Below are positions 1-55,775 of a DNA stretch of 55,775 nt, piece by piece. Source of the DNA: Bathymodiolus platifrons methanotrophic gill symbiont. Lineage in GTDB: Bacteria; Pseudomonadota; Gammaproteobacteria; Methylococcales; Methylomonadaceae. The stretch lies in assembly GCF_002189065.1 (NCBI RefSeq), contig NZ_BDMN01000021.1, forward strand, positions 1-55,775. The letters run 5' to 3'. A program made the position numbers and the translations under genes. The notes under the pieces were generated by a model. That model was not told the origin of the DNA. It saw nothing but the letters and a program-made list of their open reading frames with translations, and did not search any database. Each line of letters opens with the position of its first letter. Within the stretch, counting starts at the first letter, position 1.

Positions 1-48
1 TGTGTATACGGCAACGTATCAAGGGTTCGAATCCCTTGCTCTCCGCCA
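1..48 (+). tRNA. tRNA-Ser, 3' part
   Basis: The window opens inside a tRNA. What is visible is a long class II variable arm (GTATACGGCAACGTATC), a T-arm with the GGTTCGAATCC loop, the acceptor 3' strand CTCTCCG and an encoded CCA ending at 48. A long variable arm of this sequence is typical of tRNA-Ser with a GGA anticodon, but the anticodon itself lies outside the window, so the isoacceptor is inferred. tRNA 3' ends are common integration sites and the mobile region starts right after it. Confidence 0.88.
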
Positions 49-55
49 TTAAACG

Positions 56-87
56 AAAAAACCGGTTCTCTGTAGCCGGTTTTTTTA
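56..87 (+). terminator. Rho-independent terminator after the tRNA
   Basis: A 10-bp perfect stem (AAAAAACCGG, 56-65, against CCGGTTTTTT, 76-85) with a 10-nt loop runs into a seven-T tract. It directly follows the tRNA CCA end and would end its transcript. Confidence 0.8.
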
Positions 88-369
88 TGCCTGATGCCCA
101 TGGCTACAAGCCTCCCAGCCCATACAAGCGCACTAGGCTATTCTCATTCAATCCCGACATTTCCCCTCGCTGGCTCTCTCTACGGCCAATCTTCTCTGTG
201 ACTGGCCTTTGGAAGCATACCCATCAAGTGCCGTTGGTACGCTTGGTTAATCTTAATATATCAAAGGGTTAAAGTCAGAGGTATCGGAGTGATTATATTG
301 GGTTATTTCTACCAATCTGATACGCAGTAAATTTAAAATGCTTACTCACGGGTATTTATGTCGGTGAAT
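88..369. other. Intergenic, no gene recognised
   Basis: No convincing coding sequence, RNA or repeat is visible here. The open frame that crosses the tRNA and terminator is an artefact of those structures. An attachment-site remnant could lie here, but its partner is not inside the window. Confidence 0.5.
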
Positions 370-780
370 TCAAAAACCAAACTGTTTCCGCTGCAACTCC
401 CAAACTTGTGGAAATGGGCTCATGAAATCAGCGAGTGTTAAAGTCGCGGGATGAGTGCTATTAAGAATCGTTTCCTGTATGTCCGGAGCCAGTAATGTGA
501 GGCGTAGGATACGGGATGCATAGCTTGGGCTTCGGATTCCTTCATCGGCAGCGATCTTATTCACGCTGTTGTATTTGCCTTTGTTTAGCCAGCGATTCCA
601 TCGATGAGCTTTGATCAGCGCATTGAGCAAGGTGACATCTGCCTCCTCGTTACGGTCTGGATTAACCGGCTGCCCTGAGGGTGACAAGATAGTTTTTCGA
701 CCAGCATGTCGTCCTAAATGTGCCGGTATGAAAATTTGGATCAGATCGCCTTTACGGTTCAGGTTAATGGTTGGTTTCAT
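370..780 (-). CDS. Recombinase-associated helix-turn-helix protein
   Basis: A 136-aa basic protein. Its central part (about residues 50-105: DVTLLNALIKAHRW, KIAADEGI, YASRILRLTLL) reads as a ParB/Xre-like DNA-binding helix-turn-helix. The N-terminus resembles a short beta-rich segment that begins like the C-terminal part of large resolvases. Genes of this kind regularly sit directly behind large serine recombinases in proteobacterial islands. Here the start ATG overlaps the recombinase stop in an ATGA (777-780), so translational coupling is expected. A role in DNA binding with the recombinase is inferred; no catalytic residues are evident. Confidence 0.65.
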   Translation of the reverse strand: MKPTINLNRKGDLIQIFIPAHLGRHAGRKTILSPSGQPVNPDRNEEADVTLLNALIKAHRWNRWLNKGKYNSVNKIAADEGIRSPSYASRILRLTLLAPDIQETILNSTHPATLTLADFMSPFPQVWELQRKQFGF

Positions 781-1655
781 GCGCTCACCTTCTTAGTTTC
801 TAATGCTGCAGTTTTTAAATCCAGCACCAGGCTGTTGATGCCGTTGGTTCGAATGTCGATATGGATACCTTCAGGTTCAACCCTGATCTTCTCAATGAAG
901 AGCTGTAACAGTCTGGTCTGTTCTTTGTGGTAAAGGTGATCCCAAATAGTCTCGATATTTTGTAGGCCATCTCGAACATCGTTTTCGGTAATACCATCAT
1001 CCATAGTCTTGGCGACAGACCATGTGCTGATGATTAGACTCGGATTTTTGAAGATGCTTTTTATCTGATCAAAGACGATGCCTTCAATATCACCGGCGCG
1101 TACCATGCGTATCGGACATTCTTCATGACTACGTTTTTGGGCAGTATGAGTCACATAATAGCGATACTTTTTGTCGCCTCGTTTGGTGTGGGTTGGTGTC
1201 ATTGCTTTGCCATCAGGACCAAAGAGTAGACCCTTGAGCGGCGCAGGTGTTTGACGCCTTACATCGGCAGCACGTTCGACTCTGTTAGTGGCCATAATGG
1301 CATGCACTTTATCCCACATATCTTGGTCGACAATGGCTTCGTGTTGACCGGGGTACCATTTATCAACATGCCTAATTTTGCCAAGATAGAGTTGGTTGTT
1401 CAGTATTTTGTAGATGGTGGTTTTGTTAAATGGGTAGCCATTGTTCATCCTGCCATCTCGATTACGCCGAGGCTTGGTGCGAAAGCCTAATTCATTAAGT
1501 TCTTTACAGAGTAATGTTGTTGACCCTAATCGAATGAATCGATTGAATATGCGGCGTACCAGATCGGTTTCCTGTTCATTAGGGATCAGCTTACGACTGG
1601 CAACGTCGTAGCCAAGCGGTACATGACCACCCATCCACATGCCTTTTTGTTTGGG

Positions 1656-1949
1656 CGGGGAGTCGCTATTTTTGCGAAAGCTTGTTTTGGGCATCCCAGC
1701 CCAAGCAAGCAGCAAAAACTTAACGCGACCACTTATGCCTCCGGCGGCCCCGATTCGTCCTCGTCACCTCGTCCCGACCCAACAAGGGGTCGGAACATAG
1801 GCTCCAAATGACTTGACGCCGTGTCGGATGGCCTTTTATTTTGTCTCCACCTTCGCTAACGCTCAGACTCCGACAAAATAACGGCCCTACGGCTATCGCG
1901 GACTAAAAATCATCACTTCGCTTAGGCTACGTTTCCCTGATTTTCAGCG
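1656..1949 (+). repeat. 294-bp structured repeat, copy A
   Basis: Full-length copy running from CGGGGAGTCGC to GATTTTCAGCG, inserted antisense to the recombinase. The first 75 bases fold into a long hairpin (GTCGC, TTTTTGC and TTGGGC paired with GCCCAA, GCAAAAA and GCGAC). A CCGACCC/GGGTCGG hairpin lies in the middle and a GATTTTCAGCG-based hairpin at the end. The copy is followed by a unique tail of about 65 bp and then GGG, which also precedes the copy, so a 3-bp target duplication is possible. Confidence 0.9.
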
Positions 1950-2017
1950 TAAGAAACTAATGAAATAAAATAATAGAAACACAAGAGTACCCGGGGCTCT
2001 ATGTGAATCCTAGTGGG

Positions 2018-2263
2018 TAGTGCGATAATAATACCATGAATAGTGAATCTTTATTTAGTATGGCTTTAGGCTTACAATAACCCAACAAGGGGTCGGAACA
2101 TTGGCTCCAAATGACTTGACGCCGTGTCGGATGGCCTTTTATTTTGTCTCCACCTTCGCTATCGCTCAGACTCCGACAAAACAACCGGCCCTACGGCTAT
2201 CGCGGACTGAAAATCTTCACTTCGCTAAAGCTCCGTTTCCCTGATTTTCAGCGATAGTGCGAT
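2018..2263. mobile_element. Insertion carrying copy B with 9-bp target duplication
   Basis: TAGTGCGAT occurs at 2018-2026 and again at 2255-2263, on both sides of a 228-bp insert. The insert holds about 53 bp of unique sequence followed by truncated repeat copy B. The right-hand TAGTGCGAT is recombinase coding sequence. A 9-bp direct repeat flanking the insert is the mark of a transposition event, though no transposase is inside. Confidence 0.6.
2080..2253 (+). repeat. 294-bp repeat, 5'-truncated copy B
   Basis: This copy starts inside the consensus at ACCCAACAAGG, so about 120 bp of the 5' part are missing, and it has the complete 3' end. It differs from the other copies at several positions (TTGGCTCC, CTATCGCTCAG, CTGAAAATC), suggesting it is older or belongs to another subfamily. 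Its terminal hairpin is perfect: CTGAAAATC against GATTTTCAG. Confidence 0.85.
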
Positions 2264-2718
2264 CTTGTCCCGTATGCGCTCACCGGTTACCTCACGCTCA
2301 AACTGTGCAAAGGAAAGTAGAATGTTGAGCGTTAGCCTTCCCATGGAACTGGTGGTGTTAAATTGCTGGGTAACCGAAACAAACGAAACATCATGCTTAT
2401 CAAATAAATCGACAATTTGTGCAAAGTCTCCCAATGAGCGACTTAGTCGATCAACCTTATAGACAACGATGACATCAATTTTATTTGTTTCAACATCGTT
2501 CAATAGTTGTTGAAGTCCTGGGCGATCCATCGTGCCCCCAGATATACCGCCATCATCATACTGATCAGGTAAAAGCACCCAGCCTTCATGCTTTTGGGAA
2601 TTGATAAATGCTTCGCCTGATTCGCGTTGTGCATGCAATGAATTGAACTCTTGCTCTAATCCTTCTTCGGATGATTTTCGTGTGTATACGGCGCAGCGTT
2701 TTATTTTTGTATTGTCAG

Positions 2719-3150
2719 TCATTTGCTACTCCGGCTAAGGCCAAAAAACAACGGCCCGGACCAACGAGTGCCAGTGATCTCTCTGGCAACGTGGGATAGG
2801 CTGCGGTATGTTCGATCTTGGTATTCGAAGCCGTTGCGCACCACAGTGACATGGTGCTCAACACCCTGATATTCGCGTATTAGTTTGGTACCAACGGCAG
2901 GACGTTTCATTCGGCTGCTGCTGGGTTTCATTTTCTCCTTACTACGTACCAATCGATTGATACGATCCTGTGCCTTGCCCGTAAGCCCACCATAAGCAAG
3001 CTCCTGAATTCTCCACGCCAGTCGTGGGATCAGATAGTCTCTCTTTTTTCGTGGTGCAGGTTCGCCGAATAACTCACGCCATAGACTTTTCAAGGCATCG
3101 TTTTCCAGCGTTGGTAGTGCGGCTACTTTGCCGATGACATCTTCGCTCAT
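2719..3150 (-). CDS. DUF2924 family protein
   Basis: A 143-aa protein of the DUF2924 family. Visible are the helical N-terminus (LKSLWRELFGEPAP, LIPRLAWRIQELAYGGL), a basic linker, and the C-terminal beta region GTKLIREYQGVEHHVTV followed by YRSLSHVAREITGTRWSGPLFFGL. This family almost always accompanies a large serine recombinase. Here the stop overlaps the recombinase start (ATGA at 2719-2722) and the start overlaps the stop of the small gene before it. Function is unknown; a DNA-binding accessory role is plausible. A leader motif shared with two other genes lies 31 bases upstream of its start. Confidence 0.8.
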   Translation of the reverse strand: MSEDVIGKVAALPTLENDALKSLWRELFGEPAPRKKRDYLIPRLAWRIQELAYGGLTGKAQDRINRLVRSKEKMKPSSSRMKRPAVGTKLIREYQGVEHHVTVVRNGFEYQDRTYRSLSHVAREITGTRWSGPLFFGLSRSSK

Positions 3151-3329
3151 GATTTATTTTCTCCGTTGTTATAACGGTCATGAACGCTTCCGGTGGGCAA
3201 TAAGTCCAGTGGAAAATTGTTATCTTCTGGTGATGATTTAAGACGAATGATGGCGGTTGCTAGAATTTCTGAAGCTTCCGTTATCCTTTCGTCATCGGAG
3301 AGGTTTTGCGCAGATATAAATGTTTGCAT
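3147..3329 (-). CDS. Small hypothetical protein of the recombinase module
   Basis: A 60-aa acidic protein with no family I recognise. It looks real because it overlaps the DUF2924 start in an ATGA, is co-directional, and has a plausible ATG. Its last codons contain the GAAGCGTTCATG leader motif of the next gene. A nested inverted repeat sits immediately upstream of its start codon. Confidence 0.5.
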   Translation of the reverse strand: MQTFISAQNLSDDERITEASEILATAIIRLKSSPEDNNFPLDLLPTGSVHDRYNNGENKS

Positions 3330-3376
3330 TGCTTATCTTGGTTACCATTTGAAAATTCAAATTAATTGATAAGCAA
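3329..3376 (-). promoter_or_regulatory. Nested inverted repeat upstream of the recombinase module
   Basis: Outer arms TTGCTTATC (3329-3337) and GATAAGCAA (3368-3376) enclose inner arms ATTTGAA and TTCAAAT (3347-3353 and 3356-3362). On the minus strand the outer stem ends exactly at the ATG of the small gene, so it could be an operator or an RNA hairpin limiting initiation. No clear -35/-10 pair was found here. Confidence 0.45.
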
Positions 3377-3440
3377 TATTGTCTGGGATGAGGATGCAGT
3401 GTGCATCTCGAAGGAGCGCAATAGCGCGTAATAATGTCGG

Positions 3441-4344
3441 TTAAAACCCTTTGGCAAAACGATCTGCTACATCTTCTTCCGGCTCTTCATCAAGTTGATT
3501 GTATCGACTGATGTCATCAAGCAGCAGTACGGTTAGTGTCTTTTCGTAATCTTCTGAATAGATAGTGTGCTCAGTGACTTCTTCATCTTTGAACCAGATA
3601 CCTGGGCCATGTCGAACACCATCACGCGCCATGAATGAAAAGGATTGCTCAAGGGCTTGCGATCCGGCAGGAATCTCAATGGGACCAGAACGAGTAGCAA
3701 AATATCTGCCTGACTTGAATGCTTTGGTACTGGATTTGGCCCAGTGCATATAACCGTCTTCTGAAAAAACAGCAATGGCACGTTTGGATGTAAATTCAAT
3801 CCAGCGAAGCACAGCTGAAGTCAGTGACACCTCATAACGATCTGCACAGTGACCAAGAAGATCAAAGCTGAATTTTTCTTTTTCAGTTTGCAGACGAAAG
3901 TCGTTTGCGGGCATCAATAAACTGGCTGCAAAAATATTGGCTTCATCTTCAAATTGCCTATAAGACGAGTCAGGACTGATTGTATCCTTCATTCCGCATT
4001 CGAAACCATTAATACCGGCTTCTTTACGATGGAGCATATAGTGTCCCAGTTCATGAGCCAGCGTAAAATTGATTCGTCCAACATGCTGAATATTTTTGTT
4101 ATAGAAAATGGCCCAACGCGGCTCCGCCGGATCTTTGGCAAGTGCTCCTTCAAACTTATTTAAGTGGTGACCCTGAACATCGGTGATCGGATCATCATTA
4201 AATGATGGTGTCAGTTCCAAAGCGACCTTTTTGACATCAACGGGAAATCTTTCTTCTGGCGGCAATGTATCTAAAATTCGAGTGATCCGGTTGGCTTCCT
4301 TATGCGGCCGATTTTTTCTGCCACTTACGTTTTACTCCAGGCAT
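3441..4344 (-). pseudogene. ImmA/IrrE-type metallopeptidase, frameshifted start
   Basis: The main frame encodes a zinc metallopeptidase with LAHELGHYMLH (HExxH) and a downstream conserved EDEANIFAASLLMP. These are the signatures of ImmA/IrrE proteases, which cleave Xre-type repressors during induction. The partner repressor lies directly upstream. The family-typical N-terminus (NRPHKEANRITRILDTLPPEE) is in frame but has no start codon. An ATG at 4344 overlapping the repressor stop reads MPGVKRKWQK and joins it only if one A is removed from the A6 run at 4312-4317. Either a +1 indel, a slippery site, or a TTG start at 4265 yielding a shortened protein explains this. Confidence 0.8.
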
Positions 4345-4645
4345 TGATGATGTCTTCGATTTTTTTCTGCTCATCTTCACCCAGGCTTTCAAATTTGCGA
4401 AAGAACACTGCCTTTTTCATTTCATCCGTCGGTTCTGTCATGTCATTATTGATCAGAAATTCAGTACTGGTTTCTAGTGCCTGTGCGATAGCAGTTAACT
4501 TTTCGGCTGATGGTCGCTTAACACCACGGTTCTCAATTTCCCAGATATAACTTTTACCAGAGCCTATTTTTTCGGCAAGCTGCTCAAGAGTAAATCCCTT
4601 GTCTTTGCGCAGCTCCTTTATCTTGGGTCCAAGCTGGTTGGCCAC
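4325..4645 (-). CDS. Xre-family transcriptional repressor
   Basis: A 106-aa protein with an N-terminal Cro/C1 helix-turn-helix (IKELRKDKGFTLEQLAEKIGSGKSYIWEIENRGVKRPS, residues about 9-46) and a short C-terminal helix. It has a strong GGAGG ribosome site 4 bases before the ATG. It probably represses the divergent operon starting at 4782 and itself, and is the likely substrate of the adjacent ImmA-like protease. An operator with AGTTCA half-sites lies in the divergent promoter region. Confidence 0.88.
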   Translation of the reverse strand: MANQLGPKIKELRKDKGFTLEQLAEKIGSGKSYIWEIENRGVKRPSAEKLTAIAQALETSTEFLINNDMTEPTDEMKKAVFFRKFESLGEDEQKKIEDIINAWSKT

Positions 4646-4677
4646 ATTAAACCTCCTCGTATTTGAATAAGAAGTTC

Positions 4678-4706
4678 AGTATAGACATACAAATAGTCAT
4701 TGACAA
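4678..4706 (-). promoter_or_regulatory. Promoter of the Xre repressor
   Basis: On the minus strand TTGTCA (4701-4706) and TATACT (4678-4683) are separated by exactly 17 bases. A GAACTT half-site (4673-4678) abuts the -10, which suggests autoregulation. Confidence 0.6.
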
Positions 4707-4728
4707 CGGGTAGTACTGATTATATTCT
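4700..4728 (+). promoter_or_regulatory. Promoter of the divergent two-gene operon
   Basis: TTGACA at 4700-4705 and TATTCT at 4723-4728 with a 17-base spacer face right. The predicted start point, near 4735, falls inside the AGTTCA operator. The -35 boxes of the two divergent promoters overlap. Confidence 0.6.
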
Positions 4729-4731
4729 TAT

Positions 4732-4749
4732 AGTTCACTAAATTGAACT
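4732..4749. promoter_or_regulatory. Probable Xre operator
   Basis: A perfect inverted repeat AGTTCA-CTAAAT-TGAACT, with a third half-site AGTTCA at 4674-4679 beside the repressor -10. The position, over the rightward start point, fits repression by the Xre protein. Confidence 0.6.
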
Positions 4750-4781
4750 TATAGTAACTGTAGAGAAAGAGGGCCTTATTT

Positions 4782-5950
4782 ATGCCAATTGTTCGTAATT
4801 TTATCCGCCACGCCTCTCCAGAAAGGCTGAAAGAGTATTTCACCCAAGCAAAAATTGCTGTTAATGATGTTGATTGGAGTCAAGATCAGAGCATAGTCGC
4901 CAAAAATGTGATCCAGCTTGTTGATCATCTTAGCGACTCTGATAAGGCACGTCTGCGTGTTGATGCCGAACGTGTATGTCATATGGCTGATGACATTGGG
5001 CAGGCAGCGTTACTGAGTGTGGTGAAAGATCAATCAACATTTACCAGTTTATCGAATGGCATTGAGCGTAGTCATTGGGTTTACCTTAATGATCCTGACT
5101 CGTTTCGGCATGCTGAGGATATCCGTTATGCGGATCAATATCGCCATGGTAAAAACTGGAGTGGTTTTAAGGTTGATGCAGGAATTGATTTAGCTACTGA
5201 TTCCGCGTCGCTGGCTACATTTACGGCAAAACTCAAATCGCTTTTTGGTCTCGGCGACAAGGTAAAGCTAGAGTTGTTTGAACGCACCACAGTCGATGAT
5301 GACGGTAATGACATCAATATCGTGCAGGTGATGATTTATCAGGAAGGCTTTTGCCCGATGCCTATTTGGAATTCCAAGGAGACGACGTTGTCTCCAGGAT
5401 CAGGCGTTCTGTCTCAGAGGATGCAATTACTTATGATTCTGGCTCAGGTGTGATTGAAGTGGTGGCCGCACGCAGCGAGCGCAGAAATACTATTGCAAAA
5501 GCATTTACCGAAGACCTGTTGAAGCAAACTGAGTCTGAAGATGTACCTCTGAGACGATATGATCTTGCACCATTAATGCAAAATCAAGCTCTGGATTGGG
5601 ATGCAAGTGATGGCATTGAATCAGTACAGATCGTCATGTTGAAGCTTAAAGATCTAGCGGGCGATGGACGTATTCAATTGGAAGTGCCTGCAAAAAATCA
5701 GATGGATTTTCATGATTATGCGCAAGAGTATTTTGGTGAACACAATCCGTTGTTATCAGGGAGTTTTGTGCCAACGCAGGCGAGAATATCAATTCGATTT
5801 CATCCTGAAAATAATTCCAATCGTTGTAAAGTCTTACCGGTAAAAATTACCATGCCTAATGGTTGTGATTTGCGAAGCCGAACTGAGAAAGAACGATTGA
5901 TTGGAGAAAAATATCTTACGCGTTGGGGCTTGCTAGAGGTGATTGATTGA
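4782..5950 (+). pseudogene. Conserved hypothetical protein, one-base frameshift
   Basis: Two overlapping frames (4782-5350 and 5351-5950) read as one protein of about 388 aa if one T is added to the T4 run at 5349-5352, giving the joint QEGFLPDAYLEFQGDD. I do not recognise the family. The N-terminal half is helical and acidic. The C-terminal half contains VIEVVAARSERR and ends in a basic strand-rich segment. It is the first gene of an operon under the Xre-controlled promoter, so it is probably an inducible island function. Without the correction, the first frame stops at 5453. Confidence 0.6.
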
Positions 5951-6945
5951 TGCGAGAAACAACCAATCTCAGTCGAGACTCCTTTGAACTGTTGCTGCGC
6001 ATTTTCGAACATCCACGCATGACAGTGAGCGCTGGATTGTTGCAGGATAATTTTCCCTTGCTAGCAGAAGAGTTAATGGAAAGTCGTTGCTTGGTTCCTG
6101 ATGCTAATCAGTCATCAAGTAGCATACCAAATGAGGAAGATGCTTCATTTTACGAGTTGATCTGGGATTCTGATCGAATGCAGCATAAATATTTTACAGC
6201 GGGTGCTGGTTGGATATTTGTCGATACTGAAACCATGAAACGTCATGTGATTGATGACGATAAGACAATGAAGTTTTTTCAGCACAGCTTAGGGATTCCT
6301 GCTAGCCAAAGAGTAATCTGCTTGAACGATACTACGTTATGGCATCTGGGTGCGGCTCGTTTTTCTGGCCACCGGGTACATATCTACTTTGTACGCCGAT
6401 TAAGTGAGCCCAATGTCCGCATGGACTTTTTACGAGCAATAAAACGTGAAGTTGGAAAAACACCGGCGATTATTTTATATGCCGGAAGAAATGATCCTAT
6501 TGAACTGGACTTGCCAATTGACCAAGCATTGATTCCATTCCACCAGTTATTGGTCAGAGATAGTGTTCATTTTTCTATTGATGAAAATGCAGTGCATGAA
6601 ATTTTAAGCGGTAAGCCTGCTGCAACTGAATCCACTGGTGGTATTAGTCTGCGATTTACTACGGATTACCGAACTGTCTATTGGAATGGAGAAGAATACA
6701 AGTTAACGAAAAAACAATCGGCAATCATGGAGTGTCTATACACCGAGGGTGGTCGCGCACACAAAGATTTACTTCTCGCAGAGGGTGGTCGCGCACACAA
6801 AGATTTACTTCTCGCAGAGGCTCGCACCAATGAACAAATGCATCGAATTATGCGAAATAAAGTTGATGGTAATTGGGTGGTTCATCCTTTGTGGAAAACT
6901 TTAATTAAAAGTGAAGGCAATGGTTACTATCGCCTGAATGCCTAA
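5950..6945 (+). CDS. Hypothetical protein with C-terminal winged helix
   Basis: About 331 aa. The ATG at 5950 overlaps the previous TGA by one base, so it is cotranslated. The N-terminal 230 residues match nothing I know. The C-terminal part (WNGEEYKLTKKQSAIMECLYTEGG and on to the end) resembles a winged-helix module of the response-regulator type, with tryptophan and basic residues in the recognition region. A perfect 36-bp tandem duplication inserts a second copy of EGGRAHKDLLLA within the winged helix. That would lengthen a helix-loop element and may damage it. Confidence 0.6.
   Translation: MRETTNLSRDSFELLLRIFEHPRMTVSAGLLQDNFPLLAEELMESRCLVPDANQSSSSIPNEEDASFYELIWDSDRMQHKYFTAGAGWIFVDTETMKRHVIDDDKTMKFFQHSLGIPASQRVICLNDTTLWHLGAARFSGHRVHIYFVRRLSEPNVRMDFLRAIKREVGKTPAIILYAGRNDPIELDLPIDQALIPFHQLLVRDSVHFSIDENAVHEILSGKPAATESTGGISLRFTTDYRTVYWNGEEYKLTKKQSAIMECLYTEGGRAHKDLLLAEGGRAHKDLLLAEARTNEQMHRIMRNKVDGNWVVHPLWKTLIKSEGNGYYRLNA
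6745..6816 (+). repeat. Perfect 36-bp tandem duplication in a coding region
   Basis: Two identical head-to-tail 36-bp units (6745-6780 and 6781-6816) encode EGGRAHKDLLLA twice, keeping the frame. Total lack of divergence implies a very recent event or slippage. Confidence 0.95.
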
Positions 6946-6952
6946 GTTTGTT

Positions 6953-7561
6953 TTATTCCTTTTGGTGTACTTTAAATGCATTTTCCATCCAGCCAGGCAT
7001 ATCTGTTTTTATCAGAATTTCAAACTCCTTTACACTGAGGGCAGCTTTAATAGTGCGAATGACTTTGGAATTGACGCTATTTTTACCCAGATACCATAAG
7101 GCAGAAAGTGCCAATCCCGATCGTTTTCCAGCCAAGAGGAGTTTCCTATGGCTGACATGCCGAAGGCTTACTTTCAGATTGCCGATTTTAAGTTCTCGTG
7201 TTGGCCCACTGGTGTCAAAAACAGGCGTCGTTGGTACCTAGGTAACCAACTTAAATCGCCTCGCTGCTTCTGCGCCATGTACCTGAATAATTTCACCATG
7301 GTCTTTGGCTATTACCTCAATAATTTTGGATACGTCTGGCGTGACCTTGCCAACAAAGCGACTTTCTTTTGGCCGCACAAATACTCCTCGAACAATTCTC
7401 TGAGTAACTCCTTCATCGACTAGGCGGGACAACGTCTTATCCACAGAGGCGCGTGACCCTAATTTGAGGAACCGTGTATTGGTAAATGGCTCTCCTCGGC
7501 GGATACGCACTATGTGCTTACGGATTATTTGAGCCGTAGGCATAGTATTAGTCTTATTCAT
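6953..7561 (-). pseudogene. DUF6088 (AbiEi-like antitoxin) gene with amber stop
   Basis: The reading frame encodes an N-terminal winged helix (AQIIRKHIVRIRRGEPFTNTRFLKLGSRASVDKTLSRLVDEG) and continues as GVFVRPKESRFVGKV and IQVHGAEAARRFKLVT, then a TAG at 7238-7240. The same frame resumes with VPTTPVFDTSGPTRELKIGNLKVSLRHVS through to a stop at 6953. Relatives have glutamine at the stop, so CAG to TAG is the likely change. The family is similar to type IV AbiE antitoxins; no toxin partner is adjacent. Start taken at ATG 7561; ATG 7543 or 7630 are alternatives. Confidence 0.75.
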
Positions 7562-7630
7562 GTCATAAAAACTAGCATTCTTTCTGACATTATCCAAGAG
7601 AAGATAATTTATATCGAGTATGCGTAACAA

Positions 7631-7753
7631 ATTAACTGAGTAACCGTCTTAACGAAAATACCACCGGTTTTCCCACCTTTCAGACCACCTAATTTCCCAC
7701 CACTCCACCGCCATTATTACCCCGTGTTAACAACAATCACGAGGTAAAAACAA
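7631..7753. promoter_or_regulatory. Putative control region of the replication operon
   Basis: The 120-base gap between diverging genes carries TTTCCCACC twice (about 7669 and 7692) and further CCACC units spaced about 10-12 bases. These look like protein-binding sites. A GAGG ribosome site precedes the ATG at 7754. No confident -35/-10 was found. Confidence 0.35.
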
Positions 7754-7975
7754 ATGAACGTAAAACACTTAAATCAGGCCGAGTTGGCCGACCGCTGGGG
7801 TGTCTCTCAACGGACGCTGGAACGCTGGCGTGCCATTGGATGGGGACCCTGTTTTCTGAAGATGGGTGGGCGCGTTGTCTACCGTCTTGAAGATATCGAG
7901 GCCTATGAAATTCGCCACATGCGCGCATCAACATCTGAAGCTGCAACTCAGGCTCAGATTGGAGGTGTCGCATGA
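7754..7975 (+). CDS. AlpA/excisionase-like DNA-binding protein
   Basis: A 73-aa MerR-like winged helix of the excisionase/AlpA class: LNQAELADRWGVSQRTLERWR, then GPCFLKMGGRVVYRLEDIEAYE. Such proteins bind attachment sites or activate early phage genes. It is the first gene of the replication operon and overlaps the next start in an ATGA. A paralogue with the same core lies at the far end of the island (55065-55280). Confidence 0.8.
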   Translation: MNVKHLNQAELADRWGVSQRTLERWRAIGWGPCFLKMGGRVVYRLEDIEAYEIRHMRASTSEAATQAQIGGVA

Positions 7976-8448
7976 ATACCACTCTAGAAGATGCAAAGGT
8001 CTTTTCTGTTGCAGAGATGACAGGACTGCCCGCACAGGATCTGATGCAGCTGCAATTGGCTGCCAAGAAAGCACTGCAAAAAACCAAAGATTTAAAAGAC
8101 TGGATCGACGGTTCCATTGCGCTGAAGTATGAGTCACAAGCTAAAGCGCTACGCACTCAGTTGGGTAAGGATACAGGAACCGTTAATTTCGATGATGACG
8201 GTATTAGGATCACCTGTGATCTGCCTAAACGACCTTCATGGGACCAAAAGAAACTAGCCGATATTGCTAAACGCATCGCTGTGGATGGTGATGATCCTGC
8301 TGAATATCTGGATATCACCTACAAAGTCGCAGAGCGTAAGTACACCGCATGGCCTGAAACATTAAGGCAGGCGTTCACTCCGGCACGCACGCTAAAAATG
8401 GGGAAGCCCACCTTCAAATTGGCGATAGCTGATGGAGGTGAGCAATGA
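7972..8448 (+). CDS. Phage hypothetical protein
   Basis: A 158-aa protein. The N-terminal 60 residues are helical with many Lys and Ala, followed by LGKDTGTVNFDDDGIRITCDLPKRPSWDQKKL and a helical C-terminus. I recall similar proteins directly before the RecA-like ATPase in other prophages but cannot give a function. ATGA overlaps on both sides make it a firm member of the operon. Confidence 0.6.
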   Translation: MNTTLEDAKVFSVAEMTGLPAQDLMQLQLAAKKALQKTKDLKDWIDGSIALKYESQAKALRTQLGKDTGTVNFDDDGIRITCDLPKRPSWDQKKLADIAKRIAVDGDDPAEYLDITYKVAERKYTAWPETLRQAFTPARTLKMGKPTFKLAIADGGEQ

Positions 8449-9329
8449 GTGCACTTCCTATTATCAGTGCTGACCAGCGTATGACAGAGAAGCGCGGCAT
8501 AAAAGGCTGCATCTTTGGCAAGTCAGGTATTGGCAAGACTAGCCTACTGTGGACCTTGGACACAGAGAACACTTTATTCTTTGATCTGGAAGCTGGTGAC
8601 CTTGCTATTGAAGGTTGGTCAGGCGACAGCATCCGTCCAAAAACATGGCAGGAATGCCGCGACTTTGCTGTGTTCATTGGTGGGCCTAATCCCGCATTGC
8701 GTGAAGAACAGCCTTACAGTCAGGCCCACTACGATGCAGTGTGTGAACGCTTCGGAGATCCTGAAGTATTGAAAAAATACGACACCATATTTATTGATTC
8801 AATAACCGTCGCAGGCCGCCTCTGTTTTCAATGGTGTAAGGGCCAACCACAGTCGTTCAGTGAGCGTACCGGCAAGCCTGACAACCGTGGCGCTTATGAC
8901 CTACATGGTCAGGAAATGATTGCTTGGCTTACTCATCTACAACACACCCGTAATAAAAATATCTGGTTTGTTGGGATTCTTGATGAGCGCATTGACGACT
9001 TTAATCGTAAGGTGTTTTCACCTCAGATAGACGGCTCTAAAACCGGTCTTGAACTGCCAGGAATTGTCGATCAGGTGATCTCCATGGTGGAGATGACTGA
9101 CGATGATGGTCAGTCCTGGCGTGCCTTTGTCAATCACACACTCAATCCCAATGGTTATCCCGCCAAGGATCGTAGTGGTCGTCTAGAAATGATTGAGGAA
9201 CCCCACCTTGGTCGCCTGATGGCAAAAATACATACCCCTGTAAAACCGGCCGTGGAGCGACTTGAGTTTGCTCGCCCATCCGCACCCACCGCCGACCCTC
9301 AACCCTCTAATGAAAGTGAAGGAGTTTAA
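8445..9329 (+). CDS. Phage RecA-like (Sak4-type) ATPase
   Basis: 294 aa. The Walker A motif is FGKSGIGKTS at about residue 26, a Walker B-like strand is YDTIFIDSITVAG, and GILDERIDDFNRKVF follows, as in the single-domain RecA/Sak4-like ATPases (AAA_24). It is expected to act in single-strand annealing or phage recombination. The next gene probably encodes its single-strand-binding partner. The C-terminal 40 residues are Pro/Ala-rich and likely disordered. Confidence 0.75.
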   Translation: MSALPIISADQRMTEKRGIKGCIFGKSGIGKTSLLWTLDTENTLFFDLEAGDLAIEGWSGDSIRPKTWQECRDFAVFIGGPNPALREEQPYSQAHYDAVCERFGDPEVLKKYDTIFIDSITVAGRLCFQWCKGQPQSFSERTGKPDNRGAYDLHGQEMIAWLTHLQHTRNKNIWFVGILDERIDDFNRKVFSPQIDGSKTGLELPGIVDQVISMVEMTDDDGQSWRAFVNHTLNPNGYPAKDRSGRLEMIEEPHLGRLMAKIHTPVKPAVERLEFARPSAPTADPQPSNESEGV

Positions 9330-9331
9330 CC

Positions 9332-9925
9332 ATGACATCTACTTGGAATGATTTCAATTCAGCCGACGATCAAAACAACTTTGATTTAATCCCTAAAGGC
9401 ACCTTGGTAAAGGTGCGCATGACCATTAAACCAGGTGGTCACGATGACCCATCTCAAGGTTGGATAGGCGGTTATGCCACGCAAAGTCACACAACAGGAT
9501 CGGTTTATCTTAACTGTGAATTTGTGGTGCTCGAAGGCTCTCATGCCCGACGCAAAATGTGGAGCTTGATTGGTTTGCACAGTAACAAGGGGCCTGAGTG
9601 GGCCAATATGGGACGTGCATTTGTCAAAGGCATCCTGAATTCTGCCAATGGTCTGCACCCACAAGACAATTCTGAACAGGCGCAACAGTCTTGTCGCATT
9701 AATGGCTTTTCTGATCTCGATGGTATCGAGTTTGTTGCCAAGGTTGAAATGGATAAGGACCAGTATGGTGATGATAAAAATGTCATCAAGATGGCGATCA
9801 CACCAGACAAAAAAGAATACGCAGGTGTGATGGGTAGCGTAGCAACTCAAGTTGTGCAATCAGCACCGACTCCCCAACAGGCACCAGCTGCGTCACCTTC
9901 GGGCCGACCAAGCTGGGCACAATAA
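9332..9925 (+). CDS. DUF669-like phage protein, possible ssDNA-binding partner
   Basis: 197 aa. A beta-rich body (KGTLVKVRMTIKPGG, YLNCEFVVLEGSHARRKMWSLIGLHS, GIEFVAKVEMDKDQYGDDKNVIKMAITPDKKEY) is followed by a Pro/Gln/Ala-rich tail ending PSWAQ. The layout of an OB-like body plus flexible acidic or polar tail, and a place right after the recombinase-type ATPase, fits a DUF669/single-strand-binding role. That role is inferred. Confidence 0.5.
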   Translation: MTSTWNDFNSADDQNNFDLIPKGTLVKVRMTIKPGGHDDPSQGWIGGYATQSHTTGSVYLNCEFVVLEGSHARRKMWSLIGLHSNKGPEWANMGRAFVKGILNSANGLHPQDNSEQAQQSCRINGFSDLDGIEFVAKVEMDKDQYGDDKNVIKMAITPDKKEYAGVMGSVATQVVQSAPTPQQAPAASPSGRPSWAQ

Positions 9926-9937
9926 GGAGTTGTTGCG

Positions 9938-11611
9938 ATGATCTTAAGGCTCCGCCAGAAGATGTTTGTTGAGCGCAGTATTCATGCGCTCAATGAGCAT
10001 GGCAACACGCTGGGTGTTGCGCCAACCGGTGCCGGTAAAACCATCATGCTCTCCGGCGTTGCCGGAGAGTTGTTGGCTGATACCGACGCCAAAGCTTGTG
10101 TGTTAGCACATAGAGATGAGCTAACTTGCCAGAATGAAACCAAGTTCAACAAGGTTAATCCTGGTATCAAAACATCCGTGTTCGATGCACATAATAAGTC
10201 ATGGTCTGGGCAGGCAACCTTTGCCATGGTTCAGACCTTGTCACGAGACAAGAATCTCAGTCAAATACCAAATCTGGATCTACTCGTCATAGATGAAGCG
10301 CATCACGTTGCTGCGCCCAGTTACATGCGCATCATCGATCATGTACGAGAAAATAATCCGGACGTTGCCATTTTTGGTGTGACAGCCACACCTAATCGTG
10401 GCGATTGCAAGGCACTACGTCCAGTGTTCAGTAATGTATCCGACCAGATTGGGTTGGGTGAGTTGATCCAGTCGGGTCACCTGGTATCACCTCGTACCTT
10501 TGTTGTTGATGTCGGTACGCAAAGCGCGTTATCAAGTGTAAAGCGTACAGCTGATGAATTCGATATGACAGAAGTCGATGCCATTATGAACAAGGCTCCC
10601 ATCACTGAAGCGGTTATTAAGCAGTGGAAGGAAAAAGCAGGAAACCGTAAAACCGTGATTTTTTGTTCGACTGTCGACCATGCACGCAATGTATCTGATG
10701 CTTTTATCGCGTCAGGGATCAAAACCGTTTTGGTCTATGGCGACCTTTCAAAAAGTGCCCGTGATTCTGCACTTTATCAATATGAGCAAGAGGATGCTCA
10801 GGTGATAGTCAATGTTGCGGTGTTGACCGAGGGTTGGGATCACCCGCCAACTGACTGCGTCATACTGCTTCGACCCAGCTCTTACAAATCGACATTGATC
10901 CAAATGATAGGTCGTGGTCTTCGCACTGTTGATCCTGTTGAGCATCCCGGCGTGACCAAGACAGATTGTATTGTCCTTGATTTTGGCACCAGCACTTTGC
11001 TGCATGGATCGCTTGAACAGGATGTCAATCTGGATGGGCGGGACCTGAACGGTGAAGCACCACAGAAAGAATGTCCTGAGTGTGGCGCTCAAGTTCCGGC
11101 AGCCTCACTGGAATGTCCGCTATGTGGTCATCAGTGGGAGCGAAAAGAGACCGATGAAAAGATCGAACTGACGGACTTTGTCATGTCAGAACTGGACCTT
11201 CTTAAACGCTCATCATTCCGTTGGTGCGACCTGTTTGGTGATGATGGCGCGTTGATGGCGACCGGATTTGATGCATGGGCTGGCGTGTTTTTTTTAAATG
11301 GGCGCTGGTTCAGTATTGGCGGCGGTAAAAGCCTGGATACACATCTGCAGGCGCTAGGTGAACGTACCGTGTGTATTGCAGCCGCTGACGATTGGCTTAA
11401 TGCACATGAGTCTGAGGACACTGCACTCAAGTCACGTCGTTGGTTAAGCCAAGCGGCGACGCAACAACAACTACGTTATTTACCACTCGCTTATCGTCAG
11501 GACTTTGGCCTAACCCGTTATCAGGCATCTTGCTTATTGGCCTTCCAGTTTAACAAGCGCGATATCCAGTCTTGTATCTTTGGCGCAGAAAAAAACAAGG
11601 AGGCTGCGTGA
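9938..11611 (+). CDS. Superfamily 2 DEAD/DEAH-box helicase
   Basis: 557 aa. Helicase motif I is APTGAGKT (about residue 30), motif II is DEAH, motif III is TATP, and motif VI is QMIGRGLR. The C-terminal third has a four-cysteine zinc ribbon (CPECGAQ and CPLCGHQ). This is the phage SSL2/type III-restriction-like helicase found in replication modules; the substrate is probably replication or recombination intermediates. Its TGA overlaps the next start (GTGA). Confidence 0.85.
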   Translation: MILRLRQKMFVERSIHALNEHGNTLGVAPTGAGKTIMLSGVAGELLADTDAKACVLAHRDELTCQNETKFNKVNPGIKTSVFDAHNKSWSGQATFAMVQTLSRDKNLSQIPNLDLLVIDEAHHVAAPSYMRIIDHVRENNPDVAIFGVTATPNRGDCKALRPVFSNVSDQIGLGELIQSGHLVSPRTFVVDVGTQSALSSVKRTADEFDMTEVDAIMNKAPITEAVIKQWKEKAGNRKTVIFCSTVDHARNVSDAFIASGIKTVLVYGDLSKSARDSALYQYEQEDAQVIVNVAVLTEGWDHPPTDCVILLRPSSYKSTLIQMIGRGLRTVDPVEHPGVTKTDCIVLDFGTSTLLHGSLEQDVNLDGRDLNGEAPQKECPECGAQVPAASLECPLCGHQWERKETDEKIELTDFVMSELDLLKRSSFRWCDLFGDDGALMATGFDAWAGVFFLNGRWFSIGGGKSLDTHLQALGERTVCIAAADDWLNAHESEDTALKSRRWLSQAATQQQLRYLPLAYRQDFGLTRYQASCLLAFQFNKRDIQSCIFGAEKNKEAA

Positions 11612-11964
11612 TATGTGTAATTTGTGGACGAGAAGGACGCGGCTTTTGTTGGCTATCACCGAAGCTCGGGCAGCGTACGTCCGATGGCAAACGACTATTC
11701 AAACGCTTTTGTTCAATGCAATGCCAATCGTTGCATGCCAGGCGCATCAAGTCTGGAGGTGGTGTTGTGATTGATCCTACCCATAACGAAAAGGCAGCAA
11801 TGGAAATGGTATTGCCGCGCCTTGGTGAATACGTGGCATCTGTGGGTATGGAAAAACCACTATCACTGTACAACCGTGAAGAAATTCTGCAGATGGTTGA
11901 TGTGGTGTTGACGGCCTATTTCGATAACTTGCGAGACATAACGCCTGACGACGTGCCGTTCTAG
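11608..11964 (+). CDS. Zinc-ribbon phage protein (DUF6511-like)
   Basis: Start taken at GTG 11608, overlapping the helicase stop in GTGA and preceded by GGAGG; this yields 118 aa beginning ICVICGREGRGFCW. CxxC and CSMQC form an N-terminal zinc site. The C-terminal half (YNREEILQMVDVVLTAYFDNLRD) is helical. This matches small phage proteins annotated as DUF6511, with unknown role. Confidence 0.65.
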   Translation: MICVICGREGRGFCWLSPKLGQRTSDGKRLFKRFCSMQCQSLHARRIKSGGGVVIDPTHNEKAAMEMVLPRLGEYVASVGMEKPLSLYNREEILQMVDVVLTAYFDNLRDITPDDVPF

Positions 11965-11974
11965 AGGAGCAATC

Positions 11975-12733
11975 ATGCTGGATTACAATTCATCCGCTTC
12001 CCTAAGTGAGCGGGTTACAACTCTTATTGATAATGCATTGGCATCTGAACGTGATCAACAAACACCGAGAACTTATCTAGGTGGATCACGTTTAGGCGTC
12101 AGTTGTGACCGGGCGCTGCAGTACGAATACTTGCAGACACCGGTTGATCTGGGGCGTGAGTTTTCAGGCACCATCTTGCGTATTTTTGAGGCAGGTCATG
12201 TGTTCGAGGACCTTGCTATCCGATGGCTTCGGATGGTTGGGTTTGAGATTCATACCGAAACATCACAAGGCGAACAGTACGGTTTCAGTGCGCCTGATGG
12301 ACGGATTCAGGGCCATGTTGACGGTATTTTATCCGCAGGTCCTGATGCATTAAAACTGTCCTATCCAGCGCTTTGGGAGTGTAAATCGCTCAACAATAAA
12401 TCATGGAAAGATACGGTCAAGCGAGGTCTGATACTTTCCAAGCCGGTGTATGCGGCACAGATTGCACTCTATCAGGCGTATATGGAACCGGTGATCCCTG
12501 GCATCAGTCAGAACCCGGCTATCTTCACGGCAATTAATAAAGACACAGCTGAACTTTATTTTGAGCAGATCCCTTTTAATGGTGAGTTGGCGCAACGTTC
12601 ATCGGATCGTGGTGTACGTATTTTGCAGGCATCTGATGCGCATGAGTTATTACCTCGCATGGTTAATGACGCCAGCTACTATGAGTGCAAGTTCTGCTCA
12701 TGGCAGGACCGATGTTGGGGAGGACATTCATGA
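11975..12733 (+). CDS. PD-(D/E)XK nuclease, Cas4/RecB-like
   Basis: 252 aa. Visible elements are an early SCDRALQYEYL, a central HVDGIL with downstream ECKSLNNKSWK (the D and ExK of the nuclease core), and a C-terminal CKFCSWQDRCW. One cysteine near the N-terminus plus three at the C-terminus suggest a Cas4/AddB-type iron-sulfur cluster. It is likely an exonuclease of the phage recombination pathway. Its TGA overlaps the original start of the primase gene. Confidence 0.8.
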   Translation: MLDYNSSASLSERVTTLIDNALASERDQQTPRTYLGGSRLGVSCDRALQYEYLQTPVDLGREFSGTILRIFEAGHVFEDLAIRWLRMVGFEIHTETSQGEQYGFSAPDGRIQGHVDGILSAGPDALKLSYPALWECKSLNNKSWKDTVKRGLILSKPVYAAQIALYQAYMEPVIPGISQNPAIFTAINKDTAELYFEQIPFNGELAQRSSDRGVRILQASDAHELLPRMVNDASYYECKFCSWQDRCWGGHS

Positions 12734-13059
12734 TGACAGACAACATCGTCTGGATGGACTTCAATGATGCGCCAGAACAAGGCATCGCTGTGCGAGAATC
12801 ATTTGATGCGCAGGATCTAAAAACACAACTCATTGGACGTTTACCGGAAGCACTTGCTTGTTTGTTCCCTAATGGAAAAACACGCAGCAATCAATTTTTC
12901 ATTGGTGATCTTCAAGGCAATACAGGTAAAAGCCTGGTGGTGGATCTGCAAGGACAAAAGGCTGGCATGTGGATCGATTTCGCAACCAATTCGGGGAGTC
13001 GCTATTTTTGCGAAAGCTTGTTTTGGGCATCCCAGCCCAAGCAAGCAGCAAAAACTTAA
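12733..13059 (+). pseudogene. Truncated first copy of the primase gene start
   Basis: ATG 12733 starts the native primase reading (TDNIVWMDFNDAPEQG) for 86 codons up to FATN at 12990. It then runs into repeat copy C and stops after a foreign tail (SGSRYFCESLF...). The 252 bp at 12739-12990 are repeated exactly at 13303-13554 in the intact gene, so this is a stub created by the insertion. Confidence 0.85.
12739..12990 (+). repeat. 252-bp direct repeat flanking copy C, left member
   Basis: Identical to 13303-13554 by eye, with mismatches immediately outside on both sides. It duplicates the 5' part of the primase gene around an inserted 294-bp repeat. Confidence 0.9.
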
Positions 13060-13285
13060 CGCGACCACTTATGCCTCCGGCGGCCCCGATTCGTCCTCGT
13101 CACCTCGTCCCGACCCAACAAGGGGTCGGAACATAGGCTCCAAATGACTTGACGCCGTGTCGGATGGCCTTTTATTTTGTCTCCACCTTCGCTAACGCTC
13201 AGACTCCGACAAAACAACGGCCCTACGGCTATCGCGGACTAAAAATCATCACTTCGCTTAGGCTACGTTTCCCTGATTTTCAGCG
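12992..13285 (+). repeat. 294-bp structured repeat, copy C
   Basis: Full-length copy in the same orientation as the primase, with the same 5' hairpin, central hairpin and 3' hairpin as copy A. It is followed by a 17-base tail (13286-13302) that supplies GAGGG and a TTG start codon for the second primase copy. Confidence 0.92.
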
Positions 13286-13299
13286 TATGAGGGTAAAGA

Positions 13300-15471
13300 T
13301 TGGACAACATCGTCTGGATGGACTTCAATGATGCGCCAGAACAAGGCATCGCTGTGCGAGAATCATTTGATGCGCAGGATCTAAAAACACAACTCATTGG
13401 ACGTTTACCGGAAGCACTTGCTTGTTTGTTCCCTAATGGAAAAACACGCAGCAATCAATTTTTCATTGGTGATCTTCAAGGCAATACAGGTAAAAGCCTG
13501 GTGGTGGATCTGCAAGGACAAAAGGCTGGCATGTGGATCGATTTCGCAACCAATGAAGGTGGCGATGTTATCGATTTGTGGGCAGAGGTTAATGGCTTGG
13601 ATAGCCAGCGTAATTTTCCACAGGTCATTGAGTCCGTAGCGCATTGGTTAGGCGAAACGCCCAGAACAACATCTCAACCGATGATAAAAAAAGAACCGGT
13701 TGATGAGCTGGGACCGTGGTCTGCCAAGTGGGACTACCACGACGGGCAAGGGAAACTCATTGCCTGTATCTATCGTTACGATACACCGGATGGTAAAGAG
13801 TATCGGCCATGGGATGTGTCGACCCGAAAAATGTGTGCGCCCAATCCACGTCCACTTTATAACCAACCACAATTGAAACCCGTTAATGAAGTGGTTTTGG
13901 TTGAAGGTGAGAAAGCAGCTGATGCCCTCGTCAGTATTGGCATCACTGCAACCACGGCAATGAACGGTGCCAATGCACCGGTGGACAAAACCGACTGGTC
14001 ACCGCTTAGCGGTAAGCATGTGTTGATCTGGCCAGATAAAGATGAATCTGGACTGCAATATGCGAAACGTGCCAGTCATGCATTATCCAATGCCGGTGTT
14101 GCGACGGTAGCGATTCTACAGCCACCAGAGGATAAGCCAGACAAATGGGATGCCGCTGATGCTGTCGCCGAGCAAATGGATATTGCCGCATATCTTAAAT
14201 CAGCAGTTAGTCAGGAGACATCCAGCCATTCACAAATCCCTGTATTTAGTCTGGCACAAATGCTAGCAGACACATCATCAATGCCGGATGACCTGATTGC
14301 GCCACGGCTACTCACGCCAGGTGGCATGATTGTTTTTGGTGGCGCGCCTAAAGTCGGTAAGAGTGATTTCCTGCTCACCATGCTGACGCATATGGCCGCC
14401 GGTGAGCCTTTTCTGGAATTGAAACCACCCAGACCTCTGCGAGTATTTTATCTGCAAGCCGAGGTGCAATATCACTATTTGCGTGAGCGTTTTAAGTTGA
14501 TGAACTTGCCAGAAGATATCATTGAGAAAGCCGCTAATAATCTCAAAATCACACCGCAGTTGAAGTTGGTATTAAACGATGAAGGCATGCCTTGTGTGCT
14601 GGACGCAATACGTGAGGCTTTCACTGACCCTCCCTTAGATGTGCTAGTTATCGATCCTATTCGTAACGTTTTTGATGGTGGACCCGATGGTGCTAGCGAG
14701 AATGATAACAACGCCATGTTGTTCTTTCTGCGTGACCGTGTAGAGAAGCTCCGTGATGCAGTCAACCCTGATGCAGGTGTGATTTTGGCGCACCACACCA
14801 AGAAGATCAGTAAGAAACAAGTCGAGGAAGATCCTTTTATGGCGTTGTCTGGTGCAGGCAGTCTGCGTGGATATTACACCGCAGGGATGTTGCTCTACCG
14901 CCATGATGAAAATCGTACTGATCGTCTATTGGTGTTTGAATTACGCAATGGGCCAAGCATTACAACCAAGCGCGTCGACAAATCTGCTGGCCGCTGGGTG
15001 GAGCTGGATGCAAACAGTGATCGATTAGTTAACCAGGATCATGGTGAGCGTTTGGATGCAGAGCGTCGTCGAAAACGTGATGTGATCTTACAGTTGATAT
15101 TTGATGAAGCATCCGCAAACAAAGTCTATACCGCCAATCAGTTTGCTGAAGCATTTGAAGGCAAGGCCGGGCTTGGAGCCAATCGCACCATCAACGAACG
15201 ATTGTCGGTGTTGGCCACCAAGGGCTATATCAAGTTTTTCCGCAATCCCGAGGACTACGGGCTGCCGCCATTGACGCGCAGCAAGTTTGGACATGTCTGC
15301 GTAGAACAGATGGTGCTGCCCGGCAAAGAGCAGGTTGATATCGATACCGGTGAAGTTACATCAAGCTGTGTTGCCATCAAACCCACTCATTACAAATGCC
15401 CACAAACCGGCGCGGTACTGCCCGTCGAAAACCCCAATATCTGGATCTATCAAGAGGAGGACCAAGAATGA
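13300..15471 (+). CDS. Phage DNA primase-helicase (TOPRIM plus RepA-like ATPase)
   Basis: About 723 aa from a TTG at 13300 with GAGGG six bases upstream. After an N-terminal region lies a TOPRIM domain (EVVLVEGEKAADAL, about residues 195-290, with LIWPDKDESG). Next comes a RepA/DnaB-like ATPase with Walker A GGAPKVGKSD (about residue 350) and Walker B VLVIDPIRNVF, then AHHTKK. The C-terminus has a winged-helix-like stretch. It would prime and unwind at phage replication. Only the first two residues differ from the native start, so the protein is probably functional despite the insertion upstream. Stop overlaps the next ATG (ATGA). Confidence 0.85.
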   Translation: MDNIVWMDFNDAPEQGIAVRESFDAQDLKTQLIGRLPEALACLFPNGKTRSNQFFIGDLQGNTGKSLVVDLQGQKAGMWIDFATNEGGDVIDLWAEVNGLDSQRNFPQVIESVAHWLGETPRTTSQPMIKKEPVDELGPWSAKWDYHDGQGKLIACIYRYDTPDGKEYRPWDVSTRKMCAPNPRPLYNQPQLKPVNEVVLVEGEKAADALVSIGITATTAMNGANAPVDKTDWSPLSGKHVLIWPDKDESGLQYAKRASHALSNAGVATVAILQPPEDKPDKWDAADAVAEQMDIAAYLKSAVSQETSSHSQIPVFSLAQMLADTSSMPDDLIAPRLLTPGGMIVFGGAPKVGKSDFLLTMLTHMAAGEPFLELKPPRPLRVFYLQAEVQYHYLRERFKLMNLPEDIIEKAANNLKITPQLKLVLNDEGMPCVLDAIREAFTDPPLDVLVIDPIRNVFDGGPDGASENDNNAMLFFLRDRVEKLRDAVNPDAGVILAHHTKKISKKQVEEDPFMALSGAGSLRGYYTAGMLLYRHDENRTDRLLVFELRNGPSITTKRVDKSAGRWVELDANSDRLVNQDHGERLDAERRRKRDVILQLIFDEASANKVYTANQFAEAFEGKAGLGANRTINERLSVLATKGYIKFFRNPEDYGLPPLTRSKFGHVCVEQMVLPGKEQVDIDTGEVTSSCVAIKPTHYKCPQTGAVLPVENPNIWIYQEEDQE
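13303..13554 (+). repeat. 252-bp direct repeat flanking copy C, right member
   Basis: Second member of the 252-bp duplication; this copy continues into the intact primase. Confidence 0.9.
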
Positions 15472-15533
15472 ATCAAGCGACAAACACCGTCACCCATACC
15501 CGTGTCAGCAGTCTGCAATCTGGGGTAGTTTGC

Positions 15534-15684
15534 TGCAAACTGCAATCTGCTTGCAAACTGGAACCGACTAAAAACAACGACTTACGCCAGTTTGCAGATT
15601 GCAGAGACCAGTTTGCAAAGAGCACCTACAAACTGCCCACAAACCCAGTTGTACCAAGGGTTTCAGCGGTATTCCCAGTTTGCA
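15534..15684. repeat. CAGTTTGCA iterons forming a large inverted repeat
   Basis: Five exact copies of a 9-mer are present. TGCAAACTG occurs at 15534 and 15552, and CAGTTTGCA at 15588, 15609 and 15676. CTGCAATCTG lies in the left arm and its complement in the right arm, so about 15534-15561 and 15587-15617 form an imperfect cruciform. Iteron-like clusters next to primase genes often mark replication origins or regulator sites. The DNA is also translatable as part of the extended RuvC frame. Confidence 0.8.
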
Positions 15685-15693
15685 CACAGATAC

Positions 15694-15735
15694 CCTCTCC
15701 CTACGGGAGAGGAGAGCCCCAAGGGGTAGCTCTCC
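15694..15735 (+). promoter_or_regulatory. Two overlapping hairpins before the RuvC start
   Basis: Hairpin 1 is CCTCTCCC-TAC-GGGAGAGG (15694-15712). Hairpin 2 pairs GGAGAGC (15711-15717) with GCTCTCC (15729-15735) around CCCCAAGGGG. They share two bases, and both lie just upstream of the GAGGAGAAGG ribosome site. They resemble REP/palindromic-unit DNA and could modulate translation from 15753. Confidence 0.65.
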
Positions 15736-16233
15736 ATCCCGAGGAGAAGGATATGTCAGATTCAGATGACATCACTGTGCTTTGTTTGGATCTCGGGACA
15801 AAGAGTGGCTGGGCACTACGTTCATCCGACAGGGTTGTTAGCAGCGGAACAGCTGAGTTCAAGCACGACCGTTATCAAGGCGGTGGAATGCGCTTTCTCA
15901 AGTTCAAGCAATGGCTGAATCAGATGTTGGCGGCAGTTGATCAAATTGACGCGATCTATTTCGAGGAAGTTCGACGTCATTTAGGCGTTGATGCAGCGCA
16001 TGCCTACGGTGGCTTTCTAGCGCACCTGACTGCATGGTGTGAGCAACACGGATTGCTTACGAAGGCGTGCCGGTTGGCACGATCAAACGTCACGTCACCG
16101 GCAAGGGCAATGCCAATAAGGCCAAAGTGATTCAGGCAGTACGGCAGTTGGGTTATTACCCAACGGACGATAACGAGGCCGATGCACTGGCTTTGTTGCA
16201 CTGGGTGATTGATACCCGTCTGGGCGGTGCATC

Positions 16234-16617
16234 ATGAGCTGGACTGAGAAGATGGTGGCCGAACGTTTTGAAGCCTGCGTGAAGACCTTGCGTAAATTAC
16301 CCGCAGTTCGGATGGGCGGCTATGTGTCGGCATGGCCTGACATTGTTTACACGCCAAAGGAGATCAACCGGCAAGAGCCCAAGCCTATTCGCTTCACTGC
16401 ATTACCCGATGAGATCACTCGCATGGAAGAGACGTTAACCTGGATTCATTGGGTGAATGAAGCTGAGCGTCACCTCATCTGGTTACGTGCCTATCGTGTC
16501 CCATGGCGGGTCGTTGCCAGAAAAACAGGCGTCCCTCGGACCTCTGCCCAGCGTTATTGGGAGGAGGCTTTGCGCAAAATAGCGCGATGTTTAGAGGCAG
16601 AGCGTAACGCTGCGTAA
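16234..16617 (+). CDS. DUF6362-like protein with helix-turn-helix
   Basis: 127 aa. An N-terminal EKMVAERFEACVKTLRKLP stretch is followed by WHIH-like tryptophan-rich helices. The C-terminal AERHLIWLRAYRVPWRVVARKTGVPRTSAQRYWEEALRKIA is a sigma-region-4-like helix-turn-helix. I recall it as DUF6362, often the last gene before the phage late region, so a late transcription activator is possible. It overlaps the resolvase stop in an ATGA and is followed by a terminator. Confidence 0.6.
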   Translation: MSWTEKMVAERFEACVKTLRKLPAVRMGGYVSAWPDIVYTPKEINRQEPKPIRFTALPDEITRMEETLTWIHWVNEAERHLIWLRAYRVPWRVVARKTGVPRTSAQRYWEEALRKIARCLEAERNAA

Positions 16618-16695
16618 GCGTGGCGAAATCAGTGATGGGACAAAAGACCCGTTATTTGTTTTAATACTTGCTAACATCGCGAACGAACTCAAGCC

Positions 16696-16730
16696 AAGGC
16701 CATGACATCATAATCGTGGCCTTTTTTATT
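16696..16730 (+). terminator. Rho-independent terminator ending the early operon
   Basis: AAGGCCATGA (16696-16705) pairs with TCGTGGCCTT (16714-16723), including one U-G pair. The loop has 8 bases and a T-rich tract follows. It separates the replication genes from the packaging region. Confidence 0.75.
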
Positions 16731-16770
16731 GCCCATGAAAACACCAAGCACTCTGTCAAGCAGGCAATTG

Positions 16771-16850
16771 CGTAGACATGTCGTCTACGGGTCCTTCCTG
16801 CGCTTTAACGCGGTGCGGGGCGCAAGGCCGCCTTGTTTCGCTAGCGATAA
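16771..16850 (+). other. Candidate cos site
   Basis: A 19-bp inverted repeat CGTAGAC-ATGTC-GTCTACG (16771-16789) is followed by GGGTCCTTCC, GCGGGGCGCAAGG (16815-16827) and TTTCGCTAGCG. The succession of GGGTCCTTCC, GGGGCG and TTTCGCTA recalls lambdoid cohesive-end regions. The GpA-type terminase downstream would need such a site. No experimental end is visible in sequence, so this is a candidate. Confidence 0.45.
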
Positions 16851-16906
16851 ATTATAAAAACGGGTTCGCAGGTTCGCGGTACGCACCCAACTTTCAAGGT
16901 AAACGA

Positions 16907-18199
16907 ATGCAAACAACTTTTGTTGAAACGGTGGAGCAATGGCCGCTCCAGCAGTTGATCCCGTATGCGCGTAATGCGCGTACCCATGATGATGGGCAGG
17001 TTTCACAGATCGCAGGATCGATTGCCGAGTTTGGATTTGTTAATCCTATTTTGGTCGGTTATGACAATGTCATCGTTGCTGGCCATGGTCGTTTGATGGC
17101 AGCACAGCAGCTGGGTTTGGAAAAAGTGCCTGTCATTGTATTGGCTCACTTGACCGAAGCGCAGCGCAAGGCATTGGTTATTGCCGATAATAAAATCGCC
17201 GAGAACGCAGGATGGAATGAAGATCTTCTGAAACTCGAATTGAGTGAAATTGAGGAGCTTGGTTTTGATCTGGATGTGATTGGTTTCTCGGATGATGAGC
17301 TGAACGAATTACTCGAGGACGAGGATGCTGGTCTTACTGATGACGATGAAATTCCTGAACCTGAAGATCAGGCAATTAGACAACCCGGTGAGGTTTGGCA
17401 ACTTGGTGAACATCGTCTGCTTTGTGGTGATGCCACCAATCAGGATGATATGGAACAATTGATGGATGGTGACTTGGCCGACATGGTCTTCACCGATCCA
17501 CCGTACAACGTGGACTATGGCAACACGGCCAAAGATAAAATGCGCGGCAAAGACCGACGCATTCTTAACGACAATCTGGGTGAAAGTTTTTACGGTTTTT
17601 TGCAAGCAGTCTTAGGCAACTTACTAAAAGTTTCAAAGGGTGCTTGCTATATTTGTATGTCATCCAGTGAGCTGGATACATTGCAACAAGCCTTTCGTGA
17701 TGCTGGCGGTAAGTGGTCTACGTTTATCATCTGGGCTAAAAATACATTCACATTAGGGCGCTCAGATTATCAACGTCAGTACGAACCGATCCTGTACGGA
17801 TGGGGTGAAGGTAATGATCATTTTTGGTGTGGTGCACGTAATCAAGGTGATGTTTGGTTTTTCAATAAGCCTGTAAAAAATGATTTACACCCAACTATGA
17901 AACCAGTCGAACTGGTTGAACGTGCGGTGCGCAATTCAAGTAAGAGTCGAGATATAGTGTTGGACCCATTTGGTGGTTCAGGAAGTACTCTGATCGCCTG
18001 TGAAAAAAGTGGTCGTCAGGCGCGTTTGATGGAGCTCGATCCTAAATATGTCGATGTCATTATTCGACGTTGGCAAGATTACTCTGGTAACAAGGCAGTT
18101 CTGGCGGCTACTGATAGGAGTTTTGATGAAATATCTGAGGAACGATCAGTCTTAAATGAGGCGAAAAATGATCAGGCATTTGTAGAAGTACCGGAGTAA
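16907..18199 (+). CDS. ParB-like nuclease domain fused to DNA methyltransferase
   Basis: About 430 aa from ATG 16907 (AAGG nine bases before). Residues about 8-110 form a ParB/sulfiredoxin-like domain (QLIPYARNARTHDDGQVSQIAGSIAEFGFVNPILVG, AGHGRLMAAQQLG). The rest is a beta-class amino-methyltransferase with TDPPYNVDYG (motif IV) and DPFGGSGSTLIACEKSGR (motif I). Such fusions are common near terminases of prophages and modify adenine or cytosine N4, probably to avoid host restriction. The open frame continues upstream of 16907 through the cos-like region but lacks coding character there. Confidence 0.85.
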   Translation: MQTTFVETVEQWPLQQLIPYARNARTHDDGQVSQIAGSIAEFGFVNPILVGYDNVIVAGHGRLMAAQQLGLEKVPVIVLAHLTEAQRKALVIADNKIAENAGWNEDLLKLELSEIEELGFDLDVIGFSDDELNELLEDEDAGLTDDDEIPEPEDQAIRQPGEVWQLGEHRLLCGDATNQDDMEQLMDGDLADMVFTDPPYNVDYGNTAKDKMRGKDRRILNDNLGESFYGFLQAVLGNLLKVSKGACYICMSSSELDTLQQAFRDAGGKWSTFIIWAKNTFTLGRSDYQRQYEPILYGWGEGNDHFWCGARNQGDVWFFNKPVKNDLHPTMKPVELVERAVRNSSKSRDIVLDPFGGSGSTLIACEKSGRQARLMELDPKYVDVIIRRWQDYSGNKAVLAATDRSFDEISEERSVLNEAKNDQAFVEVPE

Positions 18200-18213
18200 T
18201 AAGGTGTTGTCTT

Positions 18214-18639
18214 CTAAACGATTTGATAACGCCTTGGAGCATCTTCATCTTTGTGAGATGTAATGGTTAACCCGAGCCGTTTTTTAAGTGTGTTTGAAAA
18301 CACGCCCCTCACGGTATGTTTCTGCCAACCGGTTTGAGCACAAATTTCTTCAATGCTGGCTCCATCTGGACGGCGCATCATCTCAATCATGGCGGCCTGT
18401 TTTGTGCCTTTTCGATGCGGTGATTTTTTGGCTATTGGTTGTTTGCCAATAGCGGTGTATCCGGCTGGGCTAATAATGTAAGTGTCGCCAGACTGTTCAA
18501 TCAGTTGGCGAGTTAATAGACCATTAATGACGCGAGGTTTAATGCCTGCGTTGATATTGTCTGGCAATGGTTCAATGTTTCCGCTTGATCGATTCGATGC
18601 TGCATTGAGAATGTTTTCTTGGGTAGTGGTCAATTTCAT
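18214..18639 (-). CDS. DUF3489 family protein
   Basis: 141 aa. The C-terminal GTKQAAMIEMMRRPDGASIEEICAQTGWQKHTVRGVFSNTLKKRLGL is the DUF3489 winged-helix-like domain. The N-terminus begins with a short helix and a second repeat-like HTH. DUF3489 proteins travel with DUF2924 proteins and serine recombinases; here it is displaced 15 kb into the phage and lies opposite to its neighbours. A DNA-binding regulator is likely. Confidence 0.75.
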   Translation of the reverse strand: MKLTTTQENILNAASNRSSGNIEPLPDNINAGIKPRVINGLLTRQLIEQSGDTYIISPAGYTAIGKQPIAKKSPHRKGTKQAAMIEMMRRPDGASIEEICAQTGWQKHTVRGVFSNTLKKRLGLTITSHKDEDAPRRYQIV

Positions 18640-18662
18640 GATTTTTGTTCTCCTGTTAAAAA

Positions 18663-18875
18663 TTATTCGGCGTGCTCGCCTTCTTGAAAGGCGGCGTCGG
18701 TAATTTGTTTGAGTAATTCGGCATAGTGGCCAAGGTCGCCAACATGTCCCCAGTTGATTTCATCGGGATGTGCATTGAAATGGTTATCACTTAGTGCTTT
18801 TAAGCGTTCGAGTGCGTTGTCGATTTCTGCTTTTCGGGCTAAAAATGTATCTAATGCGTTGCTTTGTTGGCTCAT
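18663..18875 (-). CDS. Small helical hypothetical protein
   Basis: 70 aa from ATG 18875 (SQQSNALDTFLARKAEIDNALERLKALSDNHF...), amphipathic and acidic, 23 bp upstream of the DUF3489 gene and co-directional. Unknown family. A leader of 11 codons starts at 18910 and ends TAATG, overlapping this start. Confidence 0.6.
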   Translation of the reverse strand: MSQQSNALDTFLARKAEIDNALERLKALSDNHFNAHPDEINWGHVGDLGHYAELLKQITDAAFQEGEHAE

Positions 18876-18919
18876 TATCTTGGCTCCATGTGTTGTTTCG
18901 TTGTACACATGAACGCTTC
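18873..18919 (-). promoter_or_regulatory. GAAGCGTTCATG leader with 11-codon upstream ORF
   Basis: GAAGCGTTCATG (complement of 18908-18919) provides an ATG that opens MCTTKQHMEPR. The stop TAA shares its last A with the next gene's ATG (TAATG). The same 12-mer lies 31 bases upstream of the genes starting at 3150 and 55280. Confidence 0.55.
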
Positions 18920-18992
18920 ATATAGGCATCTAATCAACTGATATCTGCTTATCTTTCGGATAAAGCTGCAATTAAAAAAATGAGGCAAAGGT

Positions 18993-19535
18993 ATGGGGAT
19001 TTCCAACCGTGCTTATGGCCGCCATCGAGGTGTATCTGAAGCTTCGGTACGTAAAGCAATCAAATCTGGGCGTATTTCAAAGGCGTCAGATAGCACGATT
19101 GATCCAGTAAAAGCCGATGCGCAATGGGTGAGAAATACCGATGTTGGGCAACAGCGAAAGTCAAAGCAAAAACGTAAGGCGGTTTCGACCGCTGCAATCG
19201 ATGCGGTAAACGATACGCTGCAAGAACAAGGCGGATCAGGTGGTGGAACCACCTATATGCAGGCCAGAACCGCCAACGAAGTGCTTAAGGCACAAACTAA
19301 CCGTATTCGCCTGCAACAAATTAAAAATGAGCTCGTTGATCGATCCAGTGCATTGGCACATGTATTCAAACTGGCACGATCAGAGCGTGATGCCTGGGTG
19401 AGTTGGCCTGCGCGTATTTCAAGTCAAATGGCGGCTGAACTGGACGTTGATGCGCATAAAATGCATGTAATGCTGGAAGCTTATGTCAGACAACACCTCT
19501 CAGAACTCGCCGACGTCCAGCCGCGTGTGGACTAA
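18993..19535 (+). CDS. Terminase small subunit
   Basis: 180 aa. An N-terminal helix-turn-helix (NRAYGRHRGVSEASVRKAIKSGRI) is followed by a charged, disordered stretch. A helical oligomerisation part carries YMQARTANEVLKAQTNRIRLQQIKNELVD and WPARISSQMAAELDVD. This fits Nu1/terminase small subunits that recognise cos. Its end overlaps the large subunit by 53 bp in another frame. GAGG precedes the ATG. Confidence 0.8.
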   Translation: MGISNRAYGRHRGVSEASVRKAIKSGRISKASDSTIDPVKADAQWVRNTDVGQQRKSKQKRKAVSTAAIDAVNDTLQEQGGSGGGTTYMQARTANEVLKAQTNRIRLQQIKNELVDRSSALAHVFKLARSERDAWVSWPARISSQMAAELDVDAHKMHVMLEAYVRQHLSELADVQPRVD

Positions 19536-21513
19536 TGAAATAGAACATTATGATGGCGCACTTGAGATTGAAAAAAACTGGTATGAAGGGCTGAAACCTG
19601 ATCCATTTATGGCGGTTTCCGAATGGTCTGATAAATATCGGTTTCTTTCCTCCAAGTCTGCTGCAGAACCTGGACGCTGGCGTACAAAACGCACACCTTA
19701 TCTGAAAGAGATTATGGATTGCTTGTCCGTATCATCACCGATACAACGTGTTGTCTTTATGAAAGGTGCACAGGTTGGTGGTACCGAAGCAGGTAATAAT
19801 TGGGTTGGCTATGTGATCCATATTGCACCGGGTCCAATGATGGCTGTTTCACCCACGGTGGAAATGGCCAAACGTAACTCGCGCCAGCGTATTGATCCAC
19901 AGATTGAAGATGTTCCTGAACTGCGTGAACGGGTTGCCCCGGCCCGCAGTCGAGACTCAGGCAATACGGTGCTCTCTAAAGAATTCCCCGGTGGTGTTCT
20001 GGTTATGACTGGAGCGAATAGCGCGGTTGGCCTTCGTTCAATGCCTGCACGTTATCTGTTTATGGATGAGGTAGATGGCTATCCGGGTGATGTGGAGGGT
20101 GAAGGTGATCCGATCCTGCTTGCAGAGCGTCGTAGTGCTACTTTTCAACGCCGCCGCAAGGTGTTGTTGGTGAGTACGCCAACGATCAAAGGGCTATCAC
20201 GGATTCAACGTGAGTTTGAGGCGTCAGACCAGCGTTACTATCAAGTACCTTGTCCTGAATGTGGCTTTGAACAAGCACTACGATTCACTCAAATGCGTTG
20301 GCCTGAAGGCAAGCCAGATGAGACGAAATATTGTTGTGAATCCTGTGGTGTTCTGATTGATGAACACCATAAAACAAAGATGTTGGCAAAGGGTCGTTGG
20401 GTACCCACTGCTGAAGGTGATGGACGAACTCAAGGCTATCACCTGTCATCACTTTACAGTCCTGTAGGTTGGTTTTCATGGGCTGATGCCGCACGATTAT
20501 TTGAGGTTGCAAAGAGCAGTCCTGATTTAATGAAGGGTTTTGTTAACACAGTTTTAGGTGAACCTTATGAAGAAGAATTTGAAGCACCTGAATGGGAGCG
20601 GATTTATGAACGTCGGGAAAAATATCCGATCGGCGTTGTCCCTGCCGATGGATTATTCCTAACAGCAGGCGTCGATATTCAACGTGACCGGATTGAATGT
20701 GAAGTGGTTGCATGGGGTCGTAACAAGATTTCATGGTCAATAGATTACCAAGTCCTCGATGGTGACACTGCCCAGCAAGGTGTTTGGAAAAAACTGGATG
20801 CCTTACTGGCTAATGATTGGTCACACGCAGCAGGTGGAACACTGCCTATTCGTGTGATGTGTGTTGATTCAGGCTACGCCACTCAAGACGTTTATGGTTG
20901 GGTGAGAAACTATCCGCAAGCGGTTTGGGGTGGAGCTGGTGCCAGAGCATCTCAGCCAAGAACGGCGGTTGCAATTAAGGGTCGTGATCAAGATACAGCA
21001 CTCATATTGAGTGTTTCCAAAGCTGATACCGGCGGTAAGCGTAAAGGCTTACGTGTTTGGAATGTCAGTGGTCCGGTTGCCAAGGTGGAACTGTATCGCT
21101 GGTTAAAACTACCGCGACTTACTGATGAGGAATTGGACGCTGGTGAAGATTATCCACCCGGCACCTGTCATTACCCAGAATATGGCGAGGAATATTTTAA
21201 ACAGCTTACCGCTGAGCGCCGCGTGATTCGATTGCACAAAGGCTTTCCCAAGGCGACTTGGGAAAAAGATCCAGCGCGCAATAACGAGGCATTGGATTGC
21301 CGCGTTTATGCACGTTCAGCAGCCAGTATTTACGGTCTTGATCGTTTCAAGGAAATACATTGGAAGCGATTAGAGAAAGCGATGGGTGTCATTACTCCGT
21401 CGTTAAAACAAAACAATGAGATCAAGCAATCTCAATCTATTCAACGAGAAGAAAAGAGTCGACCCAAGTTAATGCAGCGGCCATCGGCGCTTGTCGATGA
21501 TCCTTATCTATAG
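19483..21513 (+). CDS. Terminase large subunit (GpA family)
   Basis: 676 aa. The packaging ATPase is seen in FMKGAQVGGTEAGNNWVGY (variant Walker A) and ARYLFMDEVDGYPGD (Walker B). A zinc knuckle is CPECGFEQ...CCESCGV. The nuclease region includes GVDIQRDRIECEVVAWG. Length and motifs match phage lambda GpA-type terminases that cut cos and drive DNA into procapsids. Confidence 0.92.
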   Translation: MSDNTSQNSPTSSRVWTNEIEHYDGALEIEKNWYEGLKPDPFMAVSEWSDKYRFLSSKSAAEPGRWRTKRTPYLKEIMDCLSVSSPIQRVVFMKGAQVGGTEAGNNWVGYVIHIAPGPMMAVSPTVEMAKRNSRQRIDPQIEDVPELRERVAPARSRDSGNTVLSKEFPGGVLVMTGANSAVGLRSMPARYLFMDEVDGYPGDVEGEGDPILLAERRSATFQRRRKVLLVSTPTIKGLSRIQREFEASDQRYYQVPCPECGFEQALRFTQMRWPEGKPDETKYCCESCGVLIDEHHKTKMLAKGRWVPTAEGDGRTQGYHLSSLYSPVGWFSWADAARLFEVAKSSPDLMKGFVNTVLGEPYEEEFEAPEWERIYERREKYPIGVVPADGLFLTAGVDIQRDRIECEVVAWGRNKISWSIDYQVLDGDTAQQGVWKKLDALLANDWSHAAGGTLPIRVMCVDSGYATQDVYGWVRNYPQAVWGGAGARASQPRTAVAIKGRDQDTALILSVSKADTGGKRKGLRVWNVSGPVAKVELYRWLKLPRLTDEELDAGEDYPPGTCHYPEYGEEYFKQLTAERRVIRLHKGFPKATWEKDPARNNEALDCRVYARSAASIYGLDRFKEIHWKRLEKAMGVITPSLKQNNEIKQSQSIQREEKSRPKLMQRPSALVDDPYL

Positions 21514-21522
21514 AGAACAATA

Positions 21523-21750
21523 ATGGCTGATTTAATCCTATTAAAGCAGCGGCTTTTTGAAGCCGAGGCGGCATTGCATCGCCTGATGACTGGCGAATTG
21601 GAAGTGACCGTTTCTGTCGGCGGATTTGGTGCGACAACTTATAACCAAGCCAGCGCTGACAAGTTATCCGCCTATGTAGCGAAATTAAAAAATGATATCG
21701 CTAAGCGTGAAGGTGGATTAAGGCGAGGACCGATATTAATGAGGTTTTAA
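21523..21750 (+). CDS. gpW-like head-tail joining protein
   Basis: 75 aa. DLILLKQRLFEAEAALHRLMTGEL is a helix-turn, then a beta hairpin VTVSVGGFGATTYNQASADKLSAYVAKLKNDIAKR. The size, order and position between terminase and portal match lambda gpW. Confidence 0.8.
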   Translation: MADLILLKQRLFEAEAALHRLMTGELEVTVSVGGFGATTYNQASADKLSAYVAKLKNDIAKREGGLRRGPILMRF

Positions 21751-21755
21751 ACGTT

Positions 21756-23646
21756 ATGTCGATACAAATTCTTGGGGCCAATGGTCAACCACTGGCGCAG
21801 GATACCGCGCATCGCGGAGCCTCACTTTCGGCACGTGAATTATCCAGCTGGTTACCATCATTGGGTTCAGCTGATACGGATCTTCTGGATGAACTGCCAA
21901 CCTTGGTAGCCCGTTCACGGGATCTGGTTCGCAATAACGGTATTGCAGCAGGTGCTATTCAGACCCTGGTGGATAACGTTGTTGGAACAGGTTTGCGATT
22001 ATCCGCCTTACCTGATTACAAGGCATTGGGTCGGGACAAAGAGTGGGCAGATGAGTGGTCCAGAAAAACAGAGGCGCTATGGCGTAGCTGGACGGAAACA
22101 ACTGACTGTGATGCAGCACAAGGTCTCACCTTTGCAGGTTTAACAGCACAGGTTTTTCGTTCGGGATTGATCAATGGTGAGGCACTGGCCTTACCACTTT
22201 GGATCAAAGACCGTCCTGGTCAGTTTTCAACAGCAATTCAACTGGTTGAAACTGATCGCCTGAGCAACCCATCGGGAAAAATTGATAGTAAAACACTTCG
22301 TGGTGGCATTGAGGTTGATCGATATGGTGCGCCGCAGGCTTATTGGATCAGTAAGCGGCATCCAGGTGATCGATTTCTTTCTATTTCAATGGAAATGGAA
22401 AAATGGCAACGGGTTTCTATCCGCACTCAATTTGGTCGTCAGCGAGTTATTCATATCCACGATAAGGAACGCACCGGTCAGAACCGAGGCAAGCCTATTC
22501 TCTCTGCGATCATGCCACTGTTCAAGATGCTCGATCACTATGAACGCTCGGAGCTGCAGGCATCCGTTGTTAACGCGATGATCGCAGCTTTTATTGAAAC
22601 ACCTCTCGATGGTGAGTCAATCAGTGAACTCTTTGGTGGCTCGTCAGAAGATTATATGGCTGCAAGAAATGAATGGCAGGTCAAGCTGCAAGGTGGTGCT
22701 GTGATCCCAATCTTTCCGGGAGACAAGCTAGCACCCTTTACGCCGAGCCGACCAAACGCTGCTTACGGTACATTCGTTGAAAATATATTACGCCATATCG
22801 GCACCGGTTTGAATTTACCGTTCGAACTGCTGATGAAGGATTTTTCTAAAACCAATTATTCATCGGCGCGCGCGGCCTTGATGGAAGCTTGGCGTTTCTT
22901 TATGGGACGTCGTCAATGGCTTGCAACCTACTGGGCCAGACCGGTTTATGAATTGTGGCTAGAAGAAGCAATTAATAAGGATCGGGGAGTCGCTATTTTT
23001 GCGAAAGCTTGTTTTGGGCATCCCAGCCCAAGCAAGCAGCAAAAACTTAACGCGACCACTTATGCCTCCGGCGGCCCCGATTCGTCCTCGTCACCTCGTC
23101 CCGACCCAACAAGGGGTCGGAACATAGGCTCCAAATGACTTGACGCCGTGTCGGATGGCCTTTTATTTTGTCTCCACCTTCGCTAACGCTCAGACTCCGA
23201 CAAAACATCGGGCCTACGGCTATCGCGGACTAAAAATCATCACTTCGCTTAGGCTACGTTTCCCTGATTTTCAGCGTAAGACACCATCCAGGAGAAAAAC
23301 TTTCTCATCCCATCCGATAAACTAGTGGGAAAGTCAGGTGCCATATGACATTCGATCTGATCGAAGCTCCCGGATTTTATGACAACAAAGCACTCTGGAC
23401 ACGATGCAAGTGGATTGGTCCAGGGCGAGGATGGATCGATCCTGTCAAAGAGGCACAGGCATCCAAGATCAGAATGGAGATTGGCCTTTCCACGTTGGAA
23501 GACGAATGCGCCATACAGGGTCTCGACTGGGAAGAAGTGCTGGAACAACGCGCTCGAGAACAAACAAAAATGCAGGAGCTGGGATTACCGCTTCCGTGTT
23601 TAGACCCATCAACCAATAACAACTCGAGTGAAGCAGATAATGAGAA
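21756..23646 (+). pseudogene. Lambda-family portal protein, interrupted by repeat copy D
   Basis: N-terminal 409 codons read as a lambda gpB-type portal (RSRDLVRNNGIAAGAIQTLVDNVVGTGLRL; LNLPFELLMKDFSKTNYSSARAALMEAWRFF). After NKD at 22982 comes repeat copy D plus a 77-base tail. The reading then resumes near 23354 with LIEAPGFYDNKALWTRCKWIGPGRGWIDPVKEAQ, the conserved portal C-terminus. GAT borders both sides of the insert, and removal gives a clean NKDLIEAPGF joint. The last codons run into copy E. As written, the portal would end in 51 foreign residues at 23138. Confidence 0.88.
22983..23276 (+). repeat. 294-bp structured repeat, copy D
   Basis: Full-length copy in the sense orientation within the portal gene, nearly identical to A and C (one visible change ACATCGGGCC for ACAACGGCCC). 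It is followed by a 77-base unique tail (23277-23353) before portal coding resumes. Confidence 0.92.
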
Positions 23647-23648
23647 TT

Positions 23649-23942
23649 CGGGGAGTCGCTATTTTTGCGAAAGTTTGTTTTGGGCATCCCAGCCCAAGCA
23701 AGCAGCAAAAACTTAACGCGACCACTTATGCCTCCGGCGGCCCCGATTCGTCCTCGTCACCTCGTCCCGACCCAACAAGGGGTCGGAACATAGGCTCCAA
23801 ATGACTTGACGCCGTGTCGGATGGCCTTTTATTTTGTCTCCACCTTCGCTAACGCTCAGACTCCGACAAAATAACGGCCCTACGGCTATCGCGGACTAAA
23901 AATCATCACTTCGCTTAGGCTCCGTTTCCCTGATTTTCAGCG
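23649..23942 (+). repeat. 294-bp structured repeat, copy E
   Basis: Full-length copy at the portal/protease overlap, flanked by GAGAA on the left and ATAGAAC on the right, so any target duplication is only about 3-4 bp. It differs from D at a few positions (AAAGTTTG, GGCTCCG) and lies only 372 bp behind it. Confidence 0.92.
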
Positions 23943-24744
23943 ATAGAACAGAGCAACGGGCGAACCGTGGGCAATAACCGAGGGCGCACTGCAGACGATA
24001 ATTGAAGTTGCCGCTCGTGAAAATGATTCACCACAAGCCGTTGCTGCCCGTTTGGGACGAGATCTCAATAACAGCTATGTGAGTCAGGAGCGAGATGGTG
24101 TTGCCATCCTTCCTGTGGTCGGGCCACTTTTTCGTTATGCCAATTTGTTTACGGCAGTAAGCGGTGCTTCCAGTTATGAAATTTTGGCGAAAGACTTTAC
24201 TTCGGCACTAGAGAACCCAGATATCAAAGGCATTGTTTTGGATATTGATTCTCCAGGTGGTGAGGTCAACGGCTGCGCTGAGTTTGCCAACATGATTTAT
24301 GAGGCACGAGGGATAAAACCCATCATCGCATATGCTTCAGGTGATGCCGCATCCGGGGCTTATTGGATTGCATCAGCCTGTGATCAGATCATTGTTTCTG
24401 AAACATCGGCACTGGGATCTATCGGTGTGGTGGCGGTTTATAAATCCAGAGATGAGCAAACTGCTCAGGCTACTGAGATTGTCTCGTCACAAAGTCCTAA
24501 TAAACGGTTGGACCCTGAAAGCGATGAGGGTCGTTCACGCTTGCAATCACGTATTGACACCATGGCGCAGGTTTTTATCGAGAACGTTGCCAGGAATCGA
24601 GGTGTTGACCCACCTAAAGTGATCAAAGACTTCGGAGCCGGTGATGTGTTGATTGGCAAGAAGGCGGTACACAGTGGGCTGGCAGATAACACTGGATCAC
24701 TGGAGAAAACGATAACTAATATCCCTGATAGTAAACCTAACAAT

Positions 24745-24766
24745 AACCCGGCCAATAAGCCGGGTT
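24745..24766 (+). promoter_or_regulatory. Hairpin inside the protease gene before the scaffold start
   Basis: A perfect 8-bp stem AACCCGGC-CAATAA-GCCGGGTT lies 27 bases before the nested scaffold ATG. It may stabilise or set off the internal initiation region; the following T-run is too weak for a sure terminator. Confidence 0.6.
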
Positions 24767-24792
24767 CTTCATTTAACCATGAGGAAAAACGA

Positions 24793-25146
24793 ATGGACAT
24801 AAAAATGCTGAATGAAAAATACCCAGATCTGGCTGCCAGTCTGATCGCTCAGGGGCAACAACAAGAACGTGAACGCATTGCCGCGATCATCGATTCAGAG
24901 AGTGCTGATGGGCGTGGTCCGCTTGCCAGACATTTGGCCTTTGAAACGGATATGGCACCTGATGCTGCAAATGCAGCGCTCAAGGCTGCACCAGTATCTA
25001 AGCCTGTGAAAGCCGTTGAAGCCAATAACACATCAGGCTTTGAGCGTGCAATGGCAACAGTCAATAACCCTGATATTGAACCTGCATCAGATGAGCAGGA
25101 AGAAAATATCGATGATGTGGCGCAGCGTTTAGCGTCATACCAATAA
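24793..25146 (+). CDS. Nested scaffold protein (Nu3-like)
   Basis: In frame inside the protease gene, ATG 24793 has GAGG eight bases upstream. It opens MDIKMLNEKYPDLAASLIAQGQQQERERIAAII, a charged helical, coiled-coil-like protein of 117 aa. In phage lambda the scaffold Nu3 is made the same way from the 3' end of gene C, and the place in the operon is identical. It would assemble the procapsid and then be degraded. This product does not depend on the disrupted protease start. Confidence 0.75.
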   Translation: MDIKMLNEKYPDLAASLIAQGQQQERERIAAIIDSESADGRGPLARHLAFETDMAPDAANAALKAAPVSKPVKAVEANNTSGFERAMATVNNPDIEPASDEQEENIDDVAQRLASYQ

Positions 25147-25161
25147 CAAGAGGAATCTAAA

Positions 25162-25548
25162 ATGAGCATACCCGGAACAGCAGAAGGATTTAACGATAAA
25201 GGATCGGTTACGCCTGAGAATTTGATCGCAGGAGAATACCCAAGAGTCAGTCGCATATTCACTGTAACCGGCGGCGCAATTTTACCGATTGGTAGTGTGC
25301 TGGGTCGCATTGATGCAGATGGTCGCTATTTATTGAGCGCGGCAGATGCAGTGGATGGCTCGCAAGTCCCCGATATTATTTTGGGCGAAACCGTGGACAC
25401 TACCAATGGAGACAAACAAGCGGTTGGTTATTTCACTGGAGAATTTAACGAGCTAGCGCTTAACGTAGGCGCTGGTCACACGTTGGAATCCATACGCAGC
25501 GTATTTCGCACGCGTGGATTATTCCTGCGTCAGAATCAACCCGTATAA
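25162..25548 (+). CDS. Head decoration protein (gpD-like)
   Basis: 128 aa. GEYPRVSRIFTVTGGAILPIGSVLGRID and the C-terminal VRGLFLRQNQPV-type end match phage lambda D-type capsid stabilisers. It lies between scaffold and capsid genes with an AGAGG ribosome site. Confidence 0.85.
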   Translation: MSIPGTAEGFNDKGSVTPENLIAGEYPRVSRIFTVTGGAILPIGSVLGRIDADGRYLLSAADAVDGSQVPDIILGETVDTTNGDKQAVGYFTGEFNELALNVGAGHTLESIRSVFRTRGLFLRQNQPV

Positions 25549-25558
25549 GGAGACAATT

Positions 25559-26593
25559 ATGATTGATATTTTTTCTACCCATGTGCTCAATCGAACGGTT
25601 GAGCATCTAGAGCGTTCGTCCTCTTTTTTGCTGGACAGTTTTTTTGGTTCTATTCAGACAGAAGAGTCTGAGGAGATCCATTTTGATATTGATAAATCAC
25701 GTCCTCGCATTGCACCTTTTGTATCCCCATTGGTTGCAGGCAAGGTTGTAGATGCTGAAGGTTTTGAGACCATGAGTTTCAAACCAGCTTATGTAAAAGA
25801 TAAGCGACGCTTTGATCCTAACGCACCACTAAAACGCATGGTTGGTGAACAGATCGGCGGTGCATTATCACCCCAGTATCGGCGTGAGGCAGCGGTTAAT
25901 CGTGCCTTGGTCAATCAGCTAGAAAACCTAACACGGCGTGAAGAAGTGATGGCATCAGAGACATTGCGTACGGGTAAAGTGACGGTTGCAGGTGATAATT
26001 ATCCAACAGTGGTTGTTGATTTTAAGCGTGATCCGATGCTGACGATGACCCTGAGTGAAGGCAATACCTGGGATATGCCAACAGCCAATGTGCTGGATGA
26101 TATTGAGGACTGGGCTGGTTTGATACAGTCTAAGTCTGGCGTTGCAGCTAGAACGGTCATCATGGACCCAAAGGCATGGCGACTCTTCAAGAATAATACA
26201 AAGGTTGAACGCCTTTTAGATATTCGACGTGGTACCGGCATTGACATCAATGTTGATCCGATGGTGCGTGGTCAAGGTAATGAGAAGGCCCGATATGTTG
26301 GTTCAATTGGTGACTTTGATTTCTATGTCTACAACGACGTCTATGTTGATGACGATGGTAGTGCGAAAAGCTTACTGCCAGAGAATACCGTCATTATGGC
26401 GAGCCGGGGTCTGCTTGAAGGCACCCGTTGCTATGGCGTGATTCAGGATGAAAAGGCAGGTTATAAAGCCACGCGTTATTTCACTAAATCATGGTTAGAA
26501 GAAGACCCTGCTGTTCGTTGGTTACTGATGCAATCAGCACCACTGATTGTGCCGTATCGTCCGAATGCTTCTTTTTGCGCGACTGTACGTTGA
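25559..26593 (+). CDS. Major capsid protein (lambda gpE family)
   Basis: 344 aa from ATG 25559 (AAGGAG seven bases before). IHFDIDKSRPRIAPFVSPLVAGKVV, YVKDKRRFDPNAPLKRMVGEQIGG and the C-terminal LMQSAPLIVPYRPNASFCATV are typical of the HK97-fold gpE group. The family length is about 340 aa. Confidence 0.92.
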   Translation: MIDIFSTHVLNRTVEHLERSSSFLLDSFFGSIQTEESEEIHFDIDKSRPRIAPFVSPLVAGKVVDAEGFETMSFKPAYVKDKRRFDPNAPLKRMVGEQIGGALSPQYRREAAVNRALVNQLENLTRREEVMASETLRTGKVTVAGDNYPTVVVDFKRDPMLTMTLSEGNTWDMPTANVLDDIEDWAGLIQSKSGVAARTVIMDPKAWRLFKNNTKVERLLDIRRGTGIDINVDPMVRGQGNEKARYVGSIGDFDFYVYNDVYVDDDGSAKSLLPENTVIMASRGLLEGTRCYGVIQDEKAGYKATRYFTKSWLEEDPAVRWLLMQSAPLIVPYRPNASFCATVR

Positions 26594-26603
26594 GGTTATT
26601 GAT

Positions 26604-26939
26604 ATGAAAATTATTCCAATGACCGCATTACGGTTAGGTAAAGGCGAAGATTTAGAGGTGGTATTGCCGGGTCATCCTGTCGATGTATCTGATAAAGAAG
26701 GCCAGCGACTGATTGGCCGTGGCTTGGCTAAAGCGGATGAAAGTTCGGTAGTTAATCCTGCCGATCTTAACGATGCCATTATTGACGCCATTGGTGATTT
26801 ATCACCTGATCTGTTCGGTAAAGACGGCAAACCAAATGTGAAGGCTATTGAGTCAGTGTTGGAGCATGATATCACCGCAGCAGATCGAGATAAGGCATGG
26901 GATGCTTATCAAAATCTGATGCAAGATGATCGGCAGTAA
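26604..26939 (+). CDS. gpFI-like head completion protein
   Basis: 111 aa from ATG 26604, chosen because the open frame upstream overlaps the capsid gene. The acidic, helical C-terminus (DLNDAIIDAIGDLSPDLFGKDGKPNVKAIESVLEHDITAADRDKAW) is like the FI/DNA-packaging helper proteins. Position after the capsid supports the call. Confidence 0.6.
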   Translation: MKIIPMTALRLGKGEDLEVVLPGHPVDVSDKEGQRLIGRGLAKADESSVVNPADLNDAIIDAIGDLSPDLFGKDGKPNVKAIESVLEHDITAADRDKAWDAYQNLMQDDRQ

Positions 26940-27249
26940 AGCGCGTTTTTCAAGATCTATCGATAGTCAATTTCGGCATCTGGGAACAGATGCCGAATAC
27001 CGATCATTGTCAGGTTCAACTCAAACCATTCGCGTCATAGCCAGGCGGCCAGAAGATCTTTATCAATTAGGCGAAGGCAGGATACATGCAGAAAATCCGC
27101 TACTTGAGTTTCGGGTCAGTGAGATTGCCCAGCCGCACATAGGCGATCAAATATGTCTACAGGAACAATACTACCGAATAGAGCGTGAGCCACAATTGGA
27201 CCAGCATCATTTAATTTGGTCCGTAGAATCTTTGCCAGAATCAGGATAA
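26926..27249 (+). CDS. gpFII-like head-tail joining protein
   Basis: 107 aa, beta-rich (FRVSEIAQPHIGDQICLQEQYYRIEREPQLDQHHLIWSVES). Size and order fit the FII family of head-tail joiners, which cap the portal exit. It overlaps the preceding gene by 14 bp. Confidence 0.7.
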   Translation: MIGSKARFSRSIDSQFRHLGTDAEYRSLSGSTQTIRVIARRPEDLYQLGEGRIHAENPLLEFRVSEIAQPHIGDQICLQEQYYRIEREPQLDQHHLIWSVESLPESG

Positions 27250-27253
27250 TGCC

Positions 27254-27787
27254 ATGTTGAATATTACAGTGATGCCACAGCCTCAATTTAGTGAGTGGAA
27301 TATTGCACTGGGTGCGAGTGAACGTCAGATTAAAACGGCGGCTGTTCGTGCATTGAATAAAACGGCGCGTTGGATGAGAACTCATATCGCAAGACAAGCT
27401 GCGCAGTCGCTCAACGTGCGTGTGGGCGCTATTCGTAAAGAATTGATCCTATTGCGAGCCAAGGGAAGTAATCCCTATGCGGGAGTGGCTATCGGTAAAA
27501 CAGCAGGTGTGATCAAGGCGAGTGAACTAGGATCGCCTCGTCAGAACAAGCGAGGTACCCGTGTTGGCAAACGTCAATATGATGGGGCATTTATTTCCAC
27601 AATGCCGAGCGGTCACCGGGGTGTTTTTCGGCGTAAAAGAAAATCACGCTTACCCATTCGAGAGGTCCAGCTGGTGACAACCGGTCGTATTGCCTCGGTC
27701 ATGGAGGCCTTGGCAGATAAGCAGGCCATGTCACGTTTTGAAACGTTGTTTGAACATGAACTCAAATATGCAATGAAAGCCGCATGA
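27254..27787 (+). CDS. Minor tail protein Z-like
   Basis: 177 aa, very basic. ALNKTARWMRTHIARQAAQSLNVRVGAIRKELILLRA and the central GHRGVFRRKRKSRLPIREVQL match the prophage minor tail protein Z / MuMu02-like family. It ends in an ATGA overlap with the next gene. Confidence 0.75.
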   Translation: MLNITVMPQPQFSEWNIALGASERQIKTAAVRALNKTARWMRTHIARQAAQSLNVRVGAIRKELILLRAKGSNPYAGVAIGKTAGVIKASELGSPRQNKRGTRVGKRQYDGAFISTMPSGHRGVFRRKRKSRLPIREVQLVTTGRIASVMEALADKQAMSRFETLFEHELKYAMKAA

Positions 27788-28263
27788 CAAATCTTGAATT
27801 ATTACATCAGGAAATACTGGAAGGCATATCACAGTTAACAGGTGTTCAGCATTGTGGAAATTATCCACGGCGTATGGATGAGGTGACATTACCCGCTGTA
27901 TTTGTCGATCTGGTCGAACTCGAACCGGACACTGATCCGGGTACGGATGAGCTTGCGCTTATTACGCATTGGGAAGCACGCGTCATCGTTTCTGAATCCC
28001 AAAAAGAGACGGACAAGATAATTCGATCTTTAATACTGTCAATAATGACATGGCTATTTAGCCATTCGTGGCCACAGAAAAATATTGGTCGTGCACAGAT
28101 TAAACAAGCGGCTCCTGATCATTTTTCACCAGAACTTCAGGGACATATTATTTGGCTGATCGAATGGACGCACTCAATTCGTGTGGGCGATTCTGTTTGG
28201 GACGGAAAAGGTGTCGTCCAAAACAGGTATTCATCGGTAGCAATAATGCCTATGAGGAAATAA
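27784..28263 (+). CDS. Tail terminator-like protein (lambda gpU type)
   Basis: 159 aa. The pattern LHQEILEGISQLTGVQHCGNYPRRMDEVTLPAVFVDLVELEPD and WLIEWTHSIRVGDSVWD resembles tail completion proteins that cap the tail tube. Its place between Z and V supports this; sequence evidence alone is modest. Confidence 0.55.
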   Translation: MTNLELLHQEILEGISQLTGVQHCGNYPRRMDEVTLPAVFVDLVELEPDTDPGTDELALITHWEARVIVSESQKETDKIIRSLILSIMTWLFSHSWPQKNIGRAQIKQAAPDHFSPELQGHIIWLIEWTHSIRVGDSVWDGKGVVQNRYSSVAIMPMRK

Positions 28264-28269
28264 CCATCG

Positions 28270-28852
28270 ATGGAGTCTGACTTTGAAATCACTGAATTGC
28301 ATCGACGTGTTGCGAACCTACTTAAAATGGGGCGTATTGAAGAAGTTAACTACAGTGGCGTGATACCTCTTTGCCGGGTCCCGTATAGCAGACTTGCTTA
28401 CAGGCTGGCTACCCATGTTGGCGTTGCGTTCAGGTCCAGATAATTGTTGGTGGGCCTTTGAGGTCAATGAACAAGTCATGGTGCTTTCACCCAGTGGTGA
28501 TCCTGCACAAGGTGTTGTCTTGGGTGCTATCAATCAGCAACGTTTTCCTGCACAAGGTGATCGGCCTGATGTGCATCGTACCGTGTATGCCGATGGCGCT
28601 GTTATTGAATATGATCGCGCTGCCCATCATCTTGAAGCCATATTACCCAGTGGTGGCACAACAAAACTTGTGTCGGATGGCGGCATAGCCATTATTGGTG
28701 ATGTCACTGTTACTGGTCACATCAAAGCCAGTGGTGATATCACAGACCATACGCGATCAATGCAAGCTGATCGCAATATCTATAACAGTCACACTCATAG
28801 TGGCGTGAAATCAGGTGGCTCCAGCACAGCATCTCCTAACGAGAGTCAGTAA
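28270..28852 (+). pseudogene. Baseplate assembly protein V, one-base insertion
   Basis: The N-terminus ELHRRVANLLKMGRIEEVNYS is in one frame and the rest (RIADLLTGWLPMLALRSGPDNCWWAFEVNEQVMVLSPSGDPAQGVVLGAI) in the next. The two join if one C is removed from the CCC at 28380-28382, giving VRIADLLTGW. gpV is the membrane-piercing spike of P2-like tails, and the C-terminal THTHSG-like SHTHSG histidine region is present. Total length about 193 aa as in P2. Confidence 0.88.
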
Positions 28853-28854
28853 AC

Positions 28855-29190
28855 ATGCAAGGTATGAATAGTGTCACCGGCCAACATCTGGCTGGTGAGG
28901 CGCATTTGCGTCAGTCGATTATTGATATTTTGACGACTCCCATTGGTACACGTGTGATGCGTCGGGATTACGGTTCACGATTATTTGAATTAGTGGATGC
29001 GCCTATTAACCGAACAACCTTGGTAGAAATTTATGCAGCAACTGCTGAGGCACTCCTTAAATGGGAAGCAAGGCTGGAGTTGACAAGAGTGCGCGTGACA
29101 ACCGCAGAGCCTGGGCAGGTGGAGTTGCTTCTGGAAGGAACCTATTTACCAGATGGGAAGAAAATTGAGCTAGAAGGCATTATATTATGA
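28855..29190 (+). CDS. Baseplate protein W (gp25-like)
   Basis: 111 aa. SVTGQHLAGEAHLRQSIIDILTTPIGTRVMRRDYGSRLFELVD is the lysozyme-like gp25/W fold of baseplates. It is flanked by V and J in P2 order. Confidence 0.9.
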   Translation: MQGMNSVTGQHLAGEAHLRQSIIDILTTPIGTRVMRRDYGSRLFELVDAPINRTTLVEIYAATAEALLKWEARLELTRVRVTTAEPGQVELLLEGTYLPDGKKIELEGIIL

Positions 29191-30083
29191 GTGGGTTCAC
29201 AGCAATTGATCTTGCCAAACTACCTTCACCGGAGGTGGTAGAGCAACTGGATTATGAACAGATACTCGCGACCATGCTGTTCGATCTACGCAGCCGTGAC
29301 AATCAGTTCACCGCCATTGTTGAAAGTGATCCAGCTTATAAAATATTAGAAGTTGCGGCGTACCGTGAAACGTTACTTCGTGCACGTATTAATGATGCTA
29401 GCAAAGCAGTCATGCTTGCTTATGCACGCAAAACTGATCTGGATAATTTAGCGGCCTTTTTTGGTGTCGAACGCCAATTAGTTGATGCGGGTGACAGTGA
29501 AGCCATACCACCGGTGCCGCCGACCTATGAAGACGATAATCGTTTTCGTAAACGTGTGCAGTTGAGTCTTGAAGGTCACAGTACAGCAGGTCCGATTGGC
29601 AGTTATGTTTTTCATTCATTGGCGGCAAGCGCTCAGGTGAAAGACGTTGATGTTTCGAGTCCATCACCGGGTGAAGTTGTCATCACCGTTCTTTCAGATG
29701 ATGGTCAAGGTGTGCCGTCCAATGAATTGTTGGCCGCAGTTGAGACAACACTCAATGCTGAAGATGTGCGCCCATTGACGGATCATTTAACCGTCCAGGC
29801 AGCAGATGTACTGACCTATCAAGTAGAAGCATCATTAGTGCTGTATACCGGGCCAGATTCAGAAATAGTTAGAAGAGTTGCAAGGCAAGCTGTCACTGAT
29901 TATGTGATCCGTCATCATCTATTAGGCAATGACATTACATTATCTGGCCTTTATGCGGCATTACATCAAGAAGGTGTCCAGCGTGTAGATCTCATCTCAC
30001 CGCTAAGTGATTTTGTGGTTGCACCCCATCAGGCAGCTTGGTGCACAAACATAAGCATTACCGATGGTGGGCGTGATGAGTGA
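29187..30083 (+). CDS. Baseplate protein J
   Basis: 298 aa. DLAKLPSPEVVEQLDYEQILATMLFDLRSR and AASAQVKDVDVSSPSPGEVVITVLSDDGQG match the baseplate J family (wedge component). Overlaps W (ATGA) and I. Confidence 0.92.
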   Translation: MSGFTAIDLAKLPSPEVVEQLDYEQILATMLFDLRSRDNQFTAIVESDPAYKILEVAAYRETLLRARINDASKAVMLAYARKTDLDNLAAFFGVERQLVDAGDSEAIPPVPPTYEDDNRFRKRVQLSLEGHSTAGPIGSYVFHSLAASAQVKDVDVSSPSPGEVVITVLSDDGQGVPSNELLAAVETTLNAEDVRPLTDHLTVQAADVLTYQVEASLVLYTGPDSEIVRRVARQAVTDYVIRHHLLGNDITLSGLYAALHQEGVQRVDLISPLSDFVVAPHQAAWCTNISITDGGRDE

Positions 30084-30798
30084 ATCTTTATTACCGCCTA
30101 ATGCTATTGCTCAAGAAAGAATACTTGAAGAGGTAGTGGGTCAAGGGACTGATTTACCGATTCCCATCCGCGATCTTTGGAAACCAGAATCCTGCCCAGC
30201 AGAATTGTTGCCTTGGCTAGCATGGGCGCTTTCAGTTGATGAATGGGATAGTGATTGGCCTGACTTAATTAAACGCTCAGTCATTGAGCAAAGTGTTGCT
30301 ATTCACAGAAAAAAAGGAACAGTTCATTCGGTAAGACGAGCGTTAGAAATTCTTGGTGTACAGGTTGAACTTCGTGAATGGTTCGAACAAAAAGGCGAAC
30401 CACATACTTTTTCATTGACGGCTTGGGCTGGTGAAAATTATCGCGCTGATGGTGAGCCACTTTTAACGCCGCACTATTACGCAGCATTACAGCGATCAGT
30501 CAACGCCGTAAAGCCGGTACGTTCTCATTACAGTTTTAAAGTCGGAGCTCGGTTTTGTCGGGACCTCGGCGTGGCTGTACTGATGGGAACATCTTTAAGT
30601 TTGCGACGAGAGTTTGAAGCGAAACAAGGTTCCATCACCGCATCGATGGGAATGATATCCGCATCATTAATCAAGTCACTGATGTTGGCTAGAAATAACA
30701 TCCGTCCTGTGGTCCAGGGATATTTAAGCGTATCAGCACCCGTGGCCGTGGTGACACAAAGAACATTCACTCTTGTAAGAGTATCGATGGAGATCTAA
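30076..30798 (+). CDS. Tail protein I
   Basis: About 240 aa from ATG 30076. SLLPPNAIAQERILEEV, PIRDLWKPESCPAELLPWLAWALSVDEWDSDW and KKGTVHSVRRALEILG are hallmarks of P2 gpI (tail tip/baseplate). The C-terminal 70 residues are less conserved. Confidence 0.9.
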   Translation: MSESLLPPNAIAQERILEEVVGQGTDLPIPIRDLWKPESCPAELLPWLAWALSVDEWDSDWPDLIKRSVIEQSVAIHRKKGTVHSVRRALEILGVQVELREWFEQKGEPHTFSLTAWAGENYRADGEPLLTPHYYAALQRSVNAVKPVRSHYSFKVGARFCRDLGVAVLMGTSLSLRREFEAKQGSITASMGMISASLIKSLMLARNNIRPVVQGYLSVSAPVAVVTQRTFTLVRVSMEI

Positions 30799-31742
30799 TG
30801 AGTAGCACATTAATACCCGTGATTACACAGGTAGGTTTGCAGGCTGTATTTAACGCCAGCAACTCAGGCCTGCAAGCAGAGATCACTGAAATTGCGCTGG
30901 GTGACCAAGCTTGGGAACCAGATAGTTTTGCCACAGCATTAAAGAACGAACGTCGTCGGGTACCGATCAGCAATGGTGAACGCATCGCGCCGACGCAAAT
31001 TCATATTACTGCCGTAGAGGATGGTACTCAGTTGGAATACTGGGTGCGTGAAATTGGTTTTTATCTTGCCGATGGATCACTGCTTGCTATTTGGAGTCAT
31101 AAAACACAAGCGCTAGCCTATAAAGCTGCTGGTGTGGATTTGCTACTGGCTTTTGATATGGCACTGGCGGCATTACCCGCAGAAAGTGTCACCGTCGTTG
31201 GAACCGGTGGCGTTAGTTTACCTCCAGCGACAACGACCAAACTCGGTGTCATGCGTTTTGCAACAACCACAGAATCAAAGGCAGGAGCCGTCACTGATGA
31301 GGCAGTCACTCCCAAGGGTATGCGTTCTCATGGGGATGCGCGTTACTCAAAATTAGCACACAAGCACGATGCGGCCTATGCCGCTTTGTCACATCAACAT
31401 ACGTGGAGCGAAGTTAACGAAAAACCTGCTTCGTTCCCACCATCGGCGCATAACCATGATGATCGTTATGTTGTTTTATCCGGTGCGCCACGGGCGGTAT
31501 ATGTCGATGTCCGGTCTACCGGCAATACATCGAGTTCATCAACGGCTTTGAACTGGGCATTAGCCATTCACCCTAACAGTGGTTTTAACGAAAATGATCA
31601 CATTATTGTTCTTTATCGTAATCGCTATGTCCGTGGTACAGGCAACGGTAGTGCCTGGTGGACGGATGACAGAACAACAACATTAATTAAAGCCGGTAGT
31701 TGGCGCGCTATCGCTACTAGCAACAATGGTTACTGGGGATAG
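30798..31742 (+). CDS. Tail fibre protein (gpH-like)
   Basis: 314 aa. The N-terminal TQVGLQAVFNASNSGLQAEITEIALGDQAW is the conserved fibre-attachment region. It is followed by ATTTKLGVMRFATTTESKAG and histidine-rich repeats (HKHDAAYAALSHQHTW, HNHDDRYV) that bind metal in trimeric fibres. The C-terminus (NWALAIHPNSGFNENDHIIVLYR) is the receptor-binding end. Much shorter than P2 H, so it may be a specialised host-range variant. Confidence 0.85.
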   Translation: MSSTLIPVITQVGLQAVFNASNSGLQAEITEIALGDQAWEPDSFATALKNERRRVPISNGERIAPTQIHITAVEDGTQLEYWVREIGFYLADGSLLAIWSHKTQALAYKAAGVDLLLAFDMALAALPAESVTVVGTGGVSLPPATTTKLGVMRFATTTESKAGAVTDEAVTPKGMRSHGDARYSKLAHKHDAAYAALSHQHTWSEVNEKPASFPPSAHNHDDRYVVLSGAPRAVYVDVRSTGNTSSSSTALNWALAIHPNSGFNENDHIIVLYRNRYVRGTGNGSAWWTDDRTTTLIKAGSWRAIATSNNGYWG

Positions 31743-31745
31743 ACA

Positions 31746-32448
31746 ATGAATGTGATTTTAATTTTTAACAAGTTTACCGATGCCTACATTGGAATGACCT
31801 ATGGCACTGATGCCATGTCATTGACCGAGGCAGGCTGTGATGACACACACTTTAAATATAAAACCGTTGTTCTTGATCCCGATACAGAAGTCTGGGAAGG
31901 CGATTTTAATACAGGGCAAATAAAACCGATATCACAACAAACTACAGTGATTTCGGAGACTGAACTGGATGCGGATTGTCAGGACAAAGTTTTTCGCCAG
32001 TATCGTTATTACCACCAGCTCAATGTTGTTTATGGCGTGTTAGATAACTTGATCACTGCCGCTGCACTGGATGAGACCTTATTGGCCGATTACAGAAAAA
32101 TGCGTACCTACATTCAACCGCTGAAAATCAGGGAAACGGAGCCTAAGCGAAGTGATGATTTTTAGTCCGCGATAGCCGTAGGGCCGTTGTTTTGTCGGAG
32201 TCTGAGCGTTAGATCGCGTTAAGTTTTTGCTGCTTGCTTGGGCTGGGATGCCCAAAACAAGCGTTCGCAAAAATAGCGACTCCCCGCAAATTGTTGATAA
32301 CAACGAACGTTATAAAGAAGCTTACGCATTACAAGAAGGCTACGAGTACCTGGATAAACAGGCAGAACGTGATCGACTCAATGCCCAGCTTGAAGGTGGC
32401 CTACATGAAGTGATGGGGAGAACGACCCATCCGGGTACGCCACAGTGA
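31746..32448 (+). pseudogene. Tail-fibre-associated hypothetical, interrupted by repeat copy F
   Basis: The coding frame runs from ATG 31746 to MRTYIQP at about 32118. It is broken by copy F and continues with QIVDNNERYKEAYALQEGYEYLDKQAERD to TGA at 32448. Joining the flanks keeps the frame, implying about 180 native residues. I do not recognise it; the place behind the fibre suggests fibre assembly or a structural accessory. As written, it stops at 32165 after reading into the repeat. Confidence 0.7.
32119..32286 (-). repeat. 294-bp repeat, internally deleted copy F (inverted)
   Basis: Reverse-orientation copy of 168 bp. It keeps both ends (CGGGGAGTCGC and TTTTCAGCG) and lacks 126 internal bp between AACTTAACGCGA and TCTAACGCTC. 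The GCGTTCGC change in the 5' hairpin is unique to this copy. Confidence 0.9.
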
Positions 32449-32930
32449 TATGGACGAGCCATCACTTATCACCACCATTAGCGCAAAAGCTCCGCAATGA
32501 TATACAGACATTAGACAAAGCCTACTGGCGTGATCGTTCTCGATTTAATCCGAATCTTGGTTTGGATAACACAGCAGGCCAATATTACTCCTGCGGTAAG
32601 GTTTCTTGCCCGGAGCACCTGTCAAATATGATCAGTCTCATCGCGCCGGAATATACCGGTCGTGAGCTTGATGACTGGGTCATTAACTGGACGCCTGAAG
32701 GTGGTTATATGCCACCGCATATCGATAACGAAGGCTATCTGGAATTTACCGTATTAAGCCTGCAGTCAGGTAGTGGCTCTTTTATCTGGTATCACAATAA
32801 CGATACCAGCAAGCCTGAACACATTGCCGATAAGGCAGGCCAAATTATTCACATTGATGACATCACACAGATTCACGCTGTGGCTCCTGCCACGATGGAC
32901 CGTTATGTGATTATTTTTCTCTACAGGTAA
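32445..32930 (+). CDS. 2OG-Fe(II) oxygenase-like protein
   Basis: 161 aa from GTG 32445, overlapping the previous TGA. His92-x-Asp94 (PPHIDNEG), His144 (TQIHAV) and Arg153 (MDRYVIIF) have the order and spacing of the iron- and 2-oxoglutarate-binding residues of double-stranded beta-helix dioxygenases. Substrate is unknown. Inside a tail operon it might hydroxylate fibre or sheath residues or modify a host factor. Confidence 0.6.
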   Translation: MIWTSHHLSPPLAQKLRNDIQTLDKAYWRDRSRFNPNLGLDNTAGQYYSCGKVSCPEHLSNMISLIAPEYTGRELDDWVINWTPEGGYMPPHIDNEGYLEFTVLSLQSGSGSFIWYHNNDTSKPEHIADKAGQIIHIDDITQIHAVAPATMDRYVIIFLYR

Positions 32931-32937
32931 CCTCACT

Positions 32938-33441
32938 ATGACTCAACTTAAACCCGCACTGTTAAGTGCGACGCAGTCTGCTGCGCTGCTGGCGGCTACT
33001 AATGATCCTTTGAATGTCTTTAAAAGCAGTCATGGCGTGTCACGTCGCATGGGGATCAATGGCGTTAATGCTTTATCGGAATATGAATTTCTGAAGCGTT
33101 GGAATTTTCCGGCTGCACTTAAGCAAGTTTATGAACAACAGGTGCCTGCTGCATTACAACAAACCAGTAATGAAGTATGGCTACTGCGTTTTCCCATCGG
33201 TGGTTTTCTGGATCAATACTGCGCGAGCAAGCCGTTGTTTAATTGCCTGTCTATTCCACTTAATGATGGTGGGAAGTTTACTATCTGGGAAAACGGTGCG
33301 CCCGTTACTCATACCAATATAGCCGGAGATGGCTACCTGTTTTCATTGGCTGATTATCATCAGGTACAGCCAACTACACAGGATGATGTGTATCTCTGTT
33401 TTCTGTTTCTTAATCATATCGAGGTAATGAACAATGCCTGA
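32938..33441 (+). CDS. Hypothetical protein, possible beta-helix fold
   Basis: 167 aa. The C-terminal half (FLDQYCASKPLFNCLSIPLNDGGKFTIWENG, GDGYLFSLADYHQVQPTTQDDVYLCFLFLNH) alternates strands like a cupin or 2OG-oxygenase barrel, but no HxD pair is evident. It is tightly linked to the oxygenase-like gene and overlaps the sheath start by 8 bp. Function unknown. Confidence 0.5.
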   Translation: MTQLKPALLSATQSAALLAATNDPLNVFKSSHGVSRRMGINGVNALSEYEFLKRWNFPAALKQVYEQQVPAALQQTSNEVWLLRFPIGGFLDQYCASKPLFNCLSIPLNDGGKFTIWENGAPVTHTNIAGDGYLFSLADYHQVQPTTQDDVYLCFLFLNHIEVMNNA

Positions 33442-34608
33442 ACAATTTTTACATGGCGTGGAAGTCGTTGAGATTGATAGCGGCCCACGTCCGATCCAAA
33501 CCGTTCGATCCAGTGTGATTGGACTGATTGGTACAGCCTCTAATGGCGGATGCCACTAAATTCCCAATCAATACGCCAGTGCTTATTGCCGGTCGGCGTG
33601 GTGAAGCCGCACCTCTAGGTATTAGCGGAACCTTGCCTGCAGCCATCGATGATATTTTTGATCAAGCTGGAGCGATGATCGTTGTTGTTCGAGTCGAAGA
33701 TGGTGTTAGTGAAGCCGACACGTTGTCGAATATTATTGGTGGTGTCGATCCTGACACCGGGCAATATCAAGGTGTACAGGCCTTTCTTGCGGCAGAAAGT
33801 GAAGTTCATCTGACACCCAGAATACTAATTGCACCTGAGTTCACACAAAACACCGCATTGGTCAGTGAAATGCTTGGTATTGCCGAGCGACTACGAGCTG
33901 TGATTATCGCTGATGGTCCTAATACGCAGGATACCGATGCCATTACATATCGTGGAAATTTCGGTAGTCCCAGAGTCTTTCTTGTTGACCCATGGGTGCG
34001 TGTCTGGGACACGCAATCGGATGGTGAAGTTATTCGACCAGCCAGCGCACGCATTGCTGGGTTAATTGCAAAAAGTGATAACGAACGCGGATTCTGGTGG
34101 TCGCCCAGTAATCGAGAGATTAACGGTATTACCGGCACGGCGCGTTCTATCGATTTTTCCTTGGGTGATACCAATGCGCGGGCTAATTATCTTAATGAAA
34201 ATGAGGTGGCAACCATTATTCGCAAAGATGGCTTCCGCCTCTGGGGTAATCGCAGTTGCAGTGCCGATCCCAAGTGGGCCTTTTTATCAGTGCGCCGTAC
34301 AGCAGACATGATCAATGAAAGTTTGCTAAGAGCACACATTGTGGGCGGTGGATCGCAATATCACCAAGACGTATCTGGAAGATGTCCTTGAAGGTGTGAA
34401 TGCCTATTTGCGGCACCTGCGAACCGTCGGCGCCATCATCAATGGCCAAGCATGGGCAGATCCTGAACTCAATACTATCGACCAACTCTCCCAGGGGAAA
34501 GTCTATATCGATTTTGATTTTACGCCGCCGTACCCGGCAGAACACATCACCTTCCGCAGCCATCTGGTGAATGACTATCTGACCGAAGTGCTGACGAGCA
34601 CTACTTAA
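33434..34608 (+). pseudogene. Contractile tail sheath protein, two one-base insertions
   Basis: The three frame segments together give a P2 FI-type sheath of about 390 aa (HGVEVVEIDSGPRPIQTVRSSVIGLIGTA; ADATKFPINTPVLIAGRRGEAAPLG; FLVDPWVRVWD; RTADMINESLLRAH; MWAVDRNITKTYLEDVLEGVNAYLR). One extra G at 33545-33546 and one extra T at 34339-34340 break it. Both lie at doubled bases. The sheath drives contraction, so a tail could not form unless these are sequencing errors. Confidence 0.9.
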
Positions 34609-34618
34609 GGAGTAAACC

Positions 34619-35122
34619 ATGCTGAATGATATTTTAAAGAATATGTCCTTGTTCGTAGACGGACGAGGTTATGCCGGAAATGTTGAAGAACTGAACCTGC
34701 CAAAACTTGCCATGAAGACAGAGGAGTTTCGTGCAGGCGGGATGGATGCGCCAGTTGAAGTGGAAATGGGTATGGAAAAACTCGAATGCGATTTTATGCT
34801 CACACGCATTGATAAAGACTTGTTGAAAGTCTTTGGTCTTGCACCGGGCAATATCGTTCCGCTCACTATTCGTGGTGCCTTGGTCAGTGATGATGGCACT
34901 CAAACACCGGTTGCGGTGAACTTACAGGGCACGTTGCGTGAGATTGACTGGGGTAATTGGAAGGCTGGTGAAAAGGCATCCCTTAAATGTGCCGTAGCCC
35001 TGCGTTATTACAAATTAACCCACGGTGGCGAAGTTGTGCATGAAATTGATATTCCCAACATGGTACGCATCATCGGTGGTGTCGATCAGCTGGCAACAAC
35101 TCGTGATGCGCTTGGTCTTTAA
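34619..35122 (+). CDS. Major tail tube protein (FII-like)
   Basis: 167 aa. LNDILKNMSLFVDGRGYAGNVEELNLPKLAMKTEEFRAGGMDAPVEVEMGMEKLECDFML is the P2 FII tube family. It follows the sheath in P2 order. Confidence 0.92.
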   Translation: MLNDILKNMSLFVDGRGYAGNVEELNLPKLAMKTEEFRAGGMDAPVEVEMGMEKLECDFMLTRIDKDLLKVFGLAPGNIVPLTIRGALVSDDGTQTPVAVNLQGTLREIDWGNWKAGEKASLKCAVALRYYKLTHGGEVVHEIDIPNMVRIIGGVDQLATTRDALGL

Positions 35123-35140
35123 CTAATAGAGGAAAACAAG

Positions 35141-35389
35141 ATGGAAAAAACAACTTACTACGTGATTAAACCTACCTTGCATGACAAGGTAAAAGTCAGA
35201 TTCGGTGATCGACTAGACCTGACAGAGAAACAGGCGCAGCCGTTATTGAACGGAGGCTTTATCGGTACGCATCAACCCAGCGCTGTTCGCATTGGCGAAT
35301 TAATTGCTGAGAATGAAACCCTTAAAAGTGAACTGGCTGCTTTGAAAAGTAAAAAAGATAAAGTAAAGGCTGAAGAGGCAAACACATGA
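35141..35389 (+). CDS. Small tail-operon protein with coiled-coil tail
   Basis: 82 aa. A short beta part (TYYVIKPTLHDKVKVRFGDRLDLTEKQAQPLLNGGFIG) is followed by a Lys/Glu-rich coiled coil (IAENETLKSELAALKSKKDKVKAEE). Unknown function. It ends in an ATGA overlap with gene E and has its own AGAGG site. Confidence 0.6.
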   Translation: MEKTTYYVIKPTLHDKVKVRFGDRLDLTEKQAQPLLNGGFIGTHQPSAVRIGELIAENETLKSELAALKSKKDKVKAEEANT

Positions 35390-35634
35390 GTGACGCGACG
35401 ACTGTAAAACTAAAATATTCCGTTGAAGTCGATGGTGTCAGTGTAAACCAACTCAAGGTCCGCCGACCTAAGGTGCGGGATATGCTGGGTGTCGAATCGA
35501 CTAAGGTTTCTGATGCTGAAAAGGAAATAAATCTGTTTGCAAACCTTTGTGAAGTGACACCTGAAACCTTGATGAGTTTAGATATGGCTGACTACGCCAA
35601 ACTTCAAAAGGTGTACCAGGATTTTTTGTCTTAA
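35386..35634 (+). CDS. Tail assembly chaperone E
   Basis: 82 aa, read through to TAA 35632. VEVDGVSVNQLKVRRPKVRDMLGVES and FANLCEVTPETLMSLDMADYAKLQKVYQDFLS match P2 gpE, the short form of the tail-length chaperone pair. The slippery site lies three codons before its stop. Confidence 0.85.
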   Translation: MSDATTVKLKYSVEVDGVSVNQLKVRRPKVRDMLGVESTKVSDAEKEINLFANLCEVTPETLMSLDMADYAKLQKVYQDFLS

Positions 35635-35768
35635 GCGCTGTTGATGCGCGCCGCGCTTGTATCGCCTTGGCCTCTCATACAGGGTGGCCGCTTTCAGAAC
35701 TACTCGAACTTAATGGCTTTGAATTAATAGCATGGCTTGAGGCGTGCCCCAAAAATGGAGTGAAGTAA
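35386..35768 (+). CDS. Tail assembly chaperone E+E' (programmed -1 frameshift)
   Basis: After -1 slippage at 35622-35628 the reading continues as FVLSAVDARRACIALASHTGWPLSELLELNGFELIAWLEACPKNGVK to TAA 35766, total 127 aa. The E' extension closely resembles P2-type E' ends, and P2 uses the same TTTTTTG slip. The fusion binds the tape measure protein, which starts immediately downstream with GTG 35769. Confidence 0.85.
35622..35628 (+). promoter_or_regulatory. Slippery heptamer TTTTTTG
   Basis: T TTT TTG in the zero frame fits the X XXY YYZ rule. It is the only place where the E and E' frames can join with a productive -1 shift. Confidence 0.85.
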
Positions 35769-38054
35769 GTGAAGAGTTCTTTCAAACTAGCAATCCAGAT
35801 TGGTGCAGCAGTCAGTGGTAGTTTCAAAACGGCAATACGTGGCTCGCAAGTACAGCTCAATCAATTGGGTGGTGCGTTAAAGAAACTACGTTCTCAGCAA
35901 CAAGCCATTGGTAAATTCGAGATAGCTGAGGCGAATCTAGGCAAGGCACGTGTGGCTTACAATGCGGCAGCTAAAGAAGTGATGCGGTTACGCAAAGAAA
36001 TGGCGGCGACAGATCAGCCGAGCAAAAAACTGAGCCAGTCGTTTGAGCTAGCAAAACAGAAAGCGGCCAGCCTGTCGATAAAGCTAGGCAGCCAAAAAGA
36101 CAAGTTACGACAGGTGCGCCGTGAACTGGACGGTGCAGGGATCAATGCCCGGAAACTTGCCAGTGAAAACAAGCGACTCGGTTCGACGCTTGATCGATTA
36201 AATACCAAATACAAAAAGCTGACCCAGTCTATGCGTGCCCAGGAGGCCGTTAAGGCCCGGCGTGCAGGATTGCGTGGTCAGCTATTTGATGCAGTGGCTT
36301 TAGGTGCCGTTATTGCCGCGCCAGTTAAGATCGCTGTGGATTTTGAGCAGTCGATAGCCAAGCTGGGCGCTATTACGCGTGCGGATGAGAAATCATTACA
36401 ATCGTTAGAAACAACGGCGCGTAAATTAGGTGAGACAACGTTGTTCACCGCCAGCCAAAGTGCTAAGGCCATGACCTTTTTAGGTATGGCTGGGTTTAAA
36501 ACTAATCAGATAATGGCCGCAACACCGGGTATGTTGAATCTGGCCCAAGCAGCTGGGAGCGACTTAGCTGTGACGGCAGACATAGCCTCGAATATCCTCA
36601 GTGGTTTTTCACTTGAGGCTGAGCAGATGGGTCGTGTGGGTGATATCTTGTCAGCCACTTTCACTAGCTCGAATACCACTTTGCAGATGCTTGGCGATAC
36701 GCTGAAATATGCAGCACCGGTTGCAAGTGCAACGGGTGCATCATTAGAAGAAGTGGCCGCCATGGCTGGGTTGCTGGGTAATGTCGGTATTCAGGGCGGT
36801 ATGGCAGGTACTGCATTACGTGCTGCATTTTTACGATTATCAGCACCACCTAAAATGGCAGCCGATGCCATTGAGCAACTCGGTCTGAGCGTCAAAGATA
36901 CTGAAGGTAACTTACGCTCTATGCCGGTGCTTCTGAAAGAAATCGGTATGGCAACACAGTCTATTGGCACAGCTGAACAAGCTGCGATTATCAAAAAATT
37001 ATTCGGTAGTGAAGCCGCAGCGGGTATGACCGAACTGCTCAAGCAAGCAGGCTCTGGTGCCTTGGATGATTATATTGCTCAGCTGCAAAAAGCAAAAGGC
37101 ACCGCTAATGAAATGGCCCAAAAGATGGGCGATACCACCAGTGGTGCATTAAAACGATTAGGCAGCGCCATGGAAAGCATGGCCATTAGTTTAGGGAATG
37201 TATTGCTACCTACCGTTGCTGCGGGTGCAGGTATCTTTGCCTCATTTGCCAGCGGGATATCGTCTGCATCGCAAGAATATCCATTTCTAACAAAAGTGGT
37301 TGTCGGTGCCACAGCTGGTTTGATTGTATTAAAGGTTACGGCCATTGCCGGTGCTTATGCATTTACCTTTCTTAAAGGTGGCGTGTTGACACTGGTGACG
37401 GCATATCGAACCTTGAGTGCAGGTATTGCGTTGGCACAGTTAGGCATGGCTCGAATGAATGTGCTCGCGGGATTGAGTGCGATAAGAATGGGCGTCATTA
37501 CTGCAGCGCAGTGGGCACTCAATATTGCCATGACATCTAATCCTATCGGATTGATCGTGGTAGGTATTGCCGCACTGGCTGGTGCCGCCTATATGCTCAT
37601 TCAGCACTGGGAACCTATCGGGGAGTTTTTTAGTAGTCTCTGGCAAGGGGTGAAAGACATGACCTCAGCGGCCGTTGACTGGATCGTTGGCAAGCTGGAT
37701 TTTCTCGGCAAGCCAATGGAAATGTTGGGCAGTGCCTGGGATTCAGTGACAGGATTTTTTGGTGATGACGATGAACCAAAATCCAAACCTAAAAATAACC
37801 TCGGAAAACTAGCTCGCGCTACGGTTGGAAGAGCACTGGTGGCATCAACACCCGTAATGGCAGCGACACAATCGCCAGAATTACCTGCAGTGATGCAACA
37901 GAGCCGATCCCCAGTTGAACAGGTTGTCCAAATTGACGCGCCAATCACTATCAATGCGCAGCCCGGAATGGATGAGCGTGCGATTGCGTTAGAGGTTCAA
38001 AATGCACTTAACCGGCAACAGGCTCAGCGCTCAGCGCTTTACGACAGAGATTGA
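35769..38054 (+). CDS. Tail tape measure protein
   Basis: 761 aa from GTG 35769. The N-terminal 170 residues are a basic coiled coil. They are followed by the TP901 tape-measure core (DFEQSIAKLGAITRADEKSLQSLETTARKLGETTLFTASQSAKAMTFLGMAGFKTNQIMAATPGMLNLA and LGNVGIQGGMAGTALRAAFLRLSAPP). Two to three hydrophobic segments lie near 490-570 and 585-615. Length sets tail length; it is close to P2 gpT (about 815 aa). Confidence 0.93.
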   Translation: MKSSFKLAIQIGAAVSGSFKTAIRGSQVQLNQLGGALKKLRSQQQAIGKFEIAEANLGKARVAYNAAAKEVMRLRKEMAATDQPSKKLSQSFELAKQKAASLSIKLGSQKDKLRQVRRELDGAGINARKLASENKRLGSTLDRLNTKYKKLTQSMRAQEAVKARRAGLRGQLFDAVALGAVIAAPVKIAVDFEQSIAKLGAITRADEKSLQSLETTARKLGETTLFTASQSAKAMTFLGMAGFKTNQIMAATPGMLNLAQAAGSDLAVTADIASNILSGFSLEAEQMGRVGDILSATFTSSNTTLQMLGDTLKYAAPVASATGASLEEVAAMAGLLGNVGIQGGMAGTALRAAFLRLSAPPKMAADAIEQLGLSVKDTEGNLRSMPVLLKEIGMATQSIGTAEQAAIIKKLFGSEAAAGMTELLKQAGSGALDDYIAQLQKAKGTANEMAQKMGDTTSGALKRLGSAMESMAISLGNVLLPTVAAGAGIFASFASGISSASQEYPFLTKVVVGATAGLIVLKVTAIAGAYAFTFLKGGVLTLVTAYRTLSAGIALAQLGMARMNVLAGLSAIRMGVITAAQWALNIAMTSNPIGLIVVGIAALAGAAYMLIQHWEPIGEFFSSLWQGVKDMTSAAVDWIVGKLDFLGKPMEMLGSAWDSVTGFFGDDDEPKSKPKNNLGKLARATVGRALVASTPVMAATQSPELPAVMQQSRSPVEQVVQIDAPITINAQPGMDERAIALEVQNALNRQQAQRSALYDRD

Positions 38055-38098
38055 TAACACCTGTCCTCTAACTGTGTTGTTCAACTGCTCGACATCGG

Positions 38099-38344
38099 CT
38101 ATCGCTTCTTGTTTGACTGAGAAAGCACAGACCCAGCGAGTTCTTTTGTTTCATCATTGTACTTAGGACTACTTAAAACAGTAGAGGCTAGATCTTCAAG
38201 TTCTGCTCCAGTCTGTTTTTTGTTACCACTTTGCGATAAAGCTGATGCTGCCAACTTTTTCGCGGTTTTAGATGAGTTTTTGTCAGTCAAAATTTTCGCT
38301 GCATGTGACGCTACTTGTTTTGATGTTTGCTTCTTGTTAGCCAT
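38099..38344 (-). CDS. Reverse-oriented moron, Lys/Ser/Ala-rich small protein
   Basis: 81 aa from ATG 38344. It contains a repeated pattern (SSKTAKKLAASALSQSGNKKQTGAELEDLASTVLSSPKYNDETKELAGSVLSQS). Similar small basic proteins are widespread in proteobacteria, without a known role. It is inserted against the direction of the tail operon between T and U, the classic place for a cargo gene. Confidence 0.65.
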   Translation of the reverse strand: MANKKQTSKQVASHAAKILTDKNSSKTAKKLAASALSQSGNKKQTGAELEDLASTVLSSPKYNDETKELAGSVLSQSNKKR

Positions 38345-38432
38345 GATCAAGCTCCATTTGCTATTTGGTTAGTTATACATACTTTACATGGGGTGTCACT
38401 TATGATTTTCAACCAGTGCTGGGTTTTTTGAT

Positions 38433-38805
38433 ATGAGTGAATACCATTTTTCATTAACGACAGCTGCCTATCAAGAATTACGCCGCAGCAATGCCTATCG
38501 CTGGAAAGCACAGGAACGATTGCAACGATTACCGGCACAACAGTTTATTGGTCTGGGCGCTGAAACACTGGATATCAAAGGAACTATCTATCCCCATTAT
38601 CAGGGCGGCATTAAACAACTCGACATAATGCGTGCGCGAGCAGGCAAAGGTGAACCGTTATTACTGGTTGATGGTCTTGGGTTTATTTGGGGGTCGATGG
38701 GTTGTTTTACAGGTCGATGAAACACAGTCGGTCATGCTTACGAATGGACAACCTAGAAAACTGGAATTTCAGCTTCGGCTAACCCGATATGGAGAAGATC
38801 GCTAA
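38433..38805 (+). pseudogene. Tail protein U, one-base insertion
   Basis: YHFSLTTAAYQELRRSNAYRWKAQERLQRLPAQQFIGLGAETLDIKG and, after removal of one G from the G5 run at 38687-38691, WGRWVVLQVDETQSVMLTNGQPRKLEFQLRLTRYGED. Together they make a typical P2 gpU (about 123 aa). Without correction it ends at 38720. Its native stop TAATG overlaps gene X. Confidence 0.88.
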
Positions 38806-39014
38806 TGGCGCAATATCGTACTCGTGATGGCGACATGCTCGATGCTATTTGCAAGGCATGGTATGGCGAATCATCACGATACACCGAGGCAGTATTTGAA
38901 AATAATCCTGATCTTGCAGAACTAGGCGCTGTATTACCATCGGGTGTGATCATTGAACTACCTGACTTTTCAGATTTATCCGTTAAGCCGGGAGCAATCA
39001 GATTGTGGGACTAA
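38805..39014 (+). CDS. Tail protein X (LysM-like)
   Basis: 69 aa. YRTRDGDMLDAICKAWYGESSRYTEAVFENNPDLAELGAVLPSGVIIELPD is the P2 gpX LysM-like fold that binds peptidoglycan or tail tip components. Confidence 0.9.
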   Translation: MAQYRTRDGDMLDAICKAWYGESSRYTEAVFENNPDLAELGAVLPSGVIIELPDFSDLSVKPGAIRLWD

Positions 39015-39017
39015 ACT

Positions 39018-39986
39018 ATGACACCGGATTTTCGAATTCACGCAGACAGTCAGGATATTACCGAACGTATTCGAGATCGATTATTATCTCTGCGTGTTAC
39101 CGACGAAGCGGGTATCAAATCAGATACAGTTGAGCTCACATTGGATGACCGGGATGGTTTAATCATCTGGCCAATCCATGGTGCTGAATTAGAAATATCG
39201 TTGGGCTACCGAGAGACAGAGCTGGTTAGACTTGGGCTCTATATCGTTGATGAAGTTGAACACAGTGGCCCACCTGATACGTTAACGATCAGAGCAAAAG
39301 CATCAGACATGCGTCAGAGCTTCAAGGCTCCACAAACGCGGGTCTGGGACAATGTCACATTGGATGATTTAGTTTCCAGTATCGCTAATGAACATGGCCT
39401 GATTCCAAAGATAAGTAATTCGCTAGCCTCAATCAGTTATACGCATTTGGATCAAACTGAAGAGTCAGATTTGCATCTGCTTACTCGGTTAGCCAGAGAA
39501 AATAGTGCCGTAACCAAGCCTGTTTCAGGCAACCTGATCTTTGCCACTCGCGGTGAATCCAAAAGCATCTCTGGAAAAACCCTACCTACCATTGAGGTTG
39601 TTGCATCACAGGTGATTCGCCACCGTATCACCCAAGCCGACCGTGGTAAATACGTCGCAGTAATAACCCACTGGCATGACCCAATGAAGGCAGAGCGTGT
39701 GCCTGTCCGGGTTGGTAAAGGAAAACCCGTATACACCTTGCGCCACAACTATTCAGATGCCGAACAGGCAACACGTGCCGCACAGGCAAAGCTGGAGGCG
39801 CTAGAGCGAGGTACTGGCACCTTAAGCCTGACACTGCTTGGAAACAGTGAGTTGATGGCAGAAGGAAAACTGGCATTAAACGGCATACGCAATCAGGTCG
39901 ACGGCGAATGGTTAATCCAGCGCGTGGAACACCAATTAGATAGTCAGGGATTAGTGACTAGCATAGAAGCGGAAATACCCAAGTAA
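39018..39986 (+). CDS. Tail protein D (baseplate hub)
   Basis: 322 aa. FRIHADSQDITERIRDRLLSLRVTDEAGIKSDTVELTLDDRDGLIIWPIHGAELEISLGY is the conserved start of P2 gpD, the gp27-like hub carrying the spike. The C-terminal ALNGIRNQVDGEWLIQRVEHQLDSQGLVTSIEAEIP is also typical. Confidence 0.92.
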   Translation: MTPDFRIHADSQDITERIRDRLLSLRVTDEAGIKSDTVELTLDDRDGLIIWPIHGAELEISLGYRETELVRLGLYIVDEVEHSGPPDTLTIRAKASDMRQSFKAPQTRVWDNVTLDDLVSSIANEHGLIPKISNSLASISYTHLDQTEESDLHLLTRLARENSAVTKPVSGNLIFATRGESKSISGKTLPTIEVVASQVIRHRITQADRGKYVAVITHWHDPMKAERVPVRVGKGKPVYTLRHNYSDAEQATRAAQAKLEALERGTGTLSLTLLGNSELMAEGKLALNGIRNQVDGEWLIQRVEHQLDSQGLVTSIEAEIPK

Positions 39987-40044
39987 AGAACATTGATTTT
40001 AGAAAACCTTTCCGTCACCTGGCGGACAATTTATTGGAGGACCA

Positions 40045-40332
40045 ATGAACGACACACAAAATAATAAACCTATGGTTAACCTCCGACGGGAGGAGTTTGA
40101 AGAAATGCTCAACTGTGCGGCCGAGCGTGGTGCATTAAGAGCACTACATGATGTTGGCCTAGATGGCGCAGACGCAGCAGAAGATATACGTGATCTTCGT
40201 TCACTTCTAAAAGCGGTTCATGTCGCCAGACATACGGCATGGCAGACCGTTATTCGTATTACAACAACCGGCGTACTGTTAGCCCTAATGGCTGGGTTGG
40301 TCATCAAACTAAAACTTTTTGGAGGGCATTAA
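40045..40332 (+). CDS. Membrane-anchored small phage protein (DUF6127-like)
   Basis: 95 aa. The N-terminal REEFEEMLNCAAERGALRALHDVGLDGADAAEDIRDLRSLLKAVHVAR is followed by one hydrophobic segment near the C-terminus (VIRITTTGVLLALMAGLVIKLKLF). The motif DVGLDGADAAEDIRDLR is frequent in lysis cassettes of proteobacterial phages. GGAGG site upstream. Likely a lysis accessory. Confidence 0.65.
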   Translation: MNDTQNNKPMVNLRREEFEEMLNCAAERGALRALHDVGLDGADAAEDIRDLRSLLKAVHVARHTAWQTVIRITTTGVLLALMAGLVIKLKLFGGH

Positions 40333-40334
40333 TC

Positions 40335-40793
40335 ATGCTGACATTATTAGGTAGCCTACTGGGATTTGTATCCAGTGCATTTCCGGATTTACTCGGTCTA
40401 TGGCGAGATGGTCAAGATCGAAAGCACGAGCTGGCAATTCTGGATCGACAAATGGAACAGATGAAACTGGGCCACAACCAACGCTTAGAAGAAATCTCTG
40501 TAGAGGCAGATATCTCTGAAAGTCAGGCGCTGTACAAACACGACAGCCAGCCATCTGGCGTGACATGGGTCGATGGTTTGCGTGCATCCGTTCGCCCGGT
40601 GATCACCTATGCATTTTTTACGCTTTTCACTGTGGTAAAAGTCAGTGCTTTGTATGTGCTGGTGAGCGAAGAGGGACTATCCGTCGTACAGGCTATGCCA
40701 CAAATTTGGGACCCAGAAACCCAAGCATTGTTTGCAGCTGTAATGAGCTTCTGGTTTGGTCAGCGTGCGCTAAACAAAATGCGAGGAAAATAA
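40335..40793 (+). CDS. Holin of the three-TM (gene-transfer release) type
   Basis: 152 aa from ATG 40335. An N-terminal hydrophobic stretch (LTLLGSLLGFVSSAFPDLLGLW), a charged coiled coil, and two hydrophobic segments (VRPVITYAFFTLFTVVKVSALYVLV; TQALFAAVMSFWFGQRAL) match the 3-TM holin family (PF11351). It lies directly before the lysozyme. Confidence 0.75.
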   Translation: MLTLLGSLLGFVSSAFPDLLGLWRDGQDRKHELAILDRQMEQMKLGHNQRLEEISVEADISESQALYKHDSQPSGVTWVDGLRASVRPVITYAFFTLFTVVKVSALYVLVSEEGLSVVQAMPQIWDPETQALFAAVMSFWFGQRALNKMRGK

Positions 40794-40794
40794 C

Positions 40795-41247
40795 ATGCGC
40801 CACGTTACAGAGGAAGGCATCAATCTGATCAAACGATTTGAAGGATTCTCGTCATCTGTTTATATCTGCCCGGCAGGATACCCTACGATTGGTTATGGAC
40901 ATGTAGTTCGTGATGATGAAAATCATCTGTTTGCTGAAGGTATTAATAAGGAAGAATGCGAAGAATTACTCCGGCAAGATGTTCATTGGGCCGAGCGCGG
41001 TGTTCTCAAGTTGATTGATGTGCCACTGACAGAGGGCCAGTTTGATTCATTGGTATCTTTTACCTTTAACCTGGGGTCTGGCGCGTTGCAGCGATCCACC
41101 TTGCGTCGTAAAGTAAATCGAGAAGAACATGGTGATGTGCCTGTTCAATTGAAACGATGGGTTTGGGCTGGTGGACGGAAGTTAAAGGGACTTAAGATGA
41201 GGCGTAATGCTGAAGCTAATATATATAGTCAGGAAACATTCACATAA
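40795..41247 (+). CDS. Endolysin, GH24 T4-type lysozyme
   Basis: 150 aa. Glu16, Cys25 and Thr31 are spaced E-x8-C-x5-T (RFEGFSSSVYIC...T), followed by IGYGH, the active site of T4-type lysozymes. There is no signal-anchor, so export needs the holin. Its end overlaps the convergent CD-NTase gene by 19 bp, marking the phage/defence border. Confidence 0.92.
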   Translation: MRHVTEEGINLIKRFEGFSSSVYICPAGYPTIGYGHVVRDDENHLFAEGINKEECEELLRQDVHWAERGVLKLIDVPLTEGQFDSLVSFTFNLGSGALQRSTLRRKVNREEHGDVPVQLKRWVWAGGRKLKGLKMRRNAEANIYSQETFT

Positions 41248-42566
41248 AACCGGCCACTTTTTCCAAGACATACACCTTTTTTTATATCCACAGCAAAACA
41301 CTCTACCCAATGCGTGCCTTTGTATTCGGTATGTTCCCAAATATCAGATCCAACCTGATTAATATCACCACGTAAAGAACGAGCAAGGCGGGCAACCAAA
41401 CCAGTATTCACTACTTGCCATTTAATTCTAATATGTTGAGAAAACGTATGATTTGCAGAAAAATGTATCCATGTATCAGGTTTCAATCTTGGCCCATCAG
41501 ATGTGTAATTCCCTAAAAAACCACCTTCTTTTGAAGAATGTAGAGAAGCATTAATATTTAAGCTGCCAACTCTTTGAATTGGCCATGGTGGCACTATCAC
41601 ATGACTCGTATCTTCAGAGGCAATAATAGTTGATCCAGATGACCTAGATTCGATTATTACACTTTTAGCAAAATCACCACCAAAGACTTTACGCCATTTC
41701 AATATACATTCTTCTCTATCCTGTTCTGCTATCGCATCCTCAATCCATTCCCTATATCGCTGAATACAATTTCTAAAGTTGTCATATTTATTCTGATCCC
41801 AGTGTCGATTAAAGTTTTCAGACGGCATGCTGGGATTCTGAACGGTAGGCATAATTGGATTTTCTTGAAGATAGTCATTTAACCGATTAAATATGGTTTG
41901 TAATGACGTTGATGTATCACTGAAATTATTTGATAGGTTGTCAAATAGATGAATACGATTACCTAGAAGAGTAGTGAGCAGTACAGATTTGGCTGAAAAT
42001 GTCTTTTTATGGTCTCTTAAATATTTAAATAGTCTGACAACCTTTATCAAGTATCCATCAGTTTCCCTGGTTTTATCAGCAAACCATTCAGAATAGCCAT
42101 CAGGGTTAGTTTGCTCTTCAGAGTTATCCTGGCGATTTAATATCCATTCTGTTTCTCCATCCCAAACACTATCTCGCCTAATGCAAGGAATAACATCAAG
42201 GTGAAAATCTCCAGCATAATCCAGAGTGACACATCTTGTATTCCGACTAACCATATCCTTATATGTATTACTGGCCATAAAGCAGTGGTACAAGGTATCA
42301 ATATAATCTTTGGGTTGCCAATCTTCATTTTCATTGAGGAAGAACACTAGATCGGCATCAAAGTCATCGTTTCCTACGGGTCTAATTATTGTTTTATGAG
42401 CCCATGATCCTTGAGGAGTAGTTTCAATGAATAAATCTTCAAATTCATCTAGCTGTTTAACAAATTCGGAGATCGTATCGACACGTTGTTTTAATGTGTC
42501 GATTCTACTTTGATTGAGATTGACAGTATCTTTTAGAAAGTTTGTTAAATAGTGGTCAAGCTTCAT
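41229..42566 (-). CDS. CD-NTase (CBASS cyclic-nucleotide synthase)
   Basis: 445 aa. GS at 53-54 and Asp70-x-Asp72 (FDADLVFF), plus Asp124 (FHLDVIP), form the polymerase-beta catalytic set of SMODS nucleotidyltransferases. The C-terminal WVECFAVDIKKGVCLGKSGRFYV resembles the AGS-C sensor domain. The enzyme would make a cyclic di- or trinucleotide on phage infection. Its start overlaps the end of the patatin gene by 11 bp, forming a two-gene (type I) CBASS. The exact clade and product are not readable. Confidence 0.85.
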   Translation of the reverse strand: MKLDHYLTNFLKDTVNLNQSRIDTLKQRVDTISEFVKQLDEFEDLFIETTPQGSWAHKTIIRPVGNDDFDADLVFFLNENEDWQPKDYIDTLYHCFMASNTYKDMVSRNTRCVTLDYAGDFHLDVIPCIRRDSVWDGETEWILNRQDNSEEQTNPDGYSEWFADKTRETDGYLIKVVRLFKYLRDHKKTFSAKSVLLTTLLGNRIHLFDNLSNNFSDTSTSLQTIFNRLNDYLQENPIMPTVQNPSMPSENFNRHWDQNKYDNFRNCIQRYREWIEDAIAEQDREECILKWRKVFGGDFAKSVIIESRSSGSTIIASEDTSHVIVPPWPIQRVGSLNINASLHSSKEGGFLGNYTSDGPRLKPDTWIHFSANHTFSQHIRIKWQVVNTGLVARLARSLRGDINQVGSDIWEHTEYKGTHWVECFAVDIKKGVCLGKSGRFYVNVS

Positions 42567-43463
42567 CGCTGTTCCTTAGCAGTTGTTTGATTCTGTCTGA
42601 CGCTTTTGTGAAATCACAATCAGCTCGTGATTTTAGATCGGCTAGCATGCTCGGATCGTCAAGTGGTAAAGCTCGGTCAGACTCAAAGTTTATGCGGATT
42701 AATTGATCTTCATTCAATAGCAGCCCTACAGTATTATGTGCATTTGCAGATTGCAGATTGAGCAGCATTTCAATAAAGGACTTAATGCCCCAGCCAGTTA
42801 AAAATCCCCACATGTTATTTCTTTTATTTACCGGATAATAGTTATTTCCAATGCCTGTTCCGATGGATAGGAGTTGAATTGAATCAAGGGAACTGGAAAG
42901 GCGTGTCATTGCTTCAGTGACAGCAACAAGACTTGGGTTATTTGCCCAGAGTCCGCCGTCAGCCAGTAAATAGGGGTCTACAAATGCAGGGTCAAAATAC
43001 TTTGGTGCTGCGCATGATGCTAGTACAGCATCAGCAATTCTGATATTGCTGTCACGGGTGAATTCATCTGAATAGGACGATTTGAACACATGAACCTGGC
43101 CGTTCCCTATATCTGTTGAAGGGATTAGCAAACGTGTTTTCGTGTCTGATAATGTATTGTCACCAAATTCTTTATGCAATAAAGAATGGAGTGATTTCTG
43201 GCTATAATGTGCGCGAAGTAATCCACCAAATGAAAATGACGTGGGCTTAAATATTTTACGACTATGCTTCTCGTATAGGGTACATATTCTTGCAATGGGT
43301 ATGTCTAACGCAAGAGCTGCAGCAATATGGAGCCCGTGCTTGTTCCAGTGATTAGATCAAATTCTTCAGAGAAGTTAATGCCGAAGGATTCTTGAATTCT
43401 TTTGATGATATGGGCAGCGTAATATCCTCTTATCCCACCCCCATCAATGGCAAGTATCTTCAT
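42556..43463 (-). pseudogene. Patatin-like phospholipase (CapV-type effector), one-base deletion
   Basis: DGGGIRG (residues 7-13, oxyanion hole) and GTSTGS (Ser42 nucleophile) come from one frame. The rest (AALALDIPIARICTLYEKHSRKIF, then LLADGGLWANNPSLVAV with the catalytic Asp-Gly-Gly) comes from another. Adding one A near 43326 joins them (GSIIAAALAL). CapV degrades membranes when the cyclic nucleotide is made. Total about 302 aa, the family size is 300-360. As written the effector is dead; a homopolymer error is possible. Confidence 0.85.
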
Positions 43464-43468
43464 GAAAA

Positions 43469-44323
43469 CTATAGGCTCAAGAACCAATCAGGTTGAACGG
43501 TAACTTTTTCAACGAGTTCAGTTTTTATTCCGAGTGACAATTCCTTTAACTTATCTGCCAGTTGATCACCATCTACAAGATCTATAGGTGATGCACCATC
43601 GCGATTTGCTTCTTCGATGGCTGCTTTCGTAAAACTACCTGTGGTAATAAACATACCTCGATCAGCACGACCAACAGTTGCACCACGGAAATCGCGGATT
43701 TCAGGTGAGCCGACTGAGCCTTTATATTTTTTGCATTGAAAAGCGATATGGAAACTCATTAAGCCATTTAGTCTAGCAATACCTTTTCCATCAATTCCAC
43801 CATCACCAGTTCTTCCGGTGACCTCAACATGAACGAAGCCAGATTCACGCAATAAACGCTGAGTAAGACGTTCAAAGGCATCAGGGCTCATCTCTTCGAT
43901 TAGGATATGGTGAAGACGTTCACGCCACGCCAGCATTTCTTCCGGCGATTCTTCAATAGCGGTGGCGGGATCGGATAGATCTTGATTACCCTGAGTTGAA
44001 GCTCTGTCCATTGAGCGGACATTCGACACTATCTCTCTACTATCAATATCTTCAACCTGTTTGGCTTTGTCAGTTAGTGCCCAAACACCACGCGACGAGT
44101 TTTCAAGATACCCAGCCTTTTTTAAATAAGTGCGAGCCCATGCCAGTCGATAGCCAATTTCAGTCTGGCTACTTTTCTCAGGGTTATGCAGGGTAGCAAG
44201 TATTTCTTCATCAAACTTTTCGAGTTTGACAACTTCTTCATATATTTCATCGATACTGCCTGAACCACCGAGGTTCACCAGTGCTTTCATTAACGGAAGC
44301 ATAAGTTGGTCAAAAGTTATCAT
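43469..44323 (-). CDS. Mrr-like restriction endonuclease
   Basis: About 284 aa from ATG 44323. The N-terminal Mrr_N winged helix (LMLPLMKALVNLGGSGSIDEIYEEVV, IGYRLAWARTYLKKAGYLENSSRGVWALT) is followed by the Mrr catalytic fold FERLTQRLLRESGFVHVEVTGRTGDGGIDGKG...FQCKKYKGSVGSPEIRDFRGA. The Asp in GGIDG and QxK-type QCKK are the nuclease residues. It starts 21 bp past the helicase stop and ends 5 bp before the CBASS effector start, linking the two systems. Confidence 0.85.
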   Translation of the reverse strand: MITFDQLMLPLMKALVNLGGSGSIDEIYEEVVKLEKFDEEILATLHNPEKSSQTEIGYRLAWARTYLKKAGYLENSSRGVWALTDKAKQVEDIDSREIVSNVRSMDRASTQGNQDLSDPATAIEESPEEMLAWRERLHHILIEEMSPDAFERLTQRLLRESGFVHVEVTGRTGDGGIDGKGIARLNGLMSFHIAFQCKKYKGSVGSPEIRDFRGATVGRADRGMFITTGSFTKAAIEEANRDGASPIDLVDGDQLADKLKELSLGIKTELVEKVTVQPDWFLSL

Positions 44324-44343
44324 ATTTATTACCTGTTTCAATA

Positions 44344-47073
44344 TCACCATCCATTAGTCATCAACTCCGTAAAATCTCGACGAGAAAGAACATCTGAACA
44401 ATCTCTCCAGTCTTTTTCAGATGGACTCATGCTGGTGTTGTAACGTAGGTCAAAGCCATTGGCTTCTTTCTGAGCGTCGATGTAGTCATCCATTTTTTCA
44501 CCTAAGGTTTCAATATCTTCAATCCATTCATCTTTGATTGTGTCGGGGAGTGAGCCAAATAAACTGTAGCGGTCACGCATTCGTTCCGATAATCGCTCAT
44601 AGACTTTTTCATCAACCGTTTGCTCATTGACAAGATTAAGCATGTCCACTTTTTCACGCACCTGACCAAAGCGTTTAATTCGACCAATACGCTGTTCCAG
44701 CTTTGTTGGATTCCACGGTAGATCAATGTTTATTAACGTGCCGAGTGTTTGTAAGTTTAAGCCTTCACAGGCTGCGTCGGTGGCAACCATGATAGTGAGT
44801 TCATGTTCTGCCACCATGTTTTTAAGTGTTTCACGTTCAATGTTAACGCTATCACCTTTTTGATATAAACGGCTTCGACCAGCACCAGCATATAAACCAA
44901 CTGCTTGATCTGGGTAGCGTTCAGCAAGCGAGTCTGCCAACCATTTAGCCGTATCGTAATATTGACTGAATATTATGATGCCATAACTAAGCCATTTCTC
45001 TTGTTCGAGGTAGTGAACAACTGCCTGTAATTTTGGGTCTTCAGTAATTTTTTCCAGTCGAGAAATCATACGTTCAAGAACAGCTTTTTCTTCCTGATTA
45101 TCAACTGCTAATACAACTTCTTGTTCATCGTTTTCTTCTTGAAGTGTACGGCCCTCAAGTAACTTTCTTGCGGTACTTAATCCTGCTGCAATACTGGAGC
45201 AAATTCTCTGTTCCATTAGATTTTTCATAAAGCCACTACCTTTACCGCTTTTGGCAAGTGCTTTACCGAAGTTACGAGCTTCAGCGTAGGCTTGACGAAA
45301 ATCTTCGCTGGTTCTGAGTGCATTCCCTTCAAATAGGCTATTAAATTTATGTACCTCTTTAGCAAGCTGTCGGTCAGGGTGGAGATCAACACCAATGCGA
45401 GGCAATAAATCGGCGTCTTCTAATGAAGCTCGCTTGCGTAAAACAATGTGCCTGACGAATGGGTTTTCACGCTGGAAGAAACTGGCACCTGAAATTTCAC
45501 GATCTAATTCATCCTCAAGGTATTCGCGTGAATCATCAGTTAAATCGGTTAGTGGGCGTGTTATTTCCCATTCGGCATTGGCCTCTAAGTCTTGACGAAT
45601 AGCACTGAACAAGCGTCGAGCAAAAGGCTCTTGCGTCGAATCAACCATAGGCAATGGTGACCTTAATAATTCCCAGGCAAATGATGGTTCATTCACTTCC
45701 TGTTCACCTGAGAGTATGGGGAGAACTTCTTGGGGACGATGCCATTTGGCTAAATCGTTTCCCAGTACAAAGTTACCAACGCCTTGATGCAAAATGCCGA
45801 CTAAATCCCAAAGGTCTTCTGGCTTGGTTTGGATGGGCGTAGCCGTCCCTAATATGACATGATCAGAACGAGCGGCGACTTCTCGCATAAATGATAGTAG
45901 TTCATTGTGTGTGCCTGCATCTTTTCCAAAACCCTGACGACTTCGAGCTTTATGGGCTTCATCCAAAATGGTGAGGCCATAGCGCAAACCAAGGAGGTGC
46001 TGTTTTTCGAGTGAGTCACGCATCATTAAACCGGTAGAAACAATGCCAATACGCAATGGGCATTTAGCAATGTGTTCATGTCCGGTGGGGGAGATAATTC
46101 GGTTATCTGGGTCTAGCCAAGCCTTCTTCTGGGTATGCCAACGTGCACAAGGGATACCCAGTTTGTCTATCATTTCTGTCTGCCATTGTTCACACAATGT
46201 TGCTGGGGCAAAGATAATAACCGGTTTGCGTTTTTTCTTTTCTTTGTCACTTAATAAACAAAGCGTTAGAGCGGCAGTACCCATGGATAAAGTTTTTCCT
46301 AAACCTACCTCATCAGCGAGTAGCAAACGGACAATGCCGTGATTATGGTAGTGACGAACACATTCACTGACAAAGCCTTGCTGCCAGGGTCTCAATGCAA
46401 AACCTTGGCGATACAACGGTGACTCGATCAATGCGGCAGGTGCTAGATCATCGTCTTCATCAATTTCATCAAAGATAATTTCACGCCGGTAACCACGACG
46501 TTTTACCTCGCGAATAACGGCATCGGGTAACGAGCGAGCGGCATTCCATAAGAATTCAAATTCCTCTTCAATCCATGCGACACCTTCAGCTGATTCATCT
46601 TCCCACAAAATTTCATAGTGACGTTGCCAACCGCTACTGGTTTCATTCATTGAACCGATGAATCCAAGCTTACGACCATCCTCAAGTTCTATCACACCGG
46701 CCTTGCCATGAAGGAAGCCACAGATACTATCTGGCGCAACACGAATTACCTGACCATGTTTTGCCAAAAAACTATCAAGACGACGATATCGGTCTCTATT
46801 GAGGAGCGCCTCTGTTTCCAGATCATGCTCATTCCAACGGCCTATCATTTTGGATTCACGTAGTTGGGCAATTTTGAGGTCAGCAGGATGTATATCTACG
46901 TTGCAGACAATTTTTACATCAGGGATAGACTCTAGTAACTCATTGGCCACTTCAAATAACGAGCTGGTGAAATAGCCAGCAATGCGTTTGTAACTACGAG
47001 CACCTTTAAGATGTTCGAGCAAAAAACTGTTATCCAAACGGTGTGTGCGTGATGAGAACCTCCTTATCGTCAT
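44344..47073 (-). CDS. PLD-domain SNF2-type helicase, defence system
   Basis: 909 aa. The N-terminal PLD-like domain has one HxK motif (FLHGKAGVIELED...GSMNETSSG). The SNF2 helicase follows: LADEVGLGKTLSMG (I), LDEAHKAR (II), LGTATPIQT (III) and LEQRIGRIKRFGQ (VI). It would translocate on DNA and couple to the methyltransferase and ATPase next to it. Stop is 3 bp past the Mrr-like alternative start; 6 bp after the methyltransferase. Confidence 0.88.
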   Translation of the reverse strand: MTIRRFSSRTHRLDNSFLLEHLKGARSYKRIAGYFTSSLFEVANELLESIPDVKIVCNVDIHPADLKIAQLRESKMIGRWNEHDLETEALLNRDRYRRLDSFLAKHGQVIRVAPDSICGFLHGKAGVIELEDGRKLGFIGSMNETSSGWQRHYEILWEDESAEGVAWIEEEFEFLWNAARSLPDAVIREVKRRGYRREIIFDEIDEDDDLAPAALIESPLYRQGFALRPWQQGFVSECVRHYHNHGIVRLLLADEVGLGKTLSMGTAALTLCLLSDKEKKKRKPVIIFAPATLCEQWQTEMIDKLGIPCARWHTQKKAWLDPDNRIISPTGHEHIAKCPLRIGIVSTGLMMRDSLEKQHLLGLRYGLTILDEAHKARSRQGFGKDAGTHNELLSFMREVAARSDHVILGTATPIQTKPEDLWDLVGILHQGVGNFVLGNDLAKWHRPQEVLPILSGEQEVNEPSFAWELLRSPLPMVDSTQEPFARRLFSAIRQDLEANAEWEITRPLTDLTDDSREYLEDELDREISGASFFQRENPFVRHIVLRKRASLEDADLLPRIGVDLHPDRQLAKEVHKFNSLFEGNALRTSEDFRQAYAEARNFGKALAKSGKGSGFMKNLMEQRICSSIAAGLSTARKLLEGRTLQEENDEQEVVLAVDNQEEKAVLERMISRLEKITEDPKLQAVVHYLEQEKWLSYGIIIFSQYYDTAKWLADSLAERYPDQAVGLYAGAGRSRLYQKGDSVNIERETLKNMVAEHELTIMVATDAACEGLNLQTLGTLINIDLPWNPTKLEQRIGRIKRFGQVREKVDMLNLVNEQTVDEKVYERLSERMRDRYSLFGSLPDTIKDEWIEDIETLGEKMDDYIDAQKEANGFDLRYNTSMSPSEKDWRDCSDVLSRRDFTELMTNGW

Positions 47074-47079
47074 TACTGA

Positions 47080-50000
47080 TTATTCCCCTAAAGCTCGCAT
47101 ATTGCGTAGACGTGCGCTCAGCACCTCGGCAACTTCTCGTACCGTTTCATCCATTGCTTTTCTTTCAATAAAGCTAAGCATGTCGATAAGTAGATGGCGG
47201 GTTTCCATAAAGTCGGGTAACTCGGCCTGTAGTTGGCTAATAATCACCTGAGGGTCTGTTTCAGCGATAAGTTGCTGCAAACCAATAATGATGTGACCTA
47301 ACCAGCTTGCCCCCAACTCGGTACTTTCAGTCAGGTCACGAGATTCAAATTTTGTAATCTGTTTCAGGTGTGCCTTATTGGCCGCCATGCTTCCCATCAC
47401 TCGACCATAGTCTTCAACACGAAACGCCTTGGCAAAGTTTTGGTAGTTATCCAGTTTTGTAGCTCCAGTGGTTTCCATATCCATCATGCGTAAATAAAAG
47501 CGTTGAATACCATTTAATTTTTGCCAGGTATCGGCTTTCAGTCCTTCGGGGACCAATAGACTGTTTGCCGCCTCTGCTGCTTGCTGCACGATCTCATCAA
47601 CAACGGTAACTTCACCGCTAGCGCGAGGCTTTAGCGCGAAAGCCGTCACATCTTCACCACCAATTTGTGTGTAGGCAGTCAACACTTTTAACGCCGCAGC
47701 ATAACCTGCCATTTGCAAATCGGAGTCATTAAATACAGGCTCGCCCATTTTATCTTTAACCTCGTCATTAAGGTGCATCATGGTTTCAATTTGGTGTTTA
47801 ACCTCTGCACGAACCGCTGGTAGTAAACGCTGTTTGAATCCTGCGTTTTCACCAGCAGGGCGTTTGCGTAGCATGAGAATAACGGTACCTTGAACATAAC
47901 CACCTTTTTTAAGTTCAGATGTTGTCTCAGTGGCGATATACCAGGCAGCCACGACTTGTAGGCCTGCAGCCCAGAATATGCCGATCATGTCCGACCAAAC
48001 ACCAGTGTCTTGATGGGTGAACATGACACTCTGCATACCATTGTCTGGCATGTGCTCTGCCATGGCAGAGTAGGCATTAACCATGCCTTTGCGGAAATCA
48101 TCACCAGATCCTTTAACGGCAAGGGCTCTTCTTGAATCCCAAGTCCAATCTGCAAACTCTTTTGCAGGTTTTTTTCTAAGCCAGGCAATAAAAAACTCTG
48201 TTATCTCATGGTAATGGACTGCATCAGCATAAGGCGGATCAGTTACCCAAATATCAGAAATGCGTGTTATTGATTCTGCGCTAGAAGTCTCAATTAGGAC
48301 ATTAACTTTTGATTGAAAACTTCTTTCTTTTTCAGGAAAGGTTTTAAAGAAAATGTTTTCAGTTAATATATAGTTCGAGTATTGCCCATAGTTTAAATTA
48401 GTATTTAAAGCTTGATTTGTGAAGACATGGACTGGACCGCCGTCCCATTTTATACTAGTACCCCAACCACACAGTTTAGAGTTGAAATCCAAGCAATTTG
48501 CGATTCCTAATAATGTTTCCGCACTATTACTTAAGCTGCCTAAAGCTGCAAAGAAATATATTTGACGAGCATTAAAAAGGTGATGCCAGTACGTCCATCC
48601 ACGTTCTCTAGTCGGTTGGTCAGTGTTATACCCTGATTCAATAGCCATATCTGGTACTAAGCCATCTTTCTGCCATTGGTCAATGTTTTTAAACACTAGA
48701 TTGTTGACTATGGCTTCCCGCTCTAAATCTTTTTCTGTAACAGTTGAAAAAAAAGTTTCCTCTCGGGATTTTCCTATACTTTCTTTTGTGATCCACTGGA
48801 CGGCATATAACCTTTCTTGAAAAATATCATCTAATTGAGGTTTAAAATCTGTTTTATTCCATTTTCGTAGTCTATTAGCATTGTTTCCCTCTGAATCTGT
48901 ATAGTCACCTCTTAGTGTTTTAATCGGAGTACGGTACGTTTTATTGCCAAGCTCATAAACAAGATGACCATCTTGAACAGTTCCCTGTTCAGCTAGTTTC
49001 ATTTCTTCCTTAGATACACCGATGACAACCTCAATATCAAATCGCTTTTCATTATGATTGGGTATAAGCTTCGCGATAATATTTCTCATCTTTGATATTG
49101 CCCAATTAGAAGATAGAGGCACTAGCCAACCTGTTTCTGGACATTTAGTTTCTATACAGTAAAGATATGCTTTTGCTCGGTTGCCATATTCATCGTGCTC
49201 AATTTTTAATTGAGTTATTTCATCATCAAGTTTTTGAAGAATACTCCGTTGCTCTTCTGCTATCTGAGTGCGGTGCTCTTTACTAGCACCAACAATATTG
49301 ACTGCTCCCCAAGTAAGCATGCATGCAATAGGGTTAAGATCAGAGGCATTTACATCACAACCAATTCTTGCTGCTTCAAATGGTATTGAGCCACCACCAC
49401 TAAAAGTATCACCAACAACTGGAGTGTGCCCGTATCTTAAAACACCTAGCTGTTGGGTTAATTCACTAATGGATTCGGCCTTAACGCCAAAATCAGATAG
49501 GTGCGAATTAACGTCAATCCAAATATGTTCATATAGCCAGTCTTGATCGACTTCTTCAGGACGTTTGCAAAGTAATGAGCGCTCTTCATAGCTTTCAACT
49601 GTTTGAAGTGTTGCTTCAAATAACTTCAGTTTGTCTGTCTGAGATATATCTCTACGCCACCGAATATTAATCCCTTGAGCATCACTGTCGAGAGGGAATG
49701 TCAGTGATGAAACCTCAACGAAAACAGGATCATCAATCTTAATATTGTGCGTGAAATAATCCCATGGATTATGTAGTTCAATTTTACATGCGATATCTTT
49801 AGGCTTTATGGAGTTTTGGATCAGCGCACGTTTAGATAAACTTTCACTATCGAATGCCATTAACTTTTCAAATATCTCTAAATCTTTTTCAGTATCTTCT
49901 GTTTGTGGTAACAGAGTACCAAGCACAATAGCTCTAACAAGAATAAGTGGTTTACGTCCTTTCCAGTAGGAACCTACCGAAGGCAATGTTTGCGCAGGCC

Positions 50001-50106
50001 CTGCTTTTCTTTCTCTTTGCGCCTCGCAAGAAACTTTCTTTGCTGGAAATACAGCCTCAATCAGCGCAGGGGCATTCTGCAGGGCTAGTGGTTTTAATTC
50101 TGTCAT
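47080..50106 (-). CDS. DUF1156 DNA methyltransferase, defence-associated
   Basis: 1008 aa. VVGDTFSGGGSIPFEAARIGCDVNASDLNPIAC is the SAM-binding motif I and WVTDPPYADAVHYHEITEFF the DPPY catalytic motif. The latter sits about 370 residues further on, with an insert between as in the DUF1156 group. The substrate is likely adenine N6 or cytosine N4 of self DNA. The start ATG overlapped the DUF3780 stop before the IS1-type insertion separated them. Confidence 0.88.
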   Translation of the reverse strand: MTELKPLALQNAPALIEAVFPAKKVSCEAQRERKAGPAQTLPSVGSYWKGRKPLILVRAIVLGTLLPQTEDTEKDLEIFEKLMAFDSESLSKRALIQNSIKPKDIACKIELHNPWDYFTHNIKIDDPVFVEVSSLTFPLDSDAQGINIRWRRDISQTDKLKLFEATLQTVESYEERSLLCKRPEEVDQDWLYEHIWIDVNSHLSDFGVKAESISELTQQLGVLRYGHTPVVGDTFSGGGSIPFEAARIGCDVNASDLNPIACMLTWGAVNIVGASKEHRTQIAEEQRSILQKLDDEITQLKIEHDEYGNRAKAYLYCIETKCPETGWLVPLSSNWAISKMRNIIAKLIPNHNEKRFDIEVVIGVSKEEMKLAEQGTVQDGHLVYELGNKTYRTPIKTLRGDYTDSEGNNANRLRKWNKTDFKPQLDDIFQERLYAVQWITKESIGKSREETFFSTVTEKDLEREAIVNNLVFKNIDQWQKDGLVPDMAIESGYNTDQPTRERGWTYWHHLFNARQIYFFAALGSLSNSAETLLGIANCLDFNSKLCGWGTSIKWDGGPVHVFTNQALNTNLNYGQYSNYILTENIFFKTFPEKERSFQSKVNVLIETSSAESITRISDIWVTDPPYADAVHYHEITEFFIAWLRKKPAKEFADWTWDSRRALAVKGSGDDFRKGMVNAYSAMAEHMPDNGMQSVMFTHQDTGVWSDMIGIFWAAGLQVVAAWYIATETTSELKKGGYVQGTVILMLRKRPAGENAGFKQRLLPAVRAEVKHQIETMMHLNDEVKDKMGEPVFNDSDLQMAGYAAALKVLTAYTQIGGEDVTAFALKPRASGEVTVVDEIVQQAAEAANSLLVPEGLKADTWQKLNGIQRFYLRMMDMETTGATKLDNYQNFAKAFRVEDYGRVMGSMAANKAHLKQITKFESRDLTESTELGASWLGHIIIGLQQLIAETDPQVIISQLQAELPDFMETRHLLIDMLSFIERKAMDETVREVAEVLSARLRNMRALGE

Positions 50107-50124
50107 AAGGTCTCATCACCAAAT

Positions 50125-50976
50125 GGTGGTGGGTTAAATCTGTTATTAGGCATGAATATCTCGTCCAAATTCGACTTTATTAATTAATAGTCCAATGACA
50201 ATATCATGCATTTGTTCTATTTTGGAAAAACAGATTGTTCGACGCGTTAAGCGTTTAATCCATGTTCTAAAATTTAGGTTTTTTCGTTCAATTTTTTGAG
50301 TGTTTTGTTTGCCTATTTCATGTTCATTTACATCTAAGTTTCGCTCATAAGCCCCCCAGTCATCTGTATAATATCTGCTTATTTCAAAAGGAGTCAGTAA
50401 GGCTTTTAGCTCTTTGAAAACATCATCTTTACGCTTGCCAAATACATAAGCAATGACTGTATTAGTCGCATGATCAACAGCATGCCATAACCATCGCTGA
50501 TTCGACTTTTTACCTACAAATGACCATTGTTCATCAATCTCAACTTCTTCGCAAACAAGCTCCAGCCGAACGTCTAAAGGTGTTTCTGATTTTTGAGATA
50601 GAAAAATAGGATTTACCTGTACAAGGCTATCTTCTTTGCTTTTCAGGATGCTGATGACTGTATTTTTATTGATTTTCAGAACCCGTGCGGTGTCTCTAAT
50701 ACCACTGCTATTAATAGCCATTTCGACGACTTTTTCTTGGACTCCAGGCACACATGCATTATAGCGATAGTACAGCATAAATGTTTGAGTTTGGCAGGCA
50801 CTATTTTTGCAGCGATACCGCTGTATATTTTGAGCATTCTTTCCTGATTTCATGATAGTGCTACAGCGACAATTTGGGCAACTTACTTCTTGATAACATT
50901 TCATTCGAGGAATTATGATGTAAACCTTTTACTTCTCCTAATTATTTAAGTGAAATAACAGATTTAACCCACTACC
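50125..50976 (-). mobile_element. IS1-family insertion sequence, 852 bp
   Basis: Terminal inverted repeats of about 23 bp (50125-50147 and 50954-50976, core GTGGGTTAAATCTGTTATT, one visible mismatch) bracket one transposase gene. The 8-bp direct repeat CACCAAAT occurs at 50117-50124 and 50977-50984. The element is complete and recent by appearance. Confidence 0.95.
50146..50904 (-). CDS. IS1-family transposase (single ORF)
   Basis: 252 aa. N-terminal zinc finger (CPNC...CKNSAC) and helix-turn-helix (GIRDTARVLKINKNTVISILK) are followed by the DDE core (EIDEQWSFVGKKSNQRWLWHAVDH, YYTDDWGAY, KIERKNLNFRTWIKRLTRRTICFSK). Unlike classical IS1 it needs no frameshift between insA and insB. It is transcribed with the defence genes. 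Confidence 0.93.
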   Translation of the reverse strand: MKCYQEVSCPNCRCSTIMKSGKNAQNIQRYRCKNSACQTQTFMLYYRYNACVPGVQEKVVEMAINSSGIRDTARVLKINKNTVISILKSKEDSLVQVNPIFLSQKSETPLDVRLELVCEEVEIDEQWSFVGKKSNQRWLWHAVDHATNTVIAYVFGKRKDDVFKELKALLTPFEISRYYTDDWGAYERNLDVNEHEIGKQNTQKIERKNLNFRTWIKRLTRRTICFSKIEQMHDIVIGLLINKVEFGRDIHA

Positions 50977-51586
50977 CACCAAATAAGTCCAGCATAGGTA
51001 AGCGGGGATCTTGATATTTATTAGCTACAATTTTTCGGCTGCGTGGTTTTAATAAGTCGCTTTGAGCAACATCGCCCAAGGCATGCCTGAGTGCTAAACG
51101 CCAACCTTTCTCACCATCTTTCATTCCACCGGTATTCATAGCAGTCATGCCAAATAGCCACCAGCGTTCTTCGGGGCGTAGTGCTAGCCAATTACGCACA
51201 GCGACTGGTGTTTTATCCATATCCATATCTTCAACAGCCCATGCCAATACACATAGTTCTTTGCCTAAAAGCCGATCTACCATGTTGTCTCCAACTTTCC
51301 AGGAAGAGGGCTTAACGCTGTGTGCCTTCAAGCGAGCGTTAAAAGTGCGTTGTACTTCGCTACGAATTTTTGTCCAGCGTGGGCGTGCTAGGAGCACGCG
51401 ATCAATAACAGCAAATTCATCACTTTGGGCTTGTAAGCCTAAATACTCACTGATTTGAACTTTGCCGCCATTACCCTTTGGAATAGTGACCTTAAAATGA
51501 TGCGGATCACTCGTTGCAGGTACACCAAAGCCCAACGTTGGTTGTGTAGACGCTTTTCTTTGTTTGGTTGGTGTAACCTCAGCCAT
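50972..51586 (-). CDS. DUF3780 protein, defence-associated, C-terminus altered by IS1
   Basis: 204 aa. ASTQPTLGFGVPATSDPHHFKVTIPKGNGGKVQISEYLGL and MTAMNTGGMKDGEKGWRLALRHALGD are typical of the DUF3780 proteins found beside DUF499 and DUF1156 genes. The IS1-type element replaced the last residues: the native end LDLFGDETL, with stop overlapping the next ATG, became LDLFGG with the stop inside the IS end. The rest is intact, so it may still work. Confidence 0.85.
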   Translation of the reverse strand: MAEVTPTKQRKASTQPTLGFGVPATSDPHHFKVTIPKGNGGKVQISEYLGLQAQSDEFAVIDRVLLARPRWTKIRSEVQRTFNARLKAHSVKPSSWKVGDNMVDRLLGKELCVLAWAVEDMDMDKTPVAVRNWLALRPEERWWLFGMTAMNTGGMKDGEKGWRLALRHALGDVAQSDLLKPRSRKIVANKYQDPRLPMLDLFGG

Positions 51587-51589
51587 TAT

Positions 51590-54500
51590 TTATTCCTCTT
51601 GTGCAATATCGCCGGGTTGTAATTCCATACCGACTAATTTGGCAAATTCCTTTGCCTCAAAACCATTTTCAAAATCAATACCATCAGCAATCATAATGGC
51701 GACTTGTGCATCATCTTCTTGTAATACCTCACGAAGGCTATTGACCGTTCCTTCAATCATGGCCGCAGTAATTTGACGTTCTTGAAAACGCACTGTTACG
51801 GTTTTCTCACCTTCTCCAATCTCAATTCGAACACCTTTAAATTTTGTTGCTACTTGTTCACGGAAATGATTTATCACACCGTAAACTCTATCGGTGGTAT
51901 CCAGAGCAACACGTTTCCCACTGTTAAGGCGAGCGGGTTTGGCTTCATCAATTTGAATCGTTTTATCGCCACTGTGTGGGATTTGGAAATCAGCCGTTTT
52001 TGTTGCCTCACCCGCTTTTGCGTAGACCAGCAGCCTAGTTGCATCCGAACCTATTTCAAATGGTTGTTCATAGGTTGTTCCGTCTTTTGGATTTGAACCA
52101 TCCAATGTGTATAGCATTTCTGCCTGAGGCGTACATTGCAAAGTCACTTTACGTTTATCTGCGGCAGGTTCGACTTGATGACGAATTTTTAATTCTGCAA
52201 TCCAGCGGGTGGGTGATCCACTCTCATATTTTCCACTTGGATCCTTCACCATAAAATAAAGTGTACCTTCTGAAGTGCTAAAGTTTTCAAGGTCTTCCAC
52301 TTGTGAATCAGTTTCTAAAACTTCAGGCGTAGTCGAGTAATAGATAACAGGGCTTTCGCCAGAATTTCTTGGTGTTAAGCTGACAATGGATTCGCCGGTA
52401 TCAGAATGTGAACTCAGTAGTGATATATTGACACTGGTTTTTTCCTGAGGGAATGGTCCTTTTTCTATATAGCCATCTTCGCCTAAACGCCAACGACCTT
52501 GTTTTAATGCTTCGGTTTTCAATGTATCCATACCGCCATTACCGGGCATCCATGGCCAAATTGAGTTGCACTTAGCTCTACTTACAACATCTTTCCATGG
52601 AGTACGACGATTGTCTTTACCTGAAGGCCAAAGCTCTGCTTCAGCCATTGCAAAATATTGGATGAATTTATCTTTCAAGTCTGAAGCCAGTTTGTAATTA
52701 GCGCGTGGACTAGCAAGCAAGTTTTCGATTTGTACTTCAGCTGATTGATCACCTTCACCAACTTTGAGGCCATTGTCGATAGTTACACGAACCAGTTTCT
52801 GAGTGTTATCAATGTCATCCAAACCGGGAAAATAGATGCTGTTATATGCAGCAGATAAAGCTTTGGTGAAACGTTCCTCAGATTCTTCAAGCCTATCTCT
52901 GGCTTCTTCAAAAAGTGTATCGCCAGGTTTTAAGCGTTTGTCAATTTGCTCAATGGCATAGAGATCACGCAGACGGTCTTCAACCGCATCAGCCATAAGG
53001 CTATCTTGGCCAGTCAGCACCAGTAAATTATTTTTCTCTTGCTGGAACTCGAAGAAGTTAGTTAATTCACTCGGTGGAACTTTGCCATCTGGTTTGATAA
53101 CGATGAGAACTCGTGGTCCAGTCAACCTTAGTTCATCCATTCGAGGTAGAATTTGCACCTCTTGATATGTGTTCCGACGTACTGGTTGTAAAATACCTGT
53201 CAGACGATTAATTAGCGCCTGATCAATTTTTGGCTGTGGCACTTCTTTAGCATTGCGTTCAATTTGCCGTGATAAATTTTCGGTCTCTTTTATAAAGAGG
53301 CGTTGTTCTTCTCGGTGCAAGTACCAGGCTTGCTCCCGTAATTTCTGTATCGCATCAAGGAATTCATCCGCTTTTCGGTTTGGTGCTGCCAAGAACTCAA
53401 TGACTTCGCTTTCAGAAAGACCGATTCGTCCACCAACAGCGCGTGATAATGAAGAGGCAAGTAGTAGTGTCATGACCTGTCTGGATGCATCACTATCAAT
53501 TTCATCATCAAGTGTTTCGGCAATGGCACTACCTTTATCTGCAATGTCGCGAGTAACCGCAGGCACTAACTTAGGTGCGATACGTTCAATTTCATCTTTG
53601 ACCTGTTCATCGTTTAGATCAAGATGCTGTGTGCCGATTAGAAATACGTCATCCACTTCTCGTTGGGCCACACTTTTCAGCAGACGAGCTGTAAACTGCA
53701 TCAATCCCCGTGTTTGCCGGAAACCTTCATTTTCTTTGAAGAGTGCAACAAGATGCTTAAAGGATGGATGGAATGGATATGTTTCCCGAATTTGTTCTGC
53801 TATTTGTTCAATGCTTGAGGCGATAATGTAACCGCCATCTTCTGCCTTTTTAATTTGCTGTGCATATTCTTCAGCAATCTCATTGATGACATGCTCATCG
53901 GGTAGTTCATCTATTAGACGCTTTTTGAGAATTTCATAAATCTCATTACCAGCTAACGAAACAGGGGTTATTGTCATCGCTTGACGACGTGTTTCTTGCT
54001 GAAGATTGGAAATCGCTTCAGTTAATGCTTTGGTCTGTGCGTTATAACTTCCAGACAGGTTAGCTATAACAATACAGCAGTTAGGTAATTCAAGAGCTGC
54101 ACTCATTAGTGCGGCTAGGCTATATACCACCATATTTGCCAAGGTACCTTGGCCAAGTACCTGTGTGCTTGCATTGTCTAAATAGGGAGGGAGTTCATCT
54201 AGCATTATTAGCGTTGGGGTGTCGCCAATGATGTCTTTCCATTTTTGTTGGTCGACTGCTTTTGGTCCATTAATCCAATAAGGTTTAATCTCTTCTTCCG
54301 CACCCAGTTGAGTCGCGATCTCTCCCCATATGTGATTGTCAGGATTATTTCTACCATTGAAGGCTGCAATTCGAGCTCCTTCAAAATCAAGACGGCTATT
54401 TAAATCTTCCGGCAAGACACCTGGCCTGAGTTCAGCATGACGAGCAAGGAGACCAAGCGCGATCATCATGTGGGTTTTACCGCCGCCCATGGCTTGAGTC

Positions 54501-54715
54501 AGTTCAAAGACGGCCTGATCCGATTTCCCAGATAATCGCAACATGCCTTCACGGAATAATTGTTCCATGCCGTGAGTAACAAAGTTTCGAGTGAAGAAGT
54601 CTTGGCCGTCCCCAGCATCCTCAATGAGATCAGCTAAGTTCTCTATTCCTTGGCTCATTCGATAATCCTGAATAACAGGATTAAATCGGCACGCCTGATT
54701 TACCGTTTTGATCAT
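51590..54715 (-). CDS. DUF499 P-loop ATPase, defence-associated
   Basis: About 1041 aa from ATG 54715. The variant P-loop FELTQAMGGGKTHMM (about residue 80) and Walker B TLIMLDELPPYL define the DUF499 ATPase. A long coiled and beta region follows and the C-terminus carries immunoglobulin-like strands (RKVTLQCTPQAEMLYTLDGSNPKDG). Such proteins act as the ATPase of a three-component phage defence system. The open frame extends upstream to 54988 but that part overlaps the RHH gene and is not family-like. ATGA overlap with the RHH stop. Confidence 0.88.
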   Translation of the reverse strand: MIKTVNQACRFNPVIQDYRMSQGIENLADLIEDAGDGQDFFTRNFVTHGMEQLFREGMLRLSGKSDQAVFELTQAMGGGKTHMMIALGLLARHAELRPGVLPEDLNSRLDFEGARIAAFNGRNNPDNHIWGEIATQLGAEEEIKPYWINGPKAVDQQKWKDIIGDTPTLIMLDELPPYLDNASTQVLGQGTLANMVVYSLAALMSAALELPNCCIVIANLSGSYNAQTKALTEAISNLQQETRRQAMTITPVSLAGNEIYEILKKRLIDELPDEHVINEIAEEYAQQIKKAEDGGYIIASSIEQIAEQIRETYPFHPSFKHLVALFKENEGFRQTRGLMQFTARLLKSVAQREVDDVFLIGTQHLDLNDEQVKDEIERIAPKLVPAVTRDIADKGSAIAETLDDEIDSDASRQVMTLLLASSLSRAVGGRIGLSESEVIEFLAAPNRKADEFLDAIQKLREQAWYLHREEQRLFIKETENLSRQIERNAKEVPQPKIDQALINRLTGILQPVRRNTYQEVQILPRMDELRLTGPRVLIVIKPDGKVPPSELTNFFEFQQEKNNLLVLTGQDSLMADAVEDRLRDLYAIEQIDKRLKPGDTLFEEARDRLEESEERFTKALSAAYNSIYFPGLDDIDNTQKLVRVTIDNGLKVGEGDQSAEVQIENLLASPRANYKLASDLKDKFIQYFAMAEAELWPSGKDNRRTPWKDVVSRAKCNSIWPWMPGNGGMDTLKTEALKQGRWRLGEDGYIEKGPFPQEKTSVNISLLSSHSDTGESIVSLTPRNSGESPVIYYSTTPEVLETDSQVEDLENFSTSEGTLYFMVKDPSGKYESGSPTRWIAELKIRHQVEPAADKRKVTLQCTPQAEMLYTLDGSNPKDGTTYEQPFEIGSDATRLLVYAKAGEATKTADFQIPHSGDKTIQIDEAKPARLNSGKRVALDTTDRVYGVINHFREQVATKFKGVRIEIGEGEKTVTVRFQERQITAAMIEGTVNSLREVLQEDDAQVAIMIADGIDFENGFEAKEFAKLVGMELQPGDIAQEE

Positions 54716-54903
54716 TGTGAATGCTCCCCATTTGATTCTTTTGATTGTTCTATGGCTATACCATTCTTTTCGCAATGCTCGCGTATTAGCACTTCGATCA
54801 TATTTGAGATGGATCGATGTTCCGCTTGAGCTGCAGCACGCAACGCTTCTTTCAAAGTCGGATCGACTCGGAAAGTCAGCGTCGTAGTTTTGGTAGTAGC
54901 CAT
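54712..54903 (-). CDS. Ribbon-helix-helix (CopG-like) repressor
   Basis: 63 aa from ATG 54903 with GGAG seven bases before. TKTTTLTFRVDPTLKEALRAAAQAEHRSISNMIEVLIREHCEK is a ribbon-helix-helix DNA-binding domain. It heads the defence operon and overlaps the DUF499 start in ATGA. Autorepression through the palindrome at 54929-54964 is likely. Confidence 0.85.
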   Translation of the reverse strand: MATTKTTTLTFRVDPTLKEALRAAAQAEHRSISNMIEVLIREHCEKNGIAIEQSKESNGEHSQ

Positions 54904-54928
54904 TAGATTCTCCAAGAATGCCTGCAAA

Positions 54929-54964
54929 TGTACTGCAATATACTGTACTACTGTTTGCAGTACA
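54929..54964 (-). promoter_or_regulatory. Operator of the defence operon
   Basis: Arms TGTACTGCAA (54929-54938) and TTGCAGTACA (54955-54964) are a perfect 10-bp inverted repeat. TACTG half-sites recur at 54931, 54941 and 54949, with CAGTA at 54958. The array sits 26 bases upstream of the RHH start codon, where a RHH dimer array would block transcription. Confidence 0.75.
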
Positions 54965-55064
54965 ATCGAAACATGGGAAAACGTTCATTTTATTGAATCT
55001 GCAAGATAATTCTCGCTGGCGGAGTGGGGAAGAATATTCATGATGTTGGTAGTGTTTATCTACC

Positions 55065-55280
55065 TTATATATAGACTTGTGATTGAGTCGAGGTGTTTAA
55101 ATGTGTGTTTTCGTACTCTCGGATGTCTTCTTGCCGATATATCACTCGGCCTCCAATTTTGATGAACACGGGGCCATACCCAATTCCTCGCCATCGTTCT
55201 AATGTACGTTCTGAGATTCCCCAGTAGTTGGCAAGTTGTTTCTGATTGATGCGGTTAGTGGATAATTTCGATTGTGTCAT
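55065..55280 (-). CDS. AlpA-like DNA-binding protein
   Basis: 71 aa. INQKQLANYWGISERTLERWRGIGYGPVFIKIGGRVIYRQEDIREYE is the excisionase/AlpA winged helix, paralogous to the gene at 7754 (shared core ...RTLERWR.IG.GP...K.GGRV.YR.EDI..YE). It is the first gene of the minus-strand block and carries the GAAGCGTTCATG leader 31 bases upstream. Confidence 0.8.
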   Translation of the reverse strand: MTQSKLSTNRINQKQLANYWGISERTLERWRGIGYGPVFIKIGGRVIYRQEDIREYENTHLNTSTQSQVYI

Positions 55281-55582
55281 GGCGCTCGCTCCGTTGCGTT
55301 GGTTTAGCCATGAACGCTTCCTGTTGCGCAGTTATCAAGTTAATAGTGCTGTTGGCGGCTGATTGATACCGGTCAGTAGTGTATAGTCAGCATTATTTGG
55401 TTTGCGGTGTCTTTCCACCGCCATTGTTTTATTCTCAATGCCCAGTGACTTGCGAAAAGATTCACAAAGCCCACGCCGTGCGGACTTTGGTTGCATTGTC
55501 TTATTTAGAGACGCGCACTTATCGCTGATGATATACCCGAAATAGCCTAGCGTCTCAAAGCCACTTTTTGCCAGTGACTCGA
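55281..55582. other. Intergenic, leader motif and repeats only
   Basis: About 300 bp without a gene. Visible are the GAAGCGTTCATG leader (complement of 55309-55320), a CAGTGACT pair (about 55445 and 55573), and a 7-bp inverted repeat GAGACGC/GCGTCTC around 55509-55556. CACCGCCATT also appears in the control region at 7700. No promoter is certain. Confidence 0.4.
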
Positions 55583-55775
55583 TTATGTTAACGGCAATTT
55601 AATGACGTTGACTTTTACTCGATGTTCAAGTTTTTCCATCCCATTGCCATCAAACTCTTACCTTCACCCAGCAGAACAATACTTTAATGATGCTGTTGGC
55701 TCTAAGCGCCCTAAATCTCTGCCAATCATATGTTTTCCTGATGGCATCAGTTGAAACACATCCTTTATTAATTCA
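55583..55775 (-). pseudogene. Partial gene of unknown function, two indels
   Basis: Enters from the right edge. Three short frames read ELIKDVFQLMPSGKHMIGRDLGRLEPTASLKYCSAG, GEGKSLMAMGWKNLNIE and VKVNVIKLPLT then stop. They join if one G is removed near 55671 and one added near 55624. The residues look coding but I do not recognise the family. It could be a chromosomal neighbour or the end of another island gene. Confidence 0.45.

Follow-up and report, generated by a model that had tools for sequence, protein, structure and literature searches.

What do two small, oxygenase-like genes do between the tail fibre and the tail sheath of a prophage? The question is raised by a window of 55,775 nucleotides (NZ_BDMN01000021.1) from the Bathymodiolus platifrons methanotrophic gill symbiont, which corresponds to the viral contig IMGVR_UViG_2781126804_000001 and, in a draft genome of 4.0 Mb, to contig 21. 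Its prophage has a terminase and a portal of lambda type beside P2-type tail genes, and thus joins lambda-type packaging to a P2-type contractile tail. The tail cluster includes baseplate genes W (PF04965) and J (PF04865), gene I (PF09684), the fibre (PF12571), a gene similar to PHIKZ136 of phage phiKZ, ORF1, ORF2, the sheath, the tube (PF04985), the tape measure and the hub gpD.

All the cassette features of the window lie on the forward strand. The fibre gene (30798..31742, 314 aa) has an N-terminal Phage_tail_fib domain (PF12571, E 3.5e-14) and matches the tail fiber family phrog_3737 (E 1.9e-53). ORF1 (32445..32930) starts with GTG and encodes 161 aa, and ORF2 (32938..33441) starts with ATG and encodes 167 aa; they are homologues of PHIKZ137 and PHIKZ138, respectively. 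On the 3′ side of ORF2, the sheath gene (33434..34608; Phage_sheath_1, E 2.1e-24) is spread over three frames. An ORF check and the Pfam matches to Phage_tail_fib and Phage_sheath_1 bear out the ORF coordinates and the setting between fibre and sheath given in a preliminary description of this DNA.

ORF1 as a Putative Fe(II)/2-Oxoglutarate Oxygenase

The preliminary description had read His92-x-Asp94, His144 and Arg153 of ORF1 as a 2OG-Fe(II) oxygenase signature, and these residues are indeed found at the positions given and are conserved in homologues. Among 39 homologues less than 90% identical (mean pairwise identity 35%), H92, D94 and R153 are present in all and H144 in 38, which argues that the signature has not arisen by chance. 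A narrower set of 27 homologues likewise has the first three residues invariant, with H144 in 26. The putative 2OG-binding R153 sits at +9 from H144 and is kept in 39 of 39, the same spacing of the Arg after the distal His as in PHD2. The sole exception at H144 among the 39 is L012, with an Arg at that position. In this contig, close to L010, the region 2048-3059 also has ORF2 in pieces; either both parts have been degraded together or the assembly is poor.

An AF2 model of ORF1 (pLDDT 95.0, pTM 0.90) gave its best VIA-align score with PHD2 (Z 17.1, rmsd 2.7, 148 residues aligned), and Foldseek matched it to 446 PDB chains at E ≤ 0.001 (best E 2.4e-7), the best 50 of the 446 being all 2OG oxygenases or AlkB. 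Its structural neighbours include PHD2, P. putida P4H, pseudomonal iron uptake factor C and a Shewanella PKHD oxygenase. A prediction lacking a double-stranded beta-helix or a metal site had been named beforehand as the outcome that would refute the oxygenase reading; structure prediction of ORF1 met with neither lack. At the level of profiles, comparison of the ORF1 family with the PDB returned AlkBH8 (E 2.7e-4), a viral P4H, a PKHD hydroxylase and AlkBH6, with E values from 2.7e-4 to 0.8. The window protein itself matched no Pfam family, and PF13640 (2OG-FeII_Oxy_3) was detected in 21 of the 27 homologues under a lenient limit (E ≤ 1, best E 2e-5). Four of the 27 also matched PHROG 61, which groups 2OG-Fe(II) oxygenases of marine phages. 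A match of ORF1 to a Vibrio phage protein (E 0.3, half of the query covered) was rejected.

ORF1 is also matched by PHROG 2297 (E 2.3e-9), a family labelled 'DNA endonuclease'. A Pfam search of ORF1 and its homologues returned no nuclease domain, and one phage record annotates the gene as a 2OG-Fe II oxygenase. The endonuclease label, borne for example by NC_004629.1, is probably a misannotation propagated through a family of 2OG oxygenases, and its correction would concern many Pseudomonas phage records. Altogether, the case for ORF1 as a predicted Fe(II)/2OG oxygenase of the PHD2/P4H type is strong in sequence and in the modelled fold, and its catalysis is inferred.

ORF2, a Distant Paralogue with a Degenerate Site

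For the second gene, it had been suggested that the fold is shared and the metal site absent. The likeness in fold is upheld: the ORF2 family aligns end to end with the ORF1 family in hhalign (probability 96.1, E 3.2e-9), and a profile built on ORF1 sequences alone reaches the ORF2 proteins of the P2-like group (best E 1.1e-6), the reverse search giving nothing better than E 19. The AF2 model of ORF2 (pLDDT 91.9) shares its structural neighbours with that of ORF1 and has its best Z of 16.0 with PHD2 (rmsd 2.4, 144 aligned) and its best Foldseek match in P. putida P4H, and among predicted viral proteins the closest is a PhiPA3 family member.

On the other hand, the loss of the metal site is only partial, two of the three ligand positions remaining as D92 (39 of 40 scorable sequences) and H141 (39 of 39). 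The position of the first His is occupied by F in 29 of 40 scorable sequences, and otherwise by Q (5), H (2), L (2), T (1) or R (1), the ORF2 proteins of L022 and L027 having a His there. With the first His in 2 of 40, the family does not meet the complete HxD...H triad of an active 2OG oxygenase. The 2OG Arg is mostly lost as well: the aligned residue is Q, D, R, G or others, and of 75 scorable rows, redundant ones included, 10 have an R.

Between the window and L008, ORF2 shows a dN/dS of 0.06 at 84% identity and ORF1 one of 0.11 at 66% identity, most other pairs being saturated at synonymous sites. Such strong purifying selection on ORF2 indicates that it is not a decaying copy. As judged from sequence and modelling, ORF2 is a distant paralogue of ORF1 with the same predicted fold, a double-stranded beta-helix, and a degenerate site; it is probably a non-catalytic, stable partner of ORF1, the complex itself being inferred. 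A different arrangement is seen at 4664-6480 of L022, which has the order ORF1-ORF2-ORF1′, with a second oxygenase gene of active type (full HxD...H plus Arg) after ORF2.

A Gene Cassette of Fixed Order

Searching viral contigs for close relatives with one protein at a time recovered nothing beyond the window itself, so that alignments were needed, and an ORF2 scan with a 3-sequence alignment added only one phiKZ-like phage. Homologues were collected with alignments and from phage records, and each locus was then searched with profiles of the four parts. The 53 rows obtained stand for 52 distinct contigs or records, L063 and L019 being one contig; some of the 52 are near-identical, with 39 ORF1 sequences at <90% identity.

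Throughout this set the order is fixed as fibre tip, PHIKZ136-like gene, ORF1 and ORF2. Both ORF1 and ORF2 are present in 52 of 52 and the PHIKZ136-like gene in 51, the remaining contig beginning inside the cassette. The tip was found upstream by HMM profile in 47. Of the five contigs without a profile match, L039, L075 and L076 start at the cassette, L007 is rearranged, and L086 has a tip that is readable by eye. A Marinobacterium prophage is among the carriers, and the backbones involved are unrelated: lambda-type terminase and portal with a P2-type tail, phiKZ, an Otagovirus and QdP_Psa3. A separate ORF2 scan returned the same 8 contigs of the P2-like group as the ORF1 scan. Moreover, queries with PHIKZ137, PHIKZ138 and the PHIKZ136-like protein each match 72 Pseudomonas phage records in the phage collection, the three lists not having been compared.

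The PHIKZ136-like gene, ORF1 and ORF2 follow one another with overlapping or almost adjoining stop and start codons, and are therefore probably translated together. Distances between cassette parts are correlated (Mantel r 0.85 for ORF1-ORF2, 0.53 for ORF1-tip). Among the window's own relatives, the oxygenase gene is absent from all but the window's own genome (1 of 151 genomes). In a sample of 369 gammaproteobacterial genomes, ORF1, ORF2 and the PHIKZ136-like gene each occur in that one genome only, so that co-occurrence cannot be assessed in bacteria. The tip was seen in three of the 369; two of these are weak, have internal stops and were missed by the tip profile.

The setting had been taken as the place of fibre chaperones or modifiers. 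The placement stands, although a chaperone role falls more readily to the PHIKZ136-like gene, a separate gene between the fibre and ORF1. All 20 PHIKZ136-like proteins searched fall in PHROG 13209, of unknown function, and no Pfam chaperone family was found for them at E ≤ 0.1. A Peptidase_M48 match in one of the 20 (E 0.0048, below the cut-off) was rejected. The phiKZ record annotates PHIKZ129-135 as structural or tail tip and has no such note for PHIKZ136-138, as would be expected if these three were assembly or modifying factors. The PHIKZ136-like protein is probably a fibre-tip assembly factor, its role as a chaperone being an inference.

The Fibre Tip Common to P2-like and phiKZ-like Phages

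About 67 C-terminal residues make up the only detectable likeness between the P2-like and the phiKZ-like fibres before the cassette. In hhalign, P2-like tips and phiKZ-like fibre C-termini aligned with probability 95.4 and E 2e-8, compared with 0.1-0.4 for three control segments taken from elsewhere in these phiKZ-like fibres. The set behind this comparison was curated: 8 of 54 candidate C-termini were excluded by inspection as non-tips, and 11 of the remaining 46, from phiKZ-type loci and without [G/S]NG, were set aside (mostly PHIKZ135-type, plus one of L015). Some rows were kept through an NG elsewhere or through position, and are not aligned with the [G/S]NG motif.

In the window, the tip domain common to phiKZ-type fibres spans 31491..31718 (HMM E 3e-20, the window tip being part of the training set), with a near-invariant Asn-Gly at 31644-31649 and a near-invariant Trp at 31701-31703. 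Across 59 non-redundant tips found by profile, with a mean identity of only 21%, the Asn is kept in 57 of 58 scorable sequences, and the Gly and the Trp in every scorable one (57 and 54, respectively). The invariance of Asn-Gly is inflated by selection, since the profile was trained on motif-bearing tips and rewards the motif. Independent support for the link comes from sequence groups that were detected only through ORF2, have upstream DNA and played no part in the training of the tip profile (L060, L064, L070, L071, L073, L074, the L077 group, L083, L084, L086 and L087): 10 of these 11 carry the tip, with best E values from 5e-14 to 1e-5.

In phiKZ-type phages, PHIKZ136 is immediately preceded by a gene of PHIKZ135 type that lacks the motif, the motif-bearing fibres being encoded one and two genes further upstream. 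The Pro of a P.G[ST] stretch is frequent in the tip alignment and missing from P2-like tips. BLAST searches of the phage collection gave no match for the window and L016 tips, and only itself for the QdP_Psa3 tip; a sequence search for a solved structural relative of the tip was also negative. At 4908-5458 of L016 there are two tandem stand-alone proteins of 90 aa that are almost pure tip domain, and in Astolliot the tip is carried on a protein of 181 aa.

Proposed Function and Its Alternatives

The likeliest reading, on balance more probable than not, is that ORF1, with ORF2 as its non-catalytic partner and with the PHIKZ136-like protein, hydroxylates the tip of the upstream-encoded fibre during tail assembly, a proposal in which catalysis, complex, chaperone role and substrate are all inferred. 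ORF1 would work in the cytoplasm as an Fe(II)/2-oxoglutarate oxygenase, and its paralogue ORF2 would have no catalytic part; both would act with the PHIKZ136-like protein on the C-terminal tip domain, in which one residue would be hydroxylated as a cytoplasmic maturation step. The choice of the tip as substrate follows from genetic linkage, without activity or complex data. Of the two substrates raised in the preliminary description, tail hydroxylation is still inferred, although the fibre tip held in common strengthens the case considerably, and a host-surface component is without evidence.

Other readings of the same genes have to be weighed. There is a small chance that the oxygenase fold has come to serve as a chaperone or scaffold for the fibre, its metal site being kept for stability and not for catalysis, as could be argued from the adjoining fibre genes and from ORF2, which is as constrained as ORF1 despite its degenerate site. 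Such a role does not account for the full set of ligands and the 2OG Arg at about 35% mean identity, an Arg that, by inference, a merely structural metal would not need. Action on a host protein is also unlikely. The two ORFs would then be late-operon cargo behind the fibre genes and would modify, for instance, a translation factor, as P. putida P4H does with EF-Tu; the structure of that pair (4iw3) is the one that heads the Foldseek matches of ORF2 and is a top match of ORF1, and a host-directed role has been proposed for the 2OG oxygenases of cyanophages (2OG and NtcA; PMC3037559). Cargo would, however, be expected to vary in position, whereas the order is fixed in 52 contigs or records across unrelated phages, the same type of tip is always upstream where upstream DNA is readable, and no cassette-free member exists in the 369 gammaproteobacterial genomes.

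It is quite improbable that the enzyme is AlkB-like and modifies or repairs DNA or RNA, or that it is the nuclease suggested by the label of PHROG 2297. Besides the match to that family, AlkB structures appear in Foldseek and AlkBH8 in the profile search, but prolyl-hydroxylase structures top the VIA-align list, the label is probably a carried-over annotation at odds with the record that names a 2OG-Fe II oxygenase, and neither the link to a fibre tip nor the pair of paralogues would be expected of such an enzyme. Least of all do we expect mere hitch-hiking, in which recombination swaps the whole block together with the fibre tip without any functional link. Fibre regions recombine often, and the correlated distances would also result from block inheritance alone; loss in some lineages would then be expected, and yet no convincing tip without the cassette, nor any oxygenase without the tip, was met where upstream DNA is readable.

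Within the preferred reading, hydroxylation of the fibre tip, the best candidate for the target residue is the near-invariant Asn of [G/S]NG. This is a guess and may well be wrong, resting solely on the fact that, apart from the Trp, no functional side chain of the tip is kept as well as the Asn. More speculative still is the idea of a mobile cassette for fibre-tip maturation, a two-subunit oxygenase whose dead paralogue positions the substrate and which would hydroxylate this Asn in receptor-binding tips that are otherwise hypervariable. If so, an enzymatic protein modification would be needed for host binding, or would tune it, and would be common to P2-like-tailed prophages, phiKZ-like jumbo phages and other Pseudomonas myophages. 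Deamidation readily affects Asn-Gly, and hydroxylation might therefore protect the tip or switch it.

Relation to Known Systems

The closest known counterpart is PHIKZ136-PHIKZ137-PHIKZ138 of phiKZ, the same three genes in the same order behind fibre-type genes, with 28% identity between PHIKZ137 and ORF1, 27% between PHIKZ138 and ORF2, and all ORF1 ligands conserved in PHIKZ137. Unlike the window's prophage, phiKZ is lytic, a jumbo phage that has several paralogous fibres. No function for PHIKZ136-138 was found in print in the open-licence literature. P. putida P4H, PHD2/EGLN1 and the PKHD-type protein of Shewanella (3dkq) resemble ORF1 in predicted fold and ligand layout (Z 16-17), but identity is only about 9-18%, ORF1 is, at 161 aa, shorter than the matched chains, and the genetic setting is another. 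These prolyl hydroxylases are regarded as neighbours of the modelled fold only, in the absence of data on proline hydroxylation.

A catalytic domain paired with a degenerate copy of the same fold is known from the eukaryotic Tpa1/Ofd1/OGFOD1, where a single chain holds both, acts on a ribosomal protein and uses the dead domain to help in substrate handling; ORF1 and ORF2 form a comparable pair encoded by two separate genes. Phage 2OG oxygenases as such are already known, including EGLN3-like proteins in the Phold paper (PMC12774648; also PMC3037559). The marine-phage 2OG-Fe(II) oxygenases (PHROG 61; PMC12774648) belong to the same superfamily as ORF1, but the available passages of PMC12774648 propose no fibre role and describe no paired degenerate paralogue.

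Phages often carry oxygenases, and the literature examined reads them as genes of host metabolism, whereas here one is tied by fixed order to one tip domain across unrelated phages. Neither this tie of an oxygenase to one fibre tip nor the paired degenerate paralogue was found in print among open-licence papers, and open-licence full texts, a scope that leaves out subscription papers and preprints, held nothing on hydroxylation of phage tail fibres. Should the tip be the substrate, an adhesion device would have an enzymatic maturation step, and phage adsorption would hinge on the supply of oxygen, iron and 2-oxoglutarate while the particle is assembled, a possibility directly testable in phiKZ.

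State of the Copy in the Window

The PHIKZ136-like gene of the window is interrupted. Its 5′ part (31746..32165; HMM 31746-32126, E 3e-37), delimited by alignment to the intact gene of L008, runs into an inserted repeat and stops at the stop codon of the repeat, and its 3′ part (32287..32448; HMM 32287-32445, E 1e-16) retains the conserved end GGLHE..G, its stop overlapping the GTG start of ORF1. The MITE-like repeat (32110..32292, the insertion proper being about 32114-32288) is not in L008 and has 78 matching pieces, in about 40 copies, across the window's own genome. Other copies of this short non-coding repeat lie at 1655-1949, 12992-13285 and 23649-23948 of the window, and the copy inside the gene is without the middle part found in them.

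The sheath, in turn, has two frameshifts relative to the intact L034 sheath (tblastn with the latter), due either to decay of the prophage or to assembly errors. With the PHIKZ136-like gene interrupted and the sheath frameshifted, this copy of the cassette is probably defective and may no longer function; for the same reasons, the function is argued from the family and not from the window prophage. An inversion of DNA in the fibre region, suggested by the 5′ part of the PHIKZ136-like gene of L007 on the opposite strand, was discarded: the L007 junction resembles a chimeric fold-back contig, and the window has only small, unconvincing inverted repeats.

Adjoining the prophage tail genes, on the reverse strand, a protein with SMODS and AGS_C domains (41229-42566) is a CBASS-type nucleotidyltransferase. 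Further along the same strand (44344-54988), PLD/SNF2 helicase, DUF1156 and DUF499 proteins resemble a defence island, amid which an IS1 transposase is found at 50146-50904.
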